Below, piece after piece: positions 1 through 64,000 of a stretch of DNA of 64,000 bases. The position numbers were made by a program, and so were the translations under genes. Within the stretch, counting starts at the first letter, position 1, and every line of letters starts with the position of its first letter. Source of the stretch: Bacteroidota bacterium (lineage in GTDB: Bacteria; Bacteroidota; Ignavibacteria; Kryptoniales; JAKASW01); the NCBI GenBank assembly GCA_023381615.1, contig JAMCQL010000080.1, positions 1 to 64,000 of the forward strand. Reading direction: 5' to 3'. The notes under the pieces were generated by a model. The model made no database searches. It saw only the letters and a list, made by a program, of their open reading frames with translations, and was not told where the DNA came from.

Positions 1-87
1 TCTTGAACTGGCACAGCTCAGGCAGATACGACACCTCATCTGCCCTCATGACAATGAAACAGAATTTCTATCGTACAGACTGGCAGC

Positions 88-480
88 GTGACCTCTTATG
101 ATTTTACACAAAGATTGGGACTTGACCCCCAATTAACAGATAGACAAGTTATCGAGAATTACAAGAACCTGTGGCAGATTGAAAAAGCATTCCGCATGTC
201 AAAAACGGACTTGCGAATAAGGCCGATTTACCACAGGTTGCGCCCCAGGATCGAGGCTCACGTCTGCATTGCTTTCACTGCATACTCCATCTATAAAGAA
301 TTAGAGAGGGTGCTCAAAAAAGAGAAATCGAAACTGTCTTTGAAAACTGCTGCCGAACTCACTCAAAACATGTATTCTATCACATACACTTTCCCCGAAT
401 CAATGCATACTAAAACCCAACTTCTCAAGATGGACGACCAGCAAGCCGAACTCTACCGGATCGTCCAGAAAACTTTCTAG
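88..480 (+). pseudogene. C-terminal fragment of an IS1634/IS4-type DDE transposase
   Basis: Only the last ~130 residues of a transposase remain. The block ENYKNLWQIEKAFRMSK followed by an RPIYHR..RIEAH segment is the region of the catalytic glutamate and C-terminal helices in IS1634/IS4-like DDE transposases, which normally exceed 450 aa. The reading frame is broken by stop codons at 49-57, so the GTG at 88 is not a natural start. The first two DDE aspartates are absent. A different frame (2-91) stays open from the window edge. The fragment lies ~250 nt upstream of a tRNA gene, a common insertion neighbourhood. It is almost certainly inactive unless supplied in trans. Confidence 0.75.
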
Positions 481-726
481 GGTGTCCCATTGAGGAAAAC
501 AGGAGAATCTCCTTTCGTTTTATGTGAAATTAGACGTAACTCGATGTATCAACGTTCATTTGATTGGGGATAAAACGGTAATTCAGTTGGACGAATAGCG
601 AGAGTTGAAACACTTACAAAATCTCATTCTTGTTTAGACAGCGCTCAGAGAGTATATTATTGCCGTCGTTTTCTGAATTCTTTCCTTGAAATTCTTTTGG
701 TTCAGGATTTTTTTTGAAATTGCTTT

Positions 727-810
727 GCCCGGGTGGCGGAATTGGCAGACGCGCTAGATTCAGGGTCTAGTGGCCGCAAGGTTGTGCAGGTTCGAGTCCT
801 GTCCCGGGCA
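727..810 (+). tRNA. tRNA-Leu (anticodon CAG)
   Basis: The acceptor stem GCCCGGG pairs perfectly with CCCGGGC at 803-809, with discriminator A at 810. The D-arm reads GGCGGAATTGGCAGACGC, as in class II tRNAs. The anticodon stem is CTAGA/TCTAG with loop TTCAGGG, placing CAG at 761-763. A long variable arm follows, then the T-arm with GGTTCGAGTCC. The long variable arm and resemblance to the known tRNA-Leu(CAG) support leucine. The 3' CCA is not encoded (ACAA follows). Confidence 0.95.
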
Positions 811-1291
811 CAAGTTCATCCGATTTCTTCTCAACAATTGGCCCCATCTTCTACTTGACAATAACCTAAACAACCTTTAATATTCCCGACGTAAGGCCGT
901 ACGTCAAAGCCGATTCAGAATGCAGCGCACCACTAAAATGAAGAACGTTATAAAATGAACTTTTTACGAGGTGTTAGCAAGCGAGGAATGTCTCATCAAT
1001 TACAATAACATGAATCGAGTCTATGACTATTAGAAAAGGAATCGACATATTTGACCACTCGTTTTCTTGGTTCAATTCATAACCGAGCCAGCTTTGCACA
1101 AAGGACAATGGGGGCGCATAAATTCTCGCGCAAAATGCAAGGCTAGGATTAGGCTGTCGTGTTGATCATGAGAAAGAAACCTCATGGTCTTTTCATATAG
1201 ATAAAGTTCTAATATCAACGTTTCTTGAGTTAAGCTTCTGACAGAACGAGAAGCATTCACTCCTCATGTCAGAATAAAAAAGGGAGGGCGA
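811..1291. other. Long intergenic region, 481 nt
   Basis: Lies between tRNA-Leu and the DUF2339 gene. It holds a near-consensus sigma-70 promoter (855-883) and a CATGAG-N8-CTCATG inverted repeat near 1167-1186. A 62-codon minus-strand ORF (1072-1260) has an AGGAG-like ribosome site, but its translation resembles nothing I recognise. No plus-strand ORF of note occurs before 1292, so the promoter implies either a ~400-nt leader or a small RNA. Confidence 0.5.
855..883 (+). promoter_or_regulatory. Near-consensus sigma-70 promoter
   Basis: TTGACA at 855-860 and TAATAT at 878-883 are separated by exactly 17 nt. Transcription would start near 890, about 400 nt before the next plus-strand gene. The organism's primary sigma factor may prefer other boxes (the Bacteroidota type), so activity is inferred. 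Confidence 0.55.
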
Positions 1292-2941
1292 ATGTCAGAT
1301 CGATATGAAAAACAGAGTGAAGCCGGACAAGTGAGTGAGGTTCTGAAGAACCTTGAAGCGAGAATTTCCCGCATCGAACAGCATCTCAATCTTGAACCGG
1401 TAGAATTCAAAGAAACCGCAGAAGCTGTTGTGACGCAGCGTGCGGCAGAGACTACGGATACACTGGAATTTCAAATAGGTCATTATTGGTTTGCCAAAGT
1501 TGGAATTGTTGCTCTCATCATCGGCATTGTCTTTTTGTTGCTGCAGCCGTATTCAACTTTGTTTCCAGCCTTTGCTCCTATTCTCGGTTACATCTTAGCG
1601 GGAACTGTGGCTTTGTTTTCTCGATACATGCGGAAGTCTTTCCCGTTTCTTTCCGGCTATCTTCTCGGAAGCGGTCTCGTGCTTCTCTATTTCGCCACCT
1701 TGCGTCTGCATTACTTCAGTGAACAGCCCGCATTGGCGGACAGAGCGCCTGAGATAATTCTGTTATTGATAGTCGTGATAATAAATCTGATCATTTCTTC
1801 TCGCAGAAAATCAGTTTATATGACAGCCTTAAGCTTGACGATGGGGTATGCAGCCGCCTTAATGAGCGAGTGGACATATTCGTTCTTCATAATTGTGACA
1901 GTGATGACATTATTAACTATTTACATCGAGTTGAAATACAAATGGCATCATCTTCTTACTTATGGGATCGTCTTAACGTATTTTACCTATATTCTATGGT
2001 TCATAAACAACCCTCTTGTCGGCAATCCACTTGCACTTCGAGCGTCATCATTTGGCACTGCTCTATTCGTTTTGCTTTGGGCGCTGATTTTTGCTGCTGG
2101 CAACTTCATTCGTGGAAAAGATCAGACTGAAGACAGTACAGTAATTATAAGTTCATTACTGAATGGACTTGGGGCTTATACACTTTATCTTCTGACAACG
2201 CTGACAGAATCTCAGGAGCATCTTGCCGTTTCGCATCTCGTCGCATCTTCGGTCTTCTTAATTTTAGCAATAGCATTTTGGCTGCGGGAGAAAAGCAGGT
2301 ATCAAACTTTTTTCTACGCAATGATTGGTTATGCGGCGCTAAGTGTCGCTATAATTGCTCAGTTTAAGACCCCCTATTCTTTTGTCTGGCTATGCTGGCA
2401 AAGTCTGTTGGTCGTTTCAACGTCCGTGTGGTTTCGTTCGAAGTTTATTGTGGTGACAAACTTTATAATCTACGCGATTATTTTCATCGCATATTTAGTG
2501 CTTGCGGGAACGGTGAGCGCAACCAGTCTGAGTTTTGGAGTCGTTGCATTAGTTAGCGCGCGAATCTTGAATTGGCAGAGACATCGGCTGGAGCTTCGAA
2601 CCGAACTTATGAGAAATGCGTATTTAATTGCTGCCTTCTTTATTTTTCCATACGCATTGTACTACATCGTTCCGAGCGATTACATTAGCCTGTCATGGAT
2701 AGCAGTGGCGATCCTCTATTATGTTTTGAGCTTGATTCTAAAAAGTATAAAGTACCGATGGATGGCTCTGTCCACGTTTCTTTTGACGGCTCTCTACTTG
2801 CTGATAATCGGAATCACGAAACTTGAACCCGTTTACCGGATTGTCTCCTTCCTCATACTCGGCATAGCCTTGTTGATTATATCATTCATCTACGCGAGAA
2901 CGAGGATAAAAACGAGTTCGAAAGACGAAAGTACTCATTGA
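1292..2941 (+). CDS. DUF2339 family polytopic membrane protein
   Basis: A 549-aa protein with a short N-terminal coiled-coil segment (about residues 10-35, LEARISRIEQHL) followed by more than a dozen hydrophobic segments to the C-terminus. The junction EFQIGHYWFAKVGIVALIIG matches the start of the membrane region in DUF2339 proteins, a family of unknown function found in many Gram-negative bacteria. A GGGAGGG ribosome site lies just before the ATG. The coding region ends ~60 nt before the Rieske gene, so it could be co-transcribed with the quinol-oxidising module, but nothing shows a functional link. No function should be assigned. Confidence 0.75.
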   Translation: MSDRYEKQSEAGQVSEVLKNLEARISRIEQHLNLEPVEFKETAEAVVTQRAAETTDTLEFQIGHYWFAKVGIVALIIGIVFLLLQPYSTLFPAFAPILGYILAGTVALFSRYMRKSFPFLSGYLLGSGLVLLYFATLRLHYFSEQPALADRAPEIILLLIVVIINLIISSRRKSVYMTALSLTMGYAAALMSEWTYSFFIIVTVMTLLTIYIELKYKWHHLLTYGIVLTYFTYILWFINNPLVGNPLALRASSFGTALFVLLWALIFAAGNFIRGKDQTEDSTVIISSLLNGLGAYTLYLLTTLTESQEHLAVSHLVASSVFLILAIAFWLREKSRYQTFFYAMIGYAALSVAIIAQFKTPYSFVWLCWQSLLVVSTSVWFRSKFIVVTNFIIYAIIFIAYLVLAGTVSATSLSFGVVALVSARILNWQRHRLELRTELMRNAYLIAAFFIFPYALYYIVPSDYISLSWIAVAILYYVLSLILKSIKYRWMALSTFLLTALYLLIIGITKLEPVYRIVSFLILGIALLIISFIYARTRIKTSSKDESTH

Positions 2942-3003
2942 AATTCATCATGGTCAGATATCTCATTGCAGTTTTAAACTAATTCGGAGGAGAGTAATAA
3001 ACG

Positions 3004-3450
3004 ATGAATGTTTCTGGAAATGAAAAGATGTCCCGGCGCACATTCCTGGACTATCTCATGGGATTTGGATTGCTGGCATGGCTTGGAGCGGTCCTATATC
3101 CTATAGTTGAGTACTTGAAAGTTCCCAAGCAGACTGAAGCAGCTCCATCCAGTGTTGTAGCTGGTTTGACAAAAGACTTCAAGCCGAACGAAGGAAAAGT
3201 ATTCAGGTTTGGTAATGAGCCTGCTATACTTATCGATACACCCGACGGCAAGCTTAAAGCCTTCAGCGCTGTATGTACTCATCTGCAGTGTACGGTGCAA
3301 TATCGCCCGGACATGGAAAAAATATGGTGTGCCTGTCATGGCGGAGTTTACGACCTGAACGGCAGAAACATTGCCGGTCCGCCTCCGCGACCGCTTCAGG
3401 AATATAAGGTCGTTGTCAAGGGTGACGACATAATCGTATCAAAGAGCTGA
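3004..3450 (+). CDS. Rieske 2Fe-2S protein of a bc-type quinol oxidoreductase
   Basis: 148 aa. An N-terminal twin-arginine-like start (MSRRTFLDYLMGFGLLAWLGAV) forms one membrane anchor. The cluster-binding boxes are CTHLQC (C91, H93, C96) and CACHGG (C109, C111, H112). By family rules C91, H93, C109 and H112 bind the 2Fe-2S cluster, while C96 and C111 form a disulfide. The usual CPCHGS serine is glycine here, a change associated with lower redox potential and fitting a menaquinol enzyme (inference). A GGAGGAGAG ribosome site lies upstream. A second ATG at 3028 (MSRRTF) is possible. Cytochrome b follows after 10 nt. Confidence 0.93.
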   Translation: MNVSGNEKMSRRTFLDYLMGFGLLAWLGAVLYPIVEYLKVPKQTEAAPSSVVAGLTKDFKPNEGKVFRFGNEPAILIDTPDGKLKAFSAVCTHLQCTVQYRPDMEKIWCACHGGVYDLNGRNIAGPPPRPLQEYKVVVKGDDIIVSKS

Positions 3451-3460
3451 GGAGCCACAG

Positions 3461-4534
3461 ATGAATAATGAATCAAAGTTGATGCGTTGGTTCAATAAGC
3501 GTTATGACTTAAGTCCATTTGAGCACTTCGCGAAAGAAAAAAAGGTACCGGACTTTAAGGGATCATTTTGGTATTACTTCGGGGGAGTAAGTCTTTTCCT
3601 CTTCATCGTGCAGGTCGTGACGGGCATTTTGCTTCTCATGTATTATCAGCCGGGCGCTCAGACTGCCTACGAGAGCGTACGCTTCATTGTAACGAAAGTA
3701 GAGTTTGGGTGGCTGATCAGGTCAATCCACAGTTGGTCGGCTAACTTGATGATACTGTCGGTGTTCATCCACATGTTCTCAGTGTATTTTACGAAAGCGT
3801 TTCGCACTCCGAGGGAATTGACATGGTACTCGGGTTTCCTTCTCATGTCGCTCACTTTGGTATTCGGTTTCAGCGGTTACCTCCTGCCATGGAACACCCT
3901 TTCGTACTTCGCTACGAAAGTTGGAACGGAAATAGTTGGTGTCGTTCCGGTTGTCGGCATACCTCTAATGGAGATTCTTCGCAATGGATCCGATGTAACT
4001 ACGGCTACGTTAACGCGTTTCTTCGGCTTGCACGTTGCGGTGCTGCCAGCGGTCTTCACCGTCGTTCTTGGGATACATTTGCTTTTTATCCAAGTGCAAG
4101 GAATCAGCGAACCGGAATCTTGGAAGGATATTCCCGAATCGAAGAAGAATCATATTCCGTTTTTCCCAAATTTTGTTCTCCGCGATGTGCTCCTCTGGCT
4201 GATCGTGCTGAATGTGCTCGCAATACTTGCGGTGTATTTCCCGTGGGAACTTGGGCACAAGGCTGATCCTTTCGCATCGGCGCCGGCAGGGATAAAACCC
4301 GAATGGTATTTCTTGTTTATGTTCGAGTCTTTGAAGTTCTTGCCGTCTAAATTTCTTGGTCTTGACGGCGAAGTCGTTGGAGTCATGTTCTTTGGATTGG
4401 CAGGACTCTTATGGTTTTTGATTCCGCTCTGGGATTCCCGCACGCCAAAGGGCTCGCGCAACAAAATCATCAACTATGTCGGGATCGCCGTGGTACTTTA
4501 CATAATTATTTTAACAACTATAGGAGCGAGGTAG
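3461..4534 (+). CDS. Cytochrome b subunit of a bc-type quinol oxidoreductase
   Basis: 357 aa, long enough to hold both the four-helix heme core and the following subunit-IV-like helices. Heme-ligand histidines appear in RSIHSWSANLMILSVFIH and in FFGLHVAVLP..GIHLLF, spaced as in cytochrome b/b6. The PEWY quinol-site motif is present (GIKPEWYFLF), as is the FSGYLLPW segment. Together with the Rieske protein upstream and a multiheme cytochrome downstream it forms a membrane complex that oxidises quinol. No cytochrome c1 or cytochrome f gene is nearby; the 11-heme protein takes that place in the operon. Confidence 0.93.
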   Translation: MNNESKLMRWFNKRYDLSPFEHFAKEKKVPDFKGSFWYYFGGVSLFLFIVQVVTGILLLMYYQPGAQTAYESVRFIVTKVEFGWLIRSIHSWSANLMILSVFIHMFSVYFTKAFRTPRELTWYSGFLLMSLTLVFGFSGYLLPWNTLSYFATKVGTEIVGVVPVVGIPLMEILRNGSDVTTATLTRFFGLHVAVLPAVFTVVLGIHLLFIQVQGISEPESWKDIPESKKNHIPFFPNFVLRDVLLWLIVLNVLAILAVYFPWELGHKADPFASAPAGIKPEWYFLFMFESLKFLPSKFLGLDGEVVGVMFFGLAGLLWFLIPLWDSRTPKGSRNKIINYVGIAVVLYIIILTTIGAR

Positions 4535-4536
4535 AC

Positions 4537-6006
4537 ATGGATCAGAAAATTCTCTTTGGTCTTCCTCTACTTTTCATTTTGGCTTTTGCCTCCGGAACGC
4601 AGGCACAGAAGTCGCAAACTGTCGACAAATGTTACAGTTGTCATAGGGATATTGGTTCTGATGAAGCTCAGGCGTATAAGAATGATATACATTTCAAAGC
4701 TGGTGTAACGTGCGCGGATTGCCACGGTGGAGATCCCACAGTCGAAGATCAAGATGCGGCGATGAGCCCCGCGAAAGGTTATATCGGAGTTCCAAAGGCG
4801 TCTGCAATTCCTCAGGTTTGCGGAAAATGCCACGGTCCTTCAAAGACAGAATTGAAAGAGAAGTTTCGTTTGGATGACGTCATGGATGACTTCAAGGCGA
4901 GCGTACATGGCAGGGCTCTGAGCGAGAGCAATGACGGGCCTCAATGTGTCTCTTGTCATGGGATTCACAACATTGTGAGTATTAAAGATCGTCGTTCTCC
5001 GGTTTATCCGACAAATGTGACGAAGACTTGCGCAAAGTGTCATAGCAATCCAAATTACATGAAGAAGTTCAATCCGGGACTTCCCGTCGATCAGTACGAA
5101 AAATATCTGACAAGCGTTCATGGTAAGCGAAATCAGTCCGGTGATCCGAAAGCGGCAACATGCGTCAGTTGTCATTCGAATCATTTGATCCGCGCTGTGA
5201 AGGACCCAAGGTCGCCGGTCTATCCGACTAATATTCCGCTAACATGTTCGAAGTGTCATAGTAACAAGATGTACATGGCGGAATACCATATTCCCACGAA
5301 TCAATATGACAACTACGTACAGAGTGTGCATGGTATAGCACTGTTGAAGAATTCCGATTTAAGCGCTCCGGCATGCAACTCGTGTCACGGAAATCACGGT
5401 GCTGTTCCGCCCGGCGCTGCTTCCGTTGCATCTGTATGCGGCACTTGTCATCAAGCTAACGCAGATCTCTTTGACAAAAGTGTTCACAAAAACGCTTTTG
5501 CAAAAGCAAAGCTGCCGGGCTGCGTCGTTTGCCACAGTAATCACCTTGTAAAACCGCCATCGGATAAAATGATTGGATTCGGTTCGGCGTCGGTTTGTGG
5601 AGAGTGCCACAAAGACAATTCTTCGGATTCGGCTGCATCTACGATTTTAGTGATGAAGACAACTTTGGACAGTTTGACAAATGGCCAAAAGGATGCGTCC
5701 GCGCTTTTAGCGCATGCGGAACAACTTGGAATGGACGTTTCAGATGCAAGCTATTCGCTTAGATCTGTCAATCAATCCTTGGTTGAGTCTCGCGTGCAAG
5801 TCCATGCTTTTGCTATTGCCCCAGTTGTATCTGCGGCTCAACCCGGATTGAAGATCGTTGCGGATGCACAGAAGAGCGCCTTGGGTGCCATCAACGAATA
5901 TTATTTCAGAAGAAAAGGACTGGGAGTAGCCACTTTAGTAATAACTCTTTTAGTGGTTCTCTTGTATCTGAAGATTAAACAAATAGAAAGGAAATCGAGA
6001 CAATGA
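4537..6006 (+). CDS. Undecaheme (11 CxxCH) membrane-anchored cytochrome c
   Basis: The start is the ATG at 4537 (MDQKILFGLP), 2 nt after the cytochrome b stop, with AGGAGCGAGG upstream; an earlier in-frame ATG lies inside cytochrome b. The signal peptide ends near AQAQ. I count eleven CxxCH motifs: CYSCH, CADCH, CGKCH, CVSCH, CAKCH, CVSCH, CSKCH, CNSCH, CGTCH, CVVCH, CGECH. Several are followed by H-N-H or G-N-H segments that could supply distal ligands. The C-terminus has a heme-free ~100-residue helical part and one transmembrane helix. It probably accepts electrons from the Rieske/cytochrome b pair in the periplasm. The end overlaps the next gene by 4 nt. Confidence 0.9.
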   Translation: MDQKILFGLPLLFILAFASGTQAQKSQTVDKCYSCHRDIGSDEAQAYKNDIHFKAGVTCADCHGGDPTVEDQDAAMSPAKGYIGVPKASAIPQVCGKCHGPSKTELKEKFRLDDVMDDFKASVHGRALSESNDGPQCVSCHGIHNIVSIKDRRSPVYPTNVTKTCAKCHSNPNYMKKFNPGLPVDQYEKYLTSVHGKRNQSGDPKAATCVSCHSNHLIRAVKDPRSPVYPTNIPLTCSKCHSNKMYMAEYHIPTNQYDNYVQSVHGIALLKNSDLSAPACNSCHGNHGAVPPGAASVASVCGTCHQANADLFDKSVHKNAFAKAKLPGCVVCHSNHLVKPPSDKMIGFGSASVCGECHKDNSSDSAASTILVMKTTLDSLTNGQKDASALLAHAEQLGMDVSDASYSLRSVNQSLVESRVQVHAFAIAPVVSAAQPGLKIVADAQKSALGAINEYYFRRKGLGVATLVITLLVVLLYLKIKQIERKSRQ

Positions 6007-6575
6007 AAGGAATAATTGTGATTTTGACTCTTGCTTTTGTGTTTATGCTCGCAGTAAGTCTGACGTTTGCACAGTCCGCGACAACAAGTGGACAAGACAG
6101 CACTTACAAGTACATGGGCGTCGCTAAATGTAAGATGTGCCACAACACAGAGAAGATCGGAGCTCAATTCAAGATATGGCAGTCGTCGAAGCATGCCCAG
6201 GCATTTGCGGACCTTGCATCGGATACGGCGAAAGCGGTGGCGAAAGCAAGAGGCATCGATGATCCGCAAAAAGCTCCTCAGTGTTTGAGATGTCATGAGA
6301 CAGGCTACGGGGAACCGGCGGCGATGTTCGAAGCGACGTTTAATCCACAAGATGGTGTGCAGTGCGAATCGTGCCATGGAGCAGGAAGCGATTACTGGAA
6401 AATGGCAACAATGAAAGATATCTATGCCAAGAAAATTGACGGGACTCAGTTTGGTTTGATTTTGCCAAACAAGGAAGTTTGTGTTAAGTGTCATAATCAG
6501 GAGAGTCCCTTCTTCCACGGATTCGATTTTTCTGCCGACAGTGCGAAGATAGCGCATCCGATTCCAGCGAATTAG
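6003..6575 (+). CDS. Tetraheme cytochrome c554-like protein
   Basis: 190 aa with a cleavable signal peptide (ends near TFAQ). There are four CxxCH motifs: CKMCH, CLRCH, CESCH and CVKCH. The pattern YMGVAKCKMCHNT, QFKIWQSSKHAQAF and DGVQCESCHGAGSDY is typical of the cytochrome c554 family of periplasmic electron carriers. The start overlaps the previous stop (ATGA), so it is translationally coupled to the 11-heme gene. It is clearly paralogous to the protein at 56937-57488, sharing the IAHPxP ending. It is likely a soluble shuttle taking electrons from the bc-like module. Confidence 0.88.
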   Translation: MKGIIVILTLAFVFMLAVSLTFAQSATTSGQDSTYKYMGVAKCKMCHNTEKIGAQFKIWQSSKHAQAFADLASDTAKAVAKARGIDDPQKAPQCLRCHETGYGEPAAMFEATFNPQDGVQCESCHGAGSDYWKMATMKDIYAKKIDGTQFGLILPNKEVCVKCHNQESPFFHGFDFSADSAKIAHPIPAN

Positions 6576-6737
6576 AGTTGCCAACGCCGCATGCAAATCA
6601 TGTCATGACAGCATAATAGCGCTGCTCGGTGCAGTTGCAGGCATCAATGCGTTTGCTGTCGCGAATGCCAATTCGCAAATCAATGTGGGAGGCGCAGCTT
6701 CGCTAGTATATTTGCATAAATTAGCCATTCTGGCGGC

Positions 6738-6761
6738 AAGGTGGTCCGGCCACTTGTTTTT
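6738..6761 (+). terminator. Possible rho-independent terminator of the bc-cytochrome operon
   Basis: GTGG-TCCGG-CCAC with one or two flanking pairs, followed by TTGTTTTT. The stem is short (about 6 bp), so this is a weak call. It sits between the c554-like gene and the next kinase gene, where a terminator is expected. Confidence 0.4.
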
Positions 6762-6848
6762 GCCTCCTTCTAATTGTAAACTTTGGTGAATCGCCATTCT
6801 CCCATACGAGAGGGAATTTAACGCTGCGAATGAAAAGAGAGGTGAATA

Positions 6849-9506
6849 ATGGCTAAGCATCATGGTTCCGGCTCCAACAAGCACGTGGGAATACTAATTC
6901 TCGAAGAATCGGCTGCGGATGCAGAGTTGGCTGTTAGTGAATTGAAACGATCAATTCCAGACTTCGAGTTTAAGCGGATAGAGACGCGACACGAGTTCGT
7001 CGACGAAATAAATTCACATTTATGGGATATAATTCTGGCTGATTATGCGCTCCCCGGATTCGAGGCAGAGGAAGCGTTGAAAATCCTTAAACAATTGAAC
7101 TCTAAAATTCCTTTGATATTGATGACAGATGTTCAGGGAGAAGAGGCGGCGGTGAAATGCATTGAGAATGGCGCTTACGACTATATTCTCAAGTCCAACC
7201 TGACAAGACTTCCATTGGTATTTTTAAACGCAATTCGGGGGAAGGAGATTGAAGCGAAATACAGGAGAATCACCGCAGCTCTTGAAGGAGCGTCGGATCT
7301 TGTGGCGACATTCGAGCCAGACGGGAAGATTTTATACTTGAATAGTGGTGGACGTAGACTTCTGAAATTATCTGAGAATGAAAAAGTAGGGGATTCGAAT
7401 ATCGCGGACATCTATCCTGATTCAGTTAAGGAGTCGATAGTTCGAGAGGCGCTTCCTGCCGCGGTCAGGGGAGGCTTCTGGAGTGGAGAAACAACTTTGC
7501 AGCAAAGGGATGGCTCTGAAGTGTCAGTCTCTCAGGTCATTGTAGCACACAAATCAACTGAAGATGGAATCGAGCTTGTTGAATTTTTCTCGACCATTGC
7601 ACGCGACATTTCCAGCCAAAAGAGAAACGAATATGAGTTGAGGGAGAAAGAGCGCAGATACCGAGAGCTCGCCGACTCACTTTCTGAAGCCGTATTTGAA
7701 ACGGCAGCTGATGGATTGATCACTTTTGCAAACCAAAAAGCCGTTGAAAGTTTTGGGTACAGTCGTGAAGATTTTGAGAAGGGCATGAATTTCCTTCAAT
7801 TGTTTGCTCCGTCGGAAGAAGGAATTCTAGCCGAAAAATTTCGTCAACGACTGAGGAAAGCGAAAGCTTCATCAGACGAGTACCTTGCTTTGAGGAAAAA
7901 TGGACGCACATTTCCGGCCATGGTCTATTCAACTCCTATCATACATGAAAGAAAAGCGGTTGGTCTGCGAGGAATAGTAATCGACCTTAGTCTTCAGAAG
8001 GAAGCACAAGATCGTCTAAGGGAACAGGCAGCTTTGATCGATATCGCGCCCAGCGCAATGTTCCTTATTGATATGGAAGGTCGCATAACCTTCTGGAGTA
8101 AAGGAGCCGAAAGAGTCTACAAATGGAAATCACCGGAAGTGATAGGAAAAAAATTCTCCGAGTTTTTTGATAAGAAAACAGCTACTGAGATTGAGGCGGA
8201 AATGGCTTTCGTCATGGCTAGTGGGACATGGAACGGCGAGACGAATCGAGTTACAAAAGACGGTGATGAAATTGTTGTTGAGGCAAATTGGACTTTGGTG
8301 AGAGACAATAATGGGATACCTAAGTCGATTCTCATTTCTGACATAAATATAACTGAAAAGAAAAGGCTTGAGGAACAATACCTTCGGTCACAAAGGATGG
8401 AAGGCGTCGGAATCCTTGTGGGCGGGATCGCGCACGACTTGAACAACGTCCTTGCACCTATTCTGATGGCGGTTGAGCTTCTCAAATCGAGAACTGCAGA
8501 TGAAAAAAACCTTCGGGTTTTGACGACCCTCGAAGAAAGCGCTAATAGAGGCGCTGATATGGTGAAGCAAATTTTTTCTTTCGTGAGAGGGTCGGAGGAA
8601 GAGAAGGTTCCTCTTAACCTGAAACATGTCGTCAATGAAGTTGTATCAGTGATCAAACAGACTTTTCCCAAGAACGTCAACATAAGTTCTTCTTTGGCAA
8701 ACGATCTCTTGCCGGTGATGAGTGACCACGGGCAATTATATCAAATAATGATGAACCTGTGTGTGAATGCAAGGGATGCAATGCCGCTGGGCGGTGATCT
8801 ACGCATATCGGTCAGGACTATGGATGTTGATAAGAACCTCGCTCGCATGCAGGCGGGTGCGCCTTCAGGTAAATACACTGTCGTTGAGGTTGAGGACACT
8901 GGTGTTGGCATTTCCCCAAAGATCCAGCCAAAAATATTTGAGCCGTTTTTTACAACCAAAGAATCTGACAAAAAAACAGGATTGGGCTTGTCTACCGTGA
9001 AGAATATCATTAAGAGCCACGGGGGATTTATTGACTTCGTAAGCAAAGTCGGCAAGGGGACAAAGTTCGTCATCTATTTGCCAGCAGTCGAAGGCGAAGA
9101 ACTAGCGAAAGAGGATGGGGCTGTCAAACAACTTCACAAAGGGAACGGTGAAACGATACTCGTCGTGGATGACGAGCTTTCAATGATTGAGATGACAAGG
9201 AATACTCTCGAGTTATACAACTACAGCGTTCTTACTGCGAGGGATGGGTCGCAGGCAGTAGCGATCTACAGTGACAATAAAGACAAAATAAGTGCGGTGG
9301 TTCTGGATTTAATGATGCCGATAATGGATGGAACGGCGACATTGGCGGCATTGAGAAATGTCAATCCAAAGCTTAAGGCAATTATCATAACGGGTTCAAA
9401 CTTGCAGCCCGGGGAGAGCCTTATGTTGGACGCGAACGCCTTCTTGCGAAAGCCGTACAGTGCCGAGGTGATCTTGAATGTTTTGTCCGATGTGCTGAAA
9501 TTTTAA
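6849..9506 (+). CDS. Hybrid sensor histidine kinase with receiver and PAS domains
   Basis: 885 aa, apparently cytoplasmic, with no membrane segment. Order: N-terminal receiver-like domain (about 12-135, with DYALPGF in the phosphorylation-site region), three PAS domains (about 140-260, 270-390, 395-510), a HisKA domain with H529 in GGIAHDLNN, a HATPase domain (NARDAM, DTGVGI, TGLGLS), and a C-terminal receiver with VVDDE and the phospho-acceptor D820 in VLDLMMP. The GGIAHDLNN box is typical of NtrB/FixL-like kinases. The PAS domains suggest redox or small-molecule sensing, but no heme or flavin ligand can be assigned by eye. No partner regulator with an output domain is adjacent. Confidence 0.92.
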   Translation: MAKHHGSGSNKHVGILILEESAADAELAVSELKRSIPDFEFKRIETRHEFVDEINSHLWDIILADYALPGFEAEEALKILKQLNSKIPLILMTDVQGEEAAVKCIENGAYDYILKSNLTRLPLVFLNAIRGKEIEAKYRRITAALEGASDLVATFEPDGKILYLNSGGRRLLKLSENEKVGDSNIADIYPDSVKESIVREALPAAVRGGFWSGETTLQQRDGSEVSVSQVIVAHKSTEDGIELVEFFSTIARDISSQKRNEYELREKERRYRELADSLSEAVFETAADGLITFANQKAVESFGYSREDFEKGMNFLQLFAPSEEGILAEKFRQRLRKAKASSDEYLALRKNGRTFPAMVYSTPIIHERKAVGLRGIVIDLSLQKEAQDRLREQAALIDIAPSAMFLIDMEGRITFWSKGAERVYKWKSPEVIGKKFSEFFDKKTATEIEAEMAFVMASGTWNGETNRVTKDGDEIVVEANWTLVRDNNGIPKSILISDINITEKKRLEEQYLRSQRMEGVGILVGGIAHDLNNVLAPILMAVELLKSRTADEKNLRVLTTLEESANRGADMVKQIFSFVRGSEEEKVPLNLKHVVNEVVSVIKQTFPKNVNISSSLANDLLPVMSDHGQLYQIMMNLCVNARDAMPLGGDLRISVRTMDVDKNLARMQAGAPSGKYTVVEVEDTGVGISPKIQPKIFEPFFTTKESDKKTGLGLSTVKNIIKSHGGFIDFVSKVGKGTKFVIYLPAVEGEELAKEDGAVKQLHKGNGETILVVDDELSMIEMTRNTLELYNYSVLTARDGSQAVAIYSDNKDKISAVVLDLMMPIMDGTATLAALRNVNPKLKAIIITGSNLQPGESLMLDANAFLRKPYSAEVILNVLSDVLKF

Positions 9507-9672
9507 AACTTATCCATTTTTCTCTGTTCGCGACGGATCAGCTTTTCATCTACTTTTTTCGTGGGGACTTATCACGTCTTGAAGTGTGTGATCTATTTCA
9601 ATGCCGGTGTTTTGTTCTTAAAAATGCGAGTAGCTATTTTCTTTAGAGAGGAGAAGCAGAACCTATTTTGTT

Positions 9673-12600
9673 ATGAGAGAGACATCTGTGTATCGCGGAG
9701 AACGTGCGAGGATCATGCGTTCGGTTTACATGCCAGCTGTAATGGTTTTCCTATTAATGCTTTTTGTCGGAATCGGTTACGGACAGGTTGTTGATTTTAA
9801 GTTTTATACAGTGCGGGAAGGACTCCTTTCGGACGCAATTACAGTTCTTTGTCAGGATTCGTTTGGATATTTGTGGGTGGGGACAAGCGATGGCGTGAGT
9901 GTTTACAATGGCGAGACTTTCAAAAATTATACTGTTGCAGACGGACTTGCGTCAAGCCTTGTGAATTGCATTGTTGAGGACAGGAATGTAAAGGGGACGA
10001 TGTGGATTGGGACGAATGGCGGAGGGGTGAGTGAATTTAAAAATGGAGAATTTGTTAATTACCGGTTAGGAGCCACCGACCGGTCGAACAGAGTCAATGC
10101 AATCGCCCAGGCGAGAGATGGAACGGTTTACTGTGCGACTGATGCAGGGATTTATTCCATAAGGAACGGAGTTGTTGCGAACTTAGCCGGCAACAACTTC
10201 AAGGTCTCTATTCTTGACGTTGCGTGCCGTGGTGACAGTCTCATCGTTCTGAACGCTAAGGGCAGCTTGACAAGTTTCAATCTGAGCGATGGGACAATTC
10301 ATCGAATCGCGATTGGCTGGACTAATAAGTCCGGCGCAAGCGAATTTACATTCGATACCGAGGGGAGATTTTGGATTTCACTCGACAACGGTACTATCGT
10401 GAACGTGACAGATGAAATTGCGATGCCCCAAGTCGTTGCCGGGCCGACAGAATTTATCATGGACGACAAACGCGGCAACTTATGGGTTGGCACCGTCGAC
10501 GGCTTGTACAAGTTTAGGAAAGAGACTTTCGGCAAGTTTTCTCCGGTACGGATGACTACCGCAAACGGGCTTCCACAAAACAACGTTACTGCCGGCATAA
10601 CTGATTTAGAAGGCGACCTATGGTTCGGCATTGCTTCAGACGGGCTCTGCGAGCTCACTGACCAAAATTCGTGCAAGTTTCCGGTAGACTACACCACCAT
10701 AGCCCTTAACAACTCGCAGTCCGGAAGTGACGGCAACGGCCACATTTGGGTGGTCAGCAATGAAGGGCTCCTTGAGATCTGGCGGGACGTGTCGGGCCTC
10801 TTAGTGGAACGAACGCATCCGTTCAAAGATCTCGGCGTAAGTAGCTCATACCACTCTGTCCAAATAACTGATGGCGTGAAGCTATGGCTCGGTTCAGGAA
10901 AAGGGATGATTCGATCCTTCGAGATTAAGCCCGTTGCCGGGGAGGCATCAAAACTGATCCCCTTGCGATCGTACTCCGTTCTGAACAAATTCCCGTCTGC
11001 ACAGCCTCTATGTTTCTACGTGGACAGGGAAGATCGAATATGGTGCAGTCTGAACATTGGCATAATCGTCTTCAACGAGAAGTTCGGGCTTAAGAGGTTT
11101 AGGATATACACACGCGCCGATGGCCTCCCTGACAATTCCATCCGTGCCATCTATGAAGACTCGAAAGGGAATTTGTGGTTCGGAGGATATCTTGGCGGCA
11201 TAGCGGAATTACCCTCCGGCAGTCAAGCGATCACTCATCATTACACGACAAAAAATGGACTGCCGGACAATTCGGTGCGTTCGATCGCTCAGGACGGTGA
11301 AGGAAATCTTTGGATTGGCACACGCTACGGCGGATTAGCAATCATGCAGGGTGGAAGGTTTCATCTTATTTCTGTAAAAGACGGTTTGGTTAGTAACGGT
11401 GTCTGGTCGATGGCATACGATAAGCATGTCGGGATGATTATTGGAACCGAGCTTGGATTGCAATCGCTTCAGAACGCAGATTGGCGAAGAAAAGAGTGGC
11501 ACTTCTTCCGAGGCAGAACGCCGATGCACTCTTGCGGAGTAACGTGCACAGGGCTGATTTGGGATTGCAGTTTCTCTGGAATGACTGTGAGAGAGATGGC
11601 GGGGGAATCCTTCGCTCGCACGCCGCCTTTGGTATATATAACCGGTCTGTTTGTCAACGGCAGCAGAGTGAATGTCGTGGATTCATTGCGATTGCCGTAC
11701 AATAGGAACACCGTCACTTTCTATTTCAACGGTGTGAGCTTGAGGGAAGCAAGAGATTTAACATATCGGTATATTCTTTACGGCGCGGATGAAAACTGGC
11801 GTTTTTCTCCACAGGCGCACCCGGTTACGTATGTTTCGTTGAAGCCGGGAAGTTACAAGTTCGAAGTGCGCGCCATCAGACCATCGGGAATCGAAAGCGC
11901 TAACGGAGCAACGCTGTCGCTGGCTATCATTCCACCCTATTGGCAGCGATGGTGGTTCATCAGCGCTGCCGTGATCCTACTTGTATCACTAACTTACTTT
12001 GTAATCAGAATCAGGGTTAGGCGACTATTAGAAATAGAGATGGTGCGATCCAGGATAGCGACAGATTTGCACGACGACATTGGATCAGGATTGACGCGCA
12101 TTGCTATACTGGCTGATGTCGCACTTCGGCAGGCTGAGGCGGCCGCTGGCAGCACAAAGAATTCCATTGGAACAGCAGAAGAGAAATACTCGGCGCCCAA
12201 CATCATTCAGAGAATCGGTGTGAATGCCCGTGAGCTGATTGATTCGATGAGCGACGTTGTATGGTCAATCGATCCCGGAAACGTAACTGTCGGCGACCTC
12301 CTCAAAAGACTGCGGTCATTTGCATACGAGATGTGCGACGGAAGAGGGATAAAACTGACCTTTGAAGTCGATCCCGATCTCGAAACAATGAGGCTGGACG
12401 CAGGAATTCTGAGGACACTCCTCCTCGTAACAAAAGAGGGTTTGAATAACTCGGTCAAGCACGCAAGGTGCAAGTCCATCCGCATCCGCATGAAGCGTAA
12501 AGTTAAGAACATCGAGCTTATACTATCAGATGATGGCTATGGGTTCAATGGAGAAACCAGAGACGGAGGTCACGGATTGGAAAACATGCGTACCAGAGTT

Positions 12601-12684
12601 GAGAGACTTGGCGGGAGCTTTCGGATCAGCTCGTCCTCCTACCACGGCACATCGATCCACGCAACAATTCCGGTGCATACTTAA
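9673..12684 (+). CDS. Propeller-sensor histidine kinase (NarL-system type)
   Basis: About 1003 aa. A better start may be the ATG at 9715 (MRSVYMPAVMVFLL), which gives a clean signal peptide and has AGGA just upstream. The periplasmic part holds two-component-regulator propeller repeats (GYLWVGTSDG, GNLWVGTVDG, GNLWFGGYLGG, GNLWIGTRYGG), then a Y_Y_Y domain (LTYRYILYGADENWRF). One transmembrane helix follows (WWFISAAVILLVSLTYFVI). The cytoplasmic part has a HisKA_3 box, LHDDIGSGLTRI with H800, and a HATPase (GHGLENMRTRVERLGG). The ligand is unknown. The receiver is not fused as in classical hybrid systems; the next gene supplies it. Confidence 0.9.
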   Translation: MRETSVYRGERARIMRSVYMPAVMVFLLMLFVGIGYGQVVDFKFYTVREGLLSDAITVLCQDSFGYLWVGTSDGVSVYNGETFKNYTVADGLASSLVNCIVEDRNVKGTMWIGTNGGGVSEFKNGEFVNYRLGATDRSNRVNAIAQARDGTVYCATDAGIYSIRNGVVANLAGNNFKVSILDVACRGDSLIVLNAKGSLTSFNLSDGTIHRIAIGWTNKSGASEFTFDTEGRFWISLDNGTIVNVTDEIAMPQVVAGPTEFIMDDKRGNLWVGTVDGLYKFRKETFGKFSPVRMTTANGLPQNNVTAGITDLEGDLWFGIASDGLCELTDQNSCKFPVDYTTIALNNSQSGSDGNGHIWVVSNEGLLEIWRDVSGLLVERTHPFKDLGVSSSYHSVQITDGVKLWLGSGKGMIRSFEIKPVAGEASKLIPLRSYSVLNKFPSAQPLCFYVDREDRIWCSLNIGIIVFNEKFGLKRFRIYTRADGLPDNSIRAIYEDSKGNLWFGGYLGGIAELPSGSQAITHHYTTKNGLPDNSVRSIAQDGEGNLWIGTRYGGLAIMQGGRFHLISVKDGLVSNGVWSMAYDKHVGMIIGTELGLQSLQNADWRRKEWHFFRGRTPMHSCGVTCTGLIWDCSFSGMTVREMAGESFARTPPLVYITGLFVNGSRVNVVDSLRLPYNRNTVTFYFNGVSLREARDLTYRYILYGADENWRFSPQAHPVTYVSLKPGSYKFEVRAIRPSGIESANGATLSLAIIPPYWQRWWFISAAVILLVSLTYFVIRIRVRRLLEIEMVRSRIATDLHDDIGSGLTRIAILADVALRQAEAAAGSTKNSIGTAEEKYSAPNIIQRIGVNARELIDSMSDVVWSIDPGNVTVGDLLKRLRSFAYEMCDGRGIKLTFEVDPDLETMRLDAGILRTLLLVTKEGLNNSVKHARCKSIRIRMKRKVKNIELILSDDGYGFNGETRDGGHGLENMRTRVERLGGSFRISSSSYHGTSIHATIPVHT

Positions 12685-12703
12685 CTGCACATTTGTTCAG
12701 TTG
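12683..12703. promoter_or_regulatory. Imperfect inverted repeat AACTG-N10-CAGTT, copy 1
   Basis: Spans the stop codon of the propeller kinase and lies ~74 nt before the likely GTG start of the regulator. The 21-nt block differs from copy 2 (13469-13489) at a single base, including the 10-nt spacer CACATTYGTT. It may be an operator for the neighbouring NarL-type regulator, allowing autoregulation. Confidence 0.5.
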
Positions 12704-12776
12704 CGGTTGGCAACACTATGAATTAGGATTGAAATTGCGTTTAAAGATTAGCTCAGATTCCAAAGAAAGGGTTGCA

Positions 12777-13433
12777 GTGACCCCGCAGACGTCGGATGAA
12801 AACATAATACGGGTGACCATCGTTGAAGATGACGACGAGATAAGAAATGGGCTGTGTTGGCTCTTGAATCACTCGGAAGGCTTTACGTGCGAAGAGACGT
12901 GTAGAAGCTGCTCGGAAGTCCTGAGAGGTATCGAAGACAATACCCCTGATGTTATTCTGATGGACATAGGCTTACCCGGCAAATCAGGGATCGACTGTGT
13001 GCAGACCATTAAGGAGCATTATCCTCGTGTGGAAATTCTAATGTTCACTGTTTACAGCGATGATGAGAAGGTCTTCCAATCGATCAGAAACGGGGCTGTC
13101 GGATACATTTTGAAGAACACCTCCCCAGAGAAACTGCTTGAAGCGATCAAAGAAGCGTATAAGGGAGGCGCTCCTATGTCTGCGGAAATTGCGCGGAAGG
13201 TCATTCGCTACTTTCAGGGAGAGGACGGGAGTGATCTAACAGCTTCCCTTTCTCAGCGCGAGACTGAGGTGCTTCAATGTTTAATTGACGGATACTCGTA
13301 TAGAGTAATAGCTGAGAAGCTATTCATCAGCGTTCATACGGTTAGGTTCCATCTTCACAACATTTACGAGAAGCTTCACGTGAGATCGAGAGCCGAGCTG
13401 GTTGCAAAAACCGTGAAGAAAAAGCACATCTAA
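12777..13433 (+). CDS. NarL/FixJ-family response regulator
   Basis: 218 aa from the GTG at 12777, which has AAAGAAAGG just upstream and gives the usual family length. The ATG at 12693 would add 28 atypical residues. The receiver has the acidic pocket EDDDE, phospho-acceptor D63 in VILMDIGLPG, the T in MFTVYS and K in ILKNTS. The C-terminal LuxR-type helix-turn-helix reads LSQRETEVLQCLIDGYSYRVIAEKLFIS..TVRFHL, with a dimerisation helix after it. It is the obvious partner of the propeller kinase upstream. Two copies of an inverted repeat flank the gene and may be its binding sites. Confidence 0.92.
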   Translation: MTPQTSDENIIRVTIVEDDDEIRNGLCWLLNHSEGFTCEETCRSCSEVLRGIEDNTPDVILMDIGLPGKSGIDCVQTIKEHYPRVEILMFTVYSDDEKVFQSIRNGAVGYILKNTSPEKLLEAIKEAYKGGAPMSAEIARKVIRYFQGEDGSDLTASLSQRETEVLQCLIDGYSYRVIAEKLFISVHTVRFHLHNIYEKLHVRSRAELVAKTVKKKHI

Positions 13434-13444
13434 AAATTCATTTC

Positions 13445-13458
13445 TTGATTTAGATCAC
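13445..13458. promoter_or_regulatory. FNR/CRP-like box
   Basis: TTGAT-TTAG-ATCAC matches the FNR/DNR consensus TTGAT-N4-ATCAA at 9 of 10 positions. It lies just downstream of the regulator gene and ~80 nt before the start of the secreted propeller gene. A Crp/Fnr protein is encoded at 35630, but the link is inference. Confidence 0.35.
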
Positions 13459-13464
13459 TATTTG

Positions 13465-13492
13465 TCACAACTGCACATTCGTTCAGTTGTGA
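13465..13492. promoter_or_regulatory. Perfect inverted repeat TCACAACTG-N10-CAGTTGTGA, copy 2
   Basis: Nine-bp arms match perfectly around the spacer CACATTCGTT, and the site sits 47 nt upstream of the start codon at 13539. The central 21 nt repeat copy 1 at 12683 with one change. A rho-independent terminator is unlikely because no T-run follows. An operator for the NarL-type regulator is the simplest reading. Confidence 0.55.
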
Positions 13493-13538
13493 TGAGTACC
13501 TGTCCTGTCGATTTTTGGGGAAAGAGAGGAGAAATAGA

Positions 13539-15827
13539 ATGAGACGAAACGCCTATTGCATACCCTTTGCGCTGGTGTTCTTTTTGAGTGTCAGTTCTTC
13601 ATTTGCGCAATGGCAAACTACCTGCCAGCCGAATGCGGTCAATTCTGTTGTAGCGAACGGCTCAGTACTTTATGTAAACAATGACGGCACCAACGTCTGG
13701 ATGTCGCAGGACAGCGGCAAAACCTGGGTGGCCATTCTTAACGACACGCAGGTCGGATCAGTTTCGATCACGACACTGCTCGTGAACTCCGGAACCATCT
13801 TTGTTGGAACGCAAGGTTCAGGTGTTTACCGATCTACCGACAACGGCAGGGACTGGGCGTTGGCTGACAGCGGCATGCCGGCGTCCACATACAATGTAGT
13901 CACCACTTTCTATGCGCTCGGGGATACGGTCTTTGTCGCGACCACGAGCCTCGGTGTATTTCGAACAGTCGATGGAGGTTTGCAATGGACGAAAGCAGAT
14001 AGCGGCCTGCCTAATGTGACTCTCAACCAAGTATCGGCGTTTGCATCTATCGGCAGTACACTTTTCGCGGCCTCCACAAATGGTTACCCGAACATCGGAA
14101 TATTCGAATCTACTGATTACGGCAAATACTGGAGCTCAGTGCTGAACGAATCGGAGTCGGCAATGAACGTAGGCGATTTGTCCAGCAGTGGCGGGAACCT
14201 CCTTCTCTCCTTAGAAAACACAACCAATTATCGTTATTACCTCCTGATATCGACCAATGGTGGAACATCTTGGGAACCCGACAGCATTGGTATATCGAGT
14301 TTTCCAGCCGGGGTACCAATAAATGCATTTGCCTCTTATGGCAGCGAGGTATTCGCAGGAACTGCGACATCGGGCATCTTCCGCTCTACTGACGATGGGA
14401 TCCATTGGGCGCAAACAAACAGTGGACTCCTTGGTTACAACAGTTCCGGTGTGAACTCGATAGCTTTTTTCGGGACCGATGTGTTCTCGGAATGTGAGGG
14501 GGGGAATCTCTTCCTGTCTATCGATAATGGGAATGATTGGAGACTAATCACGAATGGGCTGCCAGGGGATACCCTTAGCAATGGCTTGCCGGGCGATACC
14601 CTCAGCAATAATGTGACGATTGACTTCGAAGAATCAGTCCACTCATTTGCAGCAAAAGGATCTGAGCTTTTTGCCGGCATTAGCGGAGATGGGGTCTACG
14701 TCTCAAGTGATGCAGGGATTACGTGGTCAGAAGCGAACAGAGGACTCCCCTATCCGTCGGATGGCGATGCGATTACTATTGTCGGCGACTCCAGCTTGGT
14801 AGCCGGAATCGGTGGCAGCTTTGTCCCCGGGACTATCTATCGCTCCACCGATGATGGTGCAAGCTGGACCAATGTCAACAACGGCATTTCAGTCAACACG
14901 GGTATAAACCAACTTGCGTCTATAGGCTCGAGTGTTTTCGCAGCGGCTTCGAGCGGAGGGTACCTCTCCACTGACGGCGGAGTCAACTGGACACTCATCA
15001 GCGGGAGCGGCGGTTTCCCGGCATCAACTACGATCTCTGCTGCCTTTGCCCAAGGCTCAACTTTTTTTGCCGGTGGAAGCAGTACAGGCATTCTTCGTTC
15101 CACGAATGGTGGAACACAATGGGCAGCGGCAAACAATGGGATCCCGGCAAATATTACAGTGTCGTCAATCGGCGGAGATGGTACGAACGTTTTTGCGGTC
15201 ACAACAAGTGGCCTGTACAAGTCCAAGGATGACGGCATTACATGGGCAAGGTCTGACAGTGGCTTGCCGGCAAGCATCTCTGTTGTCAATGGTTATGTTT
15301 CCGGCCAACAAGGAGATATCGCGTTGGTTGCAACTGCCGGGAGCTTTACGCTTGGGAATGTATTTTTGTCAACTGACGGAGGGACTTCATGGTCTTCAAT
15401 CAATGATGGAATGCTTCCAACGTCGATAAGCTCTGTCTTCATTGACAGTGGAAAAGTATTTGTCGGGGCTGGAAACGGCTCCGGTGGTGGACCGTGGGGA
15501 ATCTGGTACTGGCAACTGCCTGCCGTCACTTCGGTGAAGGAACACTTCGTGGCGGGGAAGCCGACGGATTTTCAGCTCGACCAGAACTATCCGAACCCAT
15601 TCAACCCAACAACAGTTATCAGCTATCAGCTTTCAGCGGTCAGCAACGTGACTTTGAGAGTGTATAACGTCCTTGGTCAGGAGGTCACAACCCTGGTGAA
15701 TGAGCGGCAGAACCCGGGAAGCTACACCGTTACATTCAACGCGAGCAACTTGCCGAGCGGAGTGTATTTCTACAGACTTCGGGCCGGGAGTTATGTGAGT
15801 GTAAAGAAGCTAGTGGTGCTGAAATAG
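13539..15827 (+). CDS. Secreted beta-propeller (BNR/Ycf48-like) protein with T9SS sorting domain
   Basis: 762 aa from the ATG at 13539, preceded by AGAGAGGAG. The signal peptide ends near SSFAQ. The body is a string of about ten repeats with the pattern (F/Y)RSTDNG..W....SG(L/M)P, as in sialidase/BNR and photosystem-stability-factor-like propellers. The last ~85 residues form a type A T9SS sorting domain (NYPNPFNPTT, VYNVLGQEV, SGVYFYRL, ending VKKLVVLK). The protein should be exported across the outer membrane and anchored or released at the surface. A 27-nt tandem duplication doubles NGLPGDTLS. Its substrate or partner is unknown. Sites upstream suggest control by the adjacent two-component system. 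Confidence 0.85.
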   Translation: MRRNAYCIPFALVFFLSVSSSFAQWQTTCQPNAVNSVVANGSVLYVNNDGTNVWMSQDSGKTWVAILNDTQVGSVSITTLLVNSGTIFVGTQGSGVYRSTDNGRDWALADSGMPASTYNVVTTFYALGDTVFVATTSLGVFRTVDGGLQWTKADSGLPNVTLNQVSAFASIGSTLFAASTNGYPNIGIFESTDYGKYWSSVLNESESAMNVGDLSSSGGNLLLSLENTTNYRYYLLISTNGGTSWEPDSIGISSFPAGVPINAFASYGSEVFAGTATSGIFRSTDDGIHWAQTNSGLLGYNSSGVNSIAFFGTDVFSECEGGNLFLSIDNGNDWRLITNGLPGDTLSNGLPGDTLSNNVTIDFEESVHSFAAKGSELFAGISGDGVYVSSDAGITWSEANRGLPYPSDGDAITIVGDSSLVAGIGGSFVPGTIYRSTDDGASWTNVNNGISVNTGINQLASIGSSVFAAASSGGYLSTDGGVNWTLISGSGGFPASTTISAAFAQGSTFFAGGSSTGILRSTNGGTQWAAANNGIPANITVSSIGGDGTNVFAVTTSGLYKSKDDGITWARSDSGLPASISVVNGYVSGQQGDIALVATAGSFTLGNVFLSTDGGTSWSSINDGMLPTSISSVFIDSGKVFVGAGNGSGGGPWGIWYWQLPAVTSVKEHFVAGKPTDFQLDQNYPNPFNPTTVISYQLSAVSNVTLRVYNVLGQEVTTLVNERQNPGSYTVTFNASNLPSGVYFYRLRAGSYVSVKKLVVLK
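14553..14606 (+). repeat. Two-copy 27-nt in-frame tandem repeat
   Basis: Two adjacent 27-nt units encode NGLPGDTLS twice, differing at a few third positions. The duplication extends a loop between propeller blades without breaking the frame. Confidence 0.8.
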
Positions 15828-15887
15828 TAAGCACGAATGAGCATGGAGTATTCAAACAATCAAGGAATCGAAGAGAGGAATATCAAA

Positions 15888-15947
15888 ATGAGAACGACAT
15901 CATGGGCACTTCTTCGGGTACAGATGAGCCTGAGAGGAGTGGAATAG
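15888..15947 (+). CDS. Possible 19-aa leader ORF
   Basis: ATG at 15888 is preceded by AGAGAGGAATATCAAA, a better ribosome site than that of the long gene behind it. The ORF (MRTTSWALLRVQMSLRGVE) ends 2 nt before the ATG at 15950, so ribosomes could re-initiate there. It may be a coupling leader or simply an old signal-peptide start that has frameshifted. Confidence 0.3.
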   Translation: MRTTSWALLRVQMSLRGVE

Positions 15948-15949
15948 CT

Positions 15950-18232
15950 ATGGTTGACCGAAGAAGGAACGGAACGAATGGTAAAGAAGAAGGCCGGAAG
16001 TGTAATCTCCGGACGTTTCTGCTGGAAATCATCATGATATTTGCGGCAGCCTCAGTCAAGACCTATTCACAAACGGATTACTGGCATTTGGTTGACAGTC
16101 CTAATTTTTCAAGCGCCACTTCTATTGCAATAAATCCTCAGGGCTATGTCTTTGTCGGTACTTTCGCCGGGCAGATTCTCCTCTCAAAAGACGACGGGAA
16201 CACCTGGAGTCTTGTCGGCGACAGCGGATTTGCGAACACGGGTGTCCAGTCTTTAATCGTAGATCAGAAGGGTAACCTTGTCGTCGGGACTGGCGCCGGA
16301 ATATTTGTTTCGATGGATGATGGTTATCATTGGGTCCAGGCGAACAGCGGGCTTAACTCCTCGTATGAAGTAGTCTATGCGCTGGCAGTCGACTCCAGCT
16401 ACATTCTCGCTAGTACCGGCGGCGGACTCTTCCGCTCGTCAAATGAAGGCGAGAGTTGGTCGGAGGTATATGGCGGGTTCTCGTATGGGTTTCCCGGCCA
16501 CATCGTGAATTGTGTCACTGCTAGTCCAGTGGGGTATCTCTATGCAGGAACCACAGACGGTGTTTACCGTTCCTCGGATCATGGTAATAGCTGGTCCCAA
16601 ACCGATGCGGGTTTTTCGCCGACAAATCCTTTGATCTACTCACTCGCGGTTGATTCGTCCGGTAATGTCTTTGCCGGAATAAATGGTGCGGTCTACGAAT
16701 CCACTAATAACGGGTCAAACTGGACGCAGGTATTTACTACCGCAGGCAGCTATGTCGAGCAACTGGCGGTCGCTCCGGATGGGGAAGTATTTGCCGGGAC
16801 TTCCAAGACAATTTACAAATCGACGGACAAGGGAGCCTCCTGGGTTAACACGCCGGTGCCAATCGACACTTCGATCCTTGTTTATTCTCTTGCATTCTCC
16901 GCTAACGGAGATGTCTTTGCCGGAACACGTTTCAATGGTGTTTTCGTTTCGACCGACAGCGGCGCAACATGGACGCAGGTCAATACTGGTATGCAAGACG
17001 GTATCAGCGCTATTGCAGGCGGCCCGAATGGCTACATCTTTGCCGGCTGTCCGGAAGGACATTATGCAAACCCGATATTTCGCTCGACCGATTTCGGAGC
17101 CTCATGGACGGAAACGGCTGTAAATATCTCAGGGCTGTATGGAAGTTACAATACTCATGTCAGTTCCCTGGTTGCAGACCAAAGAGGCGACGTCTTTGCG
17201 GCGACCTGGGCAAACGGATTGCTACGTTCGACTGACAATGGCAAGACTTGGAATCGGTCTGCTGGACTAAAGGTTAATGGTGTGATATCGCTTGCAATCG
17301 ATTCAACCGGTGTCGTGTATGCTGGCACAGACAGTGGGGTCTTTGAATCCACAGACGCCGGATCGACGTGGCTGTTCACCGGACTGGAAGGGTATCAGAT
17401 CCTTTCTCTTACCGTAGATTCTGCGCGCGATCTTTTCGCGGGAGCCGGAAATCTGACCGAGCCTGCAGTCCCTTCCGGGATCTTTCGTTTAAGCCATAAC
17501 TCCGGAAGCTGGACAAGAGTAGATTCGTTGTACGAAACCAATGTGAAGTCGATTGTCATTAATTCGAAAGGATATATCTTTGCGGCGGCCAGTCCTCAAC
17601 CATCAGGAATCAGCGGTGTCCTGCGATCGGAAGATAACGGGGCGACCTGGTCACCTGTAGACAGCGGGCTGATAAATAGCACCTACTACAACTATGCGGC
17701 ATCGCTCGCCATCGATTCCAGTGGCGCCATCTTTGCCGCCGTCGGCCCGTATTACGGTGTTTTTAGATCCACGGATTACGGACAAACTTGGGAACAAGCG
17801 GATTCAGGACTCAATTCAGATGATCTGGATATAACGTCACTTGCCTCAAATTCAAATGGAATCATCTTCGCGGGATCGGGCTTGGGTCGCATTTATGAAT
17901 ATATTAGTGGTGGCTCACTCACCTCTGTGAAGAAGTCGGTCTATTCCAGGCCGAGCGGTTTTCTCTTAGGCCAGAACTACCCAAATCCATTTAACCCGAC
18001 GACAGTCATCACCTATCAGCTTTCAGCAGTCAGCCAGGTGACTTTGAGAGTGTACGATGTACTTGGTCGTGAGGTTGCAACTCTCGTAAATGAAAAAGAA
18101 AACGCCGGGAGCTACTCCGTGACGTTCGATGCCAGTCGGCTTGCGAGCGGAGTGTATTTCTATAAACTCGTTGCTGTTGGAAATAATGGCGAGAGATTTG
18201 TGTCTGTAAAGAAATTAGCATTGCTAAAGTGA
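15950..18232 (+). CDS. Secreted beta-propeller (BNR/Ycf48-like) protein with T9SS sorting domain
   Basis: About 760 aa from the ATG at 15950 (AGAGGAG upstream); an in-frame ATG at 15902 lacks a good ribosome site. A positively charged start and a hydrophobic stretch (FLLEIIMIFAAASVKTYSQ) form the signal peptide. The body has at least ten blades with the pattern (V/I)(F/Y)RS(T/S)D.G..W, parallel to the preceding gene. The tail is a T9SS type A domain (NYPNPFNPTTVITYQL, YDVLGREVATLVNE, SGVYFYKL, VKKLALLK). It is paralogous to the gene at 13539. The role is unknown; surface binding or a cell-surface enzyme accessory are both possible. Confidence 0.83.
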   Translation: MVDRRRNGTNGKEEGRKCNLRTFLLEIIMIFAAASVKTYSQTDYWHLVDSPNFSSATSIAINPQGYVFVGTFAGQILLSKDDGNTWSLVGDSGFANTGVQSLIVDQKGNLVVGTGAGIFVSMDDGYHWVQANSGLNSSYEVVYALAVDSSYILASTGGGLFRSSNEGESWSEVYGGFSYGFPGHIVNCVTASPVGYLYAGTTDGVYRSSDHGNSWSQTDAGFSPTNPLIYSLAVDSSGNVFAGINGAVYESTNNGSNWTQVFTTAGSYVEQLAVAPDGEVFAGTSKTIYKSTDKGASWVNTPVPIDTSILVYSLAFSANGDVFAGTRFNGVFVSTDSGATWTQVNTGMQDGISAIAGGPNGYIFAGCPEGHYANPIFRSTDFGASWTETAVNISGLYGSYNTHVSSLVADQRGDVFAATWANGLLRSTDNGKTWNRSAGLKVNGVISLAIDSTGVVYAGTDSGVFESTDAGSTWLFTGLEGYQILSLTVDSARDLFAGAGNLTEPAVPSGIFRLSHNSGSWTRVDSLYETNVKSIVINSKGYIFAAASPQPSGISGVLRSEDNGATWSPVDSGLINSTYYNYAASLAIDSSGAIFAAVGPYYGVFRSTDYGQTWEQADSGLNSDDLDITSLASNSNGIIFAGSGLGRIYEYISGGSLTSVKKSVYSRPSGFLLGQNYPNPFNPTTVITYQLSAVSQVTLRVYDVLGREVATLVNEKENAGSYSVTFDASRLASGVYFYKLVAVGNNGERFVSVKKLALLK

Positions 18233-18585
18233 CGGGTTTCTTCCGGCATAAATCCAACACTCTCTGTGTCGGGCTCGTATTGATGAACCGAAAATCGGAG
18301 TCACCCCATTTGTGTGATTGTCCAAAAAGAGTCCACTGTCTTTCCCGAATGCTCTTATCGGGAATCTACGTGGGAGAACCGCTGGATTCCCGCTTGAATC
18401 ATGAGGGAATGACATGCGACATGCGGCAGTGGTTCTTCCCTCCTTTTGGGACGGCCTCATTCAAAAGGCAGCGAGTCCAAGCGGTGCCGGTCAAGAAATT
18501 ACTGACTAAATGTGATGACACCAATGTTGAAGCGATTTATGAATTCAGTATCGTTCCACGAAATCCGGGAACGGAGAAAGAAAGG
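18233..18585. other. Intergenic region with palindromic repeat, 353 nt
   Basis: An open frame continues from 18229 but its translation (for example HLCDCPKRVHCLSRML) looks non-coding and reads through repeat DNA. The region holds the inverted repeats described at 18337-18417. No promoter stood out. Confidence 0.5.
18337..18417. repeat. Palindromic intergenic repeat element (REP-like)
   Basis: Contains TTCCCGA-N9-TCGGGAA (7-bp perfect arms) and then GGATTCCCGC..GAGGGAATGACA with a 6-bp inverted pair. The wording TGGATTCCCGC...GGGAATGACA is that of a dispersed hairpin repeat common between genes in many bacterial genomes. It probably acts as transcribed hairpins or is a selfish REP-like element. 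Confidence 0.55.
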
Positions 18586-21471
18586 ATGGATAAAGGAATG
18601 AAGAGAAATAGAAGCATCAAAGTGAAAACAACCTGTTCAACACCTCTTTTGGCACAAGTGATTCTGATCGGTATAGCACTTGTCCTATTAAACTATGGAA
18701 CCACAATAGCCCAGACAACAACACTGGACTATTCCTTCGGAGACAGCGGGACGGTGAGAGTGCCAATCATTTCCGGCGGCTATAGAGACAATGCCACCTC
18801 AGTTGCCATCCAGCCCGATGGGAAAATAATACTGGCAGGATATACGCTAAGCAGTTCCAATTATCAGATGTTTGCTCTAGCGCGCTTGAACGTCGATGGA
18901 ACTTTAGATAGCACCTTTGGCACCGACGGTACTGTCAGTGTAACTCCCAATGGAGTTAGCAGTTATGGATACTCGGTGGCACTGCTCCCAGGTGGCAAAA
19001 TACTGCTCGGTGGATTTTCCGAGGATATGTCATCTTACAGCATTACGTTTGCCCTTGCCCGCTTCGACTCAGAAGGGGCTCTTGACCCTTCATTCGGTAC
19101 AGGCGGCATAGCGTTGGCGAGAATTACTGGTGATGCACAATATCCGGATGACAAAGCCTATTCTATGGCAATTCAATCCGATGGCAAGATTGTTTTAGCG
19201 GGAAGTTCAGTGGATTCATCTTACCACTATGCGTTTGCCGTAGCCCGCTTTGACACAGGCGGGATTTTGGACAGTACTTTTGGAACTAACGGCACGGTCA
19301 GAAATTTTATCGTTGGCGGCGACTCCACTGATGACAAAGCATATTCAGTAGCGATCCAACCGAACGGAAAAATAGTGGTGGCCGGATCTTCGCACAGAGG
19401 TGGTCACTATCCCGCAGATACCTATGCCCTGGCCCGATACAACGCGAACGGCACGTTGGACAGCACGTTTGGCACCGACGGGACTGTCGAGATGGGATAT
19501 GCCAATGGATTTGCGGGCTTGGTGAATTCCGCCGCATTACTGCCTGACGGGAAAATATTGGTAGCGGGACAAAATGGGGTGGCGCGCTTCGACTCGAGTG
19601 GAACTCTTGATAGCACTTTTGGATATGCCGGGATAGCGCTAAACGGGCTGACTTCGGCAGCAGCCTATATCAACGAAAGCTCGATGGGAGTTCAGTCTGA
19701 TGGGAAAATACTTCTCGTTGGAAATTTGCAGGAAGCCTCCTCTCAATTTGTTTTTGCTGCTGTGCGGTTTACTGCGAGTGGCACACTAGACAGCACTTTT
19801 GGCACAAACGGTATCATGACAACGCCTTTTTATGGCAATGGGGGATGGGCAAGTCTCAACGGGGGCTATAATAGCTATGCTACTTCAACAGCATTTCAGT
19901 CGGATGGAAAGATCGTCTTTGCGGGGTCTTCGAGTGGGCCTTCCACAAAGTGGGGATCTGAACAATGGTTCGCGGCAGCACGCTATGTGGTTACTTCTGG
20001 TGTGCCGCCAGCCTCTCAGCTGACTGTTGATTCCACTTCTCCAGCCAATGACGCGGTGAATGTGCCATTGAGGACGCACCTAAGCATCACATTCAGCGCG
20101 CCCTTGGATACGAGTATACATCTCGATAAGGGACTGCCACTATTCATGTTCACCAATGTGGACAGCGCGGACTCTGTAGGATGGAGTAATAATGTAAGGA
20201 CGCTAAACGTTGTGGCATATTTGCAGCCGAATACGGTTTATGCCGTGGGGATATTTGGTGCCTTTGGACTAGGAGGACTAAGATTGCAGAGTCCGTACAT
20301 CGTCCGGTTCACAACGGGAAGTCAGTTTCCATCCGACAGTGTCAGTGGTACGGTGGTCAGCGGAACAACGGGAGTGTCAGGGGATAGTGCAATAGTCGGG
20401 TTAACAATGGTCCCGAATCTTGGACATCTCGCATCAATCCCTCCACTCATTGCAGTCACAGTTGCAGATTCGAGTGGCAACTTTGTATTGCCTGGTGTGC
20501 CCAACGGGACATATTATCCTGTAGCAGCAAAGGATGTTGACGGGGACGGAGTAATAAATCCGTTGACGGGTAAGGATGTGTTTGCCGTTGGAACACCTGT
20601 CGTCGTAAATAATGCAAGCGTAACGGAAGTAGTACTGACATGGACGAGCCTGAAGCCTGTCAATTGGAAACAGGGACTATCCATATCGGATAGCCTGTTC
20701 CTGTCACTTCCACCACACAGCCAGATAAGGTTTGTGTCAGGGTTAGGTGTCGATACGAGCGGGAATTCTATGGAATGGGTAACCGGAGTCACGAACAGCC
20801 TCACGAAGTCAGGATTTCTCGTGACGGCAGGTGCAGTTTCAACTATTCTTCCGATGGACAGCACGATCTACGATTCACTTTCAGCCTTCACAGCATTCAG
20901 TCCAGACAGTGCGGCGAATGCCGGAGTGTTTGTGTCAAATGCAGAGAATGCAGGAGGAAGAACATTCCTGCAGCAATATAATGCCTCTACTGGAGATTCG
21001 GTGTATCTACTGCTATATCTTGGCCAGTTAAGGCGCACTCAACTTGGACCAATTGTACCCGATAGTGGATTATACTGGGGAGCGCAATACGTAGCACTGA
21101 ACCCTAAGACAATGCCGCCGGCTACTACAGCCCTGTTTATTGGTGACTTCAGGACGGGAGCGATACTGGTAGCGACTGGGGTGAAAGACATGACAGAGAC
21201 AATCCCGAAGAGTTACGCACTCTATCAGAACTATCCTAACCCATTTAACCCGACGACAGTTATCAGCTATCAGCTTTCAGCGGTCAGCAACGTGACTTTG
21301 AGAGTGTATAACGTCCTTGGTCAGGAGGTCACAACTCTGGTGAATGAGCGGCAGAACCCGGGAAGCTACACCATTACATTCAACGCGGGCAACTTGCCGA
21401 GCGGGGTGTATTTCTACAGGCTGACAGCAGGGAAATTCATGTCAGTCAAGAAGCTCATGTTGCTCAAATGA
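18586..21471 (+). CDS. Secreted delta-60 repeat protein with Ig-like and T9SS sorting domains
   Basis: 961 aa from the ATG at 18586 (MDKGMKRNRS), with GGAGAAAG upstream. The open frame runs back to 18229 but covers repeat DNA. The signal peptide ends near TTIAQ. Residues ~40-440 hold about seven delta-60 repeats (LDSTFGTDGTV..., SVAIQPDGKIILAG, FALARL), a propeller-forming motif. A Big_5-like Ig domain follows (SPANDAVNVPLRTHLSITFSAPLD) and then a carboxypeptidase-regulatory-like segment. The C-terminus is a T9SS type A domain. Its last ~165 nt are almost identical to those of the gene at 13539. Likely a large surface protein of unknown partner. Confidence 0.83.
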   Translation: MDKGMKRNRSIKVKTTCSTPLLAQVILIGIALVLLNYGTTIAQTTTLDYSFGDSGTVRVPIISGGYRDNATSVAIQPDGKIILAGYTLSSSNYQMFALARLNVDGTLDSTFGTDGTVSVTPNGVSSYGYSVALLPGGKILLGGFSEDMSSYSITFALARFDSEGALDPSFGTGGIALARITGDAQYPDDKAYSMAIQSDGKIVLAGSSVDSSYHYAFAVARFDTGGILDSTFGTNGTVRNFIVGGDSTDDKAYSVAIQPNGKIVVAGSSHRGGHYPADTYALARYNANGTLDSTFGTDGTVEMGYANGFAGLVNSAALLPDGKILVAGQNGVARFDSSGTLDSTFGYAGIALNGLTSAAAYINESSMGVQSDGKILLVGNLQEASSQFVFAAVRFTASGTLDSTFGTNGIMTTPFYGNGGWASLNGGYNSYATSTAFQSDGKIVFAGSSSGPSTKWGSEQWFAAARYVVTSGVPPASQLTVDSTSPANDAVNVPLRTHLSITFSAPLDTSIHLDKGLPLFMFTNVDSADSVGWSNNVRTLNVVAYLQPNTVYAVGIFGAFGLGGLRLQSPYIVRFTTGSQFPSDSVSGTVVSGTTGVSGDSAIVGLTMVPNLGHLASIPPLIAVTVADSSGNFVLPGVPNGTYYPVAAKDVDGDGVINPLTGKDVFAVGTPVVVNNASVTEVVLTWTSLKPVNWKQGLSISDSLFLSLPPHSQIRFVSGLGVDTSGNSMEWVTGVTNSLTKSGFLVTAGAVSTILPMDSTIYDSLSAFTAFSPDSAANAGVFVSNAENAGGRTFLQQYNASTGDSVYLLLYLGQLRRTQLGPIVPDSGLYWGAQYVALNPKTMPPATTALFIGDFRTGAILVATGVKDMTETIPKSYALYQNYPNPFNPTTVISYQLSAVSNVTLRVYNVLGQEVTTLVNERQNPGSYTITFNAGNLPSGVYFYRLTAGKFMSVKKLMLLK

Positions 21472-21562
21472 ATTTTCAATTTGTGATACAATCCATTACA
21501 TTTATCGTTGAGTTGTGTTTGATAGACATGTTAGCCAACAAAAACAAAAGGAGGTAATTCAA

Positions 21563-22546
21563 ATGATGCGTTTGAGGTACATTAAAGTTGCCGTGTTCGT
21601 GGCGTTGGTTGCGGCTATGAGCGCTGGCGTCGTCGGCTGTTTCGGTTATAACATGATGGGAATCCCCCTCTTTTCCATGAAGATCGAGGTGAAGGGGCCG
21701 AACAATGCCCCGCTCGTGGGCGCAGTCGTCAGTTGCAGCAGCGGCGAAACTGTCACCGTCGATACATCCGGCGTTGCCAAGTTGAATTTCTCGGATGTAG
21801 GTCCTTATTATATATCGGTCAGGTATCAGGATAATATCATCGCCTCTTATAATGTCTCGATGCCGTCCGACGGAGGAAAGACTCTCACGGCGAATTACGT
21901 TCCGGGTGCAACGCCTTCTGCAGGCGAAGGAGCCGGTGGCAACAACTACTTTGCGATGATGGGCGCGAGGCTCTATCCTCTGCTGTTCCAGTATGTGTTC
22001 AACGCTTACGGATACAGTATTGACCTGAGCAAATACCAGCCGGGTCAGTACACCGAATGGCAGATCAGCACGAACGGCGAAAAGCAATTTTCGACCAGGA
22101 AAGCATATCTCACGAAACTGCCGAACGGACAGGAATGGTGGCAGGTGAGCTTCCAGGCAAACAAAGATTCAATGTTGATGGAAGTGCTCTTCAGCGACAA
22201 GCAGCAATCCATCAGGAGAATGAGGGCGAAATTCGGAAGTGAAGCTCCGAAAGAAGTGCCTGTAACAGAGGGCTGGTACACATCACCGATGCAACTGACT
22301 CCTGAATCCATTGAGGGCTCGGTTGTGAAGAAAGGTGTCAGTGTAACTGTGCCTGCGGGAACATTTACCTGTGACCAGCTTGAATTTGGCGTGGCACAAG
22401 GCTTCACCCTTCGGATGTGGAGAACGTCGGATGTTCCCGGCGGTGTGGTGAAATACGAAATGTCCGGCGATAATGGAAAGGATCTCTACTCCGGTGAACT
22501 GAAATCTTTCGGAACTGGTGCTACTACCGAATTAGGTTCATATTAA
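21563..22546 (+). CDS. Predicted lipoprotein with Ig-like/regulatory domain
   Basis: 327 aa. The start at 21563 (MMRLRYIKV) has a strong AAAGGAGG site. A hydrophobic leader ends in GVVGC, a plausible lipobox, giving a lipid-anchored protein. Residues ~35-110 resemble a carboxypeptidase-regulatory/Ig fold (NNAPLVGAVVSCSSGETVTVDTSGVAKL). The second half contains VSVTVPAGTFTCDQLEF, a phrase seen in DUF3108-like outer-membrane-associated proteins. No enzymatic motif is visible. I do not recognise a named family, and its function is unknown. Confidence 0.65.
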   Translation: MMRLRYIKVAVFVALVAAMSAGVVGCFGYNMMGIPLFSMKIEVKGPNNAPLVGAVVSCSSGETVTVDTSGVAKLNFSDVGPYYISVRYQDNIIASYNVSMPSDGGKTLTANYVPGATPSAGEGAGGNNYFAMMGARLYPLLFQYVFNAYGYSIDLSKYQPGQYTEWQISTNGEKQFSTRKAYLTKLPNGQEWWQVSFQANKDSMLMEVLFSDKQQSIRRMRAKFGSEAPKEVPVTEGWYTSPMQLTPESIEGSVVKKGVSVTVPAGTFTCDQLEFGVAQGFTLRMWRTSDVPGGVVKYEMSGDNGKDLYSGELKSFGTGATTELGSY

Positions 22547-22561
22547 TTTGCCACAAATAGG

Positions 22562-22628
22562 TCTACGACTCTATTCTACGAACCTTCGGTTCGAAGAACC
22601 GTAGGTCGAGTCGTAGACTCGTAGAGGA
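22562..22628. repeat. Dispersed palindromic repeat, copy A
   Basis: Begins TCTACGACTC and later carries GAGTCGTAGA, its exact reverse complement. An inner hairpin GAACCTTCGGTTC lies between. The words CCGTAGGTCGA and CTCGTAGAGG recur at 25556-25665 and, in related form, at 35369-35435, so this is a repeat family in this genome. Confidence 0.65.
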
Positions 22629-22733
22629 TCGCGCCCTCACTCGAGCGTTTACCTCTCCGCAGGATCCTTCGGAAAACGCTGCAACGTGGGGACGCGATTC
22701 TTTTATTGCGGATTCACTTTTTGACTTGGCAGG

Positions 22734-22751
22734 GGTTTGATTAATCAAACC
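22734..22751. promoter_or_regulatory. 18-bp perfect palindrome
   Basis: GGTTTGATTAATCAAACC is fully self-complementary. It lies in decayed DNA with no clear gene to control, so it may be a leftover operator or part of a repeat. Confidence 0.35.
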
Positions 22752-22963
22752 GCTAGCTACATCAATTTGTTCTAGCATCTCTTGCGTCATGCGGTTCCGA
22801 AATTTTGTCGTCGTGATTGAATCAGTTTTGCTTATAATTGCACTCTGGTCGCTCCACGGAATGAGCGGCTCAAGCTCTACCAGATCGTGTTCTTTCCGAA
22901 GGATCCTGCGGACTGGAACACGGATGCCAAGAGAAGCAAAGAAAAATCTGAAAGTAAATATTC

Positions 22964-23080
22964 TTACAGTCTGCCAAGCATTGTCCAGAGCTTTGTCATT
23001 GATAGCGGTGCGGAGTCCTCGACCTGGTTGTTGAAGTTCTCATCGCTTCTAAACTCATCTGGCTTCTGATGCCACCACAT
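22964..23080 (-). pseudogene. Remnant C-terminus of a DUF72 (YecE-like) gene
   Basis: A 38-codon minus-strand piece contains ENFNNQVEDSAPLSMTKLWTMLG. The FNN followed by a helix ending in LG resembles the C-terminal end of DUF72 proteins, which normally have ~250 residues. The preceding part is missing. A related piece occurs at 25112-25273. Identification by eye; moderate. Confidence 0.45.
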
Positions 23081-23141
23081 CTTAATTTTTGATGTCTATA
23101 TTGCTGGAACGAACAAAGCATTCGGAGCATGTTAGGTATCT

Positions 23142-23807
23142 ATGATTGAACGCGATTACATACTACGATTATTCAATGTTCTCGGAAGGGCAGTGGCCCG
23201 GATGATGTTCTTTCGGGAGACAAAGAGGTACGATGAGGCTCTTGCCGAAATTGACAACACTGCGCAGGCTCTTCTTGGTCTGAACATGGAAATGATCGAA
23301 CGAATGCCAGCCGCCGGACTGAAAGATGTTCTCGGATCGGATCCTGCGCTTCTCCAACCGAAACTGTATACTACAGGAGTGCTCCTGAAAGAAAAGGGAG
23401 AGATCCTGGAGCTTCAAGAAAAAGACGGTGAAAGTGTAAAGCGATACATGAGATCGCTTCAGCTCTTCACGGAAGAGATACCGCAGTTTAAAGATTTTGA
23501 CAATGAAAGAGGGGTGCGGACAATAGACTTCGTGATAGAGAAGTTGAGAGACTACGAGCTTCCAATTGACCTGCGGCGCCGGCTGGCACTCTACTTCGAG
23601 AACCTCGGAAGGTATGACAAGTCGGAAGATATAATTTTTGAAATTGTCGATGAGGATCCGGGATTTCTTCAGGATGGCATCTCGTTTTACGAGAGGCTTC
23701 TTGTGAAATCGGATGCCGAATTATCTGATGGTCACTTACCGAGAAACGAGGTCGAGGAAAGTCTCTCTGAATTGAGGAAGAAGCTGATGAGCAAAGAAGA
23801 AACCTGA
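23142..23807 (+). CDS. DUF6483-like helical (TPR-like) protein
   Basis: 221 aa, cytoplasmic, rich in helices, with no signal peptide. The opening MIERDYILRLFNVLGRAVARMM..FRETKRYDEALAEID resembles DUF6483 proteins, which are all-helical and of unknown function. The later part (RRRLALYFENLGRYDKSEDIIFEIVDEDP) looks like a tetratricopeptide hairpin. It stands alone, with queF ~70 nt downstream. No catalytic motif is visible. Confidence 0.6.
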   Translation: MIERDYILRLFNVLGRAVARMMFFRETKRYDEALAEIDNTAQALLGLNMEMIERMPAAGLKDVLGSDPALLQPKLYTTGVLLKEKGEILELQEKDGESVKRYMRSLQLFTEEIPQFKDFDNERGVRTIDFVIEKLRDYELPIDLRRRLALYFENLGRYDKSEDIIFEIVDEDPGFLQDGISFYERLLVKSDAELSDGHLPRNEVEESLSELRKKLMSKEET

Positions 23808-23876
23808 ATGACTCTCAACATGACACGGAACCGCAACAAAGACACTATAACTGTTTATCAGGATTTTAGGTGAAAT

Positions 23877-24317
23877 ATGGGCGTAAGCAGGAAGAGAAAA
23901 GCAGGTACTCAAACAAGGATGACTCAACAATCCGATCTGGATGGGCTGTCATTACTCGGGAGGAAGGCGAACGCCAGCAGGAGACTCGAAACCTTTCCAA
24001 ACCATCACCCGAACAGGGATTACGTGGTAACCCTCAGGACGGACGAATTCACGTGCCTCTGTCCTGCCACTGGTCAGCCTGACTTCGCAGACCTCACCAT
24101 CGAATACATTCCAGATAAGAAGGTCATCGAGTCGAAGTCGCTCAAGTTATATTTGTGGTCTTTCCGGAACGAAGGCGTTTTCAACGAGCATCTCGCTAAC
24201 GTTATTCTTGATGATTTAGTCGCCGCTCTCTCGCCGAGGTGGTGCAAGGTAACGGCGGACTTTGCCGTGCGGGGTGGGATCGCAATCAGTGTTGAAGCCG
24301 AACACGGTAAGAGATGA
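23877..24317 (+). CDS. queF: NADPH-dependent 7-cyano-7-deazaguanine (preQ0) reductase
   Basis: 146 aa. QueF reduces preQ0 to preQ1 in queuosine synthesis. Visible signatures: FTCLCPATGQPDFADLTIEYIPD with the catalytic Cys and the following Asp, then ESKSLKLYLWSFRNEG, the family's nucleotide-binding and helix segment. The length fits the short, unimodular QueF type. ATG 23877 has AGGTGAA upstream; the ATG at 23919 would also keep the whole fold. It overlaps the queuosine-precursor transporter by 4 nt. I looked for a preQ1 riboswitch in the leader and did not find a convincing one. Confidence 0.93.
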   Translation: MGVSRKRKAGTQTRMTQQSDLDGLSLLGRKANASRRLETFPNHHPNRDYVVTLRTDEFTCLCPATGQPDFADLTIEYIPDKKVIESKSLKLYLWSFRNEGVFNEHLANVILDDLVAALSPRWCKVTADFAVRGGIAISVEAEHGKR

Positions 24318-25042
24318 ACAAAGCTGAAGCACCAAAGGAGCGGTGGCTCCCGGCGATCGCGGCGGTCTTCGTCACAAGCTTGGTCGTCTCGAACATCATT
24401 GCGGTCAAGCTCTTCTCTGTGGGACCGCTTTTTCTTCCTGCGGCAATAATAGTTTTTCCCATATCTTACATATTCGGCGATGTTTTGACAGAGGTGTATG
24501 GATACTCACGCGCCCGGCAGGTAATATGGATCGGATTCGCGTGTAACCTGTTTGCGGTTCTCATTATCGTATTGAGTATCTATCTTCCACCAGCTTCGAT
24601 CTGGAAGGTCCTTGGTTCGCCTTCTTCGGCGCAAGAGGCATACACGGCGATCCTCGGTTTTGCACCGCGGCTCTTGGCGGCTTCGTTTGTTGCGTACCTC
24701 GCAGGTGAGTTTCTCAACTCTTTCGTAATGGCAAAGATGAAGATCGCAACTCGCGGGCGGTATCTCTGGTCGCGCACGATAGGTTCCACGCTTGTCGGAC
24801 AGCTTGCCGACTCCGGCATTTTCATTTCGCTGTCATTCATCGGGACTATTCCAACGGATGCGCTGGTAAAGCTGATCGTGTCGCAGTGGCTGGTGAAATC
24901 CGGATACGAAGCTGTCGCGACACCGTTCACCTATGTTGTCGTGAATTTCCTGAAACGCAGCGAAAACCGGGATCATTTCGATTATGGTACTGACTTCAGT
25001 CCTCTCCTTTGGAGCGAAGAATCCGGGCGCGGGGAGGACTAA
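24314..25042 (+). CDS. Queuosine precursor transporter (YhhQ/VUT family)
   Basis: 242 aa integral membrane protein with about six hydrophobic segments. Family marks include SNIIAVKLFSVGPLFLPAAIIVFPISYIFGDVLTEVYGY and the late RTIGSTLVGQLADSGIFISLSFIG. YhhQ-like proteins import preQ0/preQ1. Its ATG overlaps the queF stop (ATGA), so uptake and reduction of preQ0 are coupled in one operon. This suggests that the organism salvages at least part of its queuosine precursors. Confidence 0.9.
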   Translation: MNKAEAPKERWLPAIAAVFVTSLVVSNIIAVKLFSVGPLFLPAAIIVFPISYIFGDVLTEVYGYSRARQVIWIGFACNLFAVLIIVLSIYLPPASIWKVLGSPSSAQEAYTAILGFAPRLLAASFVAYLAGEFLNSFVMAKMKIATRGRYLWSRTIGSTLVGQLADSGIFISLSFIGTIPTDALVKLIVSQWLVKSGYEAVATPFTYVVVNFLKRSENRDHFDYGTDFSPLLWSEESGRGED

Positions 25043-25111
25043 AAGCACGGCCGACGGGTAGAGCGGGTAGCATTTGGTCATAGCGCCTGAAGCGCCGTTC
25101 GAGAAGACGGG

Positions 25112-25273
25112 TTATTTCATGATAAAACTCTCAAGCTCGCCGAGCATAGTCAAGAACTTTGCCACGGATACCGCTGCAGAACATTTCATATGGTTATTGA
25201 AGTTCGCATAAACGCAGAACTTGAACTGAAAACGCACACTGAAATCTGCGGCTACCCGCTCTGCCCATTCCAT
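25112..25273 (-). pseudogene. Remnant C-terminus of a DUF72 (YecE-like) gene
   Basis: A 53-codon minus-strand ORF contains FKFCVYANFNNHMKCSAAVS and ends in AKFLTMLGELESFIMK. In DUF72 proteins the last strand and helix read VY.YFNN....A..NA..L..LL, which fits. About 80% of the gene is missing. It is similar to, but not the same as, the remnant at 22964-23080. Confidence 0.5.
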
Positions 25274-25366
25274 ATTTCATTTTTCCATCATTCCTAATTC
25301 AAAGAAGCCCCAACCGCTTTCGTTTTTGGTTTGATTCTCCAGCCACTCGCTGATAAATTACTACAG

Positions 25367-25555
25367 ATGTCTTTCGATTTCCGACAATTTACACTTGAAG
25401 AGGCACGCTCCCTTTTGCAGCAATTACGGAATGAACTGTCAAGACTGGTCGAGCTGAAGAATATTCTTGGCTCGAAGAACTACGATATTTACCGGCATCA
25501 ATACTTTGGCGGCTCCGGTCCGAACGGCAAGAGGCATTACCCGCTCCACAGGATC
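25367..25555 (+). pseudogene. Truncated DUF2203-like gene
   Basis: About 63 residues starting MSFDFRQFTLEEARSLLQQL and ending YRHQYFGGSGPNGKRHYPLH. The FTLEEA..LL..LR opening and the YRHQYFGG segment resemble the first half of DUF2203 proteins (usually ~120-150 aa). The frame then runs directly into the palindromic repeat at 25556 and the rest of the domain is absent. Truncation by repeat insertion is the likely cause. Confidence 0.5.
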
Positions 25556-25665
25556 TCGACGAGTCGTCAACGACCCCATCGGGTCGAAGACCCGTAGGTT
25601 TACAACTCTTCGAGTTCATAAACTCGTAGAGGAGTCATCTCTACGAGACCGTAGGTCGACCTGCG
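25556..25665. repeat. Dispersed palindromic repeat, copy B
   Basis: A run of hairpin words: TCGACGAGTCGTC, GGGTCGAAGACCC, AACTC..GAGTT, CTCGTAGAGG, CTCTACGAGACCGTAGGTCGAC. Several are shared with copies A (22562) and C (35369). The element sits exactly where the DUF2203-like frame stops matching its family. Confidence 0.65.
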
Positions 25666-25797
25666 GACTGTTCTGTTCCGACAAGGTTGGGATTGTATCG
25701 GGCTATGCGAGCACTTTGCGCCACCCCGCACACATATTTCAGAATAATCGAGCGGGGCCGGAAGAAAAACCACAACACAATTGTAAATGGAGAAGTA

Positions 25798-26700
25798 ATG
25801 AACCCGCTGAATAACGTCATTGTCTTAACCCTTCAACTTTTCCCAAAAGGATTTGTGAAGCCGTTCGCTATGCGGTACATCGCCGGCGAACATATTGAAG
25901 ACGCCGTCAAACTCGTGCAAGATCTCAATTCAAAGCGCATGATGGCGACCATCGACGTTCTCGGAGAGAACGTTAATACTAAAGAAGAAGCTATTGCGTC
26001 TTCGAAAGCCGCAGAAGAAGTCCTGCACATGATCGATAAGTCTAAATTGAATGCAAATCTTTCTATAAAGCTCACGCAATTTGGTTTGAACATAGATGAG
26101 AATTTTTGTTACGATAACGTCAAGAGAGTCATGGAAGTAGCTAAGAGCTATGGGAATTTCGTCAGGATCGATATGGAGGACTCAAGCACGACCACAGCTA
26201 CGTTGAACACTTATGAAAAATTCCGCGCGGCGGGTTTCGACAACACCGGCGTCGTAATACAAGCTTACATGCGCCGAAGTGAAAGTGACATCAAGCGCCT
26301 CATTGAGATGAAGGCAAGCATCAGACTCTGTAAAGGAATTTACATCGAGCCTGAGAACATCGCTCTCAAGGGCCGCGACGAGATTCGACAAAATTACGTG
26401 AAGCTTTTGAATATGCTTCTTGAAGGGAAGTGCCGCGTTGGAATTGCAACTCACGACGATTACTTGATTAATGCGGCTTATGATTCGATCTCACGATTGA
26501 AATTGCAGAAATCAGAATACGAGTTTCAGATGTTGTATGGCGTCCGCTCCGATCTCAGGGACAAGATTGTCTCAGAAGGACACAGGCTTCGAGTATATGT
26601 GCCTTTCGGCAAGCACTGGTACGCTTACTCGATCAGGCGCTTCAAAGAGAATCCGCAAGTGGCGGGTTATGTATTTAAGTCAATTTTGCTTGGAAAGTGA
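25798..26700 (+). CDS. Proline dehydrogenase
   Basis: 300 aa. FAD enzyme oxidising L-proline to pyrroline-5-carboxylate. The start at 25798 has GGAGAAG upstream; the open frame from 25687 is an extension into leader DNA. Family marks: LSIKLTQFGLNID, FVRIDMEDSSTT (FAD/substrate barrel), VVIQAYMRRSESD, RLCKGIYIEP, IATHD and YEFQMLYGVR, ending with RVYVPFGKHWYAYSIRRFKENP, where the two arginines bind the proline carboxylate. It is monofunctional: no P5C dehydrogenase domain is attached or adjacent. Length is normal for the short single-domain class. Confidence 0.93.
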   Translation: MNPLNNVIVLTLQLFPKGFVKPFAMRYIAGEHIEDAVKLVQDLNSKRMMATIDVLGENVNTKEEAIASSKAAEEVLHMIDKSKLNANLSIKLTQFGLNIDENFCYDNVKRVMEVAKSYGNFVRIDMEDSSTTTATLNTYEKFRAAGFDNTGVVIQAYMRRSESDIKRLIEMKASIRLCKGIYIEPENIALKGRDEIRQNYVKLLNMLLEGKCRVGIATHDDYLINAAYDSISRLKLQKSEYEFQMLYGVRSDLRDKIVSEGHRLRVYVPFGKHWYAYSIRRFKENPQVAGYVFKSILLGK

Positions 26701-26759
26701 CAGGTTAAATTTACACGCAAGGATAAATTCGGACGTAGAGGAATTCAATTTTCCGGTCG

Positions 26760-28778
26760 ATGATAAACAAGTTCAAACTCGTCTCTGAATACAAACCTTC
26801 CGGCGATCAGCCTGAAGCCATTCGTGAATTGACTGAGGGCGTCAGGAAGGGTCTGAAGTACCAAACGCTTCTTGGAGTTACTGGCAGCGGAAAGACCTAC
26901 ACGATGGCGCAGATAATGCAGAACATCAACAAACCGACGCTCGTCATTTCGCACAACAAAACTCTCGCCGCGCAGTTATATGGCGAGTTTAAGCAACTAT
27001 TTCCGGAAAATGTTGTCGAGTTCTTCATCTCGTATTACGACTACTACCAGCCGGAAGCATATATCCCTCAGAGCGACACTTACATTGAGAAAGATTCTTC
27101 GATTAACGACGAGATAGACCGTCTGAGACTTCGCGCAACAAGTTCGCTTCTCAGCGGACGAAAAGATGTAATTGTTGTCGCTTCCGTTTCCTGTATATAC
27201 GGAATCGGCTCTCCGTTGGATTATCAGAATGAAATGGTCGCGCTCCGGAAGGGCGAGAAGATGGGAAGACGGCATTTGCAGGAGTTGTTGATTAAGAGTT
27301 TGTATGCCCGGAACGATGTGGAATTTCTGCGCGGGACTTTTCGTGTGCGCGGCGATGTCCTTGAGATTTTTCCCGCTTATGAGATTGAAGAGGCGATAAG
27401 GGTCGAATTCTTTGGGGATGAAATTGAATCGATAAAATCTTTCGATCCGTTGACCGGCGCTCCTGTTCTCCAGATGGAAGAAGTCTTTATTTATCCCGCC
27501 AGACATTTTGTGACGAGCGAAGAGAAGCTCCAGCAGGCGATAAAAACCATCGAGATAGAATTGGGTGAGAGGCTGACGGATCTTCGGGCGATGGGAAAGT
27601 ATCTCGAAGCGCAGCGGCTTGAGCAGCGAACTCGCTTTGATATCGAGATGATGCGCGAGGTTGGGTACTGCAACGGCATCGAAAATTATTCGCGTCATAT
27701 TACACAGCGGCAGGCGGGACAGCGGCCTTACGTTCTGCTCGATTATTTCCCGAAAGATTTTTTGATGTTCATCGACGAATCACATCAGACGTTACCTCAG
27801 GTTCGGGCAATGTATCACGGCGATCGTTCGAGGAAGATGACTCTTGTTGAGTATGGTTTCAGGCTGCCGTCGGCGTTGGACAACCGGCCGCTCACTTTCG
27901 AGGAATTCGAGTCCATAGTGAATCAAGTGATCTTTGTAAGCGCGACTCCGAGCGATTACGAACTTGGAAAAAGCGCCGGCGTCATCGTGGAACAGGTTAT
28001 CAGGCCAACGGGCATCGTTGATCCCGAGGTCGAAGTGCGGCCTGTCAAGAATCAAATAGATGATTTGATACACGAAATTCGGGAACGTGTCAAACTTAAA
28101 GAGCGCACTTTGGTAACGACACTGACAAAAAGAATGGCTGAAGACTTGAGCGAATATCTTCAGGGGCTGAATATCAGAGTGAAATATATCCATTCCGACA
28201 TTGATTCGCTCGAGCGCGTCTCCATCCTGCGCGATCTGCGATTGGGTGAGTTCGATGTCTTGGTCGGAGTCAATCTTCTCCGTGAAGGACTCGATCTGCC
28301 GGAAGTCTCGCTGGTGGCGATCCTCGATGCTGACAAAGAGGGATTCCTACGTTCCGCAAAATCTCTCATTCAGACCGCCGGCAGGGCGGCGAGGAACATC
28401 GGCAGCAAAGTAATTTTATATGCGGACACAGTAACCCGCAGCATGAATAAAATGATGGATGAGACTGCACGGCGGCGCAAAATACAAACTGATTTCAATG
28501 TTGAGCACAACATCAAACCGAAGTCGATTATGAAGACGACGGAAGAAATTATGGCTTCGACTGCCATCGCCGATGTGCGGGCGGAGAGCGAGGAAAAGAC
28601 AAGGCGCCTCCAGCAGGCAAGCGTGGCGGAAAATTCACAAAGATATCTTACTGACCAACAGAAAAAAGACTTGGTAGAACGGCTTACGAAGGAGATGTAT
28701 CAGGCGGCGAAGGATCTCGATTTTGAGAAAGCCGCGGAACTGCGCGACGAAATTCACAGACTATCGGGAAAGCATTGA
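26760..28778 (+). CDS. uvrB: UvrABC excision nuclease subunit B
   Basis: 672 aa, normal length. Nucleotide excision repair helicase-like subunit that loads onto damage with UvrA and recruits UvrC. Visible: Walker [11 protein letters not shown], the beta-hairpin region [31 protein letters not shown] Walker B, helicase motifs VSATPSDYE and [38 protein letters not shown], and the C-terminal UVR domain ([20 protein letters not shown]). It overlaps the comF-like gene by 4 nt. Confidence 0.97.
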
Positions 28779-29488
28779 GAATAGCGGAAGGATTCATAAA
28801 TATTGCGGAAGCATTTGTAAATTTTGTCTATCCGCCTGTCTGTTCCACCTGCACGAGAAATCTCATCCGCGGCGAAGCATACATTTGCGCGAAATGCTGG
28901 AATGGCTTCGAGCGAGTCGCGCCGACCGAGACGATCATCCAAACGATCGAGGAGAAATTTCTCGCAGACGAGGCAATTGACAAGATTGATTCTGTTTTTC
29001 TTTTTGAGCAGGATCCGAGAGTCAGGACAGCAGTGCATCTTCTGAAATACAACGGCGCCGAAGTCATTGCCGAGAAATTCGGTATTTACATTGCCAGGAA
29101 GATTGTAGATGACGAAAAGCTTTCCATGTGCAACGCCATAGCGTCAGTTCCGCTGCATGACGCCCGCAAAAGGGAACGCGGATACAACCAAAGTGAGTTG
29201 ATCGGCAGAAGCATAAGCAAGGAGCTGCAGATAAAATTCGAACCGAATATTCTGAGAAGAGTCAGACAAACGCAAACTCAAACTCTCTTCGACGCTGAAG
29301 GGAGGAAGCGCAACATTAGCGGAGCTTTTGACGTTGAGGAACGCTTTTTGCCCGAAGTCAGAGGACGCAAAATACTTTTGATAGACGACGTGATTACGAC
29401 AGGAGCGACGATAAGAGAATGCGCAAGAGTATTGAAAGATAATGGAGCAGTGGAAGTCTATGCCGCATCAGCCGCAATTACAATCTGA
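28775..29488 (+). CDS. ComF family phosphoribosyltransferase
   Basis: 237 aa from a TTG that overlaps the uvrB stop (TTGA). The N-terminal zinc-ribbon-like motif is CSTC..N..ICAKCW (four cysteines). A PRTase domain follows, with [24 protein letters not shown] and the PRPP loop [14 protein letters not shown]. In naturally competent bacteria ComF-like proteins help DNA uptake or transformation; in others the role is unclear. Placement after uvrB may be simple co-transcription. Confidence 0.9.
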
Positions 29489-29837
29489 AATTCTGAAGTA
29501 CATAACCGGAATCGAAAACGTCCACTGCGTCGTCTCAGATGCCGGCAAAGCGCGCGATTTCTACTCTCAAATCTTCGGTTCGCCGCAGCACGAGGATGGT
29601 TCCTGGTCGGAGTTCAAGATTGCGGGACTTGATATCGCGGTAACGGGCGGAAACAAGAACAAGTTCGTGATAACATTTACGGTGGAAAAACTCGGCGAGC
29701 TTCGCGCTATCTTGGAAAGCAAAATTGCCGGCAAATTGGAAATCCAGCATGGCGATTACGGCGATTACGTTGAAGTCTGTCCCAATGAAGGGTTTTGTCT
29801 TCACTTTTTCGAATCGAAGAAGAAGTGTGGTTCTTAA
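29460..29837 (+). CDS. VOC (glyoxalase/bleomycin-resistance) superfamily protein
   Basis: About 125 aa. The start is either ATG 29442 or 29460; both overlap the end of the comF-like gene. The single VOC module reads ITGIENVHCVVSDAGKARDFYSQIFG, then DIAVTGGNKNKFVITFTVEKLGELRAIL and a C-terminal GFCLHFFES strand. Metal ligands are plausible at H in ENVHCVV and E in YVEVCP, but the substrate cannot be told. Probably a cytoplasmic dimeric enzyme or binding protein. Confidence 0.75.
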   Translation: MPHQPQLQSEILKYITGIENVHCVVSDAGKARDFYSQIFGSPQHEDGSWSEFKIAGLDIAVTGGNKNKFVITFTVEKLGELRAILESKIAGKLEIQHGDYGDYVEVCPNEGFCLHFFESKKKCGS

Positions 29838-29912
29838 ACATAATCCGACCGCAGTTGTCCCGCAGGAAAGTCTCTCCCTTGGAATTTCCCATCATAACCT
29901 TTAAACTTCTGT

Positions 29913-30866
29913 ATGAAGAAAATATTATTGTTCTTAATGCTCGCTGTGGTTGTCAGCTCTTGTTCCAAGCGTTCACCGAAGGAGCAAGCGCAGCAGACTC
30001 AGCACGTACCTCAAATTCCGACAGTGCCTATTCCACAGTTTGATGGGAAATCCGCATTCAATTTTCTTGTCCAGCAAGTCAATTTTGGTCCAAGAAATCC
30101 GAACAGCGACGCGCATGATCAATGTCTTTTGTATCTCCAGCAGGAGTTCAGCATGTACGCCGATTCAGTTGAACTGCAAAAGTTCGATGTCCCTGGATAC
30201 AACGGTGTGGTACTTCACCTGACAAATATTATCGCGCACTTCAATATGAAGTCGAAGACTCGTGTGCTTCTTTCTGCTCATTGGGATTCGAGGCCTCGTG
30301 CCGACCATCAACCGGGTGGACCCGTCGACAAACCAATTCCCGGCGCGGACGACGGCGCAAGCGGTGTAGCAGTTTTGCTTGAGATGGCGCGGGACTTCAA
30401 ACAGTCTCCGCCTCCGGAAGGGGTGGACATGATCCTCTGGGACGGCGAGGACTACGGAAAAGAAGGAAGCCTTGATTACTACTTTCTCGGCTCCAAATAC
30501 TGGGCGGCAACGAAACCATTTTCTTATCAGCCGATTTTTGCGATCAACCTTGATATGATCGGTTCGAAGGGGTTGGTTATTCCGAAAGAAGGATTTTCAG
30601 TCCAATATGCTCCCGATGTCGTTGATCTTGTCTGGAAGACTGCGGCTGAGATCGGAGTACCGCAATTTGTCGACCGTGTCGGTGATCCTATTTATGACGA
30701 TCATCTTGAGCTTGACAATATTGGAATAAAAGCGATCGACATCATAGATTTCGATTACAAGTATTGGCATACACTCGAAGACACCCCGGACAAGTGCAGC
30801 CCTGAAAGTTTATCGGCCGTCGGAAGAGTATTGCTCCAGGTCTTGTACAGAAGAATTCCTCTTTAG
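29913..30866 (+). CDS. M28 family metallopeptidase / glutaminyl-cyclase-like lipoprotein
   Basis: 317 aa. The signal sequence ends in the lipobox VVSSC, so it is a lipoprotein facing the periplasm or cell surface. Zinc-ligand motifs of family M28 are intact: SAHWDSRP (His), GADDGASG (Asp), LWDGEDYG (Glu), INLDMIG (Asp) and YWHTLEDTPDKC (His). The last motif and overall size (~300 aa) are shared with animal-type glutaminyl cyclases of Bacteroidota, so it could cyclise N-terminal Gln rather than cleave peptides. The two cannot be separated by eye. Confidence 0.88.
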   Translation: MKKILLFLMLAVVVSSCSKRSPKEQAQQTQHVPQIPTVPIPQFDGKSAFNFLVQQVNFGPRNPNSDAHDQCLLYLQQEFSMYADSVELQKFDVPGYNGVVLHLTNIIAHFNMKSKTRVLLSAHWDSRPRADHQPGGPVDKPIPGADDGASGVAVLLEMARDFKQSPPPEGVDMILWDGEDYGKEGSLDYYFLGSKYWAATKPFSYQPIFAINLDMIGSKGLVIPKEGFSVQYAPDVVDLVWKTAAEIGVPQFVDRVGDPIYDDHLELDNIGIKAIDIIDFDYKYWHTLEDTPDKCSPESLSAVGRVLLQVLYRRIPL

Positions 30867-30871
30867 TCTCG

Positions 30872-31723
30872 ATGACGGATAAATATTTCAAACTGAAAGT
30901 CAGCACGGATAAGCCCGTGAACGATCTGATTGTGGGTTTGCTGAGTGACGTTGGCGCCGAAGGATTCGTCGAAGAGGAAAACGAGCTCATCTGTTATTTC
31001 TCGGAGGGGAATTGGAACTCGTCATTTGAGAGCGAAGTTTCAAAATTTCTAAGCAATCTTAAAATCGAAGGAAAGATTAGTCGGTTTACAATCGATATTT
31101 CGGAAATTCAAAATCAGGATTGGAACAGGGAATGGGAAGAGTCGATCATACCGATCGAGGTAACGAAGGATATTGTCATCAAGCCGAGCTGGAAAGAATA
31201 CAAGGGTGAAGCGAAGATAATTATCGAGATTGATCCGAAGATGTCGTTCGGAACCGGGCACCACGAGACCACAAGGATGATGGTACAGCTTCTCGAGAGA
31301 TTTGTGAAAGCCGGGGCGAAATTGCTCGATGTCGGAACCGGGACAGGCGTGCTTGCCATAGCCGCCGTAAAGTTAGGTGCGAGTTCCTGCATTGCGGTAG
31401 ATACCGACGATTGGTCGATTGAAAATGCGCGCGAGAATATCGAAAGGAATGGCGCCGCCGGCAAAATTGAATTGATCGGCGGAGAAATCGGCTCGGTAAG
31501 AGAAACAGAGTTTGATATTATTACCGCGAACTTGAATCGTAACACACTGCTTTATATCAAATCGGAGCTTTACGTCCGATGCGCCGCAGACGGAATTTTA
31601 ATGTTGGCTGGTATCTTGACGCTGGACGAGAAAGACGTTGTCGCCGCGTATGAACAAGCGGGATTTAAGAAAGTTGATGAGATCCGTGAAGCTGAATGGT
31701 CGGCAGTAGTGCTCAGAAAATGA
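30872..31723 (+). CDS. prmA: Ribosomal protein L11 methyltransferase
   Basis: 283 aa. SAM-dependent methylation of ribosomal protein L11 lysines and N-terminus. The N-terminal substrate-recognition domain (1-~110, with IQNQDWNREWEESIIPIEV) precedes FGTGHHETTRMM and the SAM site LLDVGTGTGVLAIAAVKLGA. The catalytic-loop region ITANLNRNTLLYI is in the form common in Bacteroidota. It begins 5 nt after the peptidase gene and overlaps the next gene by 4 nt. Confidence 0.93.
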   Translation: MTDKYFKLKVSTDKPVNDLIVGLLSDVGAEGFVEEENELICYFSEGNWNSSFESEVSKFLSNLKIEGKISRFTIDISEIQNQDWNREWEESIIPIEVTKDIVIKPSWKEYKGEAKIIIEIDPKMSFGTGHHETTRMMVQLLERFVKAGAKLLDVGTGTGVLAIAAVKLGASSCIAVDTDDWSIENARENIERNGAAGKIELIGGEIGSVRETEFDIITANLNRNTLLYIKSELYVRCAADGILMLAGILTLDEKDVVAAYEQAGFKKVDEIREAEWSAVVLRK

Positions 31724-32646
31724 GATATGCTTCAATCGACATCGGCACTAACACAATTCTAATGCTCATCGGAGAAATCAATGAATCGTTAATTATAAAA
31801 CGCATCGAAGATTTCTACGAAGTACCGCGAGTAGGAAAAAGCGTTTCCATCACCAAGAAAATGGATCCGGATTCAATCGAACGCGGTCTGAGTGTTTTGA
31901 AAAAATATTATGCTATCGCTCAGGATTACAAAGTTGATAAGATAGTCGCTTCGGCAACGAGCGCGATTCGCGACGCGGAAAACCGGCAGGATTTTCTCAA
32001 GCCGGTAAAAGATAATTTTGGAATAGACGCCGAAGTGATTGACGGCTCTACCGAAGCGAAACTTGGTTTCTGGGGCGCGGTGGGCGGGATGGAGAATAAA
32101 GCTGAGCCGACACTCGTCATCGATATTGGCGGCGGAAGCACAGAGTTGAGTTACGGCGCCGACATGGCGCCGGCTCGCGTGGTTAGTCTCGATATTGGAG
32201 CTGTGCGGGTGACGGAAAAATTGTTCGGACACAATCCGCCTGATCCCGACGAATTGAAGCGAGCAGCGGAGTTTATTGAAAACTCTCTTGCCAATTATTC
32301 CTTTTCTGAAATAGCTCCGAAGCGCATTTTTGCGGTGGCAGGAACTGCGACGACTCTCGCGCTAATCGCACAGAAGAGATATGAGTTTGACTCATCTGCG
32401 GTTACAAATTACGAAATGAGTTTTAATAGGCTTCGGGAAGTGTTCGAAGAGTTAAAGACAAAGTCACATGCGGAAATCCGCAAGATGACGCGCGCGGCGG
32501 AAGGCAGGGAAGACGTTCTTATTGCCGGTTCGTTGATTCTGCTGAAAGTTTTGGAGGCGGCGTACGCAAAAGGTTTCATCGCCACGGACCGCGGACTCAG
32601 GTACGGCTACCTGCTTTACAAACACTTGCAGCTCATCGGGGGATGA
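31720..32646 (+). CDS. Ppx/GppA phosphatase family protein
   Basis: 308 aa from ATG 31720, overlapping the prmA stop (ATGA). The ASKHA fold is clear: phosphate-1 loop YASIDIGTNTILMLI, phosphate-2 loop VIDIGGGSTELSYG, and GTATTLALIAQ. The family includes exopolyphosphatases and (p)ppGpp pyrophosphatases; the short form without the extra C-terminal domain fits either. No further specificity can be read. Confidence 0.9.
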   Translation: MRYASIDIGTNTILMLIGEINESLIIKRIEDFYEVPRVGKSVSITKKMDPDSIERGLSVLKKYYAIAQDYKVDKIVASATSAIRDAENRQDFLKPVKDNFGIDAEVIDGSTEAKLGFWGAVGGMENKAEPTLVIDIGGGSTELSYGADMAPARVVSLDIGAVRVTEKLFGHNPPDPDELKRAAEFIENSLANYSFSEIAPKRIFAVAGTATTLALIAQKRYEFDSSAVTNYEMSFNRLREVFEELKTKSHAEIRKMTRAAEGREDVLIAGSLILLKVLEAAYAKGFIATDRGLRYGYLLYKHLQLIGG

Positions 32647-33956
32647 ACACCTCATCACTTGCGGGACATGCAATTGAACTTCTCGACAAAATTGCAAAGT
32701 CGAATCTCCCGGCTGACAAAGTTGTCTTTGATTTCTACAGGGAAAGACGTTATTTGGGTTCCCACGACAGGCGCTGGATAACCGAGAAAGTCTACAGCGT
32801 TGTCAGGAACTTTATTCTTCTCAAGGAGCTTGCAAAATCATGCGCTTCAAACCCACGCCTGCTCGAAGTTTTTCTGATACATGAAATCCATTTCGCAGAG
32901 ATGAGACCTGAACAGATCGAGAACGACTATTCCAAACTTCTTGAGACGTACAGGCTGACTGGGAACGGAGTCGATTTAGAAAAACTTTCTGCCTGCGCAA
33001 GCGAAAAGCTGAAAGAGATCGAAAGTGCTTCTCAAAATCCCTTTCTTCTGAATTCCTTTCCGGATTTCTTTGGCGAACTTCTTCCTGAGAGCGTGCGGAA
33101 GGATGTAATTCCGATAATGATTGCACTCAATCATGAAGCTCGAGTCTGCATTCGAGTGGATACTGCCCGGATTTCGAGAGATGAAGTTGTTGAATTTTTC
33201 AAAAGCCAAGGCATCGAAGCTGTGCCGACGGAGTTCTCTCCGGTAGGAGTCTATTTGTCAAAAAGAGTAAGTCTGAATAATATTCAACTTTACAAAAACG
33301 GGCTGATAGAAATCCAGGAAGAGGCGAGTCAGATAGTCGGATTGATTGTGGATCCGAAGCCGGACGAGGTAATCGTTGATGCTTGCGCCGGCGCAGGAGG
33401 AAAGAGTCTTGAGCTTGCCGCGCTTTCAAACGGCAGCGCAAAGATTTTCGCTCTCGACGTGGACGAGAGTCGTTTGAAAAACTTGAGCGCGCGTGCTGAC
33501 CGGGGCGGCTACAAGAATATTTTTCCGGTGAAAGTCATGCATGACACTTTGGTAGGAATCGAGCAGCTTGCCGGTAATGCTGACAAAGTGATAGTAGACG
33601 CCCCGTGCACGGGAAGCGGAACGATCCGTCGCAATCCGGACAAGAAATTTCGTCTGACAAGATCGCTTGTTGAAAAACAGGCAAGTTACCAAAAGAACTT
33701 ATTGAGCAATTACGCGCAGTTGGTAAAAACCGGCGGATTTGTATTTTATGTTACTTGCAGCATTTTCACGGAAGAAAACCGCAGAGTTGTCGATTGGTTT
33801 CTGAATTCTGACGGACGATATCAGCGAGTTGACGTTTCTAATTTTCTCGCCGGTCAGAAATTTTCCGGTTTGATTGAAGACGGTTTCCTCGCAATTTATC
33901 CCTACCGCCACGAGATGGACGGATTCTTTGCCGCGGTTATGAAACGGGTGAGCTGA
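32643..33956 (+). CDS. rsmB: 16S rRNA (cytosine-967-C5) methyltransferase, RsmB/Sun family
   Basis: 437 aa. N-terminal NusB-like RNA-binding domain (1-~140, with HDRRWITEKVYSVVRN), then a Rossmann methyltransferase: SAM motif VDACAGAGGKSLELA, VIVDAPCTGSGTIRRNPD (catalytic-site PCTG) and FYVTCSIFTEEN, which carries the second catalytic cysteine. It overlaps the upstream ppx-like gene by 4 nt. Its 3' end overlaps the convergent cysteine desulfurase gene by 20 nt. Confidence 0.92.
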   Translation: MNTSSLAGHAIELLDKIAKSNLPADKVVFDFYRERRYLGSHDRRWITEKVYSVVRNFILLKELAKSCASNPRLLEVFLIHEIHFAEMRPEQIENDYSKLLETYRLTGNGVDLEKLSACASEKLKEIESASQNPFLLNSFPDFFGELLPESVRKDVIPIMIALNHEARVCIRVDTARISRDEVVEFFKSQGIEAVPTEFSPVGVYLSKRVSLNNIQLYKNGLIEIQEEASQIVGLIVDPKPDEVIVDACAGAGGKSLELAALSNGSAKIFALDVDESRLKNLSARADRGGYKNIFPVKVMHDTLVGIEQLAGNADKVIVDAPCTGSGTIRRNPDKKFRLTRSLVEKQASYQKNLLSNYAQLVKTGGFVFYVTCSIFTEENRRVVDWFLNSDGRYQRVDVSNFLAGQKFSGLIEDGFLAIYPYRHEMDGFFAAVMKRVS

Positions 33957-35133
33957 CTTTCTTTCTTTTTCCGATGCGCGCTACGATCTTAGTGAAAACG
34001 TCGGCTGCGGTTGAAACTTCGTCTTCGGTTGTAAATCTTCCGAATGAAAATCTCACCGTCGCCATCGTTGTCTTGTCGTCTCTTCCGAGCGCTTTGATGA
34101 CGTGAGACGGCTGTAAACTTCCGGAACTGCACGCGGAGCCGCTCGTAACTGCAATTCCTTCCAAATCCATGTTGACGATCATCGCTTCGCCGTCGATCTC
34201 CATTTCATTGCTGTCAATAGAAACATTTAGAATATTTGCGAGGGAATTTTTCTCGGGTGAATTGAACATTGCGCCGGGCACTTCCGCCAATATCTTTGTC
34301 CTCATCAGTGAGTTCAACTTAGAAAGCCGGGCGCGTTCAGATTCCATTTCCTCGACAGCCAACTCTGCGGCTTTCGCGAAACCGACAGTAAGCGGAACGC
34401 TTTCCGTGCCGGGTCTCCGATTTCTTTCCTGAGATCCACCATGAAAGGTTGGCTCGAAGTCTATTCCTCTCTTGATGTAGAGCGCGCCGATTCCCTTGGG
34501 GCCGTAAATCTTGTGCGCGCTGAACGATGCAAGGTCAGCATCGAGTTCTTTCAAATCAAATTTTATTTTGCCGAACGATTGAACTGCATCTGTATGGAAC
34601 AAAACTCCATTCTCGTGAGCAACTCGTACAAGCTCAGCCAAATTCTGTATGGTGCCGATTTCATTGTTTGCGTGGATGATGCTGACGAGGAAGGTTTCTT
34701 TCGTGATCGCTTTGCGCAATTCTTCGGGAGAGACAAATCCATTTGAATCCACCGGCAGTATGGTTATGTTGGATCCATTTTTCTTCAGCGCTTCCGCGGC
34801 GTGCAGGACCGCGTGGTGTTCGATGGAAGAGATTACAAGATGTTTTTTGCCGTTGCCGGAGTGCTTCGAAGCTGTGCCGAACAGCGCCGAATTGTCCGAT
34901 TCAGTTCCACCGCTCGTGAAGTAGATTTCCGAATTTTTTGCGCCGGTGAGGAAGGCAATCTTGTCCCTGCTTTCTTCGAGTGCCGCTTTTGCATCTCTCC
35001 CGAACGAGTGAATACTCGATGCATTTCCAAATGTTCCGGTGAAATAGGGAGTCATTGCGTCAACTACGCGCCTGTCAACGGGCGTCGTGGCGGTATAATC
35101 GAGGTATATTCTTCTGATTTCCAATTGTTTCAT
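33937..35133 (-). CDS. Cysteine desulfurase (NifS/IscS family)
   Basis: 398 aa. PLP enzyme converting cysteine to alanine and a protein persulfide for Fe-S clusters and thiolated cofactors. Seen: YLDYTATTPVDRRV, the PLP-contacting SSIEHHAVLHA, HTDAVQ, the PLP lysine in FSAHKIYGPKGIGALYIKRG, and the mobile-loop cysteine in SGSACSSGSLQPSHV. Such a sulfur supply would be important for a cell with a Rieske centre. Only gene on the minus strand between 26 and 45 kb. No iscU or scaffold gene is adjacent. Confidence 0.94.
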   Translation of the reverse strand: MKQLEIRRIYLDYTATTPVDRRVVDAMTPYFTGTFGNASSIHSFGRDAKAALEESRDKIAFLTGAKNSEIYFTSGGTESDNSALFGTASKHSGNGKKHLVISSIEHHAVLHAAEALKKNGSNITILPVDSNGFVSPEELRKAITKETFLVSIIHANNEIGTIQNLAELVRVAHENGVLFHTDAVQSFGKIKFDLKELDADLASFSAHKIYGPKGIGALYIKRGIDFEPTFHGGSQERNRRPGTESVPLTVGFAKAAELAVEEMESERARLSKLNSLMRTKILAEVPGAMFNSPEKNSLANILNVSIDSNEMEIDGEAMIVNMDLEGIAVTSGSACSSGSLQPSHVIKALGRDDKTTMATVRFSFGRFTTEDEVSTAADVFTKIVARIGKRKKVSSPVS

Positions 35134-35259
35134 ACTCTATCTATTATCCCAAATTTGTCATTAGAAACCAAGAAAAAAAATAGCCCACGAATCACGCGAA
35201 TAACACGAATTTGGCTTGATCAAAGCAAACGAAATAAAATAGTTTGTGTGCCGCTCAAT

Positions 35260-35295
35260 GGCGCTCCATTTTCACTCAAATAGGAGTGCGCCATG
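35260..35295. repeat. Intergenic hairpin repeat
   Basis: TGGCGCTCC pairs with GGAGTGCGCCA across a short AT-rich loop, with one bulged T. Related GGCGCC words follow at ~35335. It looks like a REP-type element in the same cluster as copy C. Confidence 0.5.
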
Positions 35296-35368
35296 ATGCA
35301 AGGCATCATTATTTTATGTGGGTATGCGGCATGGCGCCAAAGGCGCTCAAAAACCTGTGTTTTCTGTG

Positions 35369-35435
35369 TCATCTCGACGAGTCGTCGATGACCCTCTACG
35401 AGGCCGTAGGCCGACCCGTCGGGAGTCATCGACCG
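35369..35435. repeat. Dispersed palindromic repeat, copy C
   Basis: TCTCGACGAGTCGTCGATGACC, CTCTACGAGGCCGTAGGCCGAC and GGGAGTCATCGACC. The opening word TCGACGAGTCGTC and the word CTCTACGAG.CCGTAGG.CGAC are shared with copy B. Confidence 0.65.
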
Positions 35436-35629
35436 TGTGCTATTCCTTTTCAATGACAATTCTGGGATTATATTAGCAAATATAAAACCTTCAAACCGAA
35501 GATTTAGTTCTTTATAGTATTAGGTAGAATTTGCGATAATCCATTCCTGACGTTGATTTTCTATTGGGGTGCATCTATATTTTCAATGGAGATTTCACTA
35601 ACAAAAACTAAAATTGTGGGATCACTGAC

Positions 35630-36313
35630 ATGAGAGAGGCAATGGAGTTTCTGAAGAACGCTCCCATCTTTGAGGAGTTGGAAGAAAGAGATTTTGCCCG
35701 CATAAGTGCTTGCGGCGTGAGGAAAACATACAAGAAGGGCGACGTCATCCTAATGGAAGAAGAGTCGGGGTCGGCATTGTTTGTAATCATCGCAGGAGAA
35801 GTAAAGGTTATCAGGGTGGGAGAAGACGGACGCGAAGTGATACTCAGCATTTTGGGATCGAGTGATATTTTCGGCGAGATGGCATTACTCGACGGAGAGA
35901 CTCGTTCTGCAAGTGTTGTAGCTCTTGACAGCGCCGAACTTTTTATGATTCACCGGAAAGATTTTTTGGCTCTTCTGCACGAATATCCGAGCATCGCAAT
36001 ATCTCTGTTGAAACATCTCACGCAGCGTTTGCGGAGAGCAGATGCGCTCATCAAAAGTCTGTCCTTGAAGGACGCCTTTCATCGGGTCGGCTACGTCTTG
36101 CTGCAATTCGCTGATGAACGGGGGCGTATCAGACAAGGGAAGGTCGAAATTGATAACTTGCCCATTCAGCAGGAAATAGCAAACATGGCAGGGACTACCA
36201 GAGAGACGGTGTCGCGCACTTTCAGCAAAATGGAGAAGCTGAAACTCATTCAGGTCAACGGCAACATGATTGTCATTCAGGATTACGAGTCGTTTAGACA
36301 GAAGTTCAGTTAA
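35630..36313 (+). CDS. Crp/Fnr family transcriptional regulator
   Basis: About 227 aa. ATG 35642 has a better AGAGAGG site than ATG 35630; either keeps the domain. An N-terminal cyclic-nucleotide-binding beta-roll (SGSALFVIIAGEVKVIRV, GEMALLDGETRSASV) leads through a dimer helix to a winged helix-turn-helix with QQEIANMAGTTRETVSRTFSKMEKLKLI. There is no N-terminal cysteine cluster, so it is not an FNR-type oxygen sensor. The R-S-A in GETRSASV suggests a cyclic-nucleotide pocket. Next gene follows after 7 nt. Confidence 0.9.
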   Translation: MREAMEFLKNAPIFEELEERDFARISACGVRKTYKKGDVILMEEESGSALFVIIAGEVKVIRVGEDGREVILSILGSSDIFGEMALLDGETRSASVVALDSAELFMIHRKDFLALLHEYPSIAISLLKHLTQRLRRADALIKSLSLKDAFHRVGYVLLQFADERGRIRQGKVEIDNLPIQQEIANMAGTTRETVSRTFSKMEKLKLIQVNGNMIVIQDYESFRQKFS

Positions 36314-36320
36314 CGCAATT

Positions 36321-37265
36321 GTGGAAACCCTGTCCGGCATTTCTGTTAAGATAGACCTTCATACCCACACTACTTTTTCCGATGGTGCGCTTAGAACTCG
36401 AGAACTTTTGCTGAAAGCTAAAGGCTGTGGGATAACTACTATAAGCATAACTGACCATGACACGATATCGGCACTTGAAGATGCAAAGGAATTCTCCAAA
36501 GAGATCGGAATGAATCTCGTCCCGGGAATCGAGATTACATCGAGGCTCAAACATTCTCAGCTCCACTTCCTCGGATATTTTTTCGATTACACTAACAAGA
36601 AATTTTTGTCTAGACTGCAAGAGCTTCAAGACGCAAGAATACTCCGCGCAAAAAAGATTATCGCAAAACTTAATCGAATTAAAATTCCGTTGAAACTTGA
36701 ATCGGTGCTTGAGAAAGCTGGCGTCAAGAATTCAATTGGACGTCCGCATATCGCCAACATGATGGTCGAAGAAGGTTATGCGGAAACCTATGAAGAAGTT
36801 TTTCATAAGTACATCGGGATTGGAAAACCTGCTTACGAAGCAAATCACCCTTTTCCACCGGAGGAAGCGATTCGAATGGTTGCGGAAGCCGGCGGGCTGA
36901 GTTTCCTTGCACATCCTTCGCATTACGTCAGCGAAGGACTCTTGCGTGAGTTGTTGAAGTATGGGCTGGACGGCATTGAAGTGATCCATCCATCTCATTC
37001 CGCCGACGGGACTGAATTCTATGACAAGTTTGCAGATGACAATTCTATTTTGAAATGCGGCGGAAGTGATTTTCACGGCGGATTGAAAAATGATGATGTC
37101 AACATGGGAAAGTATGTGGTGGATCGGTCGTGGGTTGATCGGATCGAGGAGAAGCTTATTAACAGAAAAGTCTTGGAATATCGGCCTCAGGCTTGCTCCC
37201 CAGGCGCATCCGTCTCTGGCGGAGATGAGCTAAAGCTCAAAGGAGAATTCATTGGTAAATCATGA
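36321..37265 (+). CDS. PHP-domain phosphoesterase (TrpH/YciV-like)
   Basis: About 314 aa from the GTG at 36321, just after the regulator's stop. The longer open frame lies inside that gene. PHP metal motifs are intact: [35 protein letters not shown] and CGGSDFHG. The AMP-phosphatase-like insertion (about 90-190) is as in the YciV/TrpH group, whose members act as nucleotide phosphatases or 5'-3' exonucleases. It overlaps ribH by 14 nt. Confidence 0.85.
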
Positions 37266-37725
37266 AGGTAAACTTGAAGGAAGCGGTTTAAAGGTCGCAA
37301 TAGTGGTCAGCAGATTTAACGGTTTTATTACCGACCGGCTGCTCTCGGGAGCTTTGGATGGACTCGTGCGGCATGGAGTTGATGAAAAGAATATCGAAGT
37401 CTATCACTGTCCGGGTGCATTTGAAATTACTGCCACCGCTAAGAGAGTTGTTGATGCAAAAAAGCATGATGCTGTAATCTGTCTCGGAGCGGTGATTCGT
37501 GGGGAGACGCCGCATTTCGATTACGTAGCAGGCGAATCCGCAAAAGGTGTCGGTCAGCTTTCACTTACTTCGAATGTCCCGGTAATTTACGGAATACTCA
37601 CTACCGACACAGTTGAGCAGGCAATCGACCGCGCAGGAGCGAAATCGGGCAACAAAGGTTTCGATGCAGCGTTGGCTGCGATCGAAATGGCAAACCTTTT
37701 CAAGAAGCTACCGTCAGCTTCATGA
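37252..37725 (+). CDS. ribH: 6,7-dimethyl-8-ribityllumazine synthase
   Basis: 157 aa from a TTG at 37252 with AAAGGAG upstream. Penultimate step of riboflavin synthesis. Signatures: [68 protein letters not shown]. Its start lies in the end of the PHP gene and its stop overlaps the PorZ-like gene, so all three are coupled. No other riboflavin gene is nearby. Confidence 0.95.
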
Positions 37726-39941
37726 TCAAGAAAATATATCTTTTCTTAAGCGTCGTTTTCCTTGCGGTTGGAGCTGTTGCGCAAGTTCAGACTTGGAAAA
37801 ACTTTTCAAGCATGTACTATGTCAACGCGCTTGCCATTGCGCCGGGAAAAGTCTGGGCTGCCACAGCCGGCGGAGTTTTCTCTTATTCTCCGCTGACCGG
37901 GACTTTCAAACAATTTACAACGACAGAAGGCTTGTCAAACATCCAAGCGACTTCGATCGCTGTTGACACCGGAAATTCCATCTTGGTCGGAGAAGGGAAC
38001 GGGGCGATCGACGAGCTGGATTCCAATGGGACGCCAATCCGTACTCAGCAAGACATAGCGAAGTCGTCCGCGCTTTCGAAGCAGGTCACCAATCTTTCTC
38101 TCGTCGGGGACACGCTATTTGCCTGCACTCCTTTTGGCGTGGTTCTTATTTCTCGTTCTTCATTTGAGGTCATCGACAGCTACACGCATTACATACCTTC
38201 TCAAAGTGGCGTTGCCGCGACTGGCGCTGCTATTTATAAAGGCAATATTTATGTTGCGAGTCAGTTCGGGTTGTCTGTCGCGCCGCGCTCAGGCATTAAC
38301 CTTGCCGCTCCCGATTTATGGCATGTGGTAGATACACTCGGTTTGTCATCTGGAGCAAACGGAATCGAGGTCTTCAATGGCGCTTTGTATGTCGGAACCA
38401 ACGCGGGTTTGTATTTTACAAACGACGGAACAACATTCCAGCGATTTACTGCATTTACAGGTTTGACTGCGAAAACATTGGCGCTTGCCCCCAATTCGCT
38501 TTTATTCGGTTCGCAAAATGGTTTGTTCAGGTTGAACACCAATGGCTCTCTAAGCACGGTTTACAACGGCGGAGTAACGTTGAATGATGTTGTCTCATAT
38601 TCCGACACACTTGTTATTGGAGCTACATCGCAGGGTTTACTTTCTATCGGATCGACTGTTCAGCAAATATTGCCGCCCGGTCCGGCGACCAACGTTATAT
38701 CAAATCTATCCGTGGACAGTGCAGGTAATCTTTGGTGCTCGGCGAGTTTGAATGATGTCGGCGTGGCGTTTATGGAATACAACGGGACCAATTGGAAAAA
38801 TTTCAACAGGAATGCATTTCCGGTTCTGCCGACGAATACCTATTACCAGATCAGCGCTGTTTGCGGAAACAGAGTCGTTGCCGGCTCGTGGGGATACGGG
38901 ATGGCTCTCCTGAGCGGTGATTCGATAAAAATTTTCAACCGTTCCAACTCTCCGCTTGTTGGCGAGCCGAACGATGCGAACTTTGTTCTTGTTGGAGACG
39001 CTATTTGTGATTCCTACGGAAATATCTGGATGACGAACCCGCTTGCATTCAATGGTAATGCGATAGCAGTATATTCGCCTAAGGATACATTATGGTACAG
39101 CTTTAACAATAGTTATTCGGTGCCGTCAGGATTTGTTCCGATAGCAATTGATGCTTACGGTGGGCTCTGGGCGGGAGATGAGTATGGCGACAAACTCGGT
39201 GAGTACCACGGACTGTTTTATTACAACACAAATGGCACGCTCAGTAATAAAACTGACGATAAAAGCTTTTTAATTACACAGAGCGACGGACTTCTCAGTA
39301 ATCAAGTAACTTCAGTTGCTGTCGATAATGAAGATCAAGTATGGGTCGGGACGAATTTGGGTTTAAACGTGCTTTACGATCCATCAAATCCGTCTTTTAT
39401 ATCATCGATTTATTCTATGTTGGATCAGAACATAAACGGAATTGATTACGATGCTCTGGACAACAAATGGGTTGCAACTAACACAGGCGTTTACGTCTTA
39501 TCGAAAGATGGCAATACACGACTAGCGCAATATGATATTACAAACAGCCCATTGCTCAGCGACAACGTAAAGGCAATTGCATACGACAGGGTGCGCGGAA
39601 TAGTATACTTCGAAACGGACTACGGGATAACTGAATTAAAGACCGGTGTGATCCAACCCGAAGTGGACCTTTCTAAGTTGAAGATTTTTCCGGATCCTGC
39701 GAAACTACCGGTTCAACAGCCAATTCAAATTGTCGGTTTGGTGGCGAACAGTCATATAAAAGTCTTTTCTGTAGATGGCATGCTTGTCGATGAATTTGAC
39801 GCGCAGGGCGGGAAGATCGCATATTGGAATGGAACAGATAGCGGTGGAAAGTTGCTCCCGAGCGGCGTCTACATAGTCGTCGCCTATTCTCAGGATGGCA
39901 GTCAGAGCACGGTTGCAAAGATTGCTTTGATTCATCGATGA
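37722..39941 (+). CDS. PorZ-like beta-propeller protein with C-terminal Ig-like sorting-type domain
   Basis: 739 aa. Signal peptide ends near AVAQ. Two groups of propeller blades follow, marked by (L/V)W(A/V)(A/G)T..GV/L and DG(L)LS.(N)QVTSVAVD. The last ~85 residues (IFPDPAKL...[31 protein letters not shown]) form an Ig-like T9SS-type tail. PorZ, the surface component that hands anionic lipopolysaccharide to the T9SS attachment machine, has the same length and layout, so PorZ is a fair guess. The T9SS tails elsewhere in this window agree. It overlaps ribH by 4 nt. Confidence 0.65.
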
Positions 39942-40084
39942 GTTTATAACCGAACGCATGATAGGCGTCTCGTCGAGATTGGCAAATCAGCTCAAGAAAT
40001 TTTCATCAAACGAATTAAGACGGCCAATAAATCAAAAACTGTCAGTTAGCTTTTTTCTGACCTGTCTTTTATATTAGAAAAGAA

Positions 40085-41320
40085 ATGGAAACTGTTTCCA
40101 CATTTACCCGAAGGAGGCATACTCGATTGGACTTATTCCAAAAATGCTATGATTATACTCTTGCTGATGATGTAAAGAAGCAGGGACTTTATCCTTATTT
40201 TCATCCATTCCAAGAGAACGAAGGGCCTGTTGTTGTAATAGACGGAAGAAAAATTATAATGGCAGGTTCGAATAATTATTTAGGTTTAACCACACGACCA
40301 AGAGTTCAAGAAGCAGCAAAGAAAGCAATTGATAAGTACGGTACTGGATGTTCGGGCTCACGCTATCTGACCGGGACAGTTGATTTGCATGTAGAGCTTG
40401 AAGAGCGGCTTGCGAAATTTATGAACAAAGAAGCTTGCTTGACTTATTCAACAGGATTTCAAACGGCTCTTGGTGTCATTTCAACTTTGGTTCAGCGCGG
40501 CGATTACGTTATTTCTGACCGCGAGAACCATGCTTGTATTGTCATGGGCACGATGATTTCCAAAGGACAAACGGCAGAGCTTGTTCGGTACAAGCACAAC
40601 GACATGGAAAACCTCGAAAGAGTGATATCTAAAATACCACTGGATGCACCGAAGCTTATCGTGTCGGATGGAGTGTTTTCGACATCCGGCGATATACTTG
40701 ACTTGCCCCCAATGGTAGAAGTTGCGAAGAAATACAACGCGCGTATAATGCTTGACGATGCGCATGCGGTTGGTGTTATCGGCGAAGGCGGCCGCGGAAC
40801 AGCAAGCCATTTCGGCCTCGAAGACAGCGTAGATTTGGTGATGGGAACATTTTCGAAGACGTTCGCGTCACTGGGCGGCTTTGTGGTCGGAGAAAAATCC
40901 GTCATCAATTACTTGAAACATAATTCAGCGGCGTTCATTTTCAGCGCAAGTCCGACTCCGGCTTCTGTTGCCGCAGCAATTGAATCGTTGAAGATTTTGG
41001 AAGAAGAACCGGAATTAGTGGACCGTCTGATAACTAATGCCGACCGCGTCAGACAGGGTTTGAAGCAGCTCGGTTTCAATGTCCATGAAAACAGGACGGC
41101 AATTGTACCAGTAATTATCGGTGACACTATGAAGACGCTGCTGTTCTGGAAGAGGCTCTTCGAGGCGGGTGTTTATGCCAATGCTTTTGTAAGACCCGGT
41201 GTACCTCCCGGAATGGAAATGCTCCGCACCAGCTACATGGCAACTCACGAGCCTGAACAGTTGGACAAAATTATTGAATTGTTTGGAGTTATAGGCAAAG
41301 AACTCGGGATAATAGGTTGA
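40085..41320 (+). CDS. Serine palmitoyltransferase (alpha-oxoamine synthase family)
   Basis: 411 aa. PLP enzyme condensing L-serine with palmitoyl-CoA to 3-ketosphinganine. PLP lysine K258 lies in [13 protein letters not shown]; also [16 protein letters not shown] and [21 protein letters not shown]. The opening [34 protein letters not shown] (quoted in parts: [25 protein letters not shown]) matches bacterial SPT better than biotin synthase BioF or KBL, because of the bulky N-terminal segment. The adjacent gene supports sphingolipid synthesis. Confidence 0.82.
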
Positions 41321-41374
41321 GCCGAAGTCCCGTTTTGGTTGAATCAATGACGAAGCACAAAAAAGAGGGATACA

Positions 41375-42493
41375 ATGAGCGCAATTAGTGTTGAGCCCGT
41401 TCGCACCAAGAAGGACCTAATGACATTCATAAAGCTGCCTTGGAAAATTTACGAGAAGGATCCGTACTGGGTTCCACCGCTGTTGATGGATCGCAAGAAG
41501 TTGTTGGACACAAAGAAGAATCCGTTTTACAAACACTCTGAGATAGAATTGTTCCTTGCGAAAAAAGATGGAGAGATTGTCGGAAGAAACGCTGCAATTA
41601 TCAATCACAACCACAATAAGTTTCACGAAGAAGAAATAGGTTTCTTTGGGTTCTTTGAATCCATCAACGACCAGCAAGTAGCAAATGCACTTTTCGATGC
41701 CTCTAAAGACTGGATTAAGAAAAAAGGGTTTCCGGCAATGCGCGGCCCGATGAACCCATCGACGAACGACGAAGTTGGTTTGCTAGTCGAGGGTTTCGAC
41801 AGCAGTCCGATCATGCTGATGACGTATAATCCGAAATACTACCTGAATTTGTACGACAATTATGGTCTCGAAAAGGAAAAGGACCTGTTCGCTTACCACG
41901 TTAATGCAGACAAGGTGTTTACTGATAAGCTGGAGCGTGTGGCGCGAATGGTGACGCACAGGGAAGGGGTTACCTTCAGGAGTATCAACATGAAGGAACT
42001 CAAAAAAGAAATTCAGTTAGTCAAGGAAGTGTACAACGAAGCATGGAGCAAGAACTGGGGATTTGTTCCGATGACAGATGAGGAGTTTGATTTCCTCGCG
42101 GAAGATCTAAAGCAGGTTGTAGAGCCGGACCTCGCGATATTTGCCGAAGTAAAAGGTAAGCCTGTTGGATTTGCCCTGTCGCTTCCCGACATTAATTATG
42201 CATTAAAATTCAATAAGAAGGGACACCTTTTGCCGGGCGTTTATCATCTTCTCACAAAGAAGAAACAGATCCATTGGATCAGAATAATGGTGCTTGGTGT
42301 TATTCACAGTTACCAGCAAACAGGCATAGCGGCAGTTTTGTTCTACGAGACTGGAAAGCGCGCCGTGAAACATGGTTATCCCGATGGCGAAGCTTCGTGG
42401 GTTCTTGAAGACAATTTGATGATGAACCGCAGCGCCGAATTGCTGAACGCAACCAAATACAAAACTTACAGAGTCTACAAGAAGGATTTCTAA
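41375..42493 (+). CDS. GNAT-fold acyltransferase, candidate bacterial ceramide synthase
   Basis: 372 aa with no signal peptide. The pattern WKIYEKDPYWVPPL at the N-terminus, MRGPMNPSTNDEVGLLVEGF and HSYQQTGIAAVLFYETGKRAVKHGY (in parts: HSYQQTGIAAVL; FYETGKR) places it in the ~370-aa YghO-like group of GNAT proteins. In Caulobacter a protein of this group, encoded beside spt, acylates the sphinganine amine (bCerS). Here it follows serine palmitoyltransferase by 54 nt, so ceramide synthase is the leading guess. Activity is inferred from family and position. Confidence 0.65.
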   Translation: MSAISVEPVRTKKDLMTFIKLPWKIYEKDPYWVPPLLMDRKKLLDTKKNPFYKHSEIELFLAKKDGEIVGRNAAIINHNHNKFHEEEIGFFGFFESINDQQVANALFDASKDWIKKKGFPAMRGPMNPSTNDEVGLLVEGFDSSPIMLMTYNPKYYLNLYDNYGLEKEKDLFAYHVNADKVFTDKLERVARMVTHREGVTFRSINMKELKKEIQLVKEVYNEAWSKNWGFVPMTDEEFDFLAEDLKQVVEPDLAIFAEVKGKPVGFALSLPDINYALKFNKKGHLLPGVYHLLTKKKQIHWIRIMVLGVIHSYQQTGIAAVLFYETGKRAVKHGYPDGEASWVLEDNLMMNRSAELLNATKYKTYRVYKKDF

Positions 42494-42511
42494 ACTGGAG
42501 GATTCAGGAAA

Positions 42512-43435
42512 ATGGCTGTAAAAAAAGTTGACAAAATATGGATGAACGGAAAGCTTGTTGATTGGGATGATGCAAAAATTCATGTAATGTCTCATGTGAT
42601 TCACTACGGTTCAAGTTGGTTCGAAGGAATTCGTTGTTACGATACCGCGAGAGGTTCAGCGATTTTCAGACTCGACGAACATTTAAAAAGACTTGTAAAT
42701 TCGGTAAAGATTTACCACGCTGAGATCCCTTATTCAAATGAGCAGCTAAAGCAAGGGATTATGGAAACAATCAGGGCAAATAAGATGCGCGCCTGCTACA
42801 TTCGTCCTGTTGTCTATCGCGGATACGGCGAAGTCGGCGTTAATCCGTTGAACTGCCCGATTGACACTGCAATTGCTGTTTGGGACTGGGGACAATATCT
42901 TGGCAGCGGAGCGATGGAAGATGGAATTGATGTATGCGTGTCGAGCTGGCGCCGCCCAACTCCGGACACCTTTCCGACGATGGCGAAGAGCGGAGGGAAT
43001 TACATGAATTCTCAATTAATTAAATCTGAAGCGATTGCGAACGGCTACGCCGAAGGTATTGCGCTCGATGTGAATGGCTACATAAGCGAAGGAAGCGGCG
43101 AGAATATTTTTTTGGTTTATAACGGTGCGCTGTACACAACGCCACTGTACTCCGCAATACTGCCCGGTATAACAAGGATGACGGTTATGCAGCTTGCAAA
43201 AGAGGCCGGCATAGAAGTTAAAGAGGAAGTCATGCTTCGTGAGATGCTTTATGTCGCAGATGAAGTCTTCTTTGCCGGAACAGCAGCAGAGCTAACTCCG
43301 ATTCGCTCGGTTGACAAAATAAAAGTCGGCAGTGGTAAACCCGGACCCGTTACTCGCGAGATGCAGAACCAATATTTCAAAATTGTAAAAGATGGCGTAG
43401 ACAAACACGACTGGTTGACATTTATCTATGATTAA
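42512..43435 (+). CDS. ilvE: Branched-chain amino acid aminotransferase
   Basis: 307 aa, fold type IV PLP enzyme that transaminates valine, leucine and isoleucine. PLP lysine K159 in PTMAKSGGNYMNS; also HYGSSWFEGIRCYD, YIRPVVYRGYGEVGV, EGSGENIFLV and FFAGTAAELTPIRSVD. An 18-nt gap to the acyltransferase gene holds a GGAGG site (CTGGAGGATT). It could provide precursors for branched (iso) acyl or sphingoid chains, but that is inference. Confidence 0.93.
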   Translation: MAVKKVDKIWMNGKLVDWDDAKIHVMSHVIHYGSSWFEGIRCYDTARGSAIFRLDEHLKRLVNSVKIYHAEIPYSNEQLKQGIMETIRANKMRACYIRPVVYRGYGEVGVNPLNCPIDTAIAVWDWGQYLGSGAMEDGIDVCVSSWRRPTPDTFPTMAKSGGNYMNSQLIKSEAIANGYAEGIALDVNGYISEGSGENIFLVYNGALYTTPLYSAILPGITRMTVMQLAKEAGIEVKEEVMLREMLYVADEVFFAGTAAELTPIRSVDKIKVGSGKPGPVTREMQNQYFKIVKDGVDKHDWLTFIYD

Positions 43436-43446
43436 ATTCGCGGGCT

Positions 43447-43989
43447 ATGACAGAGCAGGCGACGACACAAAGTAGTCTGTGGCATAATTTTTTCCGGCAG
43501 CGGACAGAAGAGGATAATTCTTTAGAATCGCTTCTCTCAAGAGTGCAGATTTTTTCCCAACTTACAAATAGAGAGCTTCGAAAAGTTTCCTCGATAGTCC
43601 ATCGAAGGGAATACGCTGCGAACGAGTACGTCTTCAGTCAAGGCGATCCGGGCCTTGGCATGTACGTCATCGAGGATGGGGAAGTAAGTATAATCTATTC
43701 CGATGAAGCTAGTATTGAGAAAGAACTTACTCTACTGAAAGCCGGTGATTTTTTTGGCGAGTTGTCTCTTCTTGATGAATCTCCGCGGAGCGCTTCGGCT
43801 ATCGCAAAGGCTCCCTCAAGAATTATTGGCTTTTTTAGGCCGGATCTGATAGATCTTTTAAACCGTTCACCGAAGTCGGGCACCAAAATATTATTCAAGT
43901 TAGGCGAGGTAATCGGAACCCGTCTTAGGATTACAAATGAACAGCTCGGCAAACTTGAGCGCAGGACTGGAAAAGAGTCAGAAAAATAA
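43447..43989 (+). CDS. Cyclic-nucleotide-binding domain protein (no DNA-binding domain)
   Basis: 180 aa. One cNMP-binding beta-roll: YVFSQGDPGLGMYVIEDGEVSIIY, FFGELSLLDESPRSASAIA. The phosphate-cassette RSAS is intact. After the roll there is only a helix (LGEVIGTRLRITNEQLGKL) and no helix-turn-helix, so it is not a typical Crp/Fnr regulator. It may be a free-standing sensor or act on a partner. Confidence 0.85.
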   Translation: MTEQATTQSSLWHNFFRQRTEEDNSLESLLSRVQIFSQLTNRELRKVSSIVHRREYAANEYVFSQGDPGLGMYVIEDGEVSIIYSDEASIEKELTLLKAGDFFGELSLLDESPRSASAIAKAPSRIIGFFRPDLIDLLNRSPKSGTKILFKLGEVIGTRLRITNEQLGKLERRTGKESEK

Positions 43990-44003
43990 ACGGGGAGGAA
44001 ACT

Positions 44004-44474
44004 ATGTCAACCGTTAACTTAAAAAAGATTCTTGTACCGCAGGACTTTTCAGAGTATTCGCTTCATGCTCTAAAGTATGCGGTTACTTTCGCGGAACTTT
44101 TCAATTCAGAACTTATTATCCTTCACATTGTCGAGCCGATAGTCTATCCTGCTGACTTTAGTTTTGGGCAAGTGAGTATTCCGGCAATGGAAGAGGAAAT
44201 TCGGAAGCATAGCGAAGAGCAATTGAACGAGCTTGTTACCAAAGAAATCCCGAAGAAGATCAAAGCAACTGCGATCATCAGGATCGGCAAACCGTTTATC
44301 GAAATAGTCGAAGTTGCGAAATCAGAAAACGCAGACCTCATCGTTATCTCTTCTCACGGCAGAACGGGAATGGATCACGTCCTTTTCGGCAGCACTGCCG
44401 ACAAGGTCGTCAGAAAAGCCCCGTGTCCGGTTCTTACCATCCGTCCGCACGAACACGAATTCGTAGTTCTGTAG
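44004..44474 (+). CDS. Universal stress protein (UspA family)
   Basis: 156 aa, cytoplasmic. The UspA fold is clear: KKILVPQDFSEYSLHALKYAV at the start and the ATP-binding pattern SSHGRTGMDHVLFGSTADKVVRKAPCPVLTI (in parts: HGRTGMDHVLFGST; APCPVLTI) at the end, the G-2x-G-9x-G(S/T) type. CGGGGAGGAAAC precedes the ATG. It likely forms an operon with the preceding cyclic-nucleotide-binding gene. Confidence 0.9.
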   Translation: MSTVNLKKILVPQDFSEYSLHALKYAVTFAELFNSELIILHIVEPIVYPADFSFGQVSIPAMEEEIRKHSEEQLNELVTKEIPKKIKATAIIRIGKPFIEIVEVAKSENADLIVISSHGRTGMDHVLFGSTADKVVRKAPCPVLTIRPHEHEFVVL

Positions 44475-44516
44475 CGGGAATTTTCAATCCAAGAAAGCGT
44501 GTTACAATCTGAGTAT

Positions 44517-44544
44517 CCGCCCCTCAGTCTCTGAGAGGCGGTTT
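44517..44544 (+). terminator. Stem-loop after the universal stress gene
   Basis: CCGCCCCTCAG and CTGAGAGGCGG pair with one mismatch around TCT, followed by GTTT. A strong GC-rich stem but a short T-run; probably a terminator or a processing stem. Confidence 0.55.
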
Positions 44545-44580
44545 ACTCGTGATTCTTTTGTTCATCATAATGGAGCAGAG

Positions 44581-45747
44581 ATGAAACTACGCTTATTCCT
44601 TCTCCTACCGATATTGCTTATTGCTGCGTTGAATACGGGATGCAGTCGCGGCGTCAGGAATGTCAATGAAGCCGCAAAAACCTACCAGAACGCGCAAGAG
44701 AAGCCGGTAGATTTAAAAAGCAGAGATGTCAAAATGCCGCCATTACCGGACCTCAACTCAAAGTACTGGTTCAATGCAAGCCCCAGCATCGTTGAGCATT
44801 TGAAGGGAAAAGTGGTGCTCATTGATTTTTGGGATTACACTTGCGTGAATTGCATACGCACTCTGCCATATATCAAAGAATGGTACAAGAGATACGAGAA
44901 AGATGGATTGGTGATCATCGGCGTTCACGCACCCGAGTTTGAATTTGCGAAGAAACGCGAAAATGTCGCGAACGCAATCGAGAAGTTTGGGCTGAAGTAT
45001 CCGATCGTGATGGATAACGACTTCAGAATCTGGGACATGTTCGGCAATCAGTACTGGCCGGCTAAATATTTGTTTGACAAGAATGGTATCCTGCGGTACA
45101 TCCATTTCGGAGAAGGTGAATACGGCAATTCGGAAGAAATGATCCAGAAGCTTTTGAAGGAGATTAATCCCAACGTTAAACTGCCTCCTTTAATGGAGCC
45201 GATAAGAGCGACAGACATGCCCGGTGCGGTTTGCTATCGTACCACACCAGAGACATATTTGGGATACGATCGCGGCGTGATAGGGAACAAGGAAGGTTAT
45301 GTCCATGACCAAGTCGTTTCTTATTCACAGCCGGCAAGTTTTGATAGAGACAAATTTTACCTCGTAGGGAAATGGGAAATAAGACCGCAATATGTGCGCT
45401 ATGCCGGTGAGGGAAGCGACGGGGTGCTTGCCATCGACTACATCGCGGCAGAAGCAAGCCTCGTCGTCAGGCCGGACTTAAGAGCTGCCTCCGGGCAAAA
45501 AGAACATCAGCCATTTAAAGTTTATGTCTATCAAGATGGCAAGCCGGTTCCAAAGGAGGATTGGTCAAGCGACATTCGGGCGGACTCGAATGGAAACACT
45601 TTTATTTCTGTCGATGAACCGCGGATGTATTACTTGATCAAGAACAAAGAGTACGGCAGACACTTGCTCACGTTGAAGCCGACCTCAGATGAGTTTGCAG
45701 CTTATGCGTTTACATTTGTAACCGCTTGTGAGACTGCGCCGAAGTAA
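44581..45747 (+). CDS. Thioredoxin-like lipoprotein with DipZ-type C-terminal domain
   Basis: 388 aa. Lipobox ALNTGC gives a periplasm- or surface-facing lipoprotein. A redoxin domain (about 50-200) has the CxxC in FWDYTCVNCIRTLPYI, with IIGVHAPEFEFAK after it, as in DipZ/thiol-disulfide isomerases. The rest is a beta-rich domain of the DipZ C-terminal type (KWEIRPQYVRYAG, FKVYVYQDGKPV). It may help disulfide or cytochrome maturation (inference). It ends 8 nt before the convergent regulator. Confidence 0.88.
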   Translation: MKLRLFLLLPILLIAALNTGCSRGVRNVNEAAKTYQNAQEKPVDLKSRDVKMPPLPDLNSKYWFNASPSIVEHLKGKVVLIDFWDYTCVNCIRTLPYIKEWYKRYEKDGLVIIGVHAPEFEFAKKRENVANAIEKFGLKYPIVMDNDFRIWDMFGNQYWPAKYLFDKNGILRYIHFGEGEYGNSEEMIQKLLKEINPNVKLPPLMEPIRATDMPGAVCYRTTPETYLGYDRGVIGNKEGYVHDQVVSYSQPASFDRDKFYLVGKWEIRPQYVRYAGEGSDGVLAIDYIAAEASLVVRPDLRAASGQKEHQPFKVYVYQDGKPVPKEDWSSDIRADSNGNTFISVDEPRMYYLIKNKEYGRHLLTLKPTSDEFAAYAFTFVTACETAPK

Positions 45748-45755
45748 AAATTAAA

Positions 45756-47069
45756 CTACAATCCGTATTTTTTTCTTTTGCGCCACAAGGTAGCAGGGTC
45801 TATTCCGAGAATGCTTGACGCCTCTTCCACGGTCGGCGTTTCGTGGATGACCCTTGCTATGTAATCCTTCTCGAGTTCTTCCAAGGAGACGAGACGCTTG
45901 CTCTCTTGCTGCTTTATTTCGTCGGGGAGATGATAAACTTCAATCTTTCTGCCGTGAGCGAGGAGGACCGTTCGTTCGATCACATTTTCAAACTGGCGGA
46001 TGTTCCCTGGCCATTGATAATTTGTAAGAAGTCGAAATGCCTCCGGATCAATCTCCGGTATATTTCCGCCCGCGAATTTCTCAATGAAATGTTTGATTAG
46101 AATTGGAATGTCATCAGGACGTTCGCGAAGCGGGGGAAGCTTTATCGTAACACCGTTGATCCTGTAATAAAGGTCGTCGCGGAATTTCCCCGTGCTCAGA
46201 GCTTCTTTTAAGTCGCGGTTTGTTGCGGCGATGAATCTAACATTAACTCTCAACGTCTGCGAATCACCGACACGTTCAAATTCACGGCTCTGAAGAAAGC
46301 GGAGGAGCTTTGCCTGCGTTGTCGTCGGTATTTCGGTGATTTCATCGAGAAAGACCGTTCCGCCATCTGCCATCTCAAAACGTCCCTGTCTGTCGCGCAC
46401 TGCACCTGTGAATGCGCCCTTTACATGGCCGAAGAGTTCGCTCTCAAGAAGGCTCTCCGAAAGGGCGGCGCAATTGACAGTTGTGAACGGTGCGTTATTT
46501 CTTGAACTCGCGCCGTGAATGAACCTTGCAAAAAGTTCTTTTCCCGTACCGCTTTCTCCCTCGATCAAGACGCTGATATTTGTGTCCGCCACCTCTCGAG
46601 CCAAATTCAGAAGGGAAAGCATTTGCGGATTTGCTGTCACGATGTTTTCGGCGGCTTGGTATTCGTGCAGCCTCTGCTGAAGATTCTTCAGCTCTTTCTG
46701 AAGTTTGAAATGTTCGTAAACTTTTTCTGCAAAATGCTTTAATTCCTGGAAATCAAACGGCTTTTGCAGGTAGTCGTAGGCGCCTTGCTTTATCGCTTGA
46801 ACAGCGGTATCAACTGAGCCGTGTGCCGTGACGATGACTGCCATTATGTCGGGGGAGAACTTTCTTACCTCAGTCAAAAGCTGCAGCCCGTCTATTGGAT
46901 ACATTTTCAGATCGAAAAATGCGATATCGAATTGCGTTTGTGCGGCTATTCTTAATGCTTCATCGGGTTTTGAAACAGCGGTAACTTCAAGTCCAATGGA
47001 TTCAAGACAGATCGTCATCGTGCGAAGGATATTTTGTTCGTCGTCTACCAGTAAAACATTTGCTTTCAT
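45756..47069 (-). CDS. NtrC-family sigma-54-dependent response regulator
   Basis: 437 aa. Receiver (1-~120) with VDDEQ, phospho-acceptor Asp in [10 protein letters not shown] and K in LQKPFDF. The AAA+ domain has Walker A GESGTGKE, the sigma-54 contact loop GAFTGA ([14 protein letters not shown]), Walker [10 protein letters not shown] and R-finger region. The C-terminus is a Fis-type helix-turn-helix ([25 protein letters not shown]). It overlaps the kinase gene by 4 nt and faces the cytochrome cluster. An intact GAFTGA implies real sigma-54 promoters; candidates are at 49179 and 53112. Confidence 0.96.
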
Positions 47070-48934
47070 GCAGGTACTTTTCTTTCGCTTGCTTTTCTAT
47101 TTCTTATCGGTATTGAAAAAGTGAAAACGCTGCCGACGTCAATTGTGCTGCCGACCCAAATCCTTCCGCCGTACAACTCCACGATCTCTTTCGCGATCGA
47201 CAGTCCAAGTCCGACCGAGCCGGGGGAAGGATTTGATGAATCGTGAAGTTGAACAAACTTGTCGAACACTTTTTCGAGTTCTTCCGGCTCAATGCCGCAT
47301 CCAGTATCCCTGACGGAAACTATGATATCTTCGCCGTCTGTCGTAGCATCGACGGTTACAATTCCTCCAGAATCGGTGAACCGCAGTGCATTGGTAACGA
47401 GGTTTGAAATTACCCAGGACAGCTGCTGAAAATCGGCGATGAATTCCGGGATGGTGTTGTCCGCGTCGATTACCAATTTCACATTCTTGTCGTTGAATTG
47501 AAGCATCACGGGATGAACCGAAAAATCTATCAGCGATCTTATTTCCACCACGTCTTCTTTTAGTTGAAATTTTCCCGATTCGAGCCGTGAAAGTTCAAGC
47601 AGTTCGCGGACTAACTTTGTCAGGCGTTCAGCGTCTTGCTTAGCGGCTATCAAAAGTTCGCGCTGCTTCTTATTGGCATGTCCAATATGCTCATCTTTCA
47701 AAATATCGAGCGTCATATTTATCGAGGTAAGCGGCGTTCGAAATTCGTGCGACACTCGCGCCATGAATTCAGATTTCATCTTGTCTAATTCTTTGAATTG
47801 GGTAACGTCCTGTAAAATTAAGATGACTCCCGTAACTCTTCCCAAATTATCTTTAGATGAATTAAGTTTTATACGGAAGTATCTGTCCTCTCCGTCAAAC
47901 TTCAACTCGAAATACGGGGGAATGTTCATTGAACTCTCACCGTGAAGATAGCGGTCCACGTACCGGCTAAGCTCTGAGTTCTTCACTACCTCTGAAAATT
48001 TCCTGCCTATCGAGGCTTCTTCGGAAACGCCGAAGACATTTTCAGCAAGCAGATTCATGAGCACGATCCTTCCTTCCTGATCTACAACGACTATCGGGTC
48101 GGAAATCGTGCTGACGATAGCTTCAGATTTTTTCTTTTCGGAAATGAGTTTTTCAATATTAATCTCTTCATATTTTCGAAGTCTTTCGGTCATCCTGTTG
48201 AATTCACGGCTGAGCTCTCCGATTTCATCGTTCGAGTTTATATCGGCATGTACATCGAGGTAGCCTCGGCCAATCTTGCGAACTGTGTCCGTCAATTTCT
48301 CTGCCGGTTCGAGTATGTATTGTGAAAACTGCCAGCTTGCAACAATGCTCAACACTATTGCAAGTAAAGCCGCGCCGAGAACTGCTACGGTCGCTTGGTT
48401 TGAAATGTCGTTGGCTTTCGTCTCTGTCTCGACCATGGCATTATGGTTCATGTCGAGGAGCTGGAAACATTCGTCTTTTATCTGGTTGAAAAGCGGCAGG
48501 ATCCTGTTGTAATGAAAATCTTGCGCGTATGCGTGGCCGTGGGTTCTCAGAATCGTACCAAGAGTATCGGTGGCGTCCGAATATTTCGCGTAAGAGTTGT
48601 TAATGTTATTCAGGATATTGGAGCCGCGCTGTGAGACGTTGGAGGCGACAGCCTGCTGGAACCATACAAAGAAATCTTGATGGCTGTCTTGGAATTGTTT
48701 GTAACCGGAATCGACATTCCCATTCAGCATAACAAGTTGAGCGCTGTTGTCACGCTCGAGCGCTTCGACCATGTTTTGCGCGGCGATTACATTCTGATAG
48801 TTCTGCTTGATCATCGTTGCAATCGCCTGAGTGAGCTGATTGAAATTATATATAGACCAAGCACTAACAATCACATTGATTATCACGAGGACTGTAAACC
48901 CAGCCGCAACCTTTGCTCGAAGTGTACTAAACAT
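47066..48934 (-). CDS. Membrane sensor histidine kinase with HAMP and PAS domains
   Basis: 622 aa. TM1 (about 10-30), an extracytoplasmic helical sensor (35-185) of the 4-helix type, TM2 (about 188-208), HAMP ([21 protein letters not shown]), coiled coil, PAS (about 265-380, [20 protein letters not shown]), HisKA with H in [12 protein letters not shown], and HATPase ([39 protein letters not shown]). It is the partner of the NtrC-type regulator next to it. The sensor signal is not readable. The pair lies beside the cytochrome cluster. Confidence 0.95.
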
Positions 48935-49178
48935 TCAGGGAACTCAACTTTCTTCCTTATCAAGTTTACAAACTACTGAATAATTTGCAATGATTAGACC
49001 TGCTCAGAGCCGATGTTTTTGGATTTTTCAGGGCTTTGAGGACTTGATTTGTCTTTTTGTGCGGAAATATTCCACTAAAATAGCAGGAAAAATGACGCAA
49101 AAAGATGGAGTTTTTCACTCTTGAAGCCAGTTTTGTTTGAAATGGGGCCAATTTAAACGTTTCTTTCTACTTCCGCTA

Positions 49179-49196
49179 GTCGGCACAGTGGTTGAA
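49179..49196 (+). promoter_or_regulatory. Twin promoter-like motif, copy 1
   Basis: GTCGGCACAGTGGTTGAA starts 32 nt before the ATG at 49211. It resembles a sigma-54 site (GGCAC-N5-TTG), although the usual GC of the -12 box is GA. Copy 2 at 53112 is the same apart from two bases, at the same distance from its ATG. Confidence 0.5.
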
Positions 49197-49210
49197 GCAT
49201 ATCAGATGAA

Positions 49211-49627
49211 ATGAGAGTACACAACAGAAAGGCTGCGTTAGGAATCACGACTGATGAGCAAGCCATGTTTGATCTGCTGGCCAAGTTCCTTACCAAAGAA
49301 GGCTATGGCGTAAGGCGTGTGCTCCCCGATGTGTCTGAGAACCAAGATTTGGCTTTGATAATATATGCGCCTACTCGAGAGTTAAGTAGTTCGACAAGCT
49401 GGTTCAAGAATTTGAAAAACAAGAAGCCCGCGCTTCTCGTCGTTCAGTGCTGCAACGAAAATTCCTTTGATGCTCCTGATATTGATGACAATGTGATTGT
49501 GTTATCTGAGTATCCTCTAAACCTGAAACAGTTGCGTGAAACGGTCGTGAGAATACTACAGGATTCTGGTTATGAGGGAGTTCGTCTTGAGAGTGGAGAA
49601 TTTACCGGTGAAGTCATTGCAGAATAA
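49211..49627 (+). CDS. Pseudo-receiver-like protein
   Basis: 138 aa, soluble. The sequence follows a CheY-like pattern: strand 1 ALGITTDEQAMFDLLAKFLTKEGYGV, strand 3 DLALIIYAPTREL, strand 4 PALLVVQCCNE, strand 5 VIVLSEYPLNLKQL. At the phospho-acceptor position (end of strand 3) the usual Asp is replaced by Tyr/Ala, so it should not be phosphorylated in the normal way. It heads the cytochrome operon behind a motif also seen at 53112. It may be a signalling adaptor for the nearby kinase or regulator. Confidence 0.6.
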   Translation: MRVHNRKAALGITTDEQAMFDLLAKFLTKEGYGVRRVLPDVSENQDLALIIYAPTRELSSSTSWFKNLKNKKPALLVVQCCNENSFDAPDIDDNVIVLSEYPLNLKQLRETVVRILQDSGYEGVRLESGEFTGEVIAE

Positions 49628-49921
49628 TATTTTTCTTCGTCCGGTGTTTGATCGTTTTTCGGAAGCAGATGAAATGAGTTTTGTCCACAGGATCTCGCCT
49701 AAGCGAGTCGTCTCTGGAGACTTTCGGACAGAAGTCGCGGTGAAGCAAAAGAGTTTTGGGCTGCCGATTTATCTAAATGCTACTCGCTCAGGGGAAGGCA
49801 CTGCCATATTTCGGCGGCCCAAAAGTATTTATCGCATAAGGAAATATTCGGCTATTTACTAGTCAGAGTATTTCGATAGACTTAGTTTTAAAACTTTCCT
49901 TAAGGTGGTAAAGAGCAGTTC

Positions 49922-51976
49922 ATGGAAGCAAACGATCGAGATTCCGTAAAAAGGGAAAGCAAGAAAAGTTCTTCTTCGCTTTTGCTGCTGCGGGTATTTC
50001 TTCTTATTTATCTATCGTTCATCGCTAGCGCCGCTGCATTGGCGCAGGAAAACAGCGACTGCCTCGGCTGCCATGATGACAAAACCTTACAAGGCAAGAG
50101 GAACGGCAAGACGATATCCGTCTTCGTCGACGAGAAGAAATTGGCTTTGTCTGTTCATGCCGGAGTAAATTGTATTGCGTGTCATGCAGATCTGAAAGGC
50201 TCGGATTTCCCTCATAAGGAAGACGTTGCCAAAGCGCAGTGCACTGCTTGCCATAAGGAAGAGAATAAACAATACGGCGAAGGTTTGCACGGGAAAGCCT
50301 TTGCGCTTAGCGATAAGTTGGCGCCGGCTTGCCAGACTTGTCACGGCTCTCACGATATTCTCCCGGTTAATGATCCACGGTCTGCTGTTGCGCCGCTGAA
50401 AATTCCTTATCTCTGTGGAAGCTGTCACCACGAAGGCTCTCCGGTTCAGTTGCAGTATCACATACCGCAGGATAGTATTCTGGAAAACTATTCCGAAAGT
50501 ATTCACGGCGAAGCGTTGCTCAAAAAAGGCCTTACAGTTGCGCCTACCTGCGCTTCATGCCATTCGCCTCATCGAGTTCTTCCGCATACCGATCCCCGCT
50601 CGACCATTGCAAGAATAAATATTGCCTCCACCTGCACGAAATGCCACGCTGCAATAGAAACAGTTCACAGAAAAATTATTAGAGGGGAGTTGTGGGAAAA
50701 GAAAGCTAACGTCTTACCGGTATGTGTCGACTGTCATCAGCCGCATAAAGTAAGAAAAGTTTTTTATGAGCAGGGGATGGCTGATCAAGATTGCCTGCGC
50801 TGCCACGGCAGGGAAGATTTAAGATCTTCTACCGGCAAGTCGTTATTCGTAAATGTAAACGAGCTTGCTGGCTCGCGTCACTCCAAGATCGCTTGCAGTC
50901 AATGTCATTCAGGCGTTAATCCGTCAAAGTTAAGGCCATGCGAAGGAATAACCGCTGAGGTGGATTGCTCGGTTTGCCATGCTGAGATAGTTGACCAATA
51001 TAAAAAGAGTATTCATGGTCAGCTTTTTGCAAAGAACGATCCGAATGCGCCCAGCTGTTCGGATTGCCATGGTTCGCACGGTGTTCTTGGAAGAAAAGAT
51101 CCTAATTCTCCAACTTTTGCAATCAACATTCCAAACTTGTGCGCAAAGTGTCATCGCGAAGGAAAAAAAGCGGCGATTAGGTATACCGGCACAGAACATA
51201 ACATAATTGAAAAGTACACTGAAAGCATTCATGGCAGAGGACTGATGAAGAGCGGGCTGACCGTAATAGCGACTTGCACAGATTGCCATACGGCTCACCA
51301 CGAGCTTCCACATACGGATCCGGAATCGAGTGTAAACCGAAACAATGTAAGCGCAACATGCGGAGCTTGCCATTTTGGAATCCAAGAACAGTTTGATAAG
51401 AGCGTTCATTCGCCGAAGGTTACAAAAACCGATAAACAACTTCCCGTTTGCAATGATTGTCATACCGCTCATAGAATTCGCCGAACAGATCAGGATGCAT
51501 TTAAGTTGAATATTATGGAACAGTGCGGAAGATGCCATAGCGAAATTGCAAAAACTTATTTCGATACTTATCATGGAAAAGTCTCTCAGCTTGGCTATAC
51601 GAAAACAGCAAAGTGTTACGATTGCCATGGCGCTCACGACATACTTCCCGTTACAGATCCTGCTTCCCACTTAAGCCACCAAAATATTGTGCAGACATGC
51701 AAAAAATGTCATACCGGAGCCAATAGGCAATTCGCTGGATATTTTACGCACGCTACACATCACGATCCCAATAAATATCCATGGCTGTACTGGACGTTTT
51801 TCGGCATGACGGGATTGCTCGTCGGAACGTTCGTACTTGCGGGCATACATACTCTACTTTGGCTTCCACGTTCGATTCAATACAGGAAAGAGTTGAAGCG
51901 AAGATTATCCAGAAAAGATGAAGACGCGGGATCATCTGGCGAAGAGAGTCCGCCTCCGGCGGAGAAACAGCGATGA
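49922..51976 (+). CDS. 19-heme membrane-anchored cytochrome c
   Basis: 684 aa. Signal sequence ends near ALAQ. I count nineteen CxxCH motifs from CLGCH to CKKCH, spread evenly over residues ~45-610. A GKTISVFVDEKKLALSVHAGVNC segment (in parts: GKTISVFVDE; SVHAGVNC) near the N-terminus recurs in the protein at 53449. Many repeats have the form SIHG..L..G...APTC..CH...H.....DP.S, like NrfB/OmcA-type chains. A C-terminal transmembrane helix (WTFFGMTGLLVGTFVLAGIHTLLWL) anchors it. It overlaps the cytochrome b gene by 4 nt, so the two should form one membrane complex. Confidence 0.9.
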   Translation: MEANDRDSVKRESKKSSSSLLLLRVFLLIYLSFIASAAALAQENSDCLGCHDDKTLQGKRNGKTISVFVDEKKLALSVHAGVNCIACHADLKGSDFPHKEDVAKAQCTACHKEENKQYGEGLHGKAFALSDKLAPACQTCHGSHDILPVNDPRSAVAPLKIPYLCGSCHHEGSPVQLQYHIPQDSILENYSESIHGEALLKKGLTVAPTCASCHSPHRVLPHTDPRSTIARINIASTCTKCHAAIETVHRKIIRGELWEKKANVLPVCVDCHQPHKVRKVFYEQGMADQDCLRCHGREDLRSSTGKSLFVNVNELAGSRHSKIACSQCHSGVNPSKLRPCEGITAEVDCSVCHAEIVDQYKKSIHGQLFAKNDPNAPSCSDCHGSHGVLGRKDPNSPTFAINIPNLCAKCHREGKKAAIRYTGTEHNIIEKYTESIHGRGLMKSGLTVIATCTDCHTAHHELPHTDPESSVNRNNVSATCGACHFGIQEQFDKSVHSPKVTKTDKQLPVCNDCHTAHRIRRTDQDAFKLNIMEQCGRCHSEIAKTYFDTYHGKVSQLGYTKTAKCYDCHGAHDILPVTDPASHLSHQNIVQTCKKCHTGANRQFAGYFTHATHHDPNKYPWLYWTFFGMTGLLVGTFVLAGIHTLLWLPRSIQYRKELKRRLSRKDEDAGSSGEESPPPAEKQR

Positions 51977-52869
51977 AAAGTAATAAAGAAAATATTTTTG
52001 AAGCTGCGGTTGAATCATTTAAAGTAAATACCATGGTGCAAGAAGAGCCGCAGTTTCAAAGATTCTCCCGCTTGAACAGAGTGCTGCACGTCTTGATGAT
52101 TATCAGCTTTATAAGTCTGGCGCTTACCGGCATGACGCTGAAATTTTCATACACCGGCTGGGCAGTTATTCTATCTCATCTCTTTGGCGGCTTCGAAACG
52201 GCCGGTTATATTCACCGCTTTTTCGCAGTCGTTATGGTGGGCGCCTTTACTACTCACATCATCAGCATTTCTAAGATGAAAAATAAAGAACACAAGACTT
52301 GGAAAACTTTTATTTTTTCGCCAGATAGCATGATGTTCAATAAGGCGGATCTACATGATTTAGTTGATTCCATAAAATGGTTTTTGGGAATGGGCGAACG
52401 CCCGCAGTATGGACGCTGGACATACTGGGAGAAGTTCGATTACTTTGCCGTGTTCTGGGGAATATTCGTCATCGGTTCAACCGGAATTACTCTCTGGTTC
52501 CCGGAGCTCCTGACTATTTTTTTACCTGGCTGGGTTATCAACATCGCAACGATCATCCACAGCGACGAGGCATTGCTTGCAACCGGTTTCATCTTTACAG
52601 TCCATTTCTTCAATACGCATCTCCGTCCCGAAAAATTTCCGATGGACATAGTGATTTTTTCGGGTAGAATTCCACTTGAAGAATTCAAGCTTGACAGGCC
52701 CGCCGAATACAAAGAACTTTTGGAAAGTGGTGAAATCGAAAAATATCTTGTCGAACCGTATCCACCAATCGTTATCAGAGCGATCAAAGTTTTCGGGTGG
52801 ATAGCGCTCTCTACGGGCTTTAGTATTGTAGTCTGGATTATCTACGCGATGATCTTCGCATACAGGTAA
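51973..52869 (+). CDS. Di-heme cytochrome b (formate-dehydrogenase-gamma/HydC-like)
   Basis: 298 aa with about four or five transmembrane helices. Histidines in FSRLNRVLHVLMIISF, GYIHRFFAVVMVGAFTTHI, IIHSDEALLATGF and FTVHFFNTH are placed to bind two b hemes. The whole is homologous to the C-terminal domain of the 907-aa fusion at 53449 (shared ERPQYGRWTYWEKFDYFAVFWG versus [22 protein letters not shown]). It should exchange electrons between the quinone pool and the 19-heme partner. Confidence 0.88.
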   Translation: MKSNKENIFEAAVESFKVNTMVQEEPQFQRFSRLNRVLHVLMIISFISLALTGMTLKFSYTGWAVILSHLFGGFETAGYIHRFFAVVMVGAFTTHIISISKMKNKEHKTWKTFIFSPDSMMFNKADLHDLVDSIKWFLGMGERPQYGRWTYWEKFDYFAVFWGIFVIGSTGITLWFPELLTIFLPGWVINIATIIHSDEALLATGFIFTVHFFNTHLRPEKFPMDIVIFSGRIPLEEFKLDRPAEYKELLESGEIEKYLVEPYPPIVIRAIKVFGWIALSTGFSIVVWIIYAMIFAYR

Positions 52870-52937
52870 ATTATAGCCTGGCAGAAAAGTCATGAGTCAG
52901 CAAAACGCGCAATAAGTTTTCATCTTTCCTCCTCCTG

Positions 52938-52983
52938 CTGCTGCCAGAGAAAATCTCTTGAACTCTGGCAGCAGTTTCTTTTT
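52938..52983 (+). terminator. Rho-independent terminator
   Basis: CTGCTGCCAGAG pairs perfectly with CTCTGGCAGCAG (12 bp) around a 13-nt loop, followed by TTTCTTTTT. It closes the 49.2-52.9 kb cytochrome transcription unit. Confidence 0.9.
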
Positions 52984-53000
52984 GGAAGTGTGGAAAGTTT

Positions 53001-53013
53001 GCACACAATGTGC
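53001..53013. promoter_or_regulatory. Palindromic operator-like site upstream of the second cytochrome module
   Basis: GCACA-CAA-TGTGC is a perfect palindrome with a 3-nt spacer, about 100 nt before the motif at 53112. Enhancer sites of NtrC-type regulators sit at this distance and often look like this. On the minus strand TGGCAC-N5-GTGCA also resembles a sigma-54 box. Confidence 0.4.
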
Positions 53014-53111
53014 CATAAAACCTCAGAAATTTTCTTTAAGAAAAGAGGCAGTGTTTGAATCGGCATAATATCTGTGAAATTTCGAGCTTTTTACAGTGCA
53101 GAATTTGCAAA

Positions 53112-53129
53112 GTCGGCACAGTCCTTGAA
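53112..53129 (+). promoter_or_regulatory. Twin promoter-like motif, copy 2
   Basis: GTCGGCACAGTCCTTGAA starts 32 nt before the ATG at 53144, as copy 1 does before 49211. Fifteen or more bases of the 18-nt block agree, including GGCAC and TTGAA. Possible sigma-54 promoter or activator site shared by both modules. Confidence 0.5.
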
Positions 53130-53143
53130 CCCAAGGTAGCGAA

Positions 53144-53452
53144 ATGAAACCAGAAGATTTTCTAAAATTCGACAAGCTGGTGGTAAATAAAATAAAGGAG
53201 TTGTTGACTTCGCGCTACAAGATCGCGGTGCAGGACAGCAAGCAAGATGTCCTTGAAGCGGTTTCTAAATTTGATGCCGCCGACTTGAATGAGCTTGCCT
53301 TTGCGCTTCGTCGAATAGAGAAGGGTATCTATGGGCAATGTGTCATTTGCAGGCACGACATTCCGACTGAAGTCCTCGAAGTCAATCTGACTGCAAGGCT
53401 CTGCCCATCATGTCAAATGGCAATGCACGAAAAAAGTGATTCTTCTAGATGA
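53144..53452 (+). CDS. DksA/TraR-like zinc-finger protein
   Basis: 102 aa. A helical N-terminus and LNELAFALRRIEKGIYGQC lead to the zinc finger CVICRHDIP...ARLCPSCQ, the C4 form of the DksA/TraR family. DksA acts with ppGpp in the RNA-polymerase secondary channel. Here it overlaps the following cytochrome gene by 4 nt (ATGA), so a regulator is translated together with a 19-heme protein. A second, different member follows the same gene at 56129. Confidence 0.85.
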   Translation: MKPEDFLKFDKLVVNKIKELLTSRYKIAVQDSKQDVLEAVSKFDAADLNELAFALRRIEKGIYGQCVICRHDIPTEVLEVNLTARLCPSCQMAMHEKSDSSR

Positions 53453-56172
53453 AAAATAGATTTTTATTTCTTCTGCCGATATTCTTTTTATTGATTGGAG
53501 CAGCGCAGTCTTCTTTCGCGCAATCGAACGACGATTGTCTCGCTTGTCATTCCGATTCTACTCTCACGATGACGAAGTCCACCAAAGGCGGATGCGCCTC
53601 TGGCGCAAGTGGCAAGACGATAAGCCTTTATGTCAATGAAAGCGTCTTCAAATCTTCGGTACACAGCGATCTTTCGTGCGTAGATTGTCATGTAGGATTC
53701 GATCCCAACAATATCCCGCACAAGAAGAGCATCACTCCGGTAGACTGCAATAGCTGTCACGAGATTTCGTTTACTGCGAATGGAGAACAACCGAAAGAAT
53801 CTGCGCACGCATCTGTTCAATGCTGCGAATGCCATGGTACACACAACATCCAACCAGCAAACAAGATTGTTACCAGCAAGAAATGTTTATCATGCCATCC
53901 CGCAGAAAAGAAGTTTGTGAATTCGGTTCACGCAAAAGCTAAAATTGGAAATAGAAATTTGACTTGCGAGTCGTGCCACCAGAAAGCCCATGACATAAAA
54001 CTTGTTAGTTTCCTGCGTGGTGTTACGACTGATACTCTCTGCTCGCAATGTCATGAAGACGTGCCCTCCGAAATCAATAACGGAATTCACAAAAAGGTTT
54101 TTGCAAATGGGACATTGACCTGCGTTACCTGTCATACGGCACACGTTGCTCAAATGTCGAAAGATGTGATTTCTGAGAGCGCATGTTTTAAGTGTCACAC
54201 AAATAAGAAACTCTTTAGCGGTATTAATACAAAAGGCGGCGAAGCGCTAACCTCTTTGGTCCAATCTTATCAGCACAGCATCCATGCAGAGTCGCTGAAA
54301 AAAAACGGCAGGGGTGCAACCTGTGTAGATTGCCATGGATCGCATACGATTAAGCCGCCGAGCGACCCCACTTCTCCTGTCAATCGGGCGAATATTGTTT
54401 CAACTTGCGGGAAATGCCATGCCGATGTTGAAAAGCACTATTTAAATTCATCACACGGTCGAGCGTTCAAGAATGGACTCAGTGTTGCTCCTGTCTGCAC
54501 GGATTGCCACAGTGAACACAGTGTTGACTCCATAAGCGATCCGAATTCACCCGTAAGCCGTGCGAACGAGCCAAGGATTTGTCTTGATTGTCACCTTGGC
54601 AACAAAACCGTCTTGAAATTGGTAGGCGTTTCACCGGCATTTCTTGAAAGCATTAAATACAGTGTTCATCTTGTTGCACTCTCGAAGGGAAATCTAAATG
54701 CCGCAACTTGCAGTGATTGCCACGGGGCGCACGAGATGCTACCAGCCGGAAATCCTAAATCGAAGATTTCTAAGAATAATATTCCAACGACCTGTGGCAA
54801 AGCAGGCTGTCATGAAAAAATTATGGTCAAGTACTTCGACGGAATACATGGGAAAGCTCTGCTCAGCGGAAACAAGGATGCTCCAGTCTGCACAAGTTGT
54901 CATGGCGATCATCAGATTCTTGCCCCAAACAATCCGAAGTCTACTGTTTCAAACGCTAACATCGCGCAGGTTTGTTCTAATTGTCACGGGTCAGTAAAAC
55001 TTACTGAGCGTTATGGCCTGCCGTCGCATAGCGTTGGAAGTTATCTTGACAGTTATCATGGCCTTGCAGCACAGGGCGGTATGACCACGGTCGCCAATTG
55101 TGCGAGCTGTCATGGCGCGCATGATATACTGCCGTCCTCTGATCCGAAATCGCCCATTAACAAGGCTAATCTTGCTAAGACTTGCGGAAAATGTCACCCC
55201 GGTGCAGATGCGCAATTTGCAGCAACGCCCGTTCACGTCCTTCCGACTTCGAAGAAGGACCCGTTGCTTTACTGGATTTCTCAAATTTATGTCGTTCTAA
55301 TAATCAGCGTCATCGGCCTAATGTTCATTCATAACGTTTTTGACTTCGGGAAGAAGGCGAAGCGAAAATTGAAGGAACGAAGGAGTCCTATAGCTGAGCA
55401 TAAACACCTGGACAGGAAACTATACGTCAGGATGAGTAAGTCTGAACGCGCGCAGCATATGGCAATGCTCTTGAGCTTCACGCTGCTCGTATTCACAGGC
55501 TTTATGTTGAAGTTTCCGGATTCATGGTGGGTTAAAGCAATTCGTGAAATCGGCGGCGGGGGCGAGCGAGTCTTTGAACTTCGCAGCCTTATCCATCGTA
55601 TCAGTGCCGTCGTGATGATTATGACCACTTTGGTCCACCTTTATTACATACTATTTACTAAGCGCGGACGCCAGTTTATTCGCGATATGTTCCCGAGAAT
55701 AAAAGATGCGAGAGATATTGGTGAAGCAGCGAAGTATTATTTGGGCTTGCAAAATGAGAGACCCAAGTTTGACAGGTTTAGTTACATTGAGAAAACCGAA
55801 TACTGGGCGTTAATCTGGGGAACGATTATCATGGTTGTAACCGGTCTACTTTTGTGGTTCGATAATATTTCTCTCGGGCTTTTCACAAAACTTGGACTTG
55901 ATGCTGCGACTTTGATCCATTATTACGAAGCAATTCTTGCCACTCTTGCGATTTTGGTATGGCACATGTATTTCGTAATTTTCAATCCAGACGTTTATCC
56001 GATGAATCTTGCGTGGCTGTTCGGCACGATAACCGAAGAAGAAATGCTCGAAGAACATCCGCTGGAGCTTGAGAGATTGCAGCAAGAAGAGGAGAAGGCA
56101 GACCAGATTGTCGTCGAAAACGGGAGCAATGAAACCCGAAAGAAAGACGATGAAACAAAGAGAAGCGATTGA
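53449..56172 (+). CDS. Fused 19-heme cytochrome c-cytochrome b protein
   Basis: 907 aa. Signal sequence ends near SFAQ. Eighteen CxxCH motifs (CLACH to CGKCH) and one CGKAGCH (CX4CH) cover residues ~30-600. One TM helix (LLYWISQIYVVLIISVIGLMF) links to a cytochrome b domain (about 660-880; SKSERAQHMAMLLSF, SLIHRISAVVMIMTTLVHLYY, IHYYEAILATLAILVWHMYF). The whole layout equals the two separate genes at 49922 and 51973 joined into one. Related idea: CbcL of Geobacter. The end is acidic and unstructured. It likely couples quinone to periplasmic hemes. Confidence 0.9.
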   Translation: MKNRFLFLLPIFFLLIGAAQSSFAQSNDDCLACHSDSTLTMTKSTKGGCASGASGKTISLYVNESVFKSSVHSDLSCVDCHVGFDPNNIPHKKSITPVDCNSCHEISFTANGEQPKESAHASVQCCECHGTHNIQPANKIVTSKKCLSCHPAEKKFVNSVHAKAKIGNRNLTCESCHQKAHDIKLVSFLRGVTTDTLCSQCHEDVPSEINNGIHKKVFANGTLTCVTCHTAHVAQMSKDVISESACFKCHTNKKLFSGINTKGGEALTSLVQSYQHSIHAESLKKNGRGATCVDCHGSHTIKPPSDPTSPVNRANIVSTCGKCHADVEKHYLNSSHGRAFKNGLSVAPVCTDCHSEHSVDSISDPNSPVSRANEPRICLDCHLGNKTVLKLVGVSPAFLESIKYSVHLVALSKGNLNAATCSDCHGAHEMLPAGNPKSKISKNNIPTTCGKAGCHEKIMVKYFDGIHGKALLSGNKDAPVCTSCHGDHQILAPNNPKSTVSNANIAQVCSNCHGSVKLTERYGLPSHSVGSYLDSYHGLAAQGGMTTVANCASCHGAHDILPSSDPKSPINKANLAKTCGKCHPGADAQFAATPVHVLPTSKKDPLLYWISQIYVVLIISVIGLMFIHNVFDFGKKAKRKLKERRSPIAEHKHLDRKLYVRMSKSERAQHMAMLLSFTLLVFTGFMLKFPDSWWVKAIREIGGGGERVFELRSLIHRISAVVMIMTTLVHLYYILFTKRGRQFIRDMFPRIKDARDIGEAAKYYLGLQNERPKFDRFSYIEKTEYWALIWGTIIMVVTGLLLWFDNISLGLFTKLGLDAATLIHYYEAILATLAILVWHMYFVIFNPDVYPMNLAWLFGTITEEEMLEEHPLELERLQQEEEKADQIVVENGSNETRKKDDETKRSD

Positions 56173-56518
56173 CGATCAATTGAAAACTCACTTCGAATTC
56201 CTCATAAGGAACAAGATAAGCATCATGCTTCAGATGATGTATCTGCATCCCGATGAATTGGTTGATCTTGAGAGCGGTGAGAAATACGTGTGCAGTGTTT
56301 GCGACCTTGAGTATAAACGTTGTGAGGCCGAACCCGATTATAGATGTGAAATTGCGAGAAAACGCGAAACTGAATTCAAAGAACTCGAGCTTGCTTTGAA
56401 AAGATTGAAGGATGGAACATTTGGTTACTGCGAAAACTGTTCGATGTTCATAGGCGCCGAGGAACTAGAAAAAGTGCCTACACGTACTTTCTGCAACGCA
56501 TGCGCAAAGGAAAACTGA
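56129..56518 (+). CDS. DksA/TraR-like zinc-finger protein
   Basis: 129 aa from ATG 56129 (an ATG at 56150 is also possible). It overlaps the end of the fused cytochrome gene by ~44 nt. The zinc finger is YCENCSMF...RTFCNACAKEN, four cysteines. Before it lies a helix (FKELELALKRLKDGTFGYC), the usual DksA/TraR hinge. An extra Cys cluster (CSVCDLEYKRCEAEPDYRC) at about 65-83 is unusual and might bind a metal or sense redox. Confidence 0.8.
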   Translation: MKPERKTMKQREAIDDQLKTHFEFLIRNKISIMLQMMYLHPDELVDLESGEKYVCSVCDLEYKRCEAEPDYRCEIARKRETEFKELELALKRLKDGTFGYCENCSMFIGAEELEKVPTRTFCNACAKEN

Positions 56519-56936
56519 TTGGCATTATGCGTAAGGATATATGGACCGAGCGGGACCAAAGATGATGTTTGACAAAAGTGTCCATAATATGGTATATTCA
56601 AACGAGCTTTTGAGGGCGGACTATGAAGGCCTATCAGAAGCATTTAAACTTTCATCATGGCAGAAAAAAACCGGGAAATGTGTGTCTGTGAAAGTTCCTA
56701 CCGAATCAGCCGATTGTCATATTGAGACTGGAGTGTTCATCTTCCTATTCTTTGGAAAACGCTCTTGTTGTACCCAATATTCTCGGAGACTGGATATATT
56801 TTTTCAGGGAATTCATTCGAGCAATCGAGGCAAAACAATACAAAATTGCGATTCTAAAAGCTGTACGCTTTATAATTACACAAAACAAGAAAAATCCAAA
56901 TCTCTGTCCTTATCAAACTAAAATGGAGGTAACTAA
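56519..56936. other. Leader region of the second c554-like gene, 418 nt
   Basis: Contains a good sigma-70 promoter (56569-56598) and ~340 nt of sequence before the next start. Short open frames (for example 56541-56921) have unconvincing translations. I cannot fold it reliably; a regulatory leader is possible. Confidence 0.5.
56569..56598 (+). promoter_or_regulatory. Near-consensus sigma-70 promoter
   Basis: TTGACA at 56569-56574, an 18-nt spacer and TATATT at 56593-56598. It would drive the c554-like gene and perhaps the conduit operon. Confidence 0.55.
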
Positions 56937-57488
56937 ATGCGAACATTAACATTAGTGGTCATGGCAGTTGTCTTAACTTCGGTTGTCTCGATGGCAGGCG
57001 AAGCCAAGCATCAATATGTCGGCGCGGAAGTGTGCGGCATGTGTCACAAGACTGCAAAGAGTGGTGAGCAGTTCCAGAAATGGCAAGCCAGCAAACACTC
57101 GCAGGCGATGAAGACACTCTCGAGTCCCGAAGCATTGAAGATAGCTCAAGCAAAGGGAATCAAGGGAAAGCCGTCCGAGGCGCCGGAATGTTTAGAGTGC
57201 CACGAGACAGCATACAATGCACCCGCTTCATTGCTTGGCCCGAAGTTTAACAAGGAAGATGGAGTTCAGTGCGAATCCTGTCACGGAGCTGGCGGCGATT
57301 ACAAGACAATGTCTGTTATGAAAGATCGTCAAAAGGCGATTGCAAACGGACTGGTTTTAGTCTCCGTTAGCGACGGCAGCGCAGAAAAACTCTGCGAGAC
57401 ATGCCACAATAAGAGAAGCCCGAACTTCAAGGGATTTGATTTCAAGAAAATGTGGGCGGAGATCGCTCATCCGGTTCCCAAGCAATAG
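56937..57488 (+). CDS. Tetraheme cytochrome c554-like protein
   Basis: 183 aa with a signal peptide (ends near SMAG). Four CxxCH motifs: CGMCH, CLECH, CESCH, CETCH. It shares QFQKWQASKHSQAMKTL, DGVQCESCHGAGGDY and the IAHPVPKQ ending with the c554-like protein at 6003. Strong ribosome site AATGGAGG. Its place between the giant cytochromes and the outer-membrane conduit suggests a periplasmic shuttle. Confidence 0.88.
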   Translation: MRTLTLVVMAVVLTSVVSMAGEAKHQYVGAEVCGMCHKTAKSGEQFQKWQASKHSQAMKTLSSPEALKIAQAKGIKGKPSEAPECLECHETAYNAPASLLGPKFNKEDGVQCESCHGAGGDYKTMSVMKDRQKAIANGLVLVSVSDGSAEKLCETCHNKRSPNFKGFDFKKMWAEIAHPVPKQ

Positions 57489-57564
57489 GAAAATTTAGTA
57501 CCATTTCAAATAATCAGGGTTGTGTTTTGAGGTGAAGGCATTCGATGAATAGAACTGACCTCCC

Positions 57565-57715
57565 CTCGACGAGCCGAGCCGTCGGCTTTATCCCCTTCTT
57601 GATAAGGAGGGGAAATGTAGGGCGCGGACACTGTTCGTGGACGCTTTTTGTCCTCCTTGACAAGGGGAACGCGTCCCGTTGTGTGGGACGCAGAGGGGTG
57701 GTTAAATCAATTGCT
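57565..57715. repeat. Palindromic intergenic repeat
   Basis: Opens with CTCGACGAGCCGAGCCGTCGG (in parts: CTCGACGAGC; CGAGCCGTCGG). TCCCCTTCTT-GAT-AAGGAGGGGA then forms a hairpin, and GTCCTCCTTGACAAGGGGAAC plus GAGGGGTGGTTAA follow. The CCCCTCCTTG...GGGGTGGTTAA wording is that of a dispersed repeat frequent in Bacteroidota genomes. It precedes the conduit operon. Confidence 0.55.
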
Positions 57716-57782
57716 ATCCCAAAAACACAATATTATTTTTTAGAAGTGGTATTAGTTTCATCTCCATAAAGGAAGGTGGATT

Positions 57783-59246
57783 GTGAAAGGTTTTCTGAAA
57801 ATAAGGTCAAAAAGTCAAAGAGGAAATCATCACCTCAATTCTATGAATGATAAGATGACTTCTCGAACGCAAAGTAGGCTTAGCTCCGAAATGCGAACAT
57901 TTGCGCCGAAGGCACATCAGCCTTTGGCTGAGAAGTACACAGCACGTGGCTTTCCAGTCATGTTTCTGGGAATGCTTGTCGTTCTCTTCCTTGCTGGAGA
58001 AGCTTGCGCGCAGTCGGTGAGCGGAAGATTCGTTACGACGTTTTATTCATACCAACAGTATGATACGACGAATGCTTCCAAACTAAGTTTACGCGGCTTT
58101 GAAGCTATGCAGTTGAATTTCGGAACAGGGAATTATCAACTGCATACGTATCTTCTTGCGACAAACGATTTTATTACAAAGCTGCCAAACGACCCACTGC
58201 TGCGCGCAGGAAATTTATACTTAGAGGCGCGTAACCTCGGCGGTATCGTCAATCTGAAATTGGGGCGACAGCCGATATTCCAACGTGTCGGTGTTTCCTC
58301 GTTTGACGGGTTGAGCGCCAACGCAAAATTTTTGAATGACAAAATTGTTCTGGTTGCATTTGGCGGCTCACTTCCGCCGCTTGATGAATCTTTCAAACTT
58401 AACTCGAGCCCCAAAGACAATATGCTTTACGGAGCTCAGGCATATTATTCTCCGTTTGAGAATTTCCGCGTCGGCGGGGCGTATGTTGACAAGACTTTCA
58501 AACCGGAAAGTTACTGGGCATTGAGACGTGATAGTCTTAATGCGCCGACCGACACAAGACTCATCTACATCGATCCTTCGTCGGCTGCAAGCCAGTTTGT
58601 CTCCGGCGATTTGTTCTACTACACACAAAAAGTGTCGGGCTACTTCCGATTGGATTATGATTTGAACTTCGCTCAGTTCAACCGTACCGAAGTTACCTTC
58701 CGCTATTCGCCTTTGACTTCTCTGGCGGCGAATGTCGGCTATTTCCACCGTGATTCGCGATTGCCGTTCAACTCGATCTTTTCGGTCTTCGATCACAGCG
58801 GCACCGATGAATACGATCTCGGATTGACTTACTTGTTCGCGCGAAACGTTAACGCATACGGCTCTTTCAGCAAAATTTATTACACGGGCGATAACTCCAC
58901 GCAGCTCACAATTGGAACGAATATTTATTTGTTCTCACTGAATTATTCTCACAATGAAGGATTTGCGGGCAATTTGAATGGAGTCAGCGCTCAGTTCATC
59001 TATCCATTCTGGGACCGAAAATTTGTTTTGATTGCATCTGCTTCGGCAACTAACTACAAAATATTACAGGAGTTGACTTCGACGAATCGTTTATATAGCG
59101 GTTCGCTTGGTCTATCATTCCGTCCGATCAATCTTCTGTCAATTGATCTGCAGGGACAATATTTGCAGAATCCGGTTTATCGAAACGACTTCCGCGGATA
59201 TTTGCGGGTCAACTATTATTTCTTCAAAAATTTTAATTCGTATTGA
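57783..59246 (+). CDS. Outer-membrane beta-barrel (porin-like) of a cytochrome conduit
   Basis: 487 aa from a GTG at 57783 with AAGGAAGGTGG upstream. A signal sequence appears only at residues ~59-77 (VMFLGMLVVLFLAGEACAQ), so the ATG at 57960 may be the true start (~428 aa). The mature part is rich in alternating aromatic strands (FVTTFYSYQQY, YFRLDYDLNFAQFNRTEVTFRYSPL) and ends in an aromatic residue motif, as barrels do. Two multiheme cytochromes follow in the same operon, the porin-cytochrome arrangement for moving electrons across the outer membrane. Confidence 0.78.
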   Translation: MKGFLKIRSKSQRGNHHLNSMNDKMTSRTQSRLSSEMRTFAPKAHQPLAEKYTARGFPVMFLGMLVVLFLAGEACAQSVSGRFVTTFYSYQQYDTTNASKLSLRGFEAMQLNFGTGNYQLHTYLLATNDFITKLPNDPLLRAGNLYLEARNLGGIVNLKLGRQPIFQRVGVSSFDGLSANAKFLNDKIVLVAFGGSLPPLDESFKLNSSPKDNMLYGAQAYYSPFENFRVGGAYVDKTFKPESYWALRRDSLNAPTDTRLIYIDPSSAASQFVSGDLFYYTQKVSGYFRLDYDLNFAQFNRTEVTFRYSPLTSLAANVGYFHRDSRLPFNSIFSVFDHSGTDEYDLGLTYLFARNVNAYGSFSKIYYTGDNSTQLTIGTNIYLFSLNYSHNEGFAGNLNGVSAQFIYPFWDRKFVLIASASATNYKILQELTSTNRLYSGSLGLSFRPINLLSIDLQGQYLQNPVYRNDFRGYLRVNYYFFKNFNSY

Positions 59247-59258
59247 TAGGGGTGCAGA

Positions 59259-60521
59259 ATGAAAAAGATTAGACTCCTTGGAATTGCCGGTATCGCGGCG
59301 CTTCTGTCCATCTCGAACTTGTTTGCCGTTAAAGATGCTCCGAAAATTGACAATTCAAAACTCATTAAGTTTTCTCATAAGTTCCATCTTGGCAGTGACG
59401 TAGGCGCCGCTTGCACCGACTGTCACACCGCTGTAACGACGAGCACAAAAGAGACGGAGTATTTGCTGCCGACAATGTCTACTTGTTATAACTGTCACGA
59501 CCAATCTTCTACCAAGTGCGAGTTCTGTCATACTTCATCGGACAGCGCAACATATCAAGATCTTGTTCAGACTCCAAGTCCGGTCTATTTTTCGCACAAA
59601 CAGCACGCCGGCGACTTGAAACTGAAATGCGAAACTTGTCACCAAGGTTTGGATAAGGTTGAGTATGCTTCTCAGGCGCCTGATGCACTGCCTAAGATGA
59701 CGGTCTGCACCACCTGTCACGGACAGATTGAGACAAACTACAAGGCTGAAAGCGTCAATTACGTTATTAAGGCTGCTCCTGCCGCATGCGATGCCTGCCA
59801 TAAAGATTTAGCCAACTTAGTTCCTGAATCTCATCGTCACGCCGACTTCATGTCGCAGCACAAAGATTTTGTTAACACCACCGGCCCACAGAACGACTGC
59901 AAATCTTGTCATACTCCGACATCATGTCAAGAGTGTCATGATGCCGCCAATATAGCGAAGGATTTGTCTCCGAGCCAGATTTACGTGCCGTCCACTCCTA
60001 CACTTTCTCCGCTGAATACGCATAAGAAACTGATAATACAAAGAGTACATTCGCTGAATTACCGCTTTACTCATTCAATCGATGCGAAGGGACGGGAAAG
60101 CAATTGCTACACTTGCCACGACGAACGGACATTCTGCGTGAACTGCCACAACTCTGAAGCAAACGGTGACCGCATTAAGCCGGTGTGGCATGATGGCGGA
60201 GACTTTGTGACCTTTGGAGTGGGAAGCGGCGGCGGAAGGCACGCAGAATATGCCAGGAAAGACATTGAAAGTTGTGCAAGCTGCCACGATGTACAAGGCG
60301 CCGATCCAACCTGCATAATGTGTCATAACGATCCTGACGGTATAAAAGGTAACGACCCAAAGACCCATTCTGCGTTCTATATGCACGACGTAGATGGAAG
60401 CTGGCATACAGATCCGGGCGCGGTATGTTATACTTGCCATACGGATCCTAACGCCCATCCGGGTGGAAGACCGGGAGTTGGCTTTTGCGGTTATTGTCAC
60501 GGCAGCAATCCGGGAGATTGA
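59259..60521 (+). CDS. 14-heme periplasmic-type cytochrome c of the conduit
   Basis: 420 aa with signal peptide (ends near NLFA). Fourteen CxxCH motifs: CTDCH, CYNCH, CEFCH, CETCH, CTTCH, CDACH, CKSCH, CQECH, CYTCH, CVNCH, CASCH, CIMCH, CYTCH, CGYCH. Several free His residues (KFSHKFHLG, FSHKQHAG, RRHADF-like) resemble the H..H..C..CH pattern of Geobacter-like conduit cytochromes. It sits 12 nt after the barrel gene and is followed at once by the lipoprotein cytochrome. Confidence 0.88.
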   Translation: MKKIRLLGIAGIAALLSISNLFAVKDAPKIDNSKLIKFSHKFHLGSDVGAACTDCHTAVTTSTKETEYLLPTMSTCYNCHDQSSTKCEFCHTSSDSATYQDLVQTPSPVYFSHKQHAGDLKLKCETCHQGLDKVEYASQAPDALPKMTVCTTCHGQIETNYKAESVNYVIKAAPAACDACHKDLANLVPESHRHADFMSQHKDFVNTTGPQNDCKSCHTPTSCQECHDAANIAKDLSPSQIYVPSTPTLSPLNTHKKLIIQRVHSLNYRFTHSIDAKGRESNCYTCHDERTFCVNCHNSEANGDRIKPVWHDGGDFVTFGVGSGGGRHAEYARKDIESCASCHDVQGADPTCIMCHNDPDGIKGNDPKTHSAFYMHDVDGSWHTDPGAVCYTCHTDPNAHPGGRPGVGFCGYCHGSNPGD

Positions 60522-60523
60522 AG

Positions 60524-61387
60524 ATGAAAAATTACTTTAAAATAGTTTTGGTAGTTGCGGTTGGTTTAGCTTTCAACGCTTGCAGCAAGTTGCAGAATAA
60601 TGTTTTGGCGCCAATACAGCCGCAGGGAAATATCCACCCCATTGGTTGGACACAATTGAGCTCCCCGGATTTTCACGGGACTTATATCAAGACACATAAT
60701 TACGATTTGAGCACCTGCACTTCGTGCCACGGCACCGATTTTAAAGGTGGTATTTCGCAGAAGTCCTGTTACACTTGTCATCAGGGGATTTCCGGACCTC
60801 TATCTTGCAACACATGCCATGGCAGTGCTCTGAATCCGGCGCCTCCTAAAGATCTGGCTGGCGATTCACTCACCACAAGTCCTGGAGTTGGCGCTCATCA
60901 GATACATCTCTCAGGGAGCAGTTTCGCTTCATCTGTTGTCTGTTCATCCTGCCACGTCGTACCGCAGTCGGCCGGTCCCGGAATACATCCTGCCGGGACA
61001 GGGAATGCGTTGATAGTTTTCTCCGGTGTTGCAGTAACGCAGACAAACACACCGGGAACTCGTTTCTATGACAGCACAAAGCCGACTATAGTGCCGACTC
61101 CGTCATTTAATCCGCAAACCTTGCAGTGTTCAAATACCTACTGCCACGGCAATTTCAAGAATGGAAACAATTTCTCGCCGACATGGAATAACGTTGGGAC
61201 AGACCAAGATTCATGCGGAACATGCCACGGCATTCCTCCGAACACACCTGTCCACCAAGGGCAGACGTTGCAGACCTGTTATTATTGTCACGAACCGATG
61301 ATAGGCCCCGGTGGCGTCATACAAGACAGCTCCATGCACGTGAACGGGAAGCTCGAACTCTATGGCAAATCGTTGAGTGTTTGGTGA
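60524..61387 (+). CDS. 7-heme lipoprotein cytochrome c (CxxxxCH family) of the conduit
   Basis: 287 aa from ATG 60524. Lipobox LAFNAC. Six CxxCH (CTSCH, CYTCH, CNTCH, CSSCH, CGTCH, CYYCH) and one CSNTYCH. The block LQCSNTYCHGNFKNG...DSCGTCHGIPPNTPVHQG is the CxxxxCH...CxxCH domain first described in Geobacter outer-membrane cytochromes such as OmcB. With the barrel and the 14-heme protein it forms the expected porin-cytochrome trio; it probably faces the outside. Confidence 0.88.
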   Translation: MKNYFKIVLVVAVGLAFNACSKLQNNVLAPIQPQGNIHPIGWTQLSSPDFHGTYIKTHNYDLSTCTSCHGTDFKGGISQKSCYTCHQGISGPLSCNTCHGSALNPAPPKDLAGDSLTTSPGVGAHQIHLSGSSFASSVVCSSCHVVPQSAGPGIHPAGTGNALIVFSGVAVTQTNTPGTRFYDSTKPTIVPTPSFNPQTLQCSNTYCHGNFKNGNNFSPTWNNVGTDQDSCGTCHGIPPNTPVHQGQTLQTCYYCHEPMIGPGGVIQDSSMHVNGKLELYGKSLSVW

Positions 61388-61454
61388 TCTGCCGCTTTAC
61401 GTTGGCAAACAAATGAGAAAGACGTAGAATACAGCTAAGCGCTGGTTTTCAGAG

Positions 61455-61497
61455 AAGGCAAGGACATGATCCCAATCTGTTCTTGCCTTTTCATTTT
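61455..61497 (+). terminator. Rho-independent terminator of the conduit operon
   Basis: AAGGCAAGGACA pairs with TGTTCTTGCCTT (12 bp including one G-U) around an 11-nt loop, then TTCATTTT. Located ~70 nt after the last cytochrome gene. Confidence 0.8.
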
Positions 61498-61621
61498 ATA
61501 CAAGTTATCGGAATTCTCTTTCCCGCCGAAATTATCTTAGGAGTTACAGGCTTAATGCATTTGTTATTTCCAATTGCTACATTTATTATCAATTTATTCA
61601 CCATTGGAAGAAGCACAAAAG

Positions 61622-62416
61622 TTGAAGACACTCGACGAAATAAAAGGCTGGCTAATAGATATTGACGGGACACTAAGCATCGGAGATGTTCTGATCCCCG
61701 GATCAGCTGAGTTGGTGCAAAAATTAAGAACACAGCGACGACATTTCCGGTTCGTCTCAAATACTACAGTTAATTCCCGAAGACAGATTGCCGAAAAAAT
61801 GTGTCGGCTCGGAATTAATGTGAGGACAAACGAAATCTTCACCGCTTCATCGGCGGCGGCAGAATTGCTGAGAAGTTTCGATGGAATAAAATGTTATTTC
61901 GTTGTTGCGGAAGACTTATTTGAGGAATTCGATGGGATAGAAATTTCCGATATAAATCCGGATTACGTTGTCATTGGCGATATTGGCGCAAAAATGAATT
62001 TTGAGATGATGAACAAAGTGTTCCAACTTGTTATGGGTGGGGCGGAATTAATCGCGCTGCAAAAAAATCGGTTCTTCCGAAGTTCAAGAGGGCTTCAAAT
62101 AGATGCCGGTGCCTTTGTCGCGGCCCTCGAATACGCTTCGGACAAACAAGCAAGGATTATCGGCAAACCTTCAAGGCAGTTTTTTAATCTTGCCGTGCAT
62201 GACATAAGAATCGAAGCAGGGGAACGGTGGCTGTCTGCGGAATTTGCCATAGTAGGTGATGACATAGAGTCGGATATCAAAGGCGCGATGGACGCCGGAC
62301 TCACAGGTATACTGGTTAAGACAGGAAAGTATAACGACTCATATAGCGAGCATTTCGGAATATCGCCGGATTTTACCTTTGACTCAATCAAGGAATTGGC
62401 GAACAATCTGCACTAA
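61622..62416 (+). CDS. HAD-superfamily IIA phosphatase (HDHD2/NagD-like)
   Basis: About 264 aa from a TTG at 61622 with GGAAGAAG upstream; an earlier TTG at 61574 is possible. HAD motif I is WLIDIDGTLSIGD, motif II FVSNTTVNSRRQ, motif III K in GKPSRQFF and motif IV IVGDDIESDIKGAMDAGLTGILVKTGKY (in parts: VGDDIESDIKGA; GLTGILVKTGKY). The cap type and spacing match class IIA enzymes related to HDHD2 and NagD. The substrate is unknown. Confidence 0.88.
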   Translation: MKTLDEIKGWLIDIDGTLSIGDVLIPGSAELVQKLRTQRRHFRFVSNTTVNSRRQIAEKMCRLGINVRTNEIFTASSAAAELLRSFDGIKCYFVVAEDLFEEFDGIEISDINPDYVVIGDIGAKMNFEMMNKVFQLVMGGAELIALQKNRFFRSSRGLQIDAGAFVAALEYASDKQARIIGKPSRQFFNLAVHDIRIEAGERWLSAEFAIVGDDIESDIKGAMDAGLTGILVKTGKYNDSYSEHFGISPDFTFDSIKELANNLH

Positions 62417-62524
62417 TTTTTCACATTCTTCAAGTTCTAATTTCACAAATCTGTTGATTTGTGATTACCATCAGAAAACGGTTGCTTTTCTGTCAATTCG
62501 GTGATAATTTTTTCATAAAAATCC

Positions 62525-63151
62525 ATGAGAAATCTCCAAGTAATCGAGCATCCGCTCATCAAGCGCGATATAAGTCTGCTTCGCGACAAATCAACTACCA
62601 GTGAAGACTTCCGAATAGTAATGAGAAGACTTGCTTCCCTAATGGTTTACGAAGTAACGAAAGACCTGCGATTGAGTTCTTACCCGATCGAAACTCCTTT
62701 GGAACGAACCGAGGGTTACAACATCGCCGATGAAGTTATCCTTGTCCCTGTTCTTCGTGCGGGACTTGGCATGCTCGAAGCTTATCTGAATTTTATTCCG
62801 AATGCCAAAGTTGGGCACATTGGTTTGTATCGCGACGAGACTACGCTTAAGCCGGTGGACTACTACGCAAAATTTCCGCCGAACTTATCCAAGAGCGTGG
62901 TGATATTAATTGACCCGATGCTTGCAACAGGAGGCAGTGCCTCCGCTGCTGTCCGTTATCTCAAGGAACGGGAAGCGAAGAACATCAGATTGAATTGCGT
63001 GGTTGCCGCACCGGAAGGCGTTCAGCTTTTGGAGAGGGAACATCCGGACGTGAAAGTGTTTGCCGCAGTTTTGGATCGCGCTTTAAACAAGAACGGTTAT
63101 ATCATGCCGGGTTTAGGCGACGCGGGCGACAGAATTTTTGGAACAAAGTAG
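62525..63151 (+). CDS. upp: Uracil phosphoribosyltransferase
   Basis: 208 aa, normal length. Salvages uracil to UMP using PRPP. Signatures: VIEHPLIKRDISLLRDKST, VLVPVLRAGLGM-like VPVLRAGLGMLEAY, GLYRDE, the PRPP loop VVILIDPMLATGGSASAAV and the uracil-binding YIMPGLGDAGDRIFGT. Confidence 0.95.
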   Translation: MRNLQVIEHPLIKRDISLLRDKSTTSEDFRIVMRRLASLMVYEVTKDLRLSSYPIETPLERTEGYNIADEVILVPVLRAGLGMLEAYLNFIPNAKVGHIGLYRDETTLKPVDYYAKFPPNLSKSVVILIDPMLATGGSASAAVRYLKEREAKNIRLNCVVAAPEGVQLLEREHPDVKVFAAVLDRALNKNGYIMPGLGDAGDRIFGTK

Positions 63152-63235
63152 ATCTTATTTTTAACGAGCTAAAAACTCGTGCCCCTTCGTGCGAGAATAT
63201 AATTTCTGTCAGGCCCGAATAAACTTTTTGTGGTT

Positions 63236-63973
63236 TCACCCTGCGAATAGCCTTCCAGCGAGAAAGGTTGCCGCTGCTGCCAGTCCTCCGATTGCCATGC
63301 TTTCAAATCCACTTCTGAGAAAGTTTTTTCCTGTAACGACTGTTTTTGCAGCTCCGACTCCAAACAACACGATCAATGTCAAGATCGCGCTGGCGCTCAA
63401 ACCAGGCAGCGGCTGCATAAACGTGTACGGAAGGATTGGCATGAGAGCGCCGAAGGCGTAAGCACCTCCTGTAGCGATTCCTGATTTTCTCGGCGAGGTG
63501 ACCGTATCGAGCGAAAGCCCAAGCTCCTCCCGCATCATTATATCAATCCACCGTTTTTTGTCCGATGTTATGTGCGAAATAATCTTCTCTAACATCTCTC
63601 CATGAAAACCTTTGGCTTCATAAATTTCTCTGATCTCGTCTCTTTCTACTTCAGGGAATTTGTCGACTTCGTAACCTTCACGACTCATCTCGCCTCGGTA
63701 ATATTCGATCTGTGACTTTGTGGAGAGGTAAGCTCCAAGCGCCATGGAAATTGTGCCGCCTATCAACTCGGCAAGTCCGGCAACGAGTATAACACTACTC
63801 TTGACGCCTGCCCCGTTGACTCCCGATGCTACAGCAAAGGCGGCAACGAGGCCGTCGTTCGCGCCGAAAACAAGTTCTCTCACAATGCTTCCTCCCGGTA
63901 TATGAGCCGCTTCGGTATGCGAAGCAGCACCTGCGTCATTCAGCACTCTTCCGCGCCACGACCACTTTGCCAT
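63236..63973 (-). CDS. VIT1/CCC1 family iron/manganese transporter-like protein
   Basis: 245 aa from ATG 63973 (AAAGGA upstream). Start GGSIVRELVFGANDGLVAAFAVASGV is the first transmembrane segment of the VIT1/CCC1 family. AELIGGTISMALGAYLSTKSQIEYYRGEM carries the second. A cytoplasmic charged segment (EREEI-like EVERDEIREIYEAKGF, HGEMLEKII) resembles the metal-binding helix domain of this family. Three more hydrophobic stretches follow. Iron or manganese efflux is the usual role and would suit a heme-rich cell. Confidence 0.88.
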   Translation of the reverse strand: MAKWSWRGRVLNDAGAASHTEAAHIPGGSIVRELVFGANDGLVAAFAVASGVNGAGVKSSVILVAGLAELIGGTISMALGAYLSTKSQIEYYRGEMSREGYEVDKFPEVERDEIREIYEAKGFHGEMLEKIISHITSDKKRWIDIMMREELGLSLDTVTSPRKSGIATGGAYAFGALMPILPYTFMQPLPGLSASAILTLIVLFGVGAAKTVVTGKNFLRSGFESMAIGGLAAAATFLAGRLFAG

Positions 63974-64000
63974 AGTCAATCCTTTTTACAAATTTATGAT

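Follow-up and report, generated by a model that had tools for sequence, protein, structure and literature searches.

This locus raises the question of how two related cytochrome systems, one split and one fused, came to stand next to each other. The window, by which we mean the whole 64,000-nucleotide stretch analysed, holds a 19-heme cytochrome gene (A) followed by its own cytochrome b gene (B) and, farther downstream, a single gene (C) that encodes both parts in one protein. The initial annotation regarded these genes as one 19-heme plus cytochrome b module present twice and proposed duplication plus fusion or fission as its origin. The features concerned are the following.

49922..51976, plus strand: A, a 684-aa 19-heme c-type cytochrome (19 CxxCH; Pfam Cytochrome_C7/Cytochrom_c3_2)
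51973..52869, plus strand: B, the separate 298-aa cytochrome b partner of A (Pfam PF01292)
53144..53452, plus strand: DksA/TraR-like zinc-finger protein that precedes C (NCBIfam DksA_like match with E 1.7e-10, under the curated cut-off)
53449..56172, plus strand: C, a fused 907-aa protein with 18 CxxCH and one CX4CH, then cytochrome b
54793..54813, plus strand: the atypical heme motif CX4CH of C (CGKAGCH, aa 449-455)
55414..56088, plus strand: the cytochrome b domain of C, about aa 656-880 (Pfam PF01292, blastp, Foldseek)

The coordinates and heme counts of the initial annotation were confirmed. The N terminus of A appears signal-peptide-like by eye, and a single membrane helix lies near its C terminus (about aa 620-650). 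An AF2 model of medium confidence (mean pLDDT 68, pTM 0.45) places a helix at residues 620-668. B contains no CxxCH and overlaps A by the four bases ATGA (51973-51976). The AF2 model of C, likewise of medium confidence (mean pLDDT 73, pTM 0.54), has five long membrane helices. The CX4CH of C aligns with CxxCH in more distant relatives; one CX4CH is also found in C proteins of families f14 and f20 and of one f10 genome, so this feature is not genus-specific. C is flanked by two DksA/TraR-like zinc-finger proteins (window 53144-53452 and 56069-56518), and relatives of one or both adjoin C in many genus mates.

Comparison by blastp matched A to the c part of C (30% identity over 678 columns, E 2e-87, 281 bits) and B to the b domain of C (32% identity over 221 columns, E 9e-33), as had been claimed. 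In an unconstrained local alignment, all 19 heme motifs of A pair one to one and in order with those of C. The stretch ERPxxxRxxYxEK is indeed common to both aligned b domains. When the motif letters were masked, A and C still scored 100 bits by blastp, with 13 of 19 motifs in register (1-4, 8, and 12-19). As controls, we took 50 multiheme proteins of the fetched loci that are not of A/C type and have at least 11 motifs, which scored at most 51 bits, and 200 shuffled versions of C's c part that kept the motifs at their positions, which scored at most 73.6 bits. Hemes 5-7 and 9-11 fall out of register once the motifs are masked, which indicates that homology between the two c parts is not secure in their central portion.

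The pairing of A with C recurs across the class. The two stand together in 60 of 100 fetched class loci (61 with L067), always on the same strand (60/60) and with a median gap of 10 bp; these loci were picked for having A or C, so the figures are not population frequencies. C comes first in 49 of the loci with both genes, and A comes first in 11, namely the window and ten loci of family f10. Among the best 80 named loci listed by one scan, 34 hold both genes, including loci with titles naming Calditrichota, Gemmatimonas, Acidobacteriota, Opitutaceae, KSB1, and Eisenbacteria; A and C are best-hit labels in this set, with which a c-part tree of a subset agrees. That the genes stand in tandem on one strand, within the class and in other phyla alike, would suit a single mixed complex of A-B and C instead of two routes. 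We consider such a complex quite unlikely given that C occurs without A at 28 of the 100 loci, 12 of 12 genus mates included, and A without C at 11, seven of them in family f19, within a set of loci that is not a random sample. The other four of these 11 are not true absences: L067 has C, C of L223 is cut by the contig end, and L087 and L198 carry C on another contig.

Splitting of the c and b parts is labile in both A-B and C. Among class A proteins, 58 of 72 are split from B and 14 are fused; the fused set includes one divergent 23-heme paralogue (L094) and one protein with an incomplete b part (L235), and A rows below 400 bits were excluded from class counts. Class C proteins are fused in 85 of 88 cases, and the three split ones all belong to family f14. 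At least four changes between the split and fused states are required on the quick A tree, two of which are forced by starred branches. The L094 protein (L094:3774-6896; 1040 aa, 23 CxxCH fused to a B-type domain) is the second A-B-like gene of one f22 genome, and a divergent one.

By sequence comparison, A-B and C are anciently diverged paralogues, not products of duplication at this site. The initial proposal of duplication plus fusion or fission therefore stands as to paralogy and as to fusion or fission having occurred, and fails as to duplication at this site. A fused gene that was recently duplicated on the spot, with one copy splitting afterward, would fit the adjacency and collinearity of A-B and C, and yet we find this origin barely credible. 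The copies are only 30-32% identical to each other, whereas identity to orthologues in other families reaches 82% for A and 80% for B; A-B is missing from 12 of 12 genus mates; and the A/C pair recurs across the class. Moreover, in a b-domain tree of 177 rows, all 68 B rows fall in a single clade (100, starred) apart from that of C, and the b domain of the window’s C groups with those of genus mates.

The trees further place A-B within another family. A of the window nests among rows of family f22 and of f17 genus g44 with support of 98 and 99 (both starred), B nests among the same rows (98, starred), and a concatenated A+B tree of 30 rows recovers the nesting in f22 with f17/g44 at 100/99 (starred). 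A rows below 500 bits were excluded from the A tree and b stretches shorter than 180 aa from the b tree. AU tests, for which groups were chosen after the quick trees had been seen, rejected a topology that keeps f22 as one group to the exclusion of the window and g44 (p 2.5e-37); this test excludes g44 too and so does not isolate the window. The test that does isolate the window, in which the seven nearest rows are held apart from it, was also rejected (p 0.005). Genus g44 is itself discordant, as its C groups with f17 (95, starred) and its B with f22 (98, starred), which suggests more than one transfer. The identity gap of B over the b domain of C was considered as sole proof of transfer and set aside in favor of the trees, because the gap of 25.0 points in the source genome is closely approached by other pairs (up to 21.6).

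Genomic context points in the same direction. A was found in 120 of 391 class genomes (E 1e-100 or better) and in none of the 12 genus mates; a relative of the b domain of C (E 1e-60 or better) was found in 197 of 391, including all 12 genus mates, whose genomes are drafts that are 84-100% complete. In nine genus-mate loci, the sequences that flank A-B lie 15-24 bp apart as judged by the ends of blastn alignments, which leaves about 3.1 kb with A-B as extra sequence in the source genome.

49831..52913, plus strand: approximate extent of the insert with A-B (blastn against the loci of nine genus mates)

Another contig, G315:C52, with a length of 5116 bases, matches window 48025-53140 and covers both ends of the insert, with 99.966% identity over 2948 bases of A-B. 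It lies in the bin of another family whose own A-B sits elsewhere (C24), and it is probably misbinned; this near-copy (L079) was excluded from counts and trees. Since G315:C52 ends at window 53140, just before the DksA-like gene, the linkage of A-B to DksA and C comes from one assembly. Composition was tried as evidence of transfer and rejected as uninformative: the GC content of A-B (0.467, 0.43) is like that of its neighbors.

Thus, A-B looks to have been horizontally acquired from another family and inserted upstream of the resident C. Vertical inheritance of A-B with loss in every sampled genus mate would draw on the wide distribution of A in the class, but it is highly unlikely in light of the nesting inside f22, the AU rejection of the alternatives, and the A-first position and order in the window, which differ from the C-first order prevailing elsewhere.

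Two noncoding elements border the inserted genes. A sequence of about 80 nt (window 49744-49830) is present as a single copy in all 12 genus mates, among which it is 88-96% identical, compared with roughly 65-75% for the flanking genes there. Matches were found in 16 of 149 class genomes searched, 13 of them in the genus and three short and weak. The consensus fold is a long hairpin, suggesting RNA structure; no Rfam family matched at the gathering threshold, a relaxed threshold gave two chance-level matches, and RNAalifold detected no base pair in which both partners had changed. On the other side, a terminator-like inverted repeat with a 12-bp stem and a T-rich tail was noticed by eye at window 52927-52985; it is absent from the list of our inverted-repeat scan, which allows loops of up to 8. 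In aligned genus mates, a similar repeat follows closely 3′ of the 80-nt element. In the window, A-B lies between the two.

The 19 hemes of the two proteins require separate consideration because A is internally repetitive. Hemes 1-8 of A align to hemes 9-16 with a score of 512 (maximum of 40 shuffles, 130), so that A reads as 8+8+3.

50051..50758, plus strand: first 8-heme unit of A, hemes 1-8, about aa 44-279 (aligns to hemes 9-16)
50783..51484, plus strand: second 8-heme unit of A, hemes 9-16, about aa 288-521 (self-alignment)

Hemes 9-16 together with hemes 17-19 match 11-heme relatives of A one to one. This was the case for 9 of 9 such forms outside the class, which occur under Acidobacteriota and Verrucomicrobiota titles; most of hemes 9-19 are also matched by forms with 9 hemes (L171) and 12 hemes (L190). 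With C cut at the position used for A, the internal score was 167 (shuffled maximum, 136); the highest-scoring of four cuts gave 210 (shuffled maximum, 145), which indicates a weaker internal similarity of its own. All five 11-heme C forms tested match hemes 9-19 of C by local alignment; their first three hemes resemble the three-heme head of A and C, making heme homology there ambiguous. In the 13-heme C proteins tested (3/3), hemes 1-3 plus 10-19 are present. Thirteen motifs is the count in 51 of 88 class C proteins, from nine families, and other full-length ones have 15-19; one genus mate is cut by a contig end, and one reaches 20 through an extra CX4CH match. The description of one 19-heme module present twice is therefore doubtful, given the many 13-motif C proteins, the 11-heme forms of both types, and the internal duplication of A.

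A and C probably grew to 19 hemes independently. A careful unit tree, built from 64 of 79 units after one long-branch row and 14 A rows were thinned, groups the two blocks of A together (99/96.6, starred). An unlikely, though not negligible, alternative is a single 19-heme ancestor, with the 11- and 13-heme relatives arising by loss and the similarity between the halves of A reflecting gene conversion. The 19/19 register between A and C, the 19-heme C forms in several families and at three loci outside the class (L179, L185, and L186), and the internal similarity of C are all in keeping with such an ancestor, and the AU test did not reject the N-terminal blocks of A and C as one clade (p 0.175). 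Against it stand the clustering of the two A blocks, a self-score of A far above that of C, and the consistent match of 11-heme forms of each type to hemes 9-19 of their own type.

What the two systems do is suggested by their b domains. Among solved b-type chains, sequence searches matched only FdnI, the cytochrome b subunit of formate dehydrogenase-N from E. coli (1kqf chain C). The match is at E 5e-5 by profile and is weak with single sequences (E 0.0016 and 0.0026, the latter for B). Foldseek ranked 1kqf_C first for the C model (E 2.4e-4, TMt 0.76); the fold search with the A model returned no match at E 0.001 or below. Five histidines are invariant in all 177 aligned b domains. Four of these align with histidines of FdnI, which we take to be heme ligands. 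The resemblance to FdnI thus comprises the fold and four aligned His positions; the differences are that the fifth of the invariant histidines in B and C is aligned with no His of FdnI and that FdnI serves a formate dehydrogenase. A further histidine, in the membrane anchor, is shared by all 71 A rows that are untruncated; among 103 C-type rows, a pattern search recovers it in 86. Twelve more C-type rows show HN, and the remaining five without the pattern are f19 13-heme proteins that lack a b domain.

A-B and C probably fit best with the CbcL-like menaquinol oxidoreductases, a likeness that we draw from published descriptions. CbcL of Geobacter sulfurreducens and MtrH/MtoC combine an N-terminal multiheme c part with a C-terminal FdnI/HydC-like diheme b domain, according to the portions consulted of PMC6295460 and PMC9129911. 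C likewise ends in an FdnI/HydC-like cytochrome b, as indicated by PF01292, the profile and fold matches to 1kqf_C, and the conserved histidines. With its 907 aa, 18 CxxCH, and one CX4CH, it falls inside the range of 3-23 CX2CH motifs and 416-1034 aa given for CbcL/MtrH/MtoC homologues in part of PMC6295460, where two homologues from Ignavibacteriae are reported and most CbcL homologues are assigned six membrane helices, four having five. CbcL itself, as described there, has nine hemes and six membrane helices, whereas C has 19 sites and five modeled long helices; moreover, a second, split paralogue adjoins C in the window. A-B departs from the CbcL type in that its c and b parts are separate ORFs in the window rather than one polypeptide.

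In Geobacter, CbcBA is presumably a separate b and c pair. By description in the part consulted of PMC9129911, it is an inner-membrane cytochrome system that acts beside CbcL at lower potential. By analogy with these two systems, A-B and C probably differ in potential or in partners. Both indeed look quinone-linked, as had been suggested initially.

Further multiheme genes follow downstream of C.

56937..57488, plus strand: c554-like multiheme cytochrome (Pfam PF13435; syntenic in relatives)
57783..59246, plus strand: putative outer-membrane porin-like protein (position and synteny)
59259..60521, plus strand: multiheme cytochrome (14 CxxCH in full-length genus-mate orthologues)
60485..61387, plus strand: CxxxxCH/CxxCH multiheme protein (TIGR01904 above cut-off; start probably near 60524)

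The c554-like, porin-like, and two multiheme genes also lie downstream of C in many relatives, and the product of the last appears by eye to have a lipobox-like N terminus. Porin-cytochrome (Pcc) clusters are reported in Ignavibacterium album (PMC4245776; also cited in PMC7399161). The porin-like, periplasmic, and lipoprotein-like multiheme genes recall such clusters, except that the porin identity here comes from position alone, no Pfam family having matched ORF 57783-59246 above cut-off and no porin family having been matched.

These features suggest a route in which the FdnI/HydC-like b domain, either B or the C-terminus of C, would oxidize menaquinol via two b hemes. Electrons would enter the c hemes beside the membrane anchor and run along the chain to the N-terminal heads, and from there they would reach soluble cytochromes and the multiheme proteins encoded downstream, for extracellular reduction. 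The reverse direction would amount to electron uptake. CbcL/MtrH/MtoC homologues occur in both Fe(III) reducers and Fe(II) oxidizers, according to part of PMC6295460, which means that the direction could be reversed. The homology, the extra segment, the nesting of A-B in another family, and the repeated change between split and fused forms are shown here; the quinone site, the direction, the partners, and the division of labor between A-B and C are inferred.

Taken as a whole, the account that we consider likely is that A-B and C are anciently diverged quinone oxidoreductases of the CbcL/MtrH/MtoC kind, that C is the vertically inherited resident and A-B an acquisition from another family of the class, inserted upstream, and that both would deliver electrons to the multiheme set. 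It is tempting, though doubtful, to go further and picture a swappable slot in which A-B has moved between families beside a resident paralogue, between hairpin and terminator. From an 11-heme core, the two proteins would have arrived at 19 hemes along separate paths, with repeated switching between split and fused forms, and the anchor-helix histidine and the fifth b-domain histidine might bind a heme that bridges the c and b parts.

Inner-membrane quinone oxidoreductases are mostly vertically inherited in Geobacter and are good markers of extracellular respiration, as stated in part of PMC12977616. In contrast, one such oxidoreductase was here apparently transferred between families into a resident operon. 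The tandem pair, the switching between split and fused states, and the 11-heme forms offer natural material for relating heme-wire length and covalent linkage to electron flow from quinol. Among the titles listed in our literature searches, none was on a tandem split/fused pair, on a split/fused change in both members, on the internal duplication of A, or on the apparent transfer of A-B into a resident operon.

Other cytochrome modules were observed in these genomes. Window 3004-6575 holds Rieske, cytochrome b, 11-heme, and c554-like genes; all 11 hemes of the 11-heme protein align with hemes 9-19 of A, and in several relatives a group of genes like these four is encoded a short way downstream, within a few genes of C or C-A-B. 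A third c+b pair of the source genome (L009:8985-12831) comprises a 334-aa protein with 5 CxxCH, a 260-aa cytochrome b, and a 688-aa protein with 8 CxxCH. In 5 of 12 genus mates (L046-L050), another module 3′ of C consists of a b-only protein, a 9-heme protein, another b protein, and an 18-heme protein; in L049 the contig breaks off after the 9-heme gene begins. Finally, window 13515-21471 encodes large secreted-looking proteins that, by eye, end in a YQNYPNPFNP-type segment, which we take to resemble type IX secretion C-terminal signals.
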